Part shown: piece by piece, positions 1-37,897 of the stretch
How positions within the stretch are numbered: position 1 is the first letter of the stretch
Layout of the letters: each line of letters opens with the position of its first letter
IMG/VR virus record: IMGVR_UViG_3300025873_000011
Span: 1-37,897 of that record
Strand: one strand, 5' to 3'
Length of the DNA: 37,897 bases
From: a virus
Program-made: the position numbers and the translations under genes
Notes under the pieces: model-generated
Databases searched by the model: none
What the model saw: only the letters and a program-made list of their open reading frames with translations
What the model was told of the DNA's origin: nothing

Positions 1-1
1 A

Positions 2-145
2 AGTTGCGTGATTAAGCCAGAGATAGGGGTACAGTATCTATTCCCATCAGGCTTACAGCACATGGTATATCCTTTCTTCGGAGAGGGTGAGAGAAGAACA
101 GTCGCAGCGAATTTGAATTGCTGGGATGTACAGGAAAAACAATGA
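2..145 (+). CDS. 2OG-Fe(II) oxygenase-like protein, C-terminal end (partial)
   Basis: An open frame enters from the left edge and ends at TGA 143-145, giving about 47 residues. It reads like the end of the putative 2OG-Fe(II) oxygenase family common in marine phages. It has a FPSGLQH stretch, whose His would be the distal iron ligand, then VYPFFGEGERRT, whose Arg would bind 2-oxoglutarate, then AANLNCW. The first iron ligands (HxD) lie outside the window. The stop overlaps the next start (ATGA at 142-145), so both genes belong to one plus-strand transcript. Substrate is unknown. The family call rests on the motif alone. Confidence 0.6.
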   Translation, partial: SCVIKPEIGVQYLFPSGLQHMVYPFFGEGERRTVAANLNCWDVQEKQ

Positions 146-372
146 CAGAAGAAATAACAGTAGAGACTACGGAAGTGGCTGTAGACCCTTTAATAACAAC
201 CAAATTGGCTTATGTAGAAAACTTACAAAAAGAACTTGAAGGGATTCAGGAACAGATGGCTTCCTTACAGTATCAACTGGATATTAGAGTAACGGCTTTA
301 ACTATGTACCAGAGTGCCTTGGAAGTGGTGGTGGAAGAAGAACCTAAAGAAAATGGTAAGGATAAAGTTTAA
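142..372 (+). CDS. Small acidic coiled-coil protein, unknown function
   Basis: This 76-residue protein starts at the ATG overlapping the oxygenase stop. A longer version from TTG 118 is possible but would run through the upstream gene. Residues about 25-55 (KLAYVENLQKELEGIQEQM and onward) look like a short coiled coil, and both ends are acidic. There is no signal peptide or membrane segment. The position between the oxygenase and small membrane proteins suggests a late transcript. I do not recognise a family. Confidence 0.6.
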   Translation: MTEEITVETTEVAVDPLITTKLAYVENLQKELEGIQEQMASLQYQLDIRVTALTMYQSALEVVVEEEPKENGKDKV

Positions 373-392
373 TAAAATAAAGAGGTAAATCT

Positions 393-563
393 ATGTTAAT
401 AACAATAGGATTAATAATAAGTGCCATAGTATTTATTGCATCAGCAATAGCTGCTATTACACCAACTCCTAAAGATGATAAATGGATAGGAAAACTATAC
501 AAAATCATTGATGTTTGTGCGTTGAATATAGGCAAAGCTAAGCAAGTTCCTAGTAAAAAATAA
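393..563 (+). CDS. Small single-pass membrane protein (56 aa)
   Basis: ATG 393 follows an AGAGGT ribosome-binding site and the frame runs to TAA 561-563, overlapping the next ATG (TAATG). Residues 2-22 form one hydrophobic segment (LITIGLIISAIVFIASAIAAI). The tail TPTPKDDKWIGKLYKIID followed by LALN-like residues resembles a small membrane protein found in many phages. It could be part of a holin or antiholin set, given the membrane proteins and lysis genes that follow. Function is unproven. Confidence 0.65.
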   Translation: MLITIGLIISAIVFIASAIAAITPTPKDDKWIGKLYKIIDVCALNIGKAKQVPSKK

Positions 564-748
564 TGGCTACAGTACGGGATGCTTTAAATGCCATTGAATC
601 TCACGAAAGAGAATGCAAAGCATTATATAAAAGTATTGATACAAGGTTAGAAGCAGGAGCAAAACGCTTTGATAAACTTGAAGCAATGGTTTGGGCTATC
701 TATCCATTTATTGTTGCAACTATTGTTGCAGCTAAATTTATAGGATAA
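563..748 (+). CDS. Small membrane protein, XhlA-like topology, holin candidate
   Basis: This 61-residue protein has a charged N-terminal helix (residues about 5-40, rich in E, R and K) and one C-terminal membrane segment (residues about 42-60, AMVWAIYPFIVATIVAAKFI). This layout is seen in XhlA-type haemolysin/holin accessory proteins. The start overlaps the preceding stop, so translation is probably coupled. Together with the neighbouring small membrane proteins it is a candidate for the holin role that the leaderless lysozyme at 8557 needs. Confidence 0.55.
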   Translation: MATVRDALNAIESHERECKALYKSIDTRLEAGAKRFDKLEAMVWAIYPFIVATIVAAKFIG

Positions 749-752
749 TTAT

Positions 753-1178
753 ATGTATGAATATAGTTGTAAAGTTACAAGAGTGGTCGATGGCGATACT
801 TGCGATTGTATTATCGACTGCGGTTTTAGCATTTTGCATAAGTGTCGTGTTCGTTTATATGGTATTGATACTCCCGAGTCACGCACTCGTAACAAGGATG
901 AGAAGGTTAGAGGAAAAATGGCTGGGGCTTTCTTAAATGATGCTATAGAAAATGGTGAGAATGTTGTAATACGAACTAAATTAAAAGACTCTAGGGGCAA
1001 ATTTGGAAGGGTTTTAGGAGAGATAATCGTAGATGGCGTTAATATTAATCAAGCTATGGTTAAGAACTATCACGCTGCTGCATACTTTGGTCAGAGTAAA
1101 GAGGCAATAGAGGCAGTCCACCAATCTAATAGAACTAAATTAATAGAATTAGGTAAATTTACTCCAGTAGAGGTTTAG
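753..1178 (+). CDS. Staphylococcal-nuclease-like (thermonuclease) protein
   Basis: This 141-residue protein is a single SNase domain, a Ca2+-dependent phosphodiesterase fold cutting DNA or RNA. VVDGDT (residues 11-16) gives the metal Asp, RLYGIDTPE (34-42) gives the equivalents of R35, D40 and E43 of the S. aureus enzyme, and GKFGRVLGE (82-90) gives the R87 equivalent. All catalytic residues appear present. There is no signal peptide, so it should act in the cytoplasm, perhaps in host DNA breakdown, unless released at lysis. It sits 4 bases after the membrane protein gene. Confidence 0.85.
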   Translation: MYEYSCKVTRVVDGDTCDCIIDCGFSILHKCRVRLYGIDTPESRTRNKDEKVRGKMAGAFLNDAIENGENVVIRTKLKDSRGKFGRVLGEIIVDGVNINQAMVKNYHAAAYFGQSKEAIEAVHQSNRTKLIELGKFTPVEV

Positions 1179-1179
1179 T

Positions 1180-1569
1180 ATGGAAGATAGAAGCGGTAGA
1201 TTCGGAGGCGACATGGATCGCAACGAAGTTGAGATGGACTTGAACAAGTTTATGGCTATGATACAAGAAATATCTCAATTAAAAGATAAAATAAGAGAAT
1301 TAGAAGATGTATCAAATGTGAATCCACATCAAAAATGGATTCATTTAGCTCAGGCAGTAGATTCATGGAGAATCTTTCCAAGAGCTTTCCTGACTGTTTA
1401 TATATTTCTGCTTTATTATACTGTGATGTGGTTTATGGAATTACCAGAACCCAGCTTTGAGCAGTCAGGTTTAATATCTATTGTTGTTGGAGCAGGTGCA
1501 GCATGGTTCGGACTCTATGCAGGAACATCGGGTAGCTCTAAGAGTTTTAAAGGGGAAGGAAAAGAATAA
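1180..1569 (+). CDS. Phage membrane protein, probable holin-like, two membrane segments
   Basis: This 129-residue protein begins with a hydrophilic coiled-coil region (residues about 15-45), followed by hydrophobic segments around 68-87 (RAFLTVYIFLLYYTVMWFM) and 97-115 (GLISIVVGAGAAWFGLYAG). The pattern WRIFPRAF, then YYT-MWFM, then GAGAAWFGLY recurs in small membrane proteins of marine phages. It lies 1 base after the nuclease stop and abuts the next gene. The holin role is inferred from topology and position. Confidence 0.6.
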   Translation: MEDRSGRFGGDMDRNEVEMDLNKFMAMIQEISQLKDKIRELEDVSNVNPHQKWIHLAQAVDSWRIFPRAFLTVYIFLLYYTVMWFMELPEPSFEQSGLISIVVGAGAAWFGLYAGTSGSSKSFKGEGKE

Positions 1570-1866
1570 ATGTCAGAAACATTTAATCTTATTTCAGAAT
1601 TAGGCTTGCCTATAGCTAGCGGTTTAATTATGGGATTTTTTATATTTCTTGTTATGAAACAGCTTATGGATAATCTTGTAGATGAAATTAAACTGGTACA
1701 GGGGATATCAAAAATGCTAATAACTAGAGCATCTATAATGAATAACGATATTATTCGTATAGATACTAGCGTGTCAGCAGCTCTTAATCTTGCTCCAGAT
1801 TTAGAAAGAATAGCGAGAGCAGAAAATTTTGTTGAAGATGGAAAGATAGACGCTCGAAGAGACTAA
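1570..1866 (+). CDS. Small membrane protein, holin-like, first of a similar pair
   Basis: This 98-residue protein has one N-terminal membrane segment (residues about 13-33, GLPIASGLIMGFFIFLVMKQ) followed by a charged amphipathic region with heptad-like spacing. The same plan (LISELGLPI..., membrane helix, coiled coil) appears in the next gene (LVADFGFPV...), suggesting an old duplication. The stop overlaps the next start (TAATG at 1864-1868). BhlA/UviB-type holins have this topology. No motif decides the function. Confidence 0.55.
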   Translation: MSETFNLISELGLPIASGLIMGFFIFLVMKQLMDNLVDEIKLVQGISKMLITRASIMNNDIIRIDTSVSAALNLAPDLERIARAENFVEDGKIDARRD

Positions 1867-2141
1867 TGGATATAGTCCAATTAGTCGCTGACTTTGGTTT
1901 TCCAGTCGTTATGGTAGTCGGTCTTGGGTATTTTGTTTATTTTGTGTGGCAAACTATTACAAAAAAAATAGACCCTGCTGTAGAAAGCATGAAAACAACT
2001 ATTATACGTTTAACCGATCAGCTTAGATTATTAGACCAAGACATGATAAGACTGCAAGAGAAAGTAAATACAGCTTTAAAGTTGAAGGAAAAGAATGAAA
2101 ACAATAAATATAAAAAAGGAAAAGATAAGGAAACCAAATAA
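1866..2141 (+). CDS. Small membrane protein, holin-like, second of a similar pair
   Basis: This 91-residue protein has a membrane segment at residues about 11-31 (FPVVMVVGLGYFVYFVWQT), a coiled-coil stretch to about residue 75, and a very basic Lys-rich end. It matches the plan of the gene before it. Its last 47 bases overlap the csgF-like gene, which starts at 2095 in another frame. The curli module is therefore physically tied to the membrane-protein set. Confidence 0.55.
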   Translation: MDIVQLVADFGFPVVMVVGLGYFVYFVWQTITKKIDPAVESMKTTIIRLTDQLRLLDQDMIRLQEKVNTALKLKEKNENNKYKKGKDKETK

Positions 2142-2652
2142 CAAAGTTCTAGGTTTAGCTGTTATTTTAATTTTTATTTTTGTTGTTTCAGGATATTCAT
2201 ACTCCTTGCTTGCAGATGAATTAGTACATAAGTTTGGTAGTCCTAGTTTCAATGGACAAAATCAATCAGCTCATTACCTCACCATTGATGAACAGGAGAG
2301 AACAAGAGCAGCAGATATTGCCGCAGATATACAGGATGCTTTAGAAGAAGCAGAGCGAGAAGCTGATAATACTGTTCTTGCGAAGTTTTTACGCAATCTG
2401 GAATCAAGGATTTACTCAACTTTGGCAAAGGACATATCCGAATCTTTATTTAACTACAGTGGAATACCCACAAGAGATAACCCAATAGCGGGGGAAATAA
2501 ACCTAGAAGGCAACATATTAAAATGGATCAATGATGGAACTACGATTACCTTAATCATTGAAGAATGGTTTGATGGCGTACTTATTTCCACGACAGAAAT
2601 TGTCATTCCAGTAGGAAGTTTTGGTGGCTGTTGGGTAGATTGTGACGGATGA
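2095..2652 (+). CDS. csgF: CsgF-like curli assembly protein
   Basis: This 185-residue protein has a basic N-terminus and a hydrophobic export signal at about residues 19-40, with likely cleavage near SLLADE. The mature start, HKFGSPSFNGQNQ, matches the N-terminal CsgF signature (E. coli FQFRNPNFGGNP), the part that inserts into the CsgG pore. In E. coli, CsgF sits outside the outer membrane and helps nucleate curlin; the family is about 138 residues, so this one is longer. The C-terminal half (INDGTTITLIIEEWFDGVLI) also fits the beta-rich CsgF tail. An AAGGAAAAG site precedes ATG 2095, and the stop overlaps the csgG start (ATGA). Confidence 0.75.
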   Translation: MKTINIKKEKIRKPNNKVLGLAVILIFIFVVSGYSYSLLADELVHKFGSPSFNGQNQSAHYLTIDEQERTRAADIAADIQDALEEAEREADNTVLAKFLRNLESRIYSTLAKDISESLFNYSGIPTRDNPIAGEINLEGNILKWINDGTTITLIIEEWFDGVLISTTEIVIPVGSFGGCWVDCDG

Positions 2653-3467
2653 AATGGTTAATTGTTATAGCGCTTCTTGTAATTAATGGTTGTGCTTCAA
2701 TAGGATTACAACAAACAAACTGCGCTTCCTTTGTTATTTGTCCAGAAGGTCCACAGATAGTACCCACTGCAGCAACCCAACTGCTAAACCTTCCGCCACC
2801 CAATACCAAAGCTGTGGTGGCTGTTTATGATTTCCCTGATTTAACAGGGCAAAGAAAGTCCAACGACAACATAGCCAGTTTCAGTACCGCAGTAACTCAA
2901 GGCGGGGTGGACATTCTAATAGAAGCGTTGAGGGATGCAGGCAGGGGTAATTGGTTTGCGGTGGTTGAAAGGTCAGGCTTGGATAGTTTATCAAGAGAGC
3001 GACAACTTATTATCAACACCCGTAAAACCTATGCAGGAGAAGGTGAGAATGTTCTTAAACCACTGCTCTATGCAGGTTTGATTCTTGAAGGCGGCATCGT
3101 TTCCTATGACACAAACTTGAGGACAGGTGGGAATGGCGCAAGATATCTAGGGATCGGATTTAAAAATCAGTACCGAGAAGATAGGGTGACTGTAGTTCTC
3201 AGGGCAATATTAGTACAGACAGGGGAAGTATTGCTCACTGTTACCTCAACCAAAGCAATCTTGTCTACAGGCAAGGGAACGGATTTATTTCGTTTCTATG
3301 AGTCAGGCACTCAACTTGGAGAGTTTGAAAGTGGCAGCACAATCAACGAGCCTATAGGTCTTGCTGTACGAACTGCAATAGAAGCGGCAGTGTATGGTTT
3401 GGTTATTCAGGGCTTGGAAAAAGAGGTCTGGGATTTTAATTATGCTACACTGAAGCAGGAGAAATAA
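2649..3467 (+). CDS. csgG: CsgG-like curli secretion pore lipoprotein
   Basis: This 272-residue protein, close to the 277 of E. coli CsgG, has a lipoprotein signal with a lipobox ending in Cys15 (LVINGC). CsgG nonamers form the ungated outer-membrane channel that exports curlin. Family signatures run in order: LPPPNTKAVVAVYDF (48-62), TGQRK (66-70), ASFSTAVTQGG (76-86), where F78 fits the constriction Phe, WFAVVERSGLDSL (102-114), LILEGGIVSYDTN (144-156), GGNGARYLGIG (160-170), TGEVLLTV (191-198) and NEPIGLAVRTAIEAAV (233-248). The Asn next to the constriction Phe in E. coli is Ser here. Local GC is visibly higher than in flanking phage genes. Confidence 0.93.
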   Translation: MKWLIVIALLVINGCASIGLQQTNCASFVICPEGPQIVPTAATQLLNLPPPNTKAVVAVYDFPDLTGQRKSNDNIASFSTAVTQGGVDILIEALRDAGRGNWFAVVERSGLDSLSRERQLIINTRKTYAGEGENVLKPLLYAGLILEGGIVSYDTNLRTGGNGARYLGIGFKNQYREDRVTVVLRAILVQTGEVLLTVTSTKAILSTGKGTDLFRFYESGTQLGEFESGSTINEPIGLAVRTAIEAAVYGLVIQGLEKEVWDFNYATLKQEK

Positions 3468-3468
3468 T

Positions 3469-4146
3469 ATGAAGATACTTCTAAGCATAATTATTTTGTT
3501 TGTCTCAGCAGTTGCTTTCGCAGGCAATAACGATATATATATCACTCAAACTGGCACAGGTCTAACCTTGACGATTGACCAGATTGGAGCAACCAATAAG
3601 GTGGGAACTTCACAAGCAAGAGTTATACTCAGTGGTACGAGCATGGCGGTTGACCTAGATCAGATTGGCGATACCAACACAATCGCTGCTAGCATCCTAC
3701 AAGGAAATTCTTCCAGTTGGACTTACAGTGCAACAGGAGACAGCAATGTGGGAACATTTGCGGTGGGAGCCACTGGCGATGTGGCATCTACAGACTTTGA
3801 TTTTGCAGCAGTCGGGGATTCCAATGTGCTTACCTTTACCCAAGGCGACTCGGCAACAGCAACAGCAGGTAATCAGGACTTCGCTATTACAGGCACATCC
3901 AATGATATAAACGTCAAGTGTAATGTCATAGGCTGTATTAATAGCTGGACTGTTTCTGGAAACTCCAATGATATAGATACATTGCAGTCAGGCAGACAAG
4001 ATCACGATATTACAGTTGCTCTTACTGGAAGCTCAAATGATGTAGACATAGATCAGACAGACACAGCAAATACCAATGTTGCCAATATAATATCAACCAC
4101 TTCAAGTGCTACCATCAACGTAGATCAATGCACAAGTGGCTGTTAA
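3469..4146 (+). CDS. Secreted curlin-repeat-like protein 1 (candidate amyloid subunit)
   Basis: This 225-residue protein has a clear signal peptide (MKILLSIIILFVSAVAFA, then GNND). The mature part is rich in Ser, Thr, Asp, Asn, Gly and Gln and repeats a beta-strand/turn unit such as LTIDQIGATN, VDLDQIGDTN, SATGDSN, AAVGDSN, AITGTSN, VSGNSN and LTGSSN. This resembles the curlin unit (strand, Q-x-G-x-x-N turn, strand) of CsgA and CsgB. It lies 1 base after csgG behind an AGGAG site, so it is the likely cargo of that pore. Unlike E. coli CsgA it has close Cys pairs (KCNVIGC, QCTSGC). Whether it polymerises is not known. Confidence 0.8.
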   Translation: MKILLSIIILFVSAVAFAGNNDIYITQTGTGLTLTIDQIGATNKVGTSQARVILSGTSMAVDLDQIGDTNTIAASILQGNSSSWTYSATGDSNVGTFAVGATGDVASTDFDFAAVGDSNVLTFTQGDSATATAGNQDFAITGTSNDINVKCNVIGCINSWTVSGNSNDIDTLQSGRQDHDITVALTGSSNDVDIDQTDTANTNVANIISTTSSATINVDQCTSGC

Positions 4147-5210
4147 TTCTACTGGTAGGAACACTTAACGCAGCAGAAATTGGGGAAATCTCTGAGCTGA
4201 GAGGCATAGGTGAGATAACACGCAAGGATGCCAGTACAGCGCTTCTAGCTGAATTGGCTTCTGATATATTTTCCTTTGATGATGTCAGGACTGGGAATGG
4301 TCGTATGGCAATACAGTTCTTGGATTCTTCCATATTAAAACTAACCGAACACTCCAAAGTCGTCATAGACAATTACATCTATGATCCTGACCCAAGCAAA
4401 ACCAAACTAGCATTGAACATGGCATCAGGAACTGCTCGTTTTATCACAGGTAAACTGGGGGGGATAAATAAGAACAATATTCGGATAAGGACACCAAGCG
4501 CCAATATTGCGATAAGAGGCACTGACTTCACCACAACTGTTGATGAGTTGGGGAGAAGCCTGATTATCCTACTGCCCAATCCAGATGGAACTTCATCAGG
4601 GGAGATAGCAGTAGAAACTTGGTCAGGAACGGAAATACTTAACAAGCCTTTTCAAGCCACGATGGTTTCTACGTTTGAGTCACGACCCACTAAAGCGGTT
4701 GTCTTGGGTAATATAACGCTAGGTCTAATAGACAATATGCTTATCATCAACAAGCCACCTGCGATTGTGCAGGCTGTAGAGGAACAAAGCGGAGAGATCA
4801 AGACGGATTTGGATAAGGATTTTTTTGAAGAAGCTCCTGATCTGGATAAGGATTTCTTGGAAGTTGAGGAAGAAATAAGCCGCTTGGATATAGATTTGTT
4901 ATCCTTTGATTTCCTTGTGGATTTATTGGCAATAATGGCAGCAGGGGCAAAGAAGAAAACAACATCAGGGGGAGAGTTAGAAGGTGTAGAATTGATGGGG
5001 ATTATTCCAAGATATGATCCAACTTACCAAACATACACCTTTGTAGATGGGGCTTATCTATATTTAGTACATCAGGGAACAAATACCTTTGATATTGCTC
5101 TGGATAAATACGCAGCCGCTTATTTGAGTATAGATACAGCAGGAATCATAATGGAGATAGAGGTTAATGGTGCAGGCGATAACACTATTATTATTTTTCA
5201 GTCTCCTTAG
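4128..5210 (+). CDS. FecR-domain secreted protein
   Basis: This 360-residue protein has an N-terminal signal peptide (MHKWLLILLVGTLNAA). A FecR-type domain covers about residues 17-175, with the GEISELRGIGEITR opening, DDVRTGNGRMAIQFLDSSILKL, and IRTPSANIAIRGTDF, the usual TP-x-A-x-x-x-RGTxF signature. A DLDKDF(F/L)E repeat, an acidic linker and a hydrophobic stretch follow (about 225-275). FecR domains in the periplasm transmit surface signals, and stand-alone forms often sit beside CHASE2 cyclases, as here. It overlaps curlin-like gene 1 by 19 bases and curlin-like gene 2 by 44, so it is embedded in the operon. Confidence 0.85.
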   Translation: MHKWLLILLVGTLNAAEIGEISELRGIGEITRKDASTALLAELASDIFSFDDVRTGNGRMAIQFLDSSILKLTEHSKVVIDNYIYDPDPSKTKLALNMASGTARFITGKLGGINKNNIRIRTPSANIAIRGTDFTTTVDELGRSLIILLPNPDGTSSGEIAVETWSGTEILNKPFQATMVSTFESRPTKAVVLGNITLGLIDNMLIINKPPAIVQAVEEQSGEIKTDLDKDFFEEAPDLDKDFLEVEEEISRLDIDLLSFDFLVDLLAIMAAGAKKKTTSGGELEGVELMGIIPRYDPTYQTYTFVDGAYLYLVHQGTNTFDIALDKYAAAYLSIDTAGIIMEIEVNGAGDNTIIIFQSP

Positions 5211-5970
5211 TTTCAATGTGTTGGCAGGCAATAACCTGATAACCATTCAAACCAAAGGCACTGGATCAACAATCACGATCAAGCAGGTAGGTAGTAGCAA
5301 TACCACAGGCATTTATTGTGGTTTGGGAAGTTTTGACAGTTCATTGGTCAATACCCATAACTGCGATAATGCCACCATTACTGCCACTGTAACAGGGATT
5401 TCAAATATCGTTTACTCGCAATCGGTATGGTCAAACCACGATGGACAAAAATGGATAACCACAGTAGTTGGCAATGATAATTATGCAGTTATTGATATGG
5501 ATGAAGATGATAATACTTCAACCATTATTCAAGACGGAAATGATAACGATGCTTGGATTTTAGGTTCTGGAGACAATAGTGTTTATAAGATAGAGCAGTT
5601 AGGGGATGACTATTACGCCAAGATTTACGCTTTTTCAGATAATTCTGATGTTTGGATCACTCAAGAGGGTACAGGGGATCATAATGCTTATGTTCTTAAC
5701 TATCCAGGTGGAGATAATAACTCTACTAGATTAATTCAAAAGGGATCGGGAGTAAAAGATGCAGATATCTACTTTTACAGTGGTGCTGATGATAATGACG
5801 TTAATTTAACGCAACAAGGAAACGGCTCACATACTGCATATATGAGATTTTATACTACAGATTACGATGTAGCTGTAATTCAAAAAGGTTCATCTAATCA
5901 ATCTTATTCAGCTCAATTTAATTGTACTGGAGGAGGTTGCGATAAAACTATTTCAATAACTCAGCAATGA
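5167..5970 (+). CDS. Secreted curlin-repeat-like protein 2 (candidate amyloid subunit)
   Basis: This 267-residue protein has a signal peptide (MVQAITLLLFFSLLSFNVLA, then GNN). The mature part repeats a strand with I-x-Q-x-G turns: ITIKQVGSSN, STIIQDGNDN, YKIEQLGDDY, VWITQEGTGDHN, TRLIQKGSG, VNLTQQGNGSHTAY and AVIQKGSSNQSY, ending in SITQQ. The Q-x-G-x-x-N pattern is clearer than in the first curlin-like protein. It is acidic and rich in Asp, Asn and Tyr, with Cys near both ends (IYCGLG, NCTGGGC). A CsgA/CsgB-like division of labour is possible, but I cannot say which protein is nucleator. Its stop overlaps the cyclase start (ATGA). Confidence 0.8.
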   Translation: MVQAITLLLFFSLLSFNVLAGNNLITIQTKGTGSTITIKQVGSSNTTGIYCGLGSFDSSLVNTHNCDNATITATVTGISNIVYSQSVWSNHDGQKWITTVVGNDNYAVIDMDEDDNTSTIIQDGNDNDAWILGSGDNSVYKIEQLGDDYYAKIYAFSDNSDVWITQEGTGDHNAYVLNYPGGDNNSTRLIQKGSGVKDADIYFYSGADDNDVNLTQQGNGSHTAYMRFYTTDYDVAVIQKGSSNQSYSAQFNCTGGGCDKTISITQQ

Positions 5971-7739
5971 ACAAATGGTTAATTGGGGTGCTGATTACAG
6001 GTACTTTAATGGTGCCTTTATTATTTAGCTGGAATGTTTTAGAAATAATTAAGCTCAAAACTTTTGATGCTTTGATTCCAGAGAAAGAACCATCAGGTTA
6101 TTTTTCTATCCTTAATATAACTGAAGATGATATTGCACGCGAAGGAGGCTATCCCTTACCTAGACAGCGATTAGCGGAAATACAGGTTGATTTATTAAAC
6201 AAGGGAGCGATTGGAGTTGGCTGGGTTATGGCTTTCCCACAACCTGATCGGTTCGGAGGAGACTCCATATTTGCAGAAACACTAGCCTATGCTCCTACTG
6301 TCTTGGCGATGTTTGAAAATAATAGCGGAGATTATCCCTCAACTACAGGCACTGTCATCATGGGAGAAGATCGCGGAGGAATTGATGCAGAAGGAGTTAT
6401 TCAAAACATTGATATCCTTAAAAAAAGCGCTAATCAAGGTATTGCTGTAGCTAGAACAGAGGTTGATTCTTTAGTTAGAAGATTACCCTTATTATTAAGA
6501 ACTCCTGATGGGTGGGTTTCCGCCTTTGGAACGGAGGTCTTAAAGGTATTGGCGGGTGCAGACACTTACCTTATAAAAACGAACGACAATGGTATAGAAC
6601 AGATAAGAGTTAAAGGGTTGCCACCAGTCTCTACTGATTCACTAGGAAGAAAATGGATTAGTTGGGTTGATACACCGCAAACAGATTTACAGGAAATGCA
6701 GGTTAAAGATAAGTTTGTCTTTGTAGGCTTTACCGCTAAAGGAATAATGCCACAACTGTCTGTGCCTAATGGTCAACTTTTAGAACCACACAAGATACAA
6801 GCAGCGCTGGCGGAAAGCATATTAATTGAGGACAGTCCATACGTTCCTGATTGGGGTCTAGCAGCAGAGGTTTTAGCTTTTGGTGTTACAGTTTTTTTAG
6901 CATGGTTTCTGATAAATATTTTTGGTATAACTTTAGGGATATCTTTTAGTGGTCTATTATTTTTACTAACAGCAGGGAGTGGGTATTACTTAATACAACA
7001 AGGACTTCTTATAGATGTTACTTGGACCTTAATATCTCAATTTATTACAGCGTCTACAGCATTTTATCTACGCTTTAGAGAACAATATAAGCTAAGACAG
7101 CAGATCAAAGCTCAATTTGGGAAATACCTTGATCCAAGAATGGTTAAGAAATTACAGGATAATCCTGAGTTGTGTCAGGTAAATGGTAAAAGAGTTGATT
7201 GTTCTATTATATTTACTGACCTTAGAGGATTTACTAGCTTATCTGAGTCAGTAGAGCCTGAGATGGTTACTTATATAATGAATAATGTTTTAGATGTGCA
7301 AGTAAAGGCAGCTAATAAATATTTTGGATGCACAGATAAATTCATTGGGGATGCAGGAATGTTCCATTGGAATACTATAATTCCACAAGAAGATCATCAT
7401 ACGCTAGCTTTAAAAGCTGCAAAAGAAATAGAAAATAATATAGACCAGTTAAATATTAAATTTAAAGAAGAAGGAATCCCTGAAATAGCTATAGGTATAG
7501 GGGTTAATTCAGGAATTTGTATAGCAGGTAACTTTGGAGCCACCGATAGATTTGCTTTTAGTTTAATCGGAGACCCTTGTAATGTGGCTGCTAGACTAGA
7601 ATCAAGCACGAAGATCGCAGGAGTTGGGGTGTTGATAGGCGAAGAAACTGCAAAAAATACGGATTTTGAGCTACAATCATTAGAACCTATAGAGGTTAAA
7701 GGCAAGGCTAAACCATTACAAGTTTATACATGGGCATAA
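5967..7739 (+). CDS. CHASE2-domain class III adenylate cyclase
   Basis: This 590-residue membrane protein has one N-terminal helix (about 5-24), a periplasmic CHASE2 sensor (about 27-285), three membrane helices (about 292-365), a short linker with FGKYLDPRMVKKL, and a catalytic domain (about 405-590). The class III site looks complete: metal Asp D418 (FTDLRGFT) and D462 (KFIGDAG), adenine-selecting K458, and transition-state N539 and R543 (NVAAR). The second substrate position is S532 instead of Asp, as in class IIIb enzymes, which use Thr or Ser. It should make cAMP; cCMP or cUMP cannot be excluded. As last gene of the curli operon, it probably reports periplasmic or surface state, with FecR, to the cytoplasm. 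Confidence 0.9.
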   Translation: MNKWLIGVLITGTLMVPLLFSWNVLEIIKLKTFDALIPEKEPSGYFSILNITEDDIAREGGYPLPRQRLAEIQVDLLNKGAIGVGWVMAFPQPDRFGGDSIFAETLAYAPTVLAMFENNSGDYPSTTGTVIMGEDRGGIDAEGVIQNIDILKKSANQGIAVARTEVDSLVRRLPLLLRTPDGWVSAFGTEVLKVLAGADTYLIKTNDNGIEQIRVKGLPPVSTDSLGRKWISWVDTPQTDLQEMQVKDKFVFVGFTAKGIMPQLSVPNGQLLEPHKIQAALAESILIEDSPYVPDWGLAAEVLAFGVTVFLAWFLINIFGITLGISFSGLLFLLTAGSGYYLIQQGLLIDVTWTLISQFITASTAFYLRFREQYKLRQQIKAQFGKYLDPRMVKKLQDNPELCQVNGKRVDCSIIFTDLRGFTSLSESVEPEMVTYIMNNVLDVQVKAANKYFGCTDKFIGDAGMFHWNTIIPQEDHHTLALKAAKEIENNIDQLNIKFKEEGIPEIAIGIGVNSGICIAGNFGATDRFAFSLIGDPCNVAARLESSTKIAGVGVLIGEETAKNTDFELQSLEPIEVKGKAKPLQVYTWA

Positions 7740-7759
7740 AATATGAGTAAAATTTTAAT

Positions 7760-8161
7760 ATGAAACTTTCCTTAATCTTGGGTGGCTTATTGCTAATGAC
7801 AATAGCAGGCTCAGCTTGGTATATAGATAGACTCCAAGATAATATAGGTACGTTAAAAGGCAATCAACTGATCTTGGAAACGAAGATTCAAGAACAAAAC
7901 GCAGCAATAGAAACTGCTTTAGCTAATCAGAAAAAGGCACAAACTCTTATGGCTTCTTTAGAAAAGGATAAACAAGAAGCGATGCGTAATGTTAATAAGT
8001 TAAGAAAAACATTTGCCAAACATGACTTAGATGAGTTGACTTTAGCGAAACCAGAGTTAATGCAAAGCAAAATAAATAAAGCATCTAAGCGAGTCTTAGA
8101 AAATTTAGAAAAATTAACCGACCCAAACCAGTTTGATGAAGAAGTTAGCGATAATATTTAG
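7760..8161 (+). CDS. Rz-like inner-membrane spanin (i-spanin)
   Basis: This 133-residue protein has an N-terminal membrane anchor (residues about 3-21) followed by a long periplasmic coiled coil (about 25-85). The end, LTLAKPELMQSKINKASKRVLENLEKLTD, resembles Rz-like proteins of marine phages. The topology is that of an i-spanin, which links to an outer-membrane lipoprotein and fuses the membranes at lysis. The next gene starts inside it, in another frame, and encodes a lipoprotein; this overlapping arrangement is typical of spanin pairs. Confidence 0.7.
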   Translation: MKLSLILGGLLLMTIAGSAWYIDRLQDNIGTLKGNQLILETKIQEQNAAIETALANQKKAQTLMASLEKDKQEAMRNVNKLRKTFAKHDLDELTLAKPELMQSKINKASKRVLENLEKLTDPNQFDEEVSDNI

Positions 8162-8528
8162 TTTAGTTCTAGTTGCTTCAGGCTGTTCTCTGATGGGAGA
8201 AAGGGTTAAGCCAGTCTCTGTTACAACAATCGCTAAACAACAACCCATGTATCATCCGCCTTTACCTATGGAAGTACAAATGGACCCTGTTGATTGGGAA
8301 ATACTAACACCAGATAGTTTGCAGTTATATTTAGACAATCTGGAAAAAGGGGAAGCACCAAGAAGGGCGTTTTATTCATTGTCTAGTAAAGAGTATGAAC
8401 ACTTGAGTATGGACATGGCAGATATTACTAGATACATCACAGAGATACTGGGAATAATTAGATTTTATAGGGATTACGACAAAGAAGAAGAACCTGAAGA
8501 TAATAGAATAAATAAAGAGAAAAAATAA
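8133..8528 (+). CDS. Lipoprotein, candidate outer-membrane spanin (o-spanin)
   Basis: This 131-residue protein has a lipoprotein signal (MMKKLAIIFSLVLVASGC, Cys18). The mature part has a Pro-rich start (YHPPLPMEVQMDPVDWEILTP) and a helical section with a YEHLSMDMADITRYITEI motif that recurs in marine phages beside Rz-like proteins. It overlaps the i-spanin gene by 29 bases. It is longer than classic Rz1, so the o-spanin role is inferred from topology and position. The C-terminus is strongly charged. Confidence 0.65.
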   Translation: MMKKLAIIFSLVLVASGCSLMGERVKPVSVTTIAKQQPMYHPPLPMEVQMDPVDWEILTPDSLQLYLDNLEKGEAPRRAFYSLSSKEYEHLSMDMADITRYITEILGIIRFYRDYDKEEEPEDNRINKEKK

Positions 8529-8556
8529 TGAATATATCTCAAGAAGGAACAGCAAT

Positions 8557-9015
8557 ATGAGCAATAGAGATAGGTTTATATCGGCAGAAGGAATGGCATT
8601 AATAAAAAAGTTTGAAGGATGTAAATTAGACGCTTATTTAGACGCTGTAAATGTACCCACGATTGCTTACGGAAGAACCAAGAATGTAAAAATGGGAGAT
8701 AGTTGTACTCAAGAACAAGCTGAAGCATGGGTTGAAGAAGAGATGCAAGAATATGAAGGTTATATCAACAATATGGTTGAAGTTGAATTATCTCAATTTC
8801 AGTTTGATGCTCTTGTGGCTTGGGTTTATAACTTGGGACCAACTAATTTAAAAAACTCTACTTTATTAAAAGTATTAAACGAAGGTAAATATAGCGGAGT
8901 TCCAGCTCAAATAAAAAGATGGAACAAAGCGGGAGGTAAAGTTTTGGACGGATTAACAAGAAGAAGGGAGGCAGAGGCTTTACTTTTTCAAGATAAAGAA
9001 TGGTACGAGGTTTAA
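8557..9015 (+). CDS. Endolysin, GH24 (T4-type) lysozyme
   Basis: This 152-residue muramidase cuts the N-acetylmuramic acid to N-acetylglucosamine bond of peptidoglycan. The catalytic triad spacing E-8x-D-5x-T is exact: E20 (KKFEGC), D29 (YLDAVN) and T35 (PTIAYG). LSQFQFDALVAWVYNLG and RRREAEALLF are further family features. There is no signal peptide or signal-arrest anchor, so it needs a holin to reach the wall; small membrane proteins at 393-2141 are candidates. An AAGAAGGA site precedes ATG 8557. It follows the spanin-like pair and ends 1 base before the first tail gene. Confidence 0.9.
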   Translation: MSNRDRFISAEGMALIKKFEGCKLDAYLDAVNVPTIAYGRTKNVKMGDSCTQEQAEAWVEEEMQEYEGYINNMVEVELSQFQFDALVAWVYNLGPTNLKNSTLLKVLNEGKYSGVPAQIKRWNKAGGKVLDGLTRRREAEALLFQDKEWYEV

Positions 9016-9016
9016 C

Positions 9017-10882
9017 ATGACGCTTGCAAAATATATATTTAGACCTGGAATAAATAAAGAAAGCACTAATTATGCCAATGAAGGCGGTTGGTATAATGCT
9101 GATAAAGTAAGATTTAGGAAAGGTAAGCCCGAAAGAATTGCTGGATGGGATAAAAACTCTTTAAATTCTTTTACAGGCACTTGTAGAAACCTTTACTCTT
9201 ATAGAGATCAAGGACAAACTGACTATGTAGGGGTAGGCACACATCTAAAATATTATGTATTACAAGGAGATGACTTTAATGACATTACTCCTATTAGAAA
9301 AACATCTACAAATAGCATTACTTTTGCTGCCACAGACGGCTCTTCAACTGTAGTTGTTACTGACTCATCTCATGGCGCGGTAGCTGGAGATACTGTTACA
9401 TTTACAGAAGCAGTTTCTTTAGGCGGGAATGTTACCGCAAATGTTTTAAACCAAGCCTATATAGTAGCTAGAACACTAACTGTAAATACTTACGAAATTA
9501 CTGCAAAAGATACCTCAGGCGATACAGTTACTGCTAATTCTAGTGATTCAGGTAATGGTGGTTCTGCTGTCGATGGAAGCTATGAGATAAATGTCGGATT
9601 GGATGTTTATGTTAAAGGTACTGGTTGGGGCGCTGGAACATGGAGTGCTGGAACATGGGGATCAGTTAGTGCAATTTCTGCTTCAAGTCAATTAAGAATA
9701 TGGTCTCAAGATAATTTTGGTGATGATTTAATTTCATGTATTAGAGGGGGCGGTATTTATTATTGGGATGAAAGCGCAGGAGCTACTCAAAGAGCAATAC
9801 CATTTTCAAGTTTAACCAGTGCTAGCAATGTGCCAACATTAGGTTTGCAGATTATGGTTTCCGATATAGATAGACATATAATTTGTTTTGGGGCTAATGT
9901 GATAGGAGAGTCAACTGTAAATCCGTTATTAGTCAGATGGTCTGATACAGAAAGTGCAATAGATTGGACTCCAACATCAACAAATCAAGCTGGCGGTGTT
10001 CAATTATCACAGGGTTCTACAATAATTGGTGCCTTAGAAACTAGACAAGAAATATTAATTTGGACCGATGCAGGTGTAATGTCTATGCGTTTTGTTGGAG
10101 AACCATTTATATTTTCGTTTTCTGAAGTAGCTTCTGGACCATCACTAATATCGCCAATGGCTGCAGTCAGTGCAAATAATAAAGTTTATTTTATGGATAG
10201 AGGTGGTTTTTATGTTTATTCGGGTTCTGTATCTAGGCTGCCTTGTACTGTATTAGATTATATATTTTCTGATCTAAATTTAGGTCAGCAATTCAAATGC
10301 TTTGGAGCGTCAGTAGAAAGCGCAAATGAAGTTATTTGGTTTTATCCGTCAAAAGATAGCACAGAAATAGATCGTTATGTTACTTACAACTATGTTGAAA
10401 ATGTATGGTCTATTGGAACTACAGATGACGGGTTTACAAGAACAGCATGGATAGAAGCTGAATCATTAGATTATCCTTTGGCTGCTGGAAAAACATCGGG
10501 TAGCGATACAAACTATCTTTATAATCATGAAAAAGGACACTCAAACGATGGCAGTGACTTTAGTGCCTACATAGAATCAAGTGATTTTGACCTTAATCCA
10601 GATGGAGAAAGACTTATGTTCCTCTCTAAACTAATCCCTGACGTGGAATTTAGAGATCAAAGTTCAACTGATGATACTGTTACTTATACAATAAAAGGCA
10701 GAAACTATCCTTTAGGTACTCTTTCAACACTACAAACAGTTAATGTTACACCTGAATCTAGCTTTACTAATATAAGAGCTAGAAGCAGACACGCTGCAAT
10801 TAGAATATCAAATACCAGTACAAATTATGGTTGGCGAGTTGGAGATTTGAGATTAGAAATAAGACCTGATGGGAAAAGATAA
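9017..10882 (+). CDS. Tail/packaged-DNA stabilisation protein (P22 gp10-like)
   Basis: This 621-residue virion protein starts with NYANEGGWYNADKVRFRKGK and continues with the IAGWDK, YLYSYR-like and GTHLKYYVL pattern seen in a tail or DNA-stabilisation family of podoviruses. It is beta-rich throughout, with Ser/Thr-rich insertions near residues 100-190 and a later YFMDRGGFYVYSG stretch. Such proteins close the portal after packaging. It directly follows the endolysin and its stop overlaps the next ATG (TAATG). The structural role is fairly secure; the exact position in the tail is inferred. Confidence 0.65.
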   Translation: MTLAKYIFRPGINKESTNYANEGGWYNADKVRFRKGKPERIAGWDKNSLNSFTGTCRNLYSYRDQGQTDYVGVGTHLKYYVLQGDDFNDITPIRKTSTNSITFAATDGSSTVVVTDSSHGAVAGDTVTFTEAVSLGGNVTANVLNQAYIVARTLTVNTYEITAKDTSGDTVTANSSDSGNGGSAVDGSYEINVGLDVYVKGTGWGAGTWSAGTWGSVSAISASSQLRIWSQDNFGDDLISCIRGGGIYYWDESAGATQRAIPFSSLTSASNVPTLGLQIMVSDIDRHIICFGANVIGESTVNPLLVRWSDTESAIDWTPTSTNQAGGVQLSQGSTIIGALETRQEILIWTDAGVMSMRFVGEPFIFSFSEVASGPSLISPMAAVSANNKVYFMDRGGFYVYSGSVSRLPCTVLDYIFSDLNLGQQFKCFGASVESANEVIWFYPSKDSTEIDRYVTYNYVENVWSIGTTDDGFTRTAWIEAESLDYPLAAGKTSGSDTNYLYNHEKGHSNDGSDFSAYIESSDFDLNPDGERLMFLSKLIPDVEFRDQSSTDDTVTYTIKGRNYPLGTLSTLQTVNVTPESSFTNIRARSRHAAIRISNTSTNYGWRVGDLRLEIRPDGKR

Positions 10883-11085
10883 TGGTTGATATAAAAACGA
10901 TAGCATTACCAAGACCTAATCCTGAATATGATGATAATGACGAGGCGGTTACAAGAAGAATTTTAGAACAAGCTATAGAGGACTTAAATGTAAAACTTAC
11001 AAGAGTCCAAAGATTACAGGAAGTAATGACTTCAAAAGCTATGAAACGGCACCAATTCCTTTTAATGGGAGTTAAGCATGGCTGA
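10882..11085 (+). CDS. Small conserved phage protein between tail genes
   Basis: This 67-residue protein (VDIKTIALPRPNPEYDDNDE at the start) is mostly helical and charged, with no signal or membrane segment. Its start overlaps the preceding stop and its last 8 bases overlap the next gene, so it is a real, coupled member of the structural operon. Short proteins at this place in podoviruses may be tail adaptors or chaperones, but I see no diagnostic motif. Confidence 0.6.
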   Translation: MVDIKTIALPRPNPEYDDNDEAVTRRILEQAIEDLNVKLTRVQRLQEVMTSKAMKRHQFLLMGVKHG

Positions 11086-11416
11086 TATTTTAAAGGTATT
11101 AGGTCAAGTAGACGCTGCTGCAACCACTATTACTACACTATATACAGTCCCTGATATGACCATGACTACTGTTAGCTCTATAGTGGCAGCAAACAGAACT
11201 GGCTCTGCAATAACATTTAGATTAAGTGTTCATGTAGGCGGAGCAAGTGCAGATGACAAACAATATCTTTATTACGATAAATCCGTTGCAGCTAACGATT
11301 CACAAACAATAGTTATCGGAATTACATTAAATCAAACAGACGTATTAAAAGTTTATACGAGTGGAGCAAATATGAGCTTTAATGTATTCGGCTGTGAAAC
11401 AAAAGAGGATAGATAA
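11078..11416 (+). CDS. Small beta-rich virion protein
   Basis: This 112-residue protein has a beta-sandwich-like sequence (TTLYTVPDMTMTTVSSIVAANR, then ITFRLSVHVGG and QYLYYDKSV) ending in MSFNVFGCE. Similar short proteins sit among tail and head-decoration genes of many phages and are probably structural. It overlaps both neighbours by a few bases. No enzymatic motif is visible. Confidence 0.6.
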   Translation: MADILKVLGQVDAAATTITTLYTVPDMTMTTVSSIVAANRTGSAITFRLSVHVGGASADDKQYLYYDKSVAANDSQTIVIGITLNQTDVLKVYTSGANMSFNVFGCETKEDR

Positions 11417-14085
11417 TGAAAGAATTTAATATAGGAGGTCAAGTGAACCTACAACAACAAGTAAATAATGTAGCAGCACAAGGTCGTTATGGCGATTCAA
11501 TGCTGATGCACGTTAATCCTGCCGAAGTGCGAGGGTTATCACAAGTGGCACCAATAACAGTTAATCCACAGACAGGACAGCCTGAAGCTTTCCTGCCTTT
11601 CTTAGCGCCATTATTAGGTTCTATGTTAGGACCAAGCTTATTTGGAGCTTTAGGAGCAGGAGCTGGTAGTGCCTTAACAGGTTTAGCGGGTTCGGCTTTA
11701 GGTTCGGGGCTTGCACAATGGGCAGCCACAGGAGATATAAAGAAAGGATTACTTGCTGGTATAACTGGTTATGGTATTGGTTCTGCATTGCAAGGCGCAG
11801 GTGCAGCAGCAGCAGGAACAGAAGCAGCAGCAGGACAAACCGCAGCATTAACAGGAGATGCTACAAAAACGCTCTTACAAGACCCAACTTTAGTAACTCA
11901 AGGAACAGGAATTAATGCTATGGGTCCGTTTGCACCAGGAACAACTCCTCCAGTAGGAACGCTTAATCCATTAGGTCAATCAGCGCTTAATACAACAATG
12001 TCTGCGGCTCAACCAGGAATACAATATGCAGGACAAGCAGCAGCAGATGCTTATACAGGCGCAGGAACAGGCGCTTTAAAAGACGCTTTTTCAGGTACGT
12101 TTGGGGAAGGTATGCAAAACTTAGCAGCAGGTGCTTCTCAACCAATGGCTTTAGCAGGAATAGCGGGAGGCATGGCTCCAACTGCGGTTATGGAGTCACA
12201 AGAAGAGTTTGAAAGACAAGTTGCTCAAAGAGAGCGAGATGAAGAAGAAAGAAAAAGACAGATGTGGTTAGATTATCCAGAGCCTATTCTTTATTCCGCA
12301 CAAGGCGGGACAACCAATATGGATGAATCACTTATGATGGATGCCGCTTTATTGGGTAATGCCATGAATAATGGTGGTCGAGTTGGTTTTAATGGTAAAG
12401 CGGGTTCTACTACAGACTATGATTACAATACTTTCGGTGGAGATCAACAGCGTTTCACTCCTGCGAGACAAGCTTATGATGTAAACCCTGCATTTATGGC
12501 AGGCTTTCAACCTGAAACTATGTATTTCAATCCTTCCACTATAAATCAGCCTGCTACGGCAACACAAAGTTATCAACCTACAGCTACAGACACATACACT
12601 GGAAGTAAAGGTGGATATAACATGATGGGCGTAACAGAAGCCCCTCTTCAGACTATAGACCCTTATGCTGCTTTTACTGGAACAGCGCCTCAAGGCTTGG
12701 TTGAAACGGGCTTTAATCCATATCCAGTACCTGAAGTCCCTGAAGTTCCTGTGGACGTTCCTGTGGACGTTCCTGTGGACGACCCTTACGATGATCCTTA
12801 CGATGATCCTTATGATATACCTATAGATTTACCTATAGATTTTGAGCCTTATTTTGAAATGAATGGAGAAACTTCGCCCTACGGCTTTGAAGATAAATTC
12901 GGCTTCTCTCCTAATGATTTTATGGTAAACGGAGAAGGCACTGAGCCTGCCTTTGATCCCAATGTAGGACAACCACCACCATTAGATATAAATACAGATT
13001 TTTTTGATCCATATTCTATGGAACCTAATTTAGATATAGGTATGCCTCCAAGTTTTGATGTTGGAGATATTTCAATTCCAAACTTAAATATGCCTAATGG
13101 TTTTGCTCCAGAAGTAGCTATGCCACCTGCTTTGGCACCAGAATCTCCAGCGATAACTATGCCTCCTGCTTTAAATATTCCTCAAGTGCCAGATATGGCT
13201 ACTATGCCAAATATACCAATGGGCTTTGAGCCTATGGCTCCTGCGTTAAATATGCCCGCCCCAGCTATGCCTACAGCGCCAGTAGCGCCCGTAGCACCAA
13301 TAGCGCCTCCGATGGGAGTAACACCTCCAATGTTAGCAGAACCTCCAATGGCAATAGCGCCTCCAGCAGCATTTGAGCCTATGGCTCCTGCAGTAGCATC
13401 TCCGTCAAAAGGGGTGCCTACACCAAAAGGTCCACCTCCTTCATTTGATCCATATTTAGGACAACCACCACCTATGATGCAACCACCTATGATGCAACCA
13501 CCAGTAATGCAGCCACCTATGGTTCAACCACCAGTGATGGCACCCCCGTTTATGACTGAAGAAGATTTAATAAATACGCGACCCAACCTAAGAGGAGCTT
13601 TTGGACCTGGAGGAATAAAAGCAGGCGGCACTACTAACTTTCAAGAAGGCGGAGATACTTCTGGAAATATAATGAAAGACCCAATTACCCAAGAAGTCGT
13701 TTTGTTTATTACAGGAGAATCAAATAACCAACAAGCTGTTAATGATTTTGTTGAGAAATATGGTGCTGAGACATTTGCTCAATTAAGAGATTATGTACTA
13801 AAAGCTCTTACTAATGAGGGTGTTCAGACAGAAGGACAGATTGAAGGCGTTGGTAACAGTGGAATGGCTGATGATATACCTGGAATGATAGGGGATGATG
13901 AGCAAATAGCCGTATCACAGGATGAGTTTATTGTTCCTGCTGATGTAGTTGCATCTTTGGGAGATGGCAGTTCTGATGCTGGTTCCAATAGACTTTATGA
14001 AATGATGGATAGAGTTAGACAAGCAAAAACTGGCGGCACAACACAACCTCCTCCAATCAATATTAATAAGGTGTTGCCAGCATGA
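11416..14085 (+). CDS. Large Gly/Ala- and Pro-rich virion structural protein
   Basis: This 889-residue protein has four compositional zones: a Gly/Ala-rich hydrophobic stretch (about 55-145), a middle with QRERDEEERKRQMWLDYPEP (near 275), a Pro/Asp and Met/Pro-rich low-complexity region (about 435-715, including PVDVPVDVPVDDPYDDPYD and QPPMMQPP repeats), and a C-terminal domain with SGMADDIPGMI, SQDEFIVPADVV and SLGDGSSDAG. That C-terminal pattern recurs in large structural proteins of marine podoviruses. The glycine-rich region could insert in a membrane during DNA ejection. It overlaps the next gene by 4 bases (ATGA). Confidence 0.65.
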   Translation: MKEFNIGGQVNLQQQVNNVAAQGRYGDSMLMHVNPAEVRGLSQVAPITVNPQTGQPEAFLPFLAPLLGSMLGPSLFGALGAGAGSALTGLAGSALGSGLAQWAATGDIKKGLLAGITGYGIGSALQGAGAAAAGTEAAAGQTAALTGDATKTLLQDPTLVTQGTGINAMGPFAPGTTPPVGTLNPLGQSALNTTMSAAQPGIQYAGQAAADAYTGAGTGALKDAFSGTFGEGMQNLAAGASQPMALAGIAGGMAPTAVMESQEEFERQVAQRERDEEERKRQMWLDYPEPILYSAQGGTTNMDESLMMDAALLGNAMNNGGRVGFNGKAGSTTDYDYNTFGGDQQRFTPARQAYDVNPAFMAGFQPETMYFNPSTINQPATATQSYQPTATDTYTGSKGGYNMMGVTEAPLQTIDPYAAFTGTAPQGLVETGFNPYPVPEVPEVPVDVPVDVPVDDPYDDPYDDPYDIPIDLPIDFEPYFEMNGETSPYGFEDKFGFSPNDFMVNGEGTEPAFDPNVGQPPPLDINTDFFDPYSMEPNLDIGMPPSFDVGDISIPNLNMPNGFAPEVAMPPALAPESPAITMPPALNIPQVPDMATMPNIPMGFEPMAPALNMPAPAMPTAPVAPVAPIAPPMGVTPPMLAEPPMAIAPPAAFEPMAPAVASPSKGVPTPKGPPPSFDPYLGQPPPMMQPPMMQPPVMQPPMVQPPVMAPPFMTEEDLINTRPNLRGAFGPGGIKAGGTTNFQEGGDTSGNIMKDPITQEVVLFITGESNNQQAVNDFVEKYGAETFAQLRDYVLKALTNEGVQTEGQIEGVGNSGMADDIPGMIGDDEQIAVSQDEFIVPADVVASLGDGSSDAGSNRLYEMMDRVRQAKTGGTTQPPPININKVLPA

Positions 14086-14552
14086 ATGAACCCGCAGTGA
14101 AGCAAGAGGCTAGCGGAGAATATAATGTTTCCTTAGTTATGCCTGACCAGTTAATGATAATCTGGAAAGACGTAGAAAAATATTTAAGGAAGTCTTGTAA
14201 ACGCTCTAAAGGCAGAACATCAACACAAGATATTTTTTATGAATGCCTAAATAATCAATCTTCATTGTGGATTATATTTGATACTGGAAATATGAAAGTG
14301 GTTGGCTGTGCCATAACACAGATTACTGATTACCCTACGGGTAAAAGAATGCTTAATTTGGATCATGTTACAGGTAGCAAAATGGGAGATTGGATAGATC
14401 GTGGTCTTGAAGTCATGGAAAAATGGGCTAAAGATAATAAATGCAATGGCATAGAAGGTGTTGGCAGAGAAGGTTTTTGGAATTGGATTAAAAATAGAAA
14501 TTGGAAAAAAACAGCAATATTTGTTGAATATAATTTTGAGGAAAGTGTATGA
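14082..14552 (+). CDS. GNAT-like acetyltransferase-fold phage protein
   Basis: This 156-residue protein has LWIIFDTGNMKVVGCAIT, then YPTGKRMLNLDHVTG, then WAKDNKCNGIEGVGREGF. It resembles a family encoded in structural operons of many podoviruses and often labelled as acetyltransferase. The strand-helix order fits a GNAT fold, but the classic R/Q-x-x-G-x-G/A acetyl-CoA loop is not obvious. It may modify or assemble a virion protein. It overlaps both neighbours by 4 bases. Confidence 0.55.
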   Translation: MNEPAVKQEASGEYNVSLVMPDQLMIIWKDVEKYLRKSCKRSKGRTSTQDIFYECLNNQSSLWIIFDTGNMKVVGCAITQITDYPTGKRMLNLDHVTGSKMGDWIDRGLEVMEKWAKDNKCNGIEGVGREGFWNWIKNRNWKKTAIFVEYNFEESV

Positions 14553-16195
14553 GAAAGTTTAAAGGCGGAGGCGGAAGCTCTCAACCAACAGAACAAACTG
14601 TATATAGCACTGATCTCCCTGAATACGTTGAGCCGTATTTTAAAAGACTCTTACAAAGGGGAGAAGCAGAATCTTTACAAGGGTATACGCCTTATGGTGG
14701 ACAGCGCTTAGAATACTTTTCGCCTGATGAATTAACAGCACAGGCAATGGGTCGTGGCTTTGGTACTGCAGGAACACCACAGGAATTTCTTGATGCTTCT
14801 GCAAGATATGGCGGACAAAAAGGTATTACAGGTCAATATACTGCTGGCGATGTAAAGTCTGGATATGAAGCAGGGCAAATGGGACCTGTTTATCAAGGTG
14901 CTACTTATGGTAGTGGCTATCAAGCAGGTCCATTTGATTCAGGTTATACAGCACGCGAAATGGGTCCAGGTTATCAGGGGGCTACTTATGGAAGTGGTTA
15001 TCGGGGAGGTACCTTTGATCCTGGTTATACAGCAGAAACAAGAGCATCTCAATATCAAGCAGGTGCTATTGATCCTGTAGCTTATGAAGAGAATATCCAA
15101 AGGTTTATGTCTCCTTATCAGCAAAATGTTGTAGACATAGAAAAAAGAGAAGCTAAAAGACAAGCGGATATGGTTGCTGCAAAAATGCAGGATTCAGCAG
15201 CTAGATCAGGCGGTTTAGGTGGTTTTCGTGAAGCTATCATGCAAGCAGAAAGAGAGCGTAATCTTGGAACCCAAATGGGTGATATACAAACAAGAGGCTC
15301 ACAAGCAGCATACGAGTCAGCTCAACGACAATTAGGTGCGGAAAGACAGTTTGGATTACAAAGGTACGGAGCAGAACAACAAGCTTATCAAAGCCAAGAA
15401 CAAATGGCTCAGTCAGCATTTAATGCTGGACAAGCAGCAAAACAGCAGGCGGCACAAATGGGAATGTCTGCACAACAACAAGAAGAAGCAGCAAGACAAG
15501 CCGAAGAGAAATTTAGTCAGAGCGCATTTGCTCAAACACAACAGGCATTACAGGCTAGAGGAACACAAGGTATTCAAGCTTATCAAGCTGGAGAACAAGC
15601 AAGACAACAAGCAGCATCTTTGGGCTTGAACGCGCAACAACAAGCAGAGGCAGCTAGACAGGCTCAAGAGAAATTCAGCCAAAGTGCTTTTGCACAAACA
15701 CAGCAAGCAATGCAGGCTGCAGGTACACAAAAGATACAAGCCTATCAAGCAGGTGAAAATGCAAGACAGCAAGCCGCTAAGTTGGGATTATCTGCAGAGC
15801 AAATTGAACAAGCTGGTAAGCAAGCTGAAGAGAAATTCAGACAAAGTGCCTACGACTTATCTAGTCGTTATAACTTGGCAGCAGCTCAAGGCTTAATGCA
15901 GTCTGGTCAAGGAATACAAGCTGATGCTATCTCCAGAATGCAAATGCTAGAAAATATAGGCAGACAACAAAGAGCATTAAGACAAGCTGGTTTAGATATG
16001 GGGTACCAAGATTTCTTAGGTCAAAGAGATTGGACTCAAAGACAACTTGGTGGATTCAGTAACTTATTAAGAGGTGTTCCAGTTACGCCACAGCAAACAA
16101 TAAGCACTTATCAACAACAACCAGGTTTATTCCAAACTGCGTTAGGCGCTGGTCTAAGCGGTTTAGGGTTATACAGAGGAATGGGAGGAGGATAA
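14549..16195 (+). CDS. Repeat-rich virion protein, probable internal or tail protein
   Basis: This 548-residue protein begins with a Gly-rich start and TDLPEYVEPYFKRLL, which recurs in podovirus structural proteins. Residues 111-164 hold two 27-residue repeats (MGP(V/G)YQGATYGSGY...). A long helical region with 54-residue Ala/Gln-rich repeats begins at residue 322 (FSQSAFAQTQQ, later IQAYQAGE and RQQAA). The helical repeats would form an extended rod. The C-terminus is Gly-rich. The gene lies between the GNAT-like gene and two more structural genes, and its stop touches the next ATG. Confidence 0.65.
   Translation: MRKFKGGGGSSQPTEQTVYSTDLPEYVEPYFKRLLQRGEAESLQGYTPYGGQRLEYFSPDELTAQAMGRGFGTAGTPQEFLDASARYGGQKGITGQYTAGDVKSGYEAGQMGPVYQGATYGSGYQAGPFDSGYTAREMGPGYQGATYGSGYRGGTFDPGYTAETRASQYQAGAIDPVAYEENIQRFMSPYQQNVVDIEKREAKRQADMVAAKMQDSAARSGGLGGFREAIMQAERERNLGTQMGDIQTRGSQAAYESAQRQLGAERQFGLQRYGAEQQAYQSQEQMAQSAFNAGQAAKQQAAQMGMSAQQQEEAARQAEEKFSQSAFAQTQQALQARGTQGIQAYQAGEQARQQAASLGLNAQQQAEAARQAQEKFSQSAFAQTQQAMQAAGTQKIQAYQAGENARQQAAKLGLSAEQIEQAGKQAEEKFRQSAYDLSSRYNLAAAQGLMQSGQGIQADAISRMQMLENIGRQQRALRQAGLDMGYQDFLGQRDWTQRQLGGFSNLLRGVPVTPQQTISTYQQQPGLFQTALGAGLSGLGLYRGMGGG
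14879..15040 (+). repeat. Two 81-bp tandem repeats in a virion gene
   Basis: Units 14879-14959 and 14960-15040 each encode 27 residues opening with MGP, then YQGATYGSGY. The copies are diverged at the DNA level but stay in phase. They lie within the gene at 14549-16195. Confidence 0.8.
15512..15877 (+). repeat. 162-bp tandem repeats in a virion gene
   Basis: Two full units (15512-15673 and 15674-15835) and the start of a third (from 15836) each begin with codons for F(S/R)QSA, and the two full units continue with QAYQAGE and RQQAA. Each unit encodes 54 residues. The exact 162-base spacing keeps the frame and fits growth by unequal recombination. A further degenerate unit may lie upstream of 15512. 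Confidence 0.8.
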
Positions 16196-17902
16196 ATGGC
16201 AAATTTAGTACAAGTAGCAGAAGAATTAGAGTATGTGCCAAAGGATCAATTGGTCGAAATGAGCCAGAACCCTGACTCTCGATACCCACAGTATTTGGTA
16301 TTAAGCGAAATACAACGCAGAACACAGATGGAAAAAATGTATAGGGCGCAAGAAGCATCTATGAATCAGCCAGAAACAACTGTCGCTGAAGAAGTAGTAG
16401 CTGATTTTGCACAACCACAAGGTTTAGCAGGCATGAATGCTGAGGGTCCAGCTAACGCTGGAGATTTCTCTCCCCCAGCCATGCCTGCAACTCCTATGCA
16501 AATGGCAGCTAGTGGCGGTAGAACTGGCTATGCTAATTTTGGTTCAACATCAAATCCTATGAATTTTGCGATGCAACAAGCTAATACAAGACGACAATTA
16601 TTAGAAAGCTTAGGAATTGACCCAACGGGGATGTCAGAGGAAGAAATTCAGAAAGCATTGCAGTTTGCACAATCAGCTCCAATAGAACAAGAACAATTAC
16701 CAACTGTAGATACTGGTGTTAATCAGCCTGTAGATTTACAGACATTTGGCGCTCCTCCTATCCCGTTTGATGTAAGCCAAATTGTTGATACTCCTCCTAT
16801 CCCGTTTGATGTAAGCCAAGTTGTTGATACTCCTGATACTGTAGATAGAGGGCTTTCTTCAGCCGTACCTGAAGTCAATATACCTGAAGTAGATGAAGCT
16901 GGAACTATAGACCCAGCAGATATACCAGAAGAAGATAGAAAAGGTTTAATTGCTTGGGCTAAAGAAAATCCTGGAGAAGCTGCTCTAATTGGTTTAGATG
17001 CTGCTGCATTATATTTATTAGTTGCTCCTGTTCCTGGGGCTAGAATTGCTGCAGGTGTAACCAAAGCATTAGCATGGACTGGAAGAGGTATAAAGGGATT
17101 AAAGGCTGCCTATCAAGCTAAAAAAGCTAAATCATTACAAAGTATAGGTCGTAGAACTCAAGCTAAAGCGGCAGAAAAAGGATTAGATGGTAAAAAATTA
17201 ATTACACAAGGTAGCGGATCATCAAAAAATCTTCCAACTCCTCCTGGTTATTGGGAAAGTTGGGGTAGAACTGGTTTAAAAGCAATGAGAATACCGCAAA
17301 GAATAGTTGCTGGTGGTATAGCTATTCCGACTTCGGTAGCGCTTTATAACTGGATGACTGATGACGAAGTTATTGAATCTAAGGACAAAGAACAAGAGAT
17401 TGTTGAAACAACTCAAGATAAATTAAACAAACTGTTGGCTGATATTAATAAAACACAAGATACAGGTACAACTGAGAAAAAAGGATTAGCTTCATTCTTA
17501 CCTCAAGCTGAAGGTTTAGATATAGCACAACTTGGCGGTATTATTATGGGCGCTAGAAACATGAGCGAATTAGGCGCTGGTATTGCTGGTCTTGCTGGAT
17601 CAATACAAGACAGAAGAACGAAAGAAAAATTAACAGATATTCAGGGCAATCTATACAAAGCACAAACAGCTAAATATGAAGCTGATGTAGAAATGATGGA
17701 ACCGAATCAATTAATAGATGTTATGAAGAACCTTGAAGATATGATGAAACTAGATATGGAAAGTGGTCAAGGCGAAAATGTAGCGCAATATCAAGCACAA
17801 TATGAAGCGGCTTATAAAAGATATGCTGAACTAATGGGAATCCCATATACAACAGAAGCAGAGCGTATGCAACAGGCTGCAGATAGAGCAAGAGTACAAT
17901 AA
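16196..17902 (+). CDS. Virion structural protein, probable internal virion protein
   Basis: This 568-residue protein opens with a helix (VAEELEYVPKDQLVEM, then YPQYLVLSEIQRRTQME), which recurs at the start of large structural proteins in marine podoviruses. Next come a flexible Pro/Met-rich part, two 13-residue PPIPFDVSQ(I/V)VDT repeats (187-212), hydrophobic Ala-rich helices (about 260-300) and a helical C-terminus (about 450-560). The hydrophobic helices and its place before the giant protein suggest an ejection or inner-core component. This is inferred. Confidence 0.6.
   Translation: MANLVQVAEELEYVPKDQLVEMSQNPDSRYPQYLVLSEIQRRTQMEKMYRAQEASMNQPETTVAEEVVADFAQPQGLAGMNAEGPANAGDFSPPAMPATPMQMAASGGRTGYANFGSTSNPMNFAMQQANTRRQLLESLGIDPTGMSEEEIQKALQFAQSAPIEQEQLPTVDTGVNQPVDLQTFGAPPIPFDVSQIVDTPPIPFDVSQVVDTPDTVDRGLSSAVPEVNIPEVDEAGTIDPADIPEEDRKGLIAWAKENPGEAALIGLDAAALYLLVAPVPGARIAAGVTKALAWTGRGIKGLKAAYQAKKAKSLQSIGRRTQAKAAEKGLDGKKLITQGSGSSKNLPTPPGYWESWGRTGLKAMRIPQRIVAGGIAIPTSVALYNWMTDDEVIESKDKEQEIVETTQDKLNKLLADINKTQDTGTTEKKGLASFLPQAEGLDIAQLGGIIMGARNMSELGAGIAGLAGSIQDRRTKEKLTDIQGNLYKAQTAKYEADVEMMEPNQLIDVMKNLEDMMKLDMESGQGENVAQYQAQYEAAYKRYAELMGIPYTTEAERMQQAADRARVQ
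16754..16831 (+). repeat. Two 39-bp tandem repeats in a virion gene
   Basis: The unit starting CCTCCTATCCCGTTTGATG occurs at 16754-16792 and 16793-16831 with a single A/G difference. It encodes PPIPFDVSQ(I/V)VDT twice. Near identity suggests a recent duplication. Confidence 0.9.
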
Positions 17903-17914
17903 GGAAAAGTAGTA

Positions 17915-20900
17915 ATGTCCATATATGAAACTAAAGATGGCAGTAAATATAATATACCGACTGATCTTGCAGAAAGAGATTATTTAGCTAAAGCAATATT
18001 AGCCATACATGGCGAAGATATAAACCAAACGACAACACTAGGACAGGCTAAAGAATTTGCTAAGGCAATTCCAAGAGAAGCTGTAGCAGGCTTTCAAAGG
18101 GTTCCTATAGGTCTTTCCCAATTATTTGATATGGGTAATGATAGCCCAATGACTCAACACTTCTTAAAACAACAAGAAGAGTGGAGAACGGAGGGTGTCT
18201 TTGCTGGCGATCCAGCCTATCAAGATTTATACAGCACTAAAATTGGAGGTGGCTTAGGCTCCTTTATTCCCTTTTTAGGTGCAGGTATAGCTGGCAGAGC
18301 TTTAGCTACTAGGGGAGTGGGTGCAAATCTGCCTAGATTTTTAAAACCACAATGGACTGTGCCTTACACTTTTGCTGGACCTTCTGGTATCAGTGAACAA
18401 AGTGAGTTTTTACAGCAAGCTAGAGATGAAGGTAAAGAAGTAGGACCAATAGCAGAAATTTTTGCAGAGCTTGGTGGAGCTGCAATAGGAGCTACGGAAC
18501 TACTGCCAGTAGAAAGACTGCTAAAAAGAGTGCCAAAAAATGCGTTGAATTATCCTGAAGTAAGAAGGATGCTTCGATCTGCGATACAACAAGCTGGAAT
18601 AGAAGCTGGTCAAGAAACCTTTGCTGGTGTATCACAAAGACTCTTAGCGCGTGGCTTATACAGTGATGATTTGCCTTTATTTGAAAGTGTTTGGGATGAC
18701 TTTACAGTAGGCGGTGGTGTTGGCTTTATAGCTGATTTGGTTGTCAACTCTGCATCAAGAAGAAGCAGAGGCAGAAATTATTTAAAAGATGCTGAACAGC
18801 GTGCAAGAGATAACAGAGTTAATCTTAATGCTGACAGCAAATTTGAACGAGGGGTTGCTCAAGGAACTCTTCAAGAAGTACAAGATCAACCTGTTGTAAC
18901 TAAACCAGAAATTCCAATTCCTGCTCTTGTAGGCGCTGTTCCTAGCTTAGAGGTTATACAAAATCCTGATGGTAAGTTTTCTGTAGTTGATCTTAAGGCA
19001 ACAGAAAGCCCAGTAATACAAACATTTGAAGGCGAAGCCGATGCTCTTATATTTAAAAATAAAGAGCAAACCAATTTTTTAAGAAAGCAACTTAAGGTAG
19101 ATATAGACAATGCTACATACGCTTTAGGTATGCCCGAAAGCTCCTCTGCTTTACAAGCAGGAAGCACAATACTTGATCCAAATATTTCTCAAATTAACTT
19201 ACAGAGCTTAATAGAATTTGATTCCAAGCTTTCAGAAGATCAAAAGAAAAAATTTGCTGCTGAAAGAAAACAAGCTGGATGGTTTGGAAAGAATGTTCCA
19301 AGCGAAATGATCGAGCGTAAAAGGGCTTTTCTTAAAGAAACCAGCAACTATCTTAATAGCAAAGGATTAGACTTAAAAGCCAGTTATTCAATGGCAGAAG
19401 TAAAGAAAGCTTTATCTGTTAAAAATTACAACGAATTATTAACTGATTGGGCTGCTGAGGTTTCTCAAAAATCAGAACAAGCTGGCGAACCTTCAATAAC
19501 TGCTGATAAAGAAAAGCCTAATGTAAATCTAAAATACATTAAGGATATAGCAGCCTCCAAAAATATTGATATAGACTTCAAAGACCCTGCGGTTAGATAC
19601 GCAGCCCTTCAGTGGACTGGTACCGCCAATATGTCAAAAACGAGGAATCGTGGCGTAAAAGAATTATTCTTAGCACGACTTCACTCTCTCCCTAAGTTCA
19701 ATACCCGAACTAAATTCCCAGACTTTAGACCTAGAAAATATACGGCACAAGATGTTGCCAATTTTGTTGCGTCTATGGGAAGTAGAAATGTTCAATTTAC
19801 TGTTGATGATCTTCTAAAGGTTGGGGTTACAGCTAAAGACAAAACTGCTACCGAGCAATTTATTAATGATTTGGTTACTAGCGGAAGAGCAGAGAAGATA
19901 AAGAACACCAATCAATATCAGATTAGAAAGAACCATGAGTTTGATATTGCCAGAAGAGCAGAAGGTTTTGATGAGACTCCAGCAGAGTTTGGCGATAGAC
20001 TTAGAAGAGAAGGCAAGCTTCCAGAGGAAACGATAGCGCAATTAGTTGAGGCAGAAACCACAAGACAAAGGAGAGTATTACCTCCAGATGAAGTTGAGCC
20101 TAAAACAATTAAATTTAATGAGGCTATAGAAGAAGGCAGAACAAATGTATTTGCCAGAGAGCTTAGAAAAATATTAGAGGAAAGAGGGTTAGGAGAAACA
20201 GGCGTTGTTGTAAGCAATGATATTTTATCTACTTCAGCGTTAGCTAGAACCCCACAAGGAGATATTGTTTTTGATCCAAGAGGATTAAGACAAACAGCAA
20301 CAGAAGGTGCTGTCGAGGGAGAATATGATAAGAATACTGACATTATATTTCTTTCATTAAATGCCATTAATCCAGATGGAAATGCTACACCAGAACAAAT
20401 AAGAGAAAGATTACATAAGGTTTTAGACCACGAAATGATACACGCCTTGCGTGAAAAGGATTTGATAACTGAAAAGGAATATCAATATCTAAGAAAAGAA
20501 GTTAAGCGAAAGAAGGTACCTCAAGTATTTGATCCAAGCTTTAAAGGTCGTTCATTCTATCAACGTGCAAAAGCCATGAACGAAGGCAGACCTGAATTGG
20601 TGGGTCGAAACGAACAGTTTAAAGAAGAGCTTTATGTAGAAGAAGCTATTGCAGAAATGTATAGAGCTAGAAATTTTAAGCCTGACATAGCACCTAAGGC
20701 AGAAGGTATCTTCAATAAGATAGTTGAGTTCTTTAGGTCTATGGGTCAAGCAATGCGTACTTCTGGATTTAAAAGATCATCAGAAGTATTTTCTGAAATT
20801 GAACAAGGAAGAGTTGGCGCAAGAGCAAGAGGGGAAATAAGAACCTTACGAGAGCTGGATAGGCTAGCGCCTGAAGCTGTTGATGCTCCTGTTATACAGG

Positions 20901-23900
20901 AGTTTGAGGAAGGTGAAGCGCCTGTTAATGAGCCTACTGATATAGTTTCTCTAGGCGAAAGCGGAGCGATTGGTACTCCTGTTTCTACATTTGAAGATGT
21001 AGAAGCTGATACTGACCCTATAACTGGAGTTGTTCTAACTCCTAGTGGTTTAGGTCGTGCTGGAAGCTCAATATTTGATTTTAGAAAACAAACCGAAGAA
21101 CAATTACAAGCTCAAAGAGCAGCTTTTGTAAAAGAGTTTGGTTATGGGCATGTAAAGACTGAAGATGTTTTAACATGGCTATCTAAGAACGCACCAAGTA
21201 AAGACTATAGGGTTATCGCTGACAGGCTTTTAACGCAAGTTAAAAGATTAGGGCGAATGAAAAAAATAGATTTTCAGTTTCGCATTATTAAAAAAGGCAC
21301 TGATCGCTTACCAATTCCAGGTCATACAGGAAGAAACCTTAATTGGCATGGTGTTTCTTATCCTCCGTTTTCTTATGAAGGAGGGTTTAGGCAACAAGTT
21401 TATATTTCTGACAGAGGAAAGGGTCACTTTAGAGGGAGGGGAGTTCCAGATAGTAATGTTGATGGCGTTAATCTTGAAACAATATTGCATGAGTTAGTGC
21501 ATCAAACAACACAAGCTGCAACTTATGATTTCCTTGCTGATAAAAAGACAAAAGAGAATGTTCTTGAGCTGGATAAAATAAGAAAACGAGTAAGAGAAGA
21601 AATTAATGCTAAAAAAAGAGCTGGTGAGGATATAGACTTTTATGTTCAATACGGCACTAAAAACGTACAAGAATTATTAGCAGTAGGGTTTACTGATAGA
21701 AAGTTTCAAGAGTTTATGGAGTCAATACCATATTCTCCTAGAGGAAAGAAATCTTTATGGGATAAATTTACTGAAACTTTAAGGAAGCTTCTTAATATTC
21801 CTGCCAAGCAAGGCACTGCATTCTCAGAGTTTTTATTGCAAGCTGGCAGAATTACTAACCTTAGCCAGAAACAAATTAGACCTCTTCTTGGTCGTGCCGA
21901 TATGTTAGATAGAGGTCCAGACTATACCCCAAGAAGATTTACTCCTGAGCAACAACAAGTCTTAGACCAGTTAAGCGCTTTAGAGGAAAAAATCATTCCG
22001 CTTGAATCAGAAAAGAATCAAGAGGGATCGTTTATGAGTCCTGCTAATCTAAGTAAATTAAATATTAGATTAGATAAACTTTACGCAGAGAAAGATTCAC
22101 TACAACAACAGTTTGATAGATTGCCTGCAGCAGAGCCTCAACAGGTACCTTTGTTCTCAAGAGGAACAAGATTTGTAGATGATAGGAACACTAATGAGAA
22201 TATACAACTAACAGAAGCCACAGAGAAGGCTGTAGAGATCGTTAAGCGCACACCTAGAGGGGAAGTGCCATATTACAACGTAAACGCCTCTGACGTGGCT
22301 TTAAAGGCGGCTATCGACTTTAATGAAGATGCCACTGCACAAGCGCCTGATGACATACCTAATTTCTCCAGAGCGCCATTACCAGGATTTGTTCAAGATG
22401 TTGCAGAGCGAATCGGTCAACCCAAGTATGAGGTAAATAAATCTTCAGGGGCAAGACTAATAGATGTAGCCAGCAATCCTGTCCCTAATGTAAGGAAAGC
22501 ATTTAAAGGGTTTAGATCAGCCATCGTTGATAAGTTAGACCCAATGGTTAAAGCGACAATGCGGTTGTCTGAAGAGAACGAACAAACAAGGCTACTAAAC
22601 AATACAGCAGATACGTCTGCAATAGCCGCACTTAGGCTAGCTGACAGAGCAAGAGGAATCTTTCAGGGACTTCTTATGCGTGGTTATGCCAGCGATACAA
22701 TTGACGGAGTAAGCTCATTAACTAATGTTAAACCACATGAAATAAGTACACGCTACAACCCATTTATAGACGGAGATACTGGGTATGGTGGGTTAATGCA
22801 AATAACAGCGCCTCTTTTTGCTGATCCAAGCGTTGATTTGGAAGGAGTGTGGGCGGTTTACGGAAAACTTAAGAGACAAAAGGGTTTTAATGAACAGGGT
22901 AAAGAGATAGCCTCACCGATTACCTCACAAGATTTAGAAGCCATTGCAGAAATAGAAGCTCGTTTTCCTGTAGTAGTGGAGGTTTATAACAATTACCAAT
23001 CATGGAATAACGAGCTAATTAAATTTGCTGAATCCAAAGGTTTATTAAGTTCTGAACAGTCTGAATTATGGAGAGAACATTCCAGTTATTATCCTTTTTA
23101 TAGGGACATGGTGGATGAAACAGGAGACATTACTGCGCCAAAAATAGGTGGTGGTATGCTTCCAAATAACCCACTTAATATAGTAATGAAGGGTTCTGAA
23201 AAAGAAATAAATGTTCCCCCATTAGAAGCTATAGCAAGAAACTCATTATCAATCTTAACTGCTGCCATGAAAAATGATGGTGCGGCTAAACTAATGAGAG
23301 ACTTTGTTGACAACGGAATGGCTCAAAAGGTTTCGGCTAAAGAAGCCTCAGGAAAAATCTCAATACCAGTATTTGAAGATGGTAGAAAAGAATTTTATTT
23401 GGTTGATGATTTAGAAGTCTATGAAGCCATGAGAGGTATTGGCGGTGTAGGTACAGACTTCATTACAAAAATCTTACAATTCCCTGCAAGAATATTAAGA
23501 GATACAGTAACCCGTGACCCAGGCTTTATCATGGTCAACTTACTCAGAGATACTCTCTCTAGTGCTATTACGGCTGGTAATGTTGGCTTGGGAGAAGGCA
23601 ATTTCACACCTATTGTAGATACATTTAAAGGCATGGTAAGCGATATGACAGACTTAGAAAAGTTTGGCATCATCGGTGGTTATGACTTTGCCAATGATGA
23701 AGGCGGTGTTGTTGCTTTAATGGCTAGAGCCAGAAGAAAAGAAGGACTAACACCTGATAACGGAATAACAGCTCAAGATGCCTTCTATAAGATGTGGGAT
23801 GGCTTAGGTGGTTTAACAACTAAGTCAGACGGAGCAACTCGTTTAGGTGTTTATAAAGCGGTTTATAACAACTTAAAGGAACGAGGTTATACAGAAGCAC

Positions 23901-25096
23901 AAGCACAATCAGAAGCCGCCTATCAAGCGCTAGAGATTATAAACTTTGGACGCAGAGGCAACTCAGTTCTATTCAGATATTTAACTTCGGCTGTTCCTTT
24001 TCTTAATGCAAGAATACAAGGTCTTGATGTCTTGTGGCGTTCAATGTCAGGGCAATATTCTGCAATAGAAAAACAACGAGAAGGGGAAACCCTAAAGGAC
24101 GTTCAAAAAAGAATAACAAGAGGCTTCATCACTAGAGGCAGTATTATGTTTGCAATTACTGCTCTTTATTATGCAATGGTTTCAGATACCGATGAATACA
24201 AAGAAGTGAAGCGAGAGGTTAGGGATGACAACTGGCTAATACCAACTCCATTTGGTTACACAATTAAGATACCCATTCCTTTTGAAGTCGGCATGTTGTT
24301 TAAAGCGTTACCCGAAAGGTTTATAGATGAGTTCTTAGGCAGACAAGTAGAAAAAGACCCATTAAAATCTACATTTAGACAACTCGGAACATCAGCCAAT
24401 ATACCCTTCATAGGCGGAGACATAGGAATACAAGCGGTTAAGCCTTTGTTTGAGGCTGTTACTAATAGAAATTCATGGACTAACACAGAGATAGTTCCGT
24501 ATTACAAACAAAAGGAAATGCCAGCCTATCAAGCTCGACAGTCAACCAATGAAGTAGTTAGGCTTATAGGAGAGGCGCTTAACATATCGCCCATGAAGTT
24601 AGAACATTTGATACAAGGCTATACAGGGACGCTAGGAGGCTATTTACTAGACTTAATCGATGTAACTGCCAGAAGAGTTACAGGCACCCCTCTCATGCCA
24701 TTTAACATCAACAGTATTCCCGTAGTTAAAAGATTGCTTTTAGACAACGACAAAGGCGGAGGACTGCAACAATCCTTCTATGAATTAAGAGAGGAAGTTA
24801 TGGGAGCTACGGGTACCATTAACGATCTACGGAAACAGGGCAGAATGGATGAATTAGCCACTTACAGGGAGCATCATAAAGGCTTGTTTAATGTGAAGGG
24901 TCAGGTTAATGCCATCAATAGATTTATGCAAAACTGGAGAAGGCAAAGAGACAGGCTTTTAAGAAGAACAGATTTATCCCCTATGGTCAAAGCAGATATG
25001 CTTAAAGAGTTAGAAGCAAGGAGAGATAAGAGACTAGCTATTGTTCCTGCGCTCAGACAAAAAGCTGACGTTCCAAGAGTTTCTTTGGGTAACTAA
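17915..25096 (+). CDS. Giant internal virion / ejection protein with metallopeptidase-like motifs
   Basis: This 2393-residue protein is by far the largest here. An AAGGAAAAG site precedes ATG 17915. It closes the structural operon, as giant ejected inner-core proteins do in podoviruses. Two zinc-metallopeptidase motifs are visible: HEMIH (839-843), preceded by a beta-rich NTDIIFLSLNAIN region, and HELVH (1192-1196), preceded by QVYISDRG. Around residues 1840-2110 the sequence (RILRDTVTRDP, then NLLRDTLSSA, then a hydrophobic stretch) resembles the large polyvalent protein domain LPD38. Most of the rest is helical. Likely jobs are crossing the envelope and processing proteins during DNA entry. 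The last 63 bases overlap a convergent gene. Confidence 0.7.
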   Translation: MSIYETKDGSKYNIPTDLAERDYLAKAILAIHGEDINQTTTLGQAKEFAKAIPREAVAGFQRVPIGLSQLFDMGNDSPMTQHFLKQQEEWRTEGVFAGDPAYQDLYSTKIGGGLGSFIPFLGAGIAGRALATRGVGANLPRFLKPQWTVPYTFAGPSGISEQSEFLQQARDEGKEVGPIAEIFAELGGAAIGATELLPVERLLKRVPKNALNYPEVRRMLRSAIQQAGIEAGQETFAGVSQRLLARGLYSDDLPLFESVWDDFTVGGGVGFIADLVVNSASRRSRGRNYLKDAEQRARDNRVNLNADSKFERGVAQGTLQEVQDQPVVTKPEIPIPALVGAVPSLEVIQNPDGKFSVVDLKATESPVIQTFEGEADALIFKNKEQTNFLRKQLKVDIDNATYALGMPESSSALQAGSTILDPNISQINLQSLIEFDSKLSEDQKKKFAAERKQAGWFGKNVPSEMIERKRAFLKETSNYLNSKGLDLKASYSMAEVKKALSVKNYNELLTDWAAEVSQKSEQAGEPSITADKEKPNVNLKYIKDIAASKNIDIDFKDPAVRYAALQWTGTANMSKTRNRGVKELFLARLHSLPKFNTRTKFPDFRPRKYTAQDVANFVASMGSRNVQFTVDDLLKVGVTAKDKTATEQFINDLVTSGRAEKIKNTNQYQIRKNHEFDIARRAEGFDETPAEFGDRLRREGKLPEETIAQLVEAETTRQRRVLPPDEVEPKTIKFNEAIEEGRTNVFARELRKILEERGLGETGVVVSNDILSTSALARTPQGDIVFDPRGLRQTATEGAVEGEYDKNTDIIFLSLNAINPDGNATPEQIRERLHKVLDHEMIHALREKDLITEKEYQYLRKEVKRKKVPQVFDPSFKGRSFYQRAKAMNEGRPELVGRNEQFKEELYVEEAIAEMYRARNFKPDIAPKAEGIFNKIVEFFRSMGQAMRTSGFKRSSEVFSEIEQGRVGARARGEIRTLRELDRLAPEAVDAPVIQEFEEGEAPVNEPTDIVSLGESGAIGTPVSTFEDVEADTDPITGVVLTPSGLGRAGSSIFDFRKQTEEQLQAQRAAFVKEFGYGHVKTEDVLTWLSKNAPSKDYRVIADRLLTQVKRLGRMKKIDFQFRIIKKGTDRLPIPGHTGRNLNWHGVSYPPFSYEGGFRQQVYISDRGKGHFRGRGVPDSNVDGVNLETILHELVHQTTQAATYDFLADKKTKENVLELDKIRKRVREEINAKKRAGEDIDFYVQYGTKNVQELLAVGFTDRKFQEFMESIPYSPRGKKSLWDKFTETLRKLLNIPAKQGTAFSEFLLQAGRITNLSQKQIRPLLGRADMLDRGPDYTPRRFTPEQQQVLDQLSALEEKIIPLESEKNQEGSFMSPANLSKLNIRLDKLYAEKDSLQQQFDRLPAAEPQQVPLFSRGTRFVDDRNTNENIQLTEATEKAVEIVKRTPRGEVPYYNVNASDVALKAAIDFNEDATAQAPDDIPNFSRAPLPGFVQDVAERIGQPKYEVNKSSGARLIDVASNPVPNVRKAFKGFRSAIVDKLDPMVKATMRLSEENEQTRLLNNTADTSAIAALRLADRARGIFQGLLMRGYASDTIDGVSSLTNVKPHEISTRYNPFIDGDTGYGGLMQITAPLFADPSVDLEGVWAVYGKLKRQKGFNEQGKEIASPITSQDLEAIAEIEARFPVVVEVYNNYQSWNNELIKFAESKGLLSSEQSELWREHSSYYPFYRDMVDETGDITAPKIGGGMLPNNPLNIVMKGSEKEINVPPLEAIARNSLSILTAAMKNDGAAKLMRDFVDNGMAQKVSAKEASGKISIPVFEDGRKEFYLVDDLEVYEAMRGIGGVGTDFITKILQFPARILRDTVTRDPGFIMVNLLRDTLSSAITAGNVGLGEGNFTPIVDTFKGMVSDMTDLEKFGIIGGYDFANDEGGVVALMARARRKEGLTPDNGITAQDAFYKMWDGLGGLTTKSDGATRLGVYKAVYNNLKERGYTEAQAQSEAAYQALEIINFGRRGNSVLFRYLTSAVPFLNARIQGLDVLWRSMSGQYSAIEKQREGETLKDVQKRITRGFITRGSIMFAITALYYAMVSDTDEYKEVKREVRDDNWLIPTPFGYTIKIPIPFEVGMLFKALPERFIDEFLGRQVEKDPLKSTFRQLGTSANIPFIGGDIGIQAVKPLFEAVTNRNSWTNTEIVPYYKQKEMPAYQARQSTNEVVRLIGEALNISPMKLEHLIQGYTGTLGGYLLDLIDVTARRVTGTPLMPFNINSIPVVKRLLLDNDKGGGLQQSFYELREEVMGATGTINDLRKQGRMDELATYREHHKGLFNVKGQVNAINRFMQNWRRQRDRLLRRTDLSPMVKADMLKELEARRDKRLAIVPALRQKADVPRVSLGN

Positions 25097-25417
25097 ATCA
25101 GCAATCATCTTCTCTTCCTTTAAAGGCTTGAGCCTAAAGAAATCACCATACTCAGGATATTTAGCATGGAATAGGCGGGCATAAAAGCAGATGTAATCAT
25201 TACTGATTTTAAATTCCCCACCTTTTGTTTCTATCTCCCTATTCCATCTTATCCTGTTCACTATAGCCCAATGCGAATAATGACTCCTCCCTGAGTTAAT
25301 TGCCTCTAGGGTATATTCCTTAAACTTATCCCATACTTGCGGGTTCTTTTTGTGCCAATCCCACCATTTCTTTTTGCGTTCCTGCAATCTATCTTCTAAT
25401 TGTTTTTCAAGCATCAT
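25034..25417 (-). CDS. Small conserved phage protein, DNA-binding-like
   Basis: Starting at ATG 25417 behind AAGGGAAAAGAG gives about 127 residues; an alternative TTG start lies at 25435. The pattern W-DWHKKNPQVWDKFKEYTLEAI, then YSHWAIVNRIRW, then FKISNDYICFYARLFHAKYPEY recurs in short phage proteins near nucleases and looks like a helical DNA-binding domain. The start overlaps the endonuclease VII-like gene by 11 bases. The 3' end overlaps the giant virion gene head to head by 63 bases, so each transcript is antisense to the other. Confidence 0.65.
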   Translation of the reverse strand: MMLEKQLEDRLQERKKKWWDWHKKNPQVWDKFKEYTLEAINSGRSHYSHWAIVNRIRWNREIETKGGEFKISNDYICFYARLFHAKYPEYGDFFRLKPLKEEKMIADLVTQRNSWNVSFLSERRNNS

Positions 25418-26051
25418 CTCTTTTCCCTTCGTCAAATATATCTAGGTAAGTAATAGCATCTTTTAATATGTTTTTATTTTCAAAACAAAACCCTAATAAA
25501 GAATTGCAATAATTACACAACAAGCCTCTTACTTGTTCGGTTTTATGGTCATGGTCTATAAATAAATGTTTTTTCCCATTTACTTTTTGTTCTTTATTGC
25601 ATATCAAACAAGTGCCATTTTGGTCTTTAAACATTTTTTGATAGTCTGCTGTAGTAATGCCAAAATCTCTTATTCTGCGTTGATTTAAAAGAGCTTCTTT
25701 TCTTTTTCTTGCAGATATTCTATCCCTCTCCCTAATACGCTCAATGTTTTCTTCTCTGTATTTTCTTTGATAGGTAGCCCTACGTCCGTTTTTTCTACTC
25801 CAATTGGGATTATTTTTCTTGTAGTTTTTCCAATATTTCTTTTGGTCAAGTTGTGTTAAAGATAAACCAGTCTCAGGGTCAATAATTTTCTTCCGTTTTT
25901 CTAGTTTTTGCTTGGCTTTAGCCCGTATTTTTTCTTTATTTTTTTCATAATATTGTTTCCTATAAAGAGAAGCCTTTTTCTTTCTTTCTCTTTCACTAAT
26001 GACCAATTCATCATCAGTTAAACATTTATTGTTATGTTCAACTATCTTCAT
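25407..26051 (-). CDS. Recombination endonuclease VII-like HNH nuclease
   Basis: ATG 26051 follows a very strong AAGGAGGG site, so I prefer it to the upstream ATG at 26090; the product is 214 residues. The N-terminal two thirds are highly basic and helical (RKKKASLYRKQYYEKNKEK), suited to DNA binding. The C-terminal domain has C148-x2-C151, IDHDH (166-169 being D-H-D-H), and RGLLCNYCN with C179 and C182. This is the zinc-binding endonuclease VII/HNH signature of T4 gp49, which resolves branched DNA. Many phage copies are free-standing homing nucleases, so a mobile origin is possible. Confidence 0.85.
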   Translation of the reverse strand: MKIVEHNNKCLTDDELVISERERKKKASLYRKQYYEKNKEKIRAKAKQKLEKRKKIIDPETGLSLTQLDQKKYWKNYKKNNPNWSRKNGRRATYQRKYREENIERIRERDRISARKRKEALLNQRRIRDFGITTADYQKMFKDQNGTCLICNKEQKVNGKKHLFIDHDHKTEQVRGLLCNYCNSLLGFCFENKNILKDAITYLDIFDEGKRDDA

Positions 26052-26388
26052 TTTCACCCTCCTTAAACAACCCCACAAAATGTTCAGCATCCACTAACAC
26101 TAGCGGTTTGCTTCTATTCCTTTTAATAACCACTAATGGTTCATACCCCTTACAATTCTCTTCGGCTTGTGCATAAGCCTTCCACACATTTACTGCCTCC
26201 TGGTTTTTACATTCAATAGAATAAGGAAAGCGGTTTCTTGAGAATTTCCCCATGATAATATCCTCCCCCTGACTACCCATCGGTCTTGACTCCATATCTT
26301 CCTCATCCAACCCCAATACATCCACAAGCAACTTGGTAAACCATTGTTGTAATTTCCTACCTTTTGCTTTTGCACTTTGTGTTTTCAT
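26038..26388 (-). CDS. PD-(D/E)XK resolvase-like nuclease
   Basis: ATG 26388, behind AAGGAAAAG, gives 116 residues; the longer frame from 26457 lacks such a site. Motifs are GRKLQQW (10-16), GSQGEDI with D43, and the IECKN core with E59 and K61, then WKAYAQAEE. This order (Asp, then E-x-K, then a Gln helix) fits a small PD-(D/E)XK nuclease of the phage Holliday-junction-resolvase kind. It overlaps the endonuclease VII-like gene by 14 bases and sits in the recombination block. Substrate is inferred. Confidence 0.7.
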   Translation of the reverse strand: MKTQSAKAKGRKLQQWFTKLLVDVLGLDEEDMESRPMGSQGEDIIMGKFSRNRFPYSIECKNQEAVNVWKAYAQAEENCKGYEPLVVIKRNRSKPLVLVDAEHFVGLFKEGENEDS

Positions 26389-26488
26389 TGTTCTTTTCCT
26401 TTTTTTTATCTTTAAATATGCGGTCAAAGTTCTTCTCAAAGCTAGTCTTAGAAACATCCATAGGTCGTCTTTTGTCTCCTTTACTCAT
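26357..26488 (-). CDS. Small basic phage protein (43 aa)
   Basis: An open frame starts at ATG 26488 (an in-frame ATG at 26494 adds two residues) and ends at TAG 26357-26359. The product begins MSKGDKRRPMDVSKTSFEKN and continues FDRIF, then Lys-rich. Short proteins with an M-S-x-G-x-x-R-P start and an F-x-x-N-x-D-x-I-F motif are common in phages. It overlaps the resolvase-like gene start by 32 bases and fills an otherwise empty gap. Function is unknown. Confidence 0.65.
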   Translation of the reverse strand: MSKGDKRRPMDVSKTSFEKNFDRIFKDKKKEKNNENTKCKSKR

Positions 26489-26566
26489 CGCCATTACCTA
26501 TTGCTACATTTCCATCTCCTGTGGTGTGGGAATTATTGACCAGTAAATAATATTTTCTTAGCTGCG

Positions 26567-27211
26567 TCATCGCTGCGCTCCAGAATCATCATCATCTTTT
26601 TCTTGAGCGTTATCCAATATTTCTTCTCTATATCTAAGTAATGCTTTGCCTCTTAACATAGGGTTTTGTGATTTATCTTTATCTCTTTTTCTCCAAAAAC
26701 TTGAGTCCTTTTTTTTGGTGCTGGGTTTTAAGACAGAAGATGCTGGCACTTCCTCTCCAAACATATCGGGAGTTAATTGTTTGAACCAGACATTTATATC
26801 CCTCATTCTACGCACCCCTCCCGCTTGAATAGATACGCACTTAAACCCCATAAGTTCCCAAAATCTATTTGCAGATATGTCTGAGCCACACCTAAGAGAA
26901 ATACCATGAGCATAGCCTATCTTCCCCATATCTTCTAAAGTTCCAACTAATCCTGCACCATACCAGTTTCCTCTAAGGTCATACTCAATACAGGCTTGGT
27001 GTATTTTTAAGTCCTTATAGCCCTTTATGCTTCCGTGATAGAGATAACCAGCATGTTGTTTATTAACCAGCGCTAAAAGAATCCTCTCGTTTTCTATTTC
27101 CCTCTCAAACACAACTTTAGGATAAAACGATAAGTCCTCAGCATTTTTTTTCTGTAAATAATCTATAAAAACCAAGTCATTTTTTACTGCATATCTTATA
27201 TCTAATTTCAT
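26567..27211 (-). CDS. GNAT-type N-acetyltransferase-like protein
   Basis: This 214-residue protein has an N-terminal GNAT-like domain (residues about 3-145): DIRYAVKNDLVFIDYLQKKN, then RILLALVNKQHAGYLYHG, then IEYDLRGNWYGAGLVGTLED, and a final ISANRFWELMGFKCV, the AN-x-FW-x-x-x-GF element typical of such proteins. The C-terminal 60 residues are basic, disordered and Ser/Lys-rich. An AAAGGGA site precedes ATG 27211. The acceptor is unknown; phage GNATs can modify host proteins. It is transcribed with the nuclease block. Confidence 0.65.
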   Translation of the reverse strand: MKLDIRYAVKNDLVFIDYLQKKNAEDLSFYPKVVFEREIENERILLALVNKQHAGYLYHGSIKGYKDLKIHQACIEYDLRGNWYGAGLVGTLEDMGKIGYAHGISLRCGSDISANRFWELMGFKCVSIQAGGVRRMRDINVWFKQLTPDMFGEEVPASSVLKPSTKKKDSSFWRKRDKDKSQNPMLRGKALLRYREEILDNAQEKDDDDSGAQR

Positions 27212-27283
27212 GAATCCCTTTAATTATAATAGATCAGTAAATATTTATTTAGTTTGCACCAGGGTCCAGGCGTTTTGGTTTGT

Positions 27284-27643
27284 TTAAAACGGAAGATCAT
27301 CTAAATACCCATACTCTTTTTGTTCTTTAATTAGTTCTTCAACTTGTTTAAGAAGTTCCTCCTCAGTTCCATAGGCTTCTTCAAATCGTTTCTTATAGGG
27401 ATGTCGGCTTATCGGTTCTTTATCGCCTCCCCTTCTGTGATGCTCAAAGCATAGGGGTAAAATCTTTAGATGTGCGTTAGGCTTTGTTTTGCCTTGCGTA
27501 TGATGAATTTCTGCGGGGTTATTAAATCCTCTGTTTAGGCAAACTACACAACCAAGTTCGGAAACATCAGCAAGATGGTTTGCCTCTTCCATATTGGGCT
27601 GTCTGCCCTTAAGCGCCATATCTCCTTCTTTCTTCTCGCTCAT
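27284..27643 (-). CDS. HNH-type nuclease, Ref-like
   Basis: From ATG 27643 the product has 119 residues; ATG 27619, just 2 bases after AAGGAG, is an alternative start. C32-V-V-C35, AEIHH (H47, H48), LPLCFEHH (C65, H68, H69), then RRGG and SRHP (H81) with FEEAYG form a zinc-supported HNH site. It resembles the RecA-dependent nuclease Ref of phage P1 and related recombination nucleases. The C-terminus is acidic and ends in DLPF, an SSB-tail-like end that may dock to the same partners as SSB. It overlaps the preceding gene by 35 bases. Confidence 0.75.
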   Translation of the reverse strand: MSEKKEGDMALKGRQPNMEEANHLADVSELGCVVCLNRGFNNPAEIHHTQGKTKPNAHLKILPLCFEHHRRGGDKEPISRHPYKKRFEEAYGTEEELLKQVEELIKEQKEYGYLDDLPF

Positions 27644-27950
27644 TAACCATTTTAGTTCGCCACTCCTCAAACCCTATTTCTAGTGCTTTAAGACCAATTT
27701 TTAAAGCAGATAGAGCGCCTTTAGCTACACCCACCTTTAATCTGGATTGGTACAGTTCATCTTGAGATTCTGCCCATGTCTCTTGACCTGAATGCGTTTT
27801 CACTCCATTTCCTAGTGCCTTCAACTTCAATGTTGCTTGCAGTTTCTTGACTTCTGCTTCGCATTTAAAGACCTCGTATTCAGTTTTCTCTATTAGGGGA
27901 GCAAGTTTCCTAATCTGGTGCATCCATGATTCTTCAACTGGTATTGTCAT
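27609..27950 (-). CDS. Helical coiled-coil phage protein, unknown
   Basis: ATG 27950 follows AGGAGAGAAGGG, giving 113 residues; the longer frame to 28013 lacks a site. Nearly the whole protein is charged helix (KTEYEVFKCEAEVKKLQATL, then GALSALKIGLKALEIGFEEW) ending EREERRRYGA. No enzyme motif is visible. It sits between a small protein and the Ref-like nuclease with overlaps on both sides, so a role in the same replication/recombination operon is likely. Confidence 0.6.
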   Translation of the reverse strand: MTIPVEESWMHQIRKLAPLIEKTEYEVFKCEAEVKKLQATLKLKALGNGVKTHSGQETWAESQDELYQSRLKVGVAKGALSALKIGLKALEIGFEEWRTKMVNEREERRRYGA

Positions 27951-28158
27951 CCCTTCTCTCCTGAAATGCTTGTTCTTCTCTGCCCGCCAATGTTTCGCAT
28001 ATAACATCCTCAAAGTTTTGTATCTTGGTTAGCAAGCTATCCTTTTGAAGTTCACCCAAAGGCTCAGCTTTGATGATCGCTTTCACGTTCATTAATATTT
28101 CTATATACCCGTCATAGGTTTTAACTTCATAATCTTCGTGGGTTCTCATTTCGCTCAT
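27934..28158 (-). CDS. Small helical phage protein, unknown
   Basis: This 74-residue acidic protein (MSEMRTHEDYEVKTYDGYIE at the start) starts 8-9 bases after AGAGGT, and its ATG overlaps the preceding stop (ATGA at 28155-28158). It shows a predicted helix pair around IEILMNVKAIIKAE and LTKIQNFEDVICETL. No family is recognised. Confidence 0.5.
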   Translation of the reverse strand: MSEMRTHEDYEVKTYDGYIEILMNVKAIIKAEPLGELQKDSLLTKIQNFEDVICETLAGREEQAFQERRDDNTS

Positions 28159-28382
28159 CTTTTTGTACCTCTCTTGTTTCTTTTGCCCATAGAAAAACTT
28201 AGTCCTGACAGCTTTTCTTTAACGGAGTAAGACCCATAGTGTTCATTGAACACCCTCCTGGATTCTTGCTCTGAATATGGCTCTTCTCCTATATCTCTAT
28301 ATTCCTTGTCGTTCATTAACTTCCATACAGAATAATTAGCTTCGTATGTATTTTTTGTGTCGTAGTTAAAAATTTCACTCAT
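28155..28382 (-). CDS. Small phage protein with basic tail, unknown
   Basis: This 75-residue protein starts after a GGGAGAA site. It is acidic and Tyr-rich in its first two thirds (YDTKNTYEANYSVWKLMND) and ends in a basic KRNKRGTKR tail that could touch nucleic acid. It is the first gene after the leftward terminator at 28411-28441, so it needs read-through or its own promoter. No family is recognised. Confidence 0.5.
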   Translation of the reverse strand: MSEIFNYDTKNTYEANYSVWKLMNDKEYRDIGEEPYSEQESRRVFNEHYGSYSVKEKLSGLSFSMGKRNKRGTKR

Positions 28383-28410
28383 AATCTATTCTCCCAATAA
28401 TTTTGAGTCA

Positions 28411-28441
28411 TTAAAAAGAGGACGGATTTCTCCGCCCTCTT
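28411..28441 (-). terminator. Rho-independent terminator, leftward
   Basis: Read on the minus strand, AGAGGGCGGA, a GAAA tetraloop and TCCGTCCTCT form a 10-bp stem with one G-U pair, followed by TTTTTAA. It lies just after the SSB-like gene. It should end or reduce transcription of the annealing-exonuclease-SSB set before the small-gene and nuclease set further left. Confidence 0.8.
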
Positions 28442-28452
28442 CTTTGTTTAGC

Positions 28453-28860
28453 CTAAAATGGGATGTCATCATCGTCAAAGTCATCCACTTCTGGCTCTGG
28501 CGCTGGAGGAGGCGCTGGTTCAGGTTTCTTTTGTTGTTGAGGAACGTCCAAGCGGGCATACTTGTATTCGTTGCCCTTCTTAGAGGTTCTATCCCATAAG
28601 GCGACTCGCACTTCCACGCTGTCAGAGGTGCTTTGTTTCTTCATTAGTAAAAGATATTCTTGTACCTTTGGATGTTCCTTGAGTTCTTCTAATTCACTTC
28701 TGAAAGATGCCGAATCTTCACCTTTGATTTTGGTTACTAACTCTTTTAAGAGTTCTTTCTGAACATCTACCTTTCCCGTCCAATCAGGCTGTTTATCAGT
28801 CTGTTTGTAGTTATTGGTATAGATTGGTCCATCTGATTGCAGTCTTTGTTCGTATGCCAT
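28453..28860 (-). CDS. Single-stranded DNA-binding protein, SSB-like
   Basis: This 135-residue protein starts after AAGGAG. It has a YTNNYKQTDKQPDWTGKVDV opening, a helical insert, a beta-rich part (SVEVRVALWDRTSKKGNEYKYARLDV), a Pro-rich linker and the acidic tip DDFDDDDIPF. That tip is the standard SSB tail that docks replication and repair proteins. It follows the annealing-protein and exonuclease genes and precedes a terminator. It would coat single strands during replication and recombination. The OB fold itself is not certain from sequence alone. Confidence 0.75.
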   Translation of the reverse strand: MAYEQRLQSDGPIYTNNYKQTDKQPDWTGKVDVQKELLKELVTKIKGEDSASFRSELEELKEHPKVQEYLLLMKKQSTSDSVEVRVALWDRTSKKGNEYKYARLDVPQQQKKPEPAPPPAPEPEVDDFDDDDIPF

Positions 28861-28863
28861 AAT

Positions 28864-29589
28864 TTACTCCTTGTTATCTTGGCTATTGGTTTTACCTTCC
28901 TCTTCCTGAGGAAGAGAGTCAGCATGATCTTTGAAAATCTTATCTAGTTTCTCTTTGTGTTCAGGGAAATTAGACTTTAATCTTCCTATTGCTTCTTTAT
29001 TAGCTTTATAGAAACCAGTTAATAATTCTCTAGTATCTTGCATAACAATTAGCTTTTCTGTTGCCTCTAAAAAAATATTCGCCCAAGCCTCGTCAAAGGT
29101 TTCCTCTGTTACTTCGGCTTTAGGCTCTTCTTTCTTTGCCTTCTTTTTGGGAGGTGTCTTTTTATCTTCTGGCTGTTCATCCTTTTCTTCACTCGGAAGA
29201 TGATCTTCCCAAACAGCAAAGACACTCATGCCTAAGCCAAACATAGCAAGGTTCTTAACTAAGCACCTCATCCTGTTATCATTGACTTGCCTAGCGTTTG
29301 GATTAACAACAGCGTTATTTTTATAGTCCATAATTGGAAGTGCCATACTTCTCGTATGACCTTCAATCTGTACTTTGGTTATTACCTCAGCAGTTCCATC
29401 GGGCAAGGTTCTATAGGGCAGTGCATCGTAGTCAACAAACGTATATTCCGCCTGTGGATAATGTTCCATTAAGAGCATCCACGCTCTCGCCCAAGAGAGA
29501 TAAGTAAGGTTCATCTTCTCTTCCGTGTGTTTTGAAACATCCACGTTATACAAGGTCTCCCATATCTCTTTAAAAGTTAAATCATTCAT
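28864..29589 (-). CDS. Single-strand annealing protein, Sak/DUF1071 type
   Basis: This 241-residue protein has the DUF1071 (PF06378) pattern: TYLSWARAWMLLMEHYPQAEY, then DGTAEVITKVQIEGHTRSMALPIMDY, then RCLVKNLAMFGLGMSVFAVWE. This is the core (about residues 28-130) of Sak-type, Rad52-related annealing proteins. A Lys/Glu/Pro-rich linker and a helical tail follow. It would anneal strands in phage recombination together with the exonuclease upstream and the SSB downstream. An AGGAGGAG site precedes the start, which overlaps the exonuclease stop by 8 bases. Confidence 0.85.
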   Translation of the reverse strand: MNDLTFKEIWETLYNVDVSKHTEEKMNLTYLSWARAWMLLMEHYPQAEYTFVDYDALPYRTLPDGTAEVITKVQIEGHTRSMALPIMDYKNNAVVNPNARQVNDNRMRCLVKNLAMFGLGMSVFAVWEDHLPSEEKDEQPEDKKTPPKKKAKKEEPKAEVTEETFDEAWANIFLEATEKLIVMQDTRELLTGFYKANKEAIGRLKSNFPEHKEKLDKIFKDHADSLPQEEEGKTNSQDNKE

Positions 29590-30472
29590 CGGTTTTCTCC
29601 TCCTGATATTGATTACAAAATTCAGCCACAGGACAATAGCTTTCGCATCTAACTGACTTTCCTAAAGCCACCTCAACACTCAAGTTTTTCTCGTCCTTAT
29701 GACCACTCATATACTTATCAGCCTCCTCTTGAGAGTCCAAGACACGCAAGGCGCTCTTTCTACCCTTCTTGATTACTCTGTAAGTATCTTCTTTCTTCCA
29801 TCTGTCAGCATCAGAACACTCAGGCAACGTGCCATTAATGAGATACTCTGCTTCTGCTTCTTGATGCAATGAAACTCTTTCTTCTATAAAACTTTGTTGT
29901 TCTTCATCAGTCCACATGGGGATATTGATGACTGTAACTGGTGCGGGAGGGTAATCACCCCCACTTCTTTCGTACTGGAATTTTGACCAGTCCCGTGAGA
30001 TCGCAATAATATTTAACTGGTCTATGGTTTTTCCTGCTTGTTTCGCTAGCCAGCCATAACAATTCAGTTGTTGCACCCACTCTGGCTTCTCATCTTTAAG
30101 AGCGTTCATAACAGTCCAAGCTGACGTAACTTTATAATCCTTGAGGGTATTGTCATCTAATGAAATGCTGTCGGTTTGCCCGCTTATTCGCCACCCACTG
30201 ACCTCTGCGTACATTCTCTCTTCCGTTAGGGTATCTTCCCTGTTTTCTGATGCTCTCTCTAATATGGTATGAACACTTTGCCCTAATAAAATCCATATCC
30301 TTTCAGATATATCAGCAGTAAGTTCTTCATAATGTTGTTCGTTCAAGACAGCTATTTGAGGAGGTTGCAACAATCCAGTTATAGACTTAACTGAATCGCC
30401 TTTAGAGTAGCTGTCGTTCTCTACTGCCCTAATGATCTCTATAGGTATATTGTGCTTATTGGTGTACTTCAT
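29582..30472 (-). CDS. Cas4/RecB-like PD-(D/E)XK exonuclease, likely Fe-S
   Basis: This 296-residue nuclease shows GQSVHTILE (H68), ISGQTDSI (D101), LKDYKVTSAW (D112 and K114) and QLNCYGWL (Q135-x3-Y139), the ordered motifs of RecB/Cas4-type exonucleases. C219, C276, C280 and C286 (LPEC and CESYCPVAEFC) could hold an iron-sulfur cluster, although the usual N-terminal Cys of Cas4 is missing. Paired with a Sak-type annealing protein and SSB, it most likely resects double-stranded ends for phage recombination. It is not a CRISPR protein here, since no array or other cas gene is seen. Confidence 0.8.
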   Translation of the reverse strand: MKYTNKHNIPIEIIRAVENDSYSKGDSVKSITGLLQPPQIAVLNEQHYEELTADISERIWILLGQSVHTILERASENREDTLTEERMYAEVSGWRISGQTDSISLDDNTLKDYKVTSAWTVMNALKDEKPEWVQQLNCYGWLAKQAGKTIDQLNIIAISRDWSKFQYERSGGDYPPAPVTVINIPMWTDEEQQSFIEERVSLHQEAEAEYLINGTLPECSDADRWKKEDTYRVIKKGRKSALRVLDSQEEADKYMSGHKDEKNLSVEVALGKSVRCESYCPVAEFCNQYQEEKTDE

Positions 30473-30647
30473 CGCCCTTGTCCCCTAATTCTTCCCAAAA
30501 ATAATCAACCATATAGGTAAATAAATCACTGGTTCCTACATCATTTTCTTTAACCATTTTCCTAAATCTATCCTGCGTTTTTTGCTCCACTCTTATTACA
30601 ACTTGTGCAGTTTTCAGTTTCTTTTTTGGTAATTTAATTGGTTTCAT
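30456..30647 (-). CDS. Small ribbon-helix-helix-like protein
   Basis: This 63-residue protein has a basic start (KPIKLPKKKLK), a strand (AQVVIRVEQ), then two helices (KTQDRFRKMVKEND and TSDLFTYMVDYFWEEL), the order of MetJ/Arc-type DNA-binding proteins. It may regulate the leftward operon. Identical 16-bp sequences lie at its start and just after the start of the next gene, so it looks like a removable cassette. It overlaps the exonuclease gene by 17 bases. Confidence 0.6.
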   Translation of the reverse strand: MKPIKLPKKKLKTAQVVIRVEQKTQDRFRKMVKENDVGTSDLFTYMVDYFWEELGDKGDEVHQ

Positions 30648-30658
30648 CGCCCTTGTCC
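30468..30658. repeat. Two identical 16-bp repeats bracketing a small gene
   Basis: TTCATCGCCCTTGTCC occurs at 30468-30483 and at 30643-30658, 175 bases apart. On the minus strand each copy holds the end of one gene (encoding DKGDE), an AAGGGCG ribosome-binding site and the ATGAA start of the next. Confidence 0.85.
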
Positions 30659-30837
30659 TTTTTGTTCCATTCTCTAGCTAATTCAAAGGCTTTAGCGATA
30701 GCCGTTTCTCCACTAAGAGTTACTATTGAACCTTCTTCCACTATCTCATTGGTTGCGGTGTCCCTTACTTTCAATTTCCATCTCGGTTTTTTGTTCTCTG
30801 TTCCATCCCGTCCTGCCGTTCCTACATAAGGTTTCAT
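30634..30837 (-). CDS. Small phage protein, unknown
   Basis: ATG 30837, 7 bases after GGAGG, is preferred over upstream starts in the same frame, giving 67 residues. The start, KPYVGTAGRDGTENKKPRWK, is followed by LKVRDTATNEIVEEGSIV and a helix with ETAIAKAFELAREW. It looks like a compact strand-strand-helix domain. It lies 1 base after the preceding gene. No function is known. Confidence 0.55.
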   Translation of the reverse strand: MKPYVGTAGRDGTENKKPRWKLKVRDTATNEIVEEGSIVTLSGETAIAKAFELAREWNKKDKGDETN

Positions 30838-30838
30838 T

Positions 30839-31081
30839 TTACAGCCTCCAAATTCCCACTCCATCTTCCATCTGCCTGACAGTAAATTTCTTGGTTGGGT
30901 TTTTGTGCCTATATCTAAGAACAAAGTTCCTTATAATTTTTACTTCCTGTGCTATTTGTGTTTTTGCCATACCAATATGGATGTGATCTCCCACTTCCAT
31001 TGTGTTTAAAGGTATGTCGTATTTCCTGGGTTTCCCTTTGCCTCGCGGTAATGGGATGCCCCTAGTGATTTCAAATTCCAT
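30839..31081 (-). CDS. Small conserved phage protein, first gene of the leftward operon
   Basis: This 80-residue protein starts after CAGGAGAATTAGAATA. The pattern EITRGIPLPRG, then YDIPLNTMEVGDHIHIG, then RHKNPTKKFTVRQ and IWRL is widespread in small phage proteins near replication genes and may be a DNA-binding or regulatory domain. It is the promoter-proximal gene of the minus block that includes exonuclease, annealing protein and SSB. Confidence 0.65.
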   Translation of the reverse strand: MEFEITRGIPLPRGKGKPRKYDIPLNTMEVGDHIHIGMAKTQIAQEVKIIRNFVLRYRHKNPTKKFTVRQMEDGVGIWRL

Positions 31082-31198
31082 TATTCTAATTCTCCTGAAT
31101 TTATGTTAATGTAATAAGGTTGGCTTGAGCTGACGCTCCTCTCTCGAAGGTATATCTCATATATCTTTCTCTCTCGTACATAGATGATGTTTATATTA

Positions 31199-31227
31199 AG
31201 TATAAATGATGTGTTGATAATGTGCAA
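31199..31227 (-). promoter_or_regulatory. Possible leftward sigma-70-type promoter
   Basis: On the minus strand, TTGCAC (31222-31227) and TATACT (31199-31204) are separated by exactly 17 bases. The -10 matches 5 of 6 consensus bases; the -35 matches only 3. The place fits the start of the leftward operon, with a leader of about 110 bases before 31081. The AT-rich 31082-31248 gap would also have to hold the rightward promoter, which I could not fix. Confidence 0.3.
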
Positions 31228-31248
31228 CAAATGATTTATCATCTGTTA

Positions 31249-31524
31249 ATGGATAAAAAGATGGTAATGTTGGACGGGTTAGTAGTTAAACAGGCGGTCA
31301 GAGATATTGCTTCAAAAAAACCAGACTTATCAGATAAGGCACTACTTTATTTTTATTCCAGAGACTTTTTAAATTTATGTGAGAGAAACAAGATAGACGG
31401 AAACGCTATCACTCAAAGCGTAAAAGAATTAGTCGATTTCCCAATAATATCAAGAAAAAAAATAGCCAATGACATAGCTAAAGTCATTGATAATTCTTTT
31501 GTTGAGGAAGTAGTAAGTAAGTAG
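31249..31524 (+). CDS. Small helical phage protein upstream of primase
   Basis: From ATG 31249 the product has 91 residues; GTG 31222 would add nine but overlaps a possible leftward promoter. It is mostly helical (MLDGLVVKQAVRDIASKKPD, then KALLYFYSRDFLNLCERNKID, then IISRKKIANDIAKVIDNSF). No clear ribosome-binding site is seen before any start. It opens the rightward replication segment and may be an early or regulatory protein. No family is recognised. Confidence 0.6.
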   Translation: MDKKMVMLDGLVVKQAVRDIASKKPDLSDKALLYFYSRDFLNLCERNKIDGNAITQSVKELVDFPIISRKKIANDIAKVIDNSFVEEVVSK

Positions 31525-31538
31525 AAACTAGATAGTAC

Positions 31539-31585
31539 ATACTTACTAAGTTTTTAATAATAAGTATTTACTTATTAGTAAGTAT
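31539..31585. repeat. 11-bp perfect inverted repeat before the primase-helicase gene
   Basis: ATACTTACTAA (31539-31549) and TTAGTAAGTAT (31575-31585) are perfect inverted copies separated by 25 AT-rich bases. A further AGTAAGTAAG lies at 31513-31522. It could be an operator or an RNA hairpin just upstream of the AGGAGG site of the primase gene. No U-run follows, so a terminator is unlikely. Confidence 0.6.
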
Positions 31586-31610
31586 ATACATCTATCTTAG
31601 GAGGATAAAA

Positions 31611-33404
31611 ATGCTAAGTCAAGAGCAAAAAAGAAATTGGTCTGATGTAGAAACTACCATTTACTCAGAAATATCTATCAATTCAAAGAGTTACGGGCAA
31701 CATAAATTATTTTGTCCCGCATGTCGTCACACCAGAACAAAAAACAAAAAAAACAAGCCACTGTCTGTCAACATTGATGGAAGCAAAATTATTTACCACT
31801 GTCACCACTGCGGGGTGGAAGGATTGATTAACACGGAGAGAAAAATTGTAGCGATGACTAAAAACACAAACGGGAACGGCACTGCATCCCCAAAAACAGT
31901 AAAGATTGCAGATCAGAAAACATCAGGAAGGTCAGAAGAATGGTTACTTTCGAGGGGTATAAGTTTAGAAACGGCAGAACGAGCTGGCTGTCTCCTCCTA
32001 GAAAAAAATAATAAACCAGTCATAGGTTTTACCTTCCCTGTGGAGGGTTCTTCGGATGAGTACGAGGCTGTCAAGTATAGATCAGCTAATGGAAGCAAGG
32101 ATTTTTGGTGGGAAAACAACGCTACAAAGTTGTGGGGCAGACAAGTTCATAATGATAGTTTGGAAACCATTTCCGATACCATAGTAATAACTGAAGGGGA
32201 GTTAGATTGTTTAGCGATTTTAGAAAGTTTTAAGGGCGTGGCAAACATAGAAGTCTTTTCAGTTCCAAATGGAGCGCCATCAAAAATAACAGATCACAAG
32301 ATAGACCCAAGTGAAGATGGCAGATTTAAGTATGTTTGGGAAGAGAGGGAAAAGTTCGAGAAGGCTAAGAGAATTATTTTGGCTACCGATTCTGATACTG
32401 CTGGTGATGTGCTAGCAGATGAGTTGTCTAGGAGACTTAACAAAGCAAGATGTTATAGGGTTGATTACAAAGGCAACAAGGATGCCAATGATTTATTGCT
32501 CAATACAGATGCGGAAACCCTTAGAAAACAAGTTCTTAATGCAGTACCGATTCCTTTACATGGACTGAATAACATAGAGCATTATGCTGAGGAGTTCCAA
32601 TCTCTTTATGATTTGGGAAAACCAAGAGGAGTTTCCACTGGAATACAGTCGATTGATAATCTGTTCACTCTCCAGACGGGGTATCTAAATATTGTTACAG
32701 GCTATCCTGGTGATGGTAAATCAGCCTTTATTGACCAGTTAATAGTTAATGTGGGCAAGACTTACGGATGGAAAACTTGTTATTGTTCTTTTGAAAAACC
32801 TCCTTCACTTCACGCAGTTCAATTAGCGCAAGTTCTAACAGGTAAGCCATTCTTTGAAGGGCAAAATCCACGCATGACCCAAGAAGAAAAGGACTATTCT
32901 CAAGACTGGATTAATGAACACATACTATTTCAAGACTATTCCGATTCAGGTATGCCAACTATTGAAGCCATACTTGATAAAAATGCCAGTGCTGTAATGA
33001 GATATGGGGTTAGGATTATTGTTATAGACCCTTTTAACTTCATTCACAGCGATTATAGGGGTTTGGAAAGCGATATGGTTTCAAATATGCTGACTAAAGT
33101 GCAATTATTTTGCAAGCAACATGACGTGGTTTGCTTTTTTGTAGCGCATCCCACGAAACCAGCAGAGCGAGGAAAGAAATCGGTTGTTACAGGAGTTGAC
33201 ATAGCAAAGAGTATGGCTTGGTTTAGCAAAGCTGATCTAGGCTTGACTGTTTATCGCGGAGAAAGTAATGTAGAGGTTCACTGTTGGAAGGCAAGGTGGG
33301 GTTGGCAAGCGAGAGTTGGCAAAACCTCACTAACATTTAATCCTGTTAATGGGCGGTATGAAGAAGAGCAAGAAGTTGAAGATGACTTCGATTGGGACAT
33401 CTGA
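31611..33404 (+). CDS. Primase-helicase, T7 gp4-like
   Basis: This 597-residue protein joins a primase and a DnaB-type helicase. The zinc finger is C35-PA-C38 with C64-HH-C67, the Toprim part has E195 (TEGE) and D260-x-D262 (TDSD), and KDANDLLL (290-297) follows. The helicase has a Walker A at GYPGDGKS (K370), a Walker B at IIVID (D473) and VCFFVAHPTKP as the following motif. The ribosome-binding site TTAGGAGG is strong. It would unwind the fork and prime lagging-strand synthesis. No phage DNA polymerase is in the window. Confidence 0.93.
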   Translation: MLSQEQKRNWSDVETTIYSEISINSKSYGQHKLFCPACRHTRTKNKKNKPLSVNIDGSKIIYHCHHCGVEGLINTERKIVAMTKNTNGNGTASPKTVKIADQKTSGRSEEWLLSRGISLETAERAGCLLLEKNNKPVIGFTFPVEGSSDEYEAVKYRSANGSKDFWWENNATKLWGRQVHNDSLETISDTIVITEGELDCLAILESFKGVANIEVFSVPNGAPSKITDHKIDPSEDGRFKYVWEEREKFEKAKRIILATDSDTAGDVLADELSRRLNKARCYRVDYKGNKDANDLLLNTDAETLRKQVLNAVPIPLHGLNNIEHYAEEFQSLYDLGKPRGVSTGIQSIDNLFTLQTGYLNIVTGYPGDGKSAFIDQLIVNVGKTYGWKTCYCSFEKPPSLHAVQLAQVLTGKPFFEGQNPRMTQEEKDYSQDWINEHILFQDYSDSGMPTIEAILDKNASAVMRYGVRIIVIDPFNFIHSDYRGLESDMVSNMLTKVQLFCKQHDVVCFFVAHPTKPAERGKKSVVTGVDIAKSMAWFSKADLGLTVYRGESNVEVHCWKARWGWQARVGKTSLTFNPVNGRYEEEQEVEDDFDWDI

Positions 33405-33891
33405 CATCCATGTAAACGATGTTGGAAACCCTTACCTCCACTCTAAACACAAAGTAGGAATAGCCAAGTTTGAGAAAGGCAACATTGGTCGAGCCATTGT
33501 GTTTGACCAACACCTAATAGACATTCTCTACACCGAAAACCACTTAGACGAAAGACAGCACAATGTCTGCAATAAGTATTTGGGTGTGATTATAAAAGGA
33601 ACACATCTGTCTAACCCTTCGTTTGGAGAAAGAATATCTACTGGTAAATATTATATTGCTCCGCTTCCCAGGAGCTGTATTCTGATAAAAGTTCAGCGAC
33701 ATCTGAGAAAAACTTGTGGAAGGAAAGCAGAGGGTAGGTTTTGGGTGTTAATGTCTAATTCCCCTCGCAAAGTAGGAGATCAAGACGTTAAGTTGATGCA
33801 AGTATGTGCCGAATCTTTATTGGGGTTCTACTATATTAGTCAAGAGTCCCCTGTCTCTTTGTTTCAGCAAGCGCTCCTAAACCCGATTTAA
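33382..33891 (+). CDS. Unknown phage protein after the primase-helicase
   Basis: From ATG 33382 the product has 169 residues; ATG 33349 and 33358 are alternative starts. It overlaps the primase-helicase by 23 bases, so it is probably co-translated. Visible stretches are HVNDVGNPYLHSKHKVGIAK, NVCNKYLGVIIKGTHL and LRKTCGRKAEGRFWVLMSNS. It has few hydrophobic segments and no signal peptide. No family is recognised. Its last 56 bases overlap the convergent gene at 33836. Confidence 0.6.
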   Translation: MTSIGTSDIHVNDVGNPYLHSKHKVGIAKFEKGNIGRAIVFDQHLIDILYTENHLDERQHNVCNKYLGVIIKGTHLSNPSFGERISTGKYYIAPLPRSCILIKVQRHLRKTCGRKAEGRFWVLMSNSPRKVGDQDVKLMQVCAESLLGFYYISQESPVSLFQQALLNPI

Positions 33892-34132
33892 CTTCTTCGT
33901 TTTCTATCTCGACAGTTGCATCTTCTGTAGTTGGTGAGCCATTTGCGTCATAACCGACTATCACTTTTTTGAATGGGTTCTGTGTAATACCTAGTTCTTT
34001 AGCTTCTTTGTGAATCAAATAGATTATCTCGCTGTTCCTAGATTTAACAGGCATATCAGCCTTTCTTATAGTTTCTAATAAATCATTAGTCTCTTCCGAG
34101 CATCTAATGAATATTGTTTTCTCTTCCTTCAT
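33836..34132 (-). CDS. Ribbon-helix-helix-like regulator candidate
   Basis: ATG 34132 lies 9 bases after GGAG; ATG 34147 is an alternative. The 98-residue product begins with a strand (TIFIRCSEE), then a helix (TNDLLETIRKAD) and a second helix (RNSEIIYLIHKEAKEL), as in Arc/MetJ-type proteins. An acidic tail follows. Two TGT-N10-ACA dyads upstream of this two-gene operon could be its binding sites. It overlaps a convergent gene by 56 bases. Confidence 0.55.
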   Translation of the reverse strand: MKEEKTIFIRCSEETNDLLETIRKADMPVKSRNSEIIYLIHKEAKELGITQNPFKKVIVGYDANGSPTTEDATVEIENEEVKSGLGALAETKRQGTLD

Positions 34133-34430
34133 TTGTGGGGTCTCCATATATAATTTCTGGACTATCTACTACCTCTCCAACAGCAACGCTTTCACGTCCT
34201 GTTTGCCAATATCTATTAATTTCAAGACTCTCTATGGCATGAGCGAGGTAATGTTCGTTAGCTTGTAGTAAAGGAGAGTCTAACAATGTGATAGCAAAAG
34301 CCATCGCATCCACTTCACTTTCAAAAAGCCAGACATAGTGCTTCCAATCTGCGACAGCTTGTTTTCTAAAGCCTTTATATCGAGGGTCGGGTTCTGAAAT
34401 CTCGAAGGTGTGTCTTATTACAGCAAACAT
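34104..34430 (-). CDS. Unknown phage protein, first gene of a two-gene leftward operon
   Basis: ATG 34430, about 6 bases after AGAGGA, gives 108 residues; the ATG at 34436 is too close to that site. It starts FAVIRHTFEISEPDPRY and contains KHYVWLFESEVDAMAFAITLL and EHYLAHAIESLEIN. It looks like a small alpha/beta protein. It overlaps the regulator-like gene that follows. No family is recognised. Confidence 0.55.
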   Translation of the reverse strand: MFAVIRHTFEISEPDPRYKGFRKQAVADWKHYVWLFESEVDAMAFAITLLDSPLLQANEHYLAHAIESLEINRYWQTGRESVAVGEVVDSPEIIYGDPTNEGRENNIH

Positions 34431-34491
34431 AAACATTCCTCTAGTAATGGCTTATTATTGTATAACAAAATGCTAGCAAAGGGAAAGCCCA

Positions 34492-34533
34492 TGTTCCACA
34501 TGGAACACCGATAGCTGTGTAGTAAATACTACA
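34492..34533. promoter_or_regulatory. Paired 16-bp dyads, one close to a parS site
   Basis: TGTTCCACATGGAACA (34492-34507) and TGTAGTAAATACTACA (34518-34533) each have perfect 7-bp arms and a 2-bp centre, and both fit TGT-N10-ACA. Their centres are 26 bp apart. The first differs by a single base from the bacterial parS form TGTTCCACGTGGAACA. They lie 60-100 bases upstream of the leftward gene at 34430. They may be operators or a ParB-binding site. Confidence 0.55.
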
Positions 34534-34733
34534 GGCGGAAGAATACAGCAGTTGGGCAAATATAAATATTTACTGGTATATTATATTTAAAGGGTTTCAG
34601 GACGATTATGGAGCTATTTGGCGTTGTTACTCATCTTTTTCCCAGGTAAATAACACAGCAGTTGGTGGACTATCTATCGCTTTTTTTATATATATAGATA
34701 AAGAAACAAAATTGAAATTAGAATCATCGAGAC

Positions 34734-34764
34734 AAAAAAAAGGGCAGTTCCGAAGAACCGCCCT
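34734..34764 (-). terminator. Rho-independent terminator, leftward, UUCG loop
   Basis: On the minus strand, AGGGCGGTTC, a TTCG tetraloop and GAACTGCCCT form a stem of about 10 bp with one mismatch, followed by a run of T (34734-34740 as A on the plus strand). No gene ends directly before it. It is the second terminator after the operon at 35169 or the end of a small RNA. Confidence 0.85.
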
Positions 34765-35102
34765 AACTTTTGCCCTACCTACCAAGTAAGGACTTATAAT
34801 CTAACTAGTAGATTGGAGGATAACCATTGTTGGTTAAACCAATACTAATTGATACGCTTGCAAAATGCAAGACCATCAACACAATATGTTGTATGTCAAT
34901 CCACAAACATATACAAGATGTTGTGGTTTCTGGATAATCTCCCTCCTAGTAAATAATATTTCATAGCCCGCAGACCTGAAAATTATTGTTAATAATCTGT
35001 GGATGAACGGCTGAGGATCAACAAAATCAATAGACTGGTATATATTCTTTCAGCCCAGTCCAGGGGAAAATACTGCAAGTAACTTGCACTAAATTTTAGG
35101 CG

Positions 35103-35140
35103 AAAAAAAAAGGCGATAACTACCGAAGTAGCTACCGCCT
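35103..35140 (-). terminator. Rho-independent terminator, leftward, UUCG loop
   Basis: On the minus strand, AGGCGGTAGCTAC, TTCG and GTAGTTATCGCCT form a 13-bp stem with two G-U pairs, then nine T. It follows the stop at 35169 by about 30 bases and ends the right-hand leftward operon. Confidence 0.9.
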
Positions 35141-35168
35141 TTAATTTCTTTATGCCTCTTTCTCTAGT

Positions 35169-35330
35169 TTATCCATTAGACACCTCCTCTCTGTACTCAA
35201 CGTGGATATGAAAAGCAAAAGAAAATGGATTAATTCCTTCTTCTTTGAGTTCCTTATCTATTATGATGCTTAAAGTTTCAGTAGTCTGTTTATCGAAATC
35301 GCCAAACATTATTGTTTTTGGTTCACTCAC
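35169..35330 (-). CDS. Small phage protein with GTG start
   Basis: GTG 35330 lies 7 bases after GGAGG, so it is preferred to ATG 35366 inside the upstream gene. The 53-residue product begins SEPKTIMFGDFDKQTTETLS, then IIIDKELKEEGINPF and FAFHIHVEYREEV. It is a small alpha/beta protein of unknown role. The start overlaps the preceding stop, and a strong terminator follows the gene. Confidence 0.55.
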   Translation of the reverse strand: MSEPKTIMFGDFDKQTTETLSIIIDKELKEEGINPFSFAFHIHVEYREEVSNG

Positions 35331-35604
35331 TAGCCACCTCCAATAATTTTTGTTCAGCTTTAGCAATTTCGAGTCTTGCGTCCATTATTTCTTCGGCAAA
35401 CTTTAGACCGTATCTATTCATAAGCCGAGAAATAAATTTAGACATTGGCATTTCCGCAGACTTAGCACAACTTCGAAGCAACGCATAATCTTTTGGCGAC
35501 CACTTTGCAACTATATTAACAAATTCCCTTCCCCCTTCGGTTCTGTGAATCTTTACTTTTTCGTGCTTCAATCCTTTCATGGTTTTCCTTTCTTCTTCAT
35601 TCAT
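35323..35604 (-). CDS. Small basic protein, possible ribbon-helix-helix or mobilisation-type fold
   Basis: ATG 35604 lies about 5 bases after GAGGAGGT, giving 93 residues; ATG 35580 is an alternative. It is basic with a strand-like VNIVAKWSPKDYALLRSC part followed by AEMPMSKFISRLMNRYGL, a MetJ/Arc-like helix pair, and a C-terminal helix (EIMDARLEIAKAEQKLL). DNA binding is plausible. It overlaps both neighbours. Confidence 0.55.
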   Translation of the reverse strand: MNEEERKTMKGLKHEKVKIHRTEGGREFVNIVAKWSPKDYALLRSCAKSAEMPMSKFISRLMNRYGLKFAEEIMDARLEIAKAEQKLLEVASE

Positions 35605-35851
35605 TCGACACCTCCTCAATGTCGTTATGGACATTGCGAAATGACAAAGTTCTAACCTCAGACTTTTGCCTATCAGGATAAAGGATGTCTAAATTTCTTT
35701 GATTGGTTTCTACTAACAGGTTAAAAGTTTTAACCAGTTCAAAATCAATTTCAGATATTTTTTCTCTTGGAGACCTATCAATGTGTCGATAAATGTTATT
35801 ACAAACATCCATCAACCCCTCAACAGTCTTTCCTAATAATTCTATACTCAT
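35597..35851 (-). CDS. Small helical phage protein, unknown
   Basis: ATG 35851 lies 5 bases after GGAGG, giving 84 residues. It is acidic and helical (IELLGKTVEGLMDVCNNIYR, then EIDFELVKTFNLLVETNQRN). It is the first of three small overlapping genes that end at the 35103-35140 terminator. No family is recognised. Confidence 0.5.
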   Translation of the reverse strand: MSIELLGKTVEGLMDVCNNIYRHIDRSPREKISEIDFELVKTFNLLVETNQRNLDILYPDRQKSEVRTLSFRNVHNDIEEVSNE

Positions 35852-36030
35852 AATTTCCTCCATTTTTAAGTAAGATTATTTAATTAACTGATTTCAAGCA
35901 TTTTTGCTATCGTCAGAGGAAAATACACATTTTCCTTATCAGTTTTGAATTTGCACCTCATACAGTGCGTTTTAAGACGTTTTTAGAGGGTTACTAATAC
36001 CTAAGTAACCCCCTAAATCGCCTCTTTTGG
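35852..36030. other. Short intergenic region with two hairpins
   Basis: AGGAAAAT and ATTTTCCT around ACAC form an 8-bp dyad (35917-35936). GGGTTACT and AGTAACCC form another (35988-36011) about 20 bases after the metallopeptidase gene. Neither has a U-run, so they are not clear terminators. A promoter for the three small genes may lie here, but none is convincing. Confidence 0.4.
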
Positions 36031-37389
36031 CTAGTACAGAGTTGAAGTGTCAACGTAAATAACTTCACCGAATGGCAGTCTTTCTGCATAGTAACTCTCT
36101 TCTGTAACACACCAAATAACAGGAACCGAAGGCTCAACGTCAGCACTTACATCACCCCACCCATCGGTGAAATATATAAATGCTTGTACGTCCTCAACAT
36201 CGTCCGAGTAATCATTGAACAAGTTAAAGGGAGGGTCGAAATGCGTTCCTCCTCCTCCTCTTACTCTCAGTTCTAACTCGTCACCTTGATCCAGTTCGTA
36301 GATGTCCCACCACTCGCCTTGTTCGTTCTTGCGTACAGTTGTATCGCAATAGCAAACCCTGATTTTATCCAAACCACAGTCCTCAGCCATTGCCTGTATC
36401 TCAGTCGAAAACATATTGAGTTCGTATTGTGAAACTGAACCGCTAGTATCAATCGCTATCGCTAACTCGCCTCCATGCGGAGACTTAGCTTTACTTGGCA
36501 GATTGATACCGCGCCAAGAATGACGTTTGTTGAGCCTAGACCAAGAGTTCTCATTAGCAACACTAGATTGTAAAAAGTCGTTGAGTTCATCTTTCCAATT
36601 TACTTTAACGTCTTTTAACTGATCTATTCTGTTGCTCATTGAGGAAGTTCCATCAGTACCCATAGCTTTTTCTAGCTTGTCAGCTAATGAAACTGCTCTT
36701 TGAATCTCACCTTTAAGTTCAGTGATTTCAGAGTCAGATAATGGTTTACCCTCTTCATCTTGAGCGTCCCAAACTTCACCAATTGGCATTGGAATAGAGT
36801 CTAAATCAATCTCGCCTACTTGCTCACCAGTTTCTACACTAGGAGCAGAGTAGCCAGTGTTTGATTTTTCCTCTTCATCGCCTTCAGCTTCAGAGTTTCC
36901 AGAACCTTGGTCTTTGCCCTCTTCATCGTCTTTGCCTTCACCCATAGTATCAATTGCCTCTTGCAAAGCCTCTTCACTCTTCATAAGAATTGAGTAAATC
37001 GCCTCAGCAGACATGCCTCGATACTCTGTTGACCATAAACCACCCTCAGGCAATTCCATCCCAAGATCATAAATAAGGAATCCATTGATTGCATAATCGC
37101 AAGCAATGTTCCAGACCTTAGGATGTCTTTTGCCACGTCTAAGGGGATGCTCATAGACAACGTGCAAAGCCTCATGTATTAAGACCGACCTTAGTTCTTC
37201 TTCTTCAATGTCTAAGACGAAATCAGGATTAAAAAGAATCCTTTTTCCATCGGTAGCCATTGTGTCGCATTGACTAGAAGTAACCTCAATCAGGTCAAGA
37301 TGTAATAGCATAGATGCCATACCAACATGACCCTTCATAAGTTTAGATCGTGACTTAATTAATCTATCGTGTGCGTCTTGGTTAATCAT
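36031..37389 (-). CDS. DUF2201-type metallopeptidase/VWA protein (CobT-like)
   Basis: ATG 37389 follows GGAGGG by 7 bases, so it is preferred to 37404; the product has 452 residues. The N-terminal putative metallopeptidase domain has HEALH (72-76) with H81 as possible third ligand. An acidic linker (about 150-230) leads to a C-terminal VWA domain with a complete MIDAS: D314, S316 and S318 (DTSGS), T382 (GGGGTHF) and D409 (FTDGWGD). Such proteins usually work with a MoxR/CobS-type AAA ATPase; that gene would lie beyond the right edge. In phages the role is unknown; remodelling of a complex is plausible. The gene overlaps the DUF3150-like gene by 8 bases. Confidence 0.85.
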   Translation of the reverse strand: MINQDAHDRLIKSRSKLMKGHVGMASMLLHLDLIEVTSSQCDTMATDGKRILFNPDFVLDIEEEELRSVLIHEALHVVYEHPLRRGKRHPKVWNIACDYAINGFLIYDLGMELPEGGLWSTEYRGMSAEAIYSILMKSEEALQEAIDTMGEGKDDEEGKDQGSGNSEAEGDEEEKSNTGYSAPSVETGEQVGEIDLDSIPMPIGEVWDAQDEEGKPLSDSEITELKGEIQRAVSLADKLEKAMGTDGTSSMSNRIDQLKDVKVNWKDELNDFLQSSVANENSWSRLNKRHSWRGINLPSKAKSPHGGELAIAIDTSGSVSQYELNMFSTEIQAMAEDCGLDKIRVCYCDTTVRKNEQGEWWDIYELDQGDELELRVRGGGGTHFDPPFNLFNDYSDDVEDVQAFIYFTDGWGDVSADVEPSVPVIWCVTEESYYAERLPFGEVIYVDTSTLY

Positions 37390-37897
37390 CTTTAGACCCT
37401 CCAAAAGCCTTATCTAAAAAGCCTCCTTTAAGTCCACCAACAGCACCCTTAAGATCGTCAGCCACTTGTTTACGTTTTGTTTCGCCAATCTCAGTATCAT
37501 CTCTAAGAGTTTCAATTGAGTTGATCGTAGCAAAAACAGAAACAAGTTTTTGATGGGCGTTGCGAACAGTAGAGTTGTTTCCCAATATGTCAGAGTTTAT
37601 CGAAGGGAGCATATCAACAGCTTGCCTAAGTTTATCGAAACTAGACTTATTGAAGAATGACTTACTCTTATCTTTTGGGTCGTACTCGTCTAACTTAGTT
37701 GAAACATGTTCTACTTGTTCAACCAAAGCCTCAACAGTAGTTACAAAGATACTCTTTATATTGTTATTGGCTCTACTAACCGCATCATTTTCTATCCTTT
37801 TGCGAAGTTTCTCAGAAACATTTATTCTAATGTCGTCCCCAATTTGAGGAATCATTGAAAGTTCAAAATCAAATTTAAACTTACTTTCAACCTCTTC
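37382..37897 (-). CDS. DUF3150-like protein, partial (5' end outside window)
   Basis: The frame stays open past ATG 37855 to the window edge (residues reading EEVESKFKFDFELS before it), so the start probably lies outside. The visible 171 residues are helical (SEKLRKRIENDAVSRANNNI, then VEALVEQVEHVSTKLDEYD) with a Gly-rich end. Position next to a metallopeptidase/VWA gene fits DUF3150, which in phages lies between a CobS-like ATPase and a CobT-like protein. The family call rests mainly on context. Confidence 0.5.
   Translation of the reverse strand, partial: EEVESKFKFDFELSMIPQIGDDIRINVSEKLRKRIENDAVSRANNNIKSIFVTTVEALVEQVEHVSTKLDEYDPKDKSKSFFNKSSFDKLRQAVDMLPSINSDILGNNSTVRNAHQKLVSVFATINSIETLRDDTEIGETKRKQVADDLKGAVGGLKGGFLDKAFGGSKDD

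Follow-up and report, generated by a model that had tools for sequence, protein, structure and literature searches.

Curli operons that also carry a FecR gene and an adenylate cyclase gene have already been described in pelagiphages, the phages of SAR11 (PMC9599517). The published module, which has the order small protein(s), CsgF, CsgG, CsgA/B, FecR, CsgA/B, and adenylate cyclase, occurs in HTVC023P-type podoviruses. Pelagibacter phage HTVC008M and Methylophilales phage Melnitz, both T4-like myophages, have the same gene order as the DNA studied here. The module is widespread among ocean phages, and the roles proposed for it in print are iron regulation, cAMP-driven curli expression, and lysis timing. 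A related pairing is found in the bacterial BiofilmReg operon (PMC5192318), in which a LysM-FecR protein is combined with a CHASE2 histidine kinase. In this study, we analyzed a stretch of viral DNA of 37,897 nucleotides (IMG/VR record IMGVR_UViG_3300025873_000011, hereafter the window). The window derives from a marine phage and encodes a curli (type VIII secretion) operon with a predicted periplasmic FecR protein and a CHASE2 cyclase. The order is that of the pelagiphage module, and the operon belongs to this known type and is not a new system. The window phage is a distant relative of the podoviruses, and its cyclase is 28–31% identical to those of HTVC008M and Melnitz. Compared with the published descriptions, the new points are the co-occurrence and selection of FecR and the cyclase, the swapping of catalytic domains, the end motif of FecR and its co-variation, and the missing receptor in SAR11.

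The operon genes at 1570–7739 lie on a single strand with end-to-start overlaps and encode, in order, two small membrane proteins, CsgF, CsgG, a curlin, FecR, a second curlin, and the cyclase (Table 1). A sequence-only reading of this DNA had placed FecR and a CHASE2 cyclase at 4128–7739, and Pfam matches confirmed both. The genes it named are present; however, it overlooked CsgF and CsgG and hence missed the full curli operon, of which 4128–7739 (FecR, curlin-repeat protein, and CHASE2 cyclase) is the 3' end. Its curlin-like genes on both sides of FecR were also recovered, the downstream one above the curated PF07012 cut-off and the upstream one slightly below it. The CsgF and CsgG matches are both above the cut-off. 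The window thus contains the CsgG pore, the CsgF chaperone, and the curlin repeat subunits of type VIII secretion; no CsgE was found among the module genes with Pfam. Because CsgG and CsgF are present, the fibre export suggested by that reading is plausible. Scans of the window detected no Rfam families or tRNAs, and promoter and terminator sites were no more numerous than in shuffled sequences.

Table 1. Features of the curli module and its 3' neighbours in the window.
Feature	Position	Strand	Evidence
Type A membrane protein, 98 aa, one N-terminal TM helix and coiled coil	1570–1866	+	phrog_18771 E=2.2e-21
Type B membrane protein, 91 aa, type A paralogue	1866–2141	+	phrog_18771 E=6e-28
CsgF, curli extracellular chaperone	2095–2652	+	PF10614 E=1e-5
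CsgG, outer-membrane lipoprotein pore	2649–3467	+	PF03783 E=9.3e-53; PRK15184 CsgG E=3e-45; lipobox NGC in sequence
Curlin-repeat protein 1 (CsgA/B-like), signal peptide	3469–4146	+	PF07012 E=1.1e-3, 2 stretches; CsgB model 2e-4
FecR-domain protein, periplasmic (predicted), 360 aa, C-terminal beta tail with curlin-type end	4128–5210	+	PF04773 E=5.7e-12; full-length phrog_37870
FecR codons I354-x-I356-x-Q358 (curlin-type hxhxQ end)	5187–5201	+	
Curlin-repeat protein 2 (CsgA-like), signal peptide	5167–5970	+	PF07012 E=2.5e-9; CsgA model 5.9e-13
CHASE2-TM-class IIIb adenylate cyclase (predicted), 590 aa	5967–7739	+	PF05226 E=3.1e-22; PF00211 E=2.8e-15
Cyclase D418 codon, metal-binding Asp 1	7218–7220	+	
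Cyclase K458 (substrate) to D462 (metal-binding Asp 2) codons	7338–7352	+	
Cyclase S532 (substrate), N539 and R543 (transition state) codons	7560–7595	+	
Rz-like inner-membrane spanin, neighbour	7760–8161	+	phrog_739 E=1.5e-10
Rz1-like spanin lipoprotein, neighbour	8133–8528	+	phrog_812 E=1.8e-13
Endolysin, neighbour	8557–9015	+	phrog_7 E=2.3e-55

The model of the cyclase predicted by AF2 has a mean pLDDT of 89.8, with a helix at residues 2–19 and long hydrophobic helices at 297–384. The periplasmic CHASE2 domain is placed between TM1 and a multi-TM bundle, as in CHASE2 receptors. The catalytic domain superimposes on that of Pseudomonas aeruginosa CyaB (3r5g) with a TM score of 0.85. The active site is complete, as the sequence-only reading had stated with correct numbering for D418, K458, D462, and S532; N539 and R543 complete the set. 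S532 is aligned with the Thr of CyaB, and K458 occupies the position held by Glu in the guanylyl cyclase Cya2 (2w01), which bears out the class IIIb type deduced earlier from this pair. The two metal-binding Asp residues, the Lys and Thr/Ser substrate pair, and the Asn/Arg pair are those of class III (IIIb-type) cyclases. The protein is therefore predicted to be a class IIIb-type adenylate cyclase that makes cAMP from ATP. CyaB and CyaC (Spirulina platensis, 1wc1) share its active-site residues and catalytic fold; unlike them, the phage cyclase is membrane-bound with a CHASE2 sensor. The canonical D, K, D, S/T, N, R set is present in 130 of the 132 distinct viral cyclases. In the Melnitz cyclase, S532 is replaced by Asp and N539 by Ser. 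The catalytic residues stay canonical even where the catalytic domain has been exchanged behind a nearly identical sensor (L097/L098; CHASE2 95% identical, catalytic domain 35%).

Both FecR and the cyclase accompany CsgG in all 37 CsgG-anchored viral contigs, so the sequence-only reading passes its own refutation test, a failure of the two proteins to co-occur in related phages. The two genes are under strong purifying selection (dN/dS 0.035–0.07 for FecR and 0.044–0.067 for the cyclase), and these low values, together with the overlapping genes, are far beyond chance. The AlphaFold model of FecR is poor (pLDDT 54) and usable solely for the FecR fold, which matches the FecR-type domains of PupR/4m0h. 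At the C-terminus, an hxhxQ motif lies within the last 12 residues in 124/124 distinct phage FecRs, against a background of 2.6% per sequence window. The same end is found in 171 of 199 curlins and in none of the nine bacterial FecRs adjoining cyclases. A true curlin domain in the tail was considered and rejected: hhalign gave E values of 0.011–0.04 with a probability below 4%, above shuffled controls but not significant. Therefore, the link between the tail and curlins stands on one short motif and co-variation. The FecR tail is more strongly correlated in distance with CsgG (r 0.93–0.95) than the FecR domain is (0.81–0.84). Once the effect of CsgG/CsgF is removed, CHASE2 co-varies best with the FecR domain (partial r 0.37–0.48), whereas the catalytic domain hardly co-varies with it (0.02–0.20). 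Such correlations may also reflect a common history of the genes or the choice of sequences by their resemblance to the window. In one counterexample (L130), the FecR domain stands at 89% and CHASE2 at 40%, so that FecR likeness does not always track CHASE2. The end motif and the two co-variations suggest that FecR may be an adaptor linking fibre export to the cyclase.

We tentatively propose, at somewhat less than an even chance, that the phage carries a curli operon with its own envelope sensor, which converts the state of fibre export into an internal signal. The infected cell would build a CsgG/CsgF pore in the outer membrane and export two curlin-type proteins. The soluble periplasmic FecR could then read the pore, or passing or unexported fibre protein, through its curlin-like end, and its FecR domain would act on the periplasmic CHASE2 domain. 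The cyclase would in turn convert ATP into cAMP in the cytoplasm. The anatomy of the operon thus points to a specific, testable circuit from curlin export through the FecR tail and CHASE2 to the cyclase. A precedent comes from Sinorhizobium meliloti, where CHASE2 cyclases receive input from NsrA, an outer-membrane barrel (PMC13001267). Clumping was not seen in Melnitz-infected cells (PMC9004378).

Of 60 genomes of the SAR11 family, to which the host of the cultured phage HTVC008M belongs, 58 lack the cyclic-nucleotide-binding domain PF00027. One of the two exceptions is a Cys-rich FNR-like protein; the other consists of two frames of about 1000 aa in a genome that also contains a phage contig. 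The only class III cyclases found in SAR11-family genomes are copies of this phage operon, and none of the four phage records checked encodes a cAMP receptor. The cyclase is thus under strong selection in phages whose hosts appear almost devoid of known cAMP sensing, which is a puzzle. A fairly unlikely solution is that the trans-envelope relay (CsgG export, FecR, CHASE2 cyclase, messenger) is entirely the phage's own in a SAR11 host that lacks both class III cyclases and any canonical receptor for cAMP. The messenger would then have to act on a non-CRP target or outside signalling. The sequence-only reading instead suggested that a phage-made cyclic nucleotide could reset host metabolism. In this view, to which an idea in PMC9599517 is similar, the cyclase would raise host cAMP, and a CRP-type host regulator would reprogramme host genes. 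The intact class IIIb site is consistent with this idea, and cyclic-nucleotide-binding domains occur in 60/60 genomes of the Methylophilaceae, the family assumed here to include the Melnitz host. Moreover, the window has a G+C content of 39%, higher than the roughly 30% of the sampled SAR11 contigs. However, HTVC008M was grown on SAR11 and carries the cyclase, and the near absence of PF00027 there leaves a reset of host metabolism without a known receptor in SAR11. We regard this role as unlikely.

The module directly precedes the Rz, Rz1, and endolysin genes in the window and in many relatives. This position agrees with a proposal that the CsgGF pore and small membrane proteins time lysis (PMC9004378), with FecR and the cyclase serving the timing. 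In both HTVC008M and Melnitz, the type A and B proteins travel together with the module, and 7 of 33 members of their family weakly resemble YvrJ-type single-TM proteins. However, the curlins, needless for a pore alone, are conserved too (dN/dS 0.04–0.11), and in HTVC008M the module and small proteins sit next to baseplate genes and a gene for ssDNA binding; no lysis gene is annotated there within about 9 kb. Lysis timing is thus distinctly improbable. The "histidine kinase" of PMC9599517 probably corresponds to these proteins of 91–98 aa; a Pfam scan found no kinase domain in 33/33 family members, and the label is doubtful rather than the module membership.

A counter-defence role of the cyclic nucleotide, as a decoy or flooding agent against CBASS/Pycsar-like systems, is very unlikely; the earlier idea of interference with nucleotide-based defences has no specific support. 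Matches of the catalytic domain to PADLOC PycC models reach E=3.5e-26; however, bacterial CHASE2 cyclases score equally well against these models (8.7e-27 to 1.5e-31), and the K/S pair points to ATP rather than CTP or UTP. Membership in Pycsar itself, a PycC cyclase with an adjacent cyclic-nucleotide effector, was rejected, as no effector adjoins the cyclase and the match is generic. Least credible is the iron-dependent (ferric citrate) regulator of curli genes named in PMC9599517. The protein does have the FecR domain and a fold like the periplasmic domains of anti-sigma FecR/PupR, but its N-terminus is a signal peptide and no cytoplasmic anti-sigma domain was found. The ORFs scanned contained no partner ECF or other sigma-factor family, and bacterial FecRs beside CHASE2 cyclases likewise lack the anti-sigma domain. 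Here we read FecR as a periplasmic adaptor, which, with the kinase label, brings two published labels into question.

The expectation that FecR and CHASE2 cyclases are neighbours in bacteria was borne out: FecR lies within 1.5 kb of the cyclase at 15 of 56 eligible loci. No curlin, CsgG, or CsgF gene lies within 10 kb of any of the 80 nearest bacterial CHASE2 cyclases. Conversely, 190 genomes yielded three alphaproteobacterial loci with both CsgG and CsgF, and FecR and cyclase genes are absent from about 10 kb around each; the profiles do pick up genuine bacterial CsgG and CsgF. These loci argue against a bacterial source of the joined operon. As in the phage, some of the bacterial cyclase loci, which include CyaD1/CyaD2/CyaK of S. 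meliloti, have a periplasmic FecR beside the CHASE2 receptor, although without the curlin-type end. Some of these FecRs are fused to cadherin/Ig adhesin repeats, and TPR parts may also occur.

FecR, curlin and CHASE2-cyclase genes had been read from the sequence alone at positions 4128–7739, and they were found at these positions, all on the plus strand and with overlapping ends. This stretch is the 3′-most portion of a longer operon that begins with genes for small membrane proteins. Rz, Rz1 and endolysin genes come after the cyclase gene in the window.

Genes of the operon in the window
Feature	Position	Strand
Two small membrane proteins	1570–2141	+
CsgF	2095–2652	+
CsgG	2649–3467	+
Curlin 1	3469–4146	+
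FecR	4128–5210	+
Curlin 2	5167–5970	+
CHASE2-cyclase	5967–7739	+

The operon is already known, and the module in the window belongs to a published phage module. The operon was reported in HTVC023P-type podoviruses and Pelagibacter myophages, where it includes FecR and adenylate cyclase as well as a second curlin, and was argued to have moved between phage families (PMC9599517). It is also present in the cultured phages HTVC008M and Melnitz, and its CsgGF part has been discussed (PMC7029224, PMC9004378). The GenBank record of Melnitz annotates curlin-repeat proteins on either side of FecR; PMC9004378 describes this phage as being without csgA/csgB. The tandem single-TM coiled-coil proteins (91–98 aa) encoded upstream of CsgF, also in T4-like phages, may belong to the module. 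They have been named histidine kinase in print and look nearer, with weak likeness, to YvrJ/holin-type proteins. Our analysis casts doubt on the published labels “histidine kinase” and “iron regulator”. Among its most useful additions are the FecR adaptor model, the exchange of sensor and catalytic domains with a preserved active site, and the missing-receptor puzzle.

The expected co-occurrence of FecR and the cyclase in related phages was borne out. Both were present in 37/37 contigs with >5.5 kb downstream in a scan that was anchored on CsgG, independently of FecR and the cyclase; it covers close relatives only, and a contig could be counted repeatedly only if fetched twice. The gene order is almost invariant across relatives, and the second curlin is missing from 24 of the 87 distinct full modules. 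One locus (L088, 6505–8016) has a CsgG frame of 504 aa and lacks a separate curlin 1; a fusion of CsgG with curlin is suggested, with loss of the stop codon or an error in the sequence as alternatives.

The nearest solved structures to the cyclase catalytic domain are CyaB, Cya2 and CyaC, and the AF2 model is of good quality (pLDDT 89.8). K458 occupies the position of Glu in the guanylyl cyclase Cya2, and S532 that of Thr in CyaB. The active-site set D-K-D-S/T-N-R is kept in 130 of 132 distinct complete viral cyclases. The two deviating enzymes are that of Melnitz, with Asp at the S532 position and Ser at the N539 position, and that of locus L132 (K to N). The latter (9809–11590), in which Asn takes the place of the substrate-position Lys and the first metal motif is also changed (VDIRNYT), is possibly inactive or of changed substrate. 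In two further loci (L097 and L098), the cyclase is 95% identical to that of the window in CHASE2 and 35% in the catalytic domain, with an intact active site; these sequences indicate recombination close to the membrane/cytoplasm boundary. The conserved active site, its integrity despite the catalytic-domain exchange, and a dN/dS of 0.044–0.067 argue strongly that the cyclase would be an active enzyme. The dN/dS of FecR is 0.035–0.07.

In fold, the FecR domain of the FecR protein matches PupR and 4m0h; the protein also has a signal peptide, an acidic linker and a tail rich in beta structure, and no anti-sigma part was seen in a domain scan of the window protein. The curlin-type motif hxhxQ lies inside the last 12 residues of 124/124 distinct phage FecRs (background 2.6% per window), counts that are dependent through shared kinship, and it ends 171 of 199 curlins (background 15.7%). 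It ends 0/132 cyclases, 1/105 CsgG, 0/101 CsgF and 0/9 bacterial cyclase-linked FecRs. The tail gave no significant match in a comparison with curlin profiles. Across 63 modules, tail distances track those of CsgG, CsgF and curlins (r 0.89–0.93). After removal of the CsgG/CsgF signal, the FecR domain, encoded at a greater distance from the cyclase than the tail is, was a better partner of CHASE2 (partial r 0.37–0.48) than the tail (0.15–0.33) and hardly co-varied with the catalytic domain. The result holds when the set is thinned to 37 modules; none of these co-variations is proof of contact. FecR may thus be an adaptor, with its tail directed toward CsgG, CsgF and curlins and its FecR domain toward CHASE2.

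A functional precedent is found in S. meliloti, whose CHASE2 cyclases take an outside signal via the outer-membrane barrel NsrA and act via the CRP-family regulator Clr (PMC13001267). A FecR-domain protein is also reported to adjoin a CHASE2 histidine kinase (PMC5192318). The 80 nearest bacterial cyclases are 23–33% identical and mostly alphaproteobacterial; no curli genes were found within 10 kb of them. FecR occurs ≤1.5 kb from the cyclase in 15 of 56 eligible bacterial loci, and some of these cyclase-linked FecRs carry fused cadherin, Ig or TPR modules. Among 190 alphaproteobacterial genomes, neither FecR nor cyclase was found near CsgG plus CsgF at the three such loci.

SAR11 genomes were identified by the 16S probes SAR11-441R and SAR11-152R, whose sites occur in full-length 16S loci of two alphaproteobacterial genomes; 60 genomes from their family were sampled. 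The receptor search covered cyclic-nucleotide-binding domains, which were present in 2/60 genomes: one encodes an FNR-like protein that has a Crp-type HTH as well as a Cys cluster, and the other (G406) two frames of ~1000 aa. The family to which a Methylotenera genome belongs served as a control, and there the domain was present in 60/60 genomes, small 1.3 Mb ones included. Therefore, the cAMP-CRP route lacks a known receptor in SAR11 hosts. In the sequence-only reading of a phage envelope-to-cAMP signal resetting host metabolism, the envelope half is reasonable, whereas this missing receptor leaves the metabolic half unsupported. Class III cyclases were found in 2/60 genomes, and both are copies of the phage operon; in this sample, no class III cyclase can therefore be assigned to SAR11 itself. 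One copy (L339, on the 23-kb contig 1 of G406) keeps the window gene order through endolysin, with a terminase domain present, and the other (L340, contig 11 of G442) is a phage contig carrying the whole module. They tie window-like phages to SAR11 bins, as a host lead or through mis-binning.

The record is a virus contig of 37,897 bases, and its other genes are of phage type: stabilisation protein, primase/helicase, exonuclease, ssDNA-annealing protein, RusA and endonuclease VII. The stabilisation protein is 33–36% identical to its counterparts in DSL-LC04, Roseobacter phage CRP-901, 023Pt_psg01 and HTVC023P; the phage is therefore of podovirus type and a distant relative of the HTVC023P group. 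A 2393-aa protein (17915–25096) matches solely the function-unknown phage families phrog_9854 and phrog_18222.
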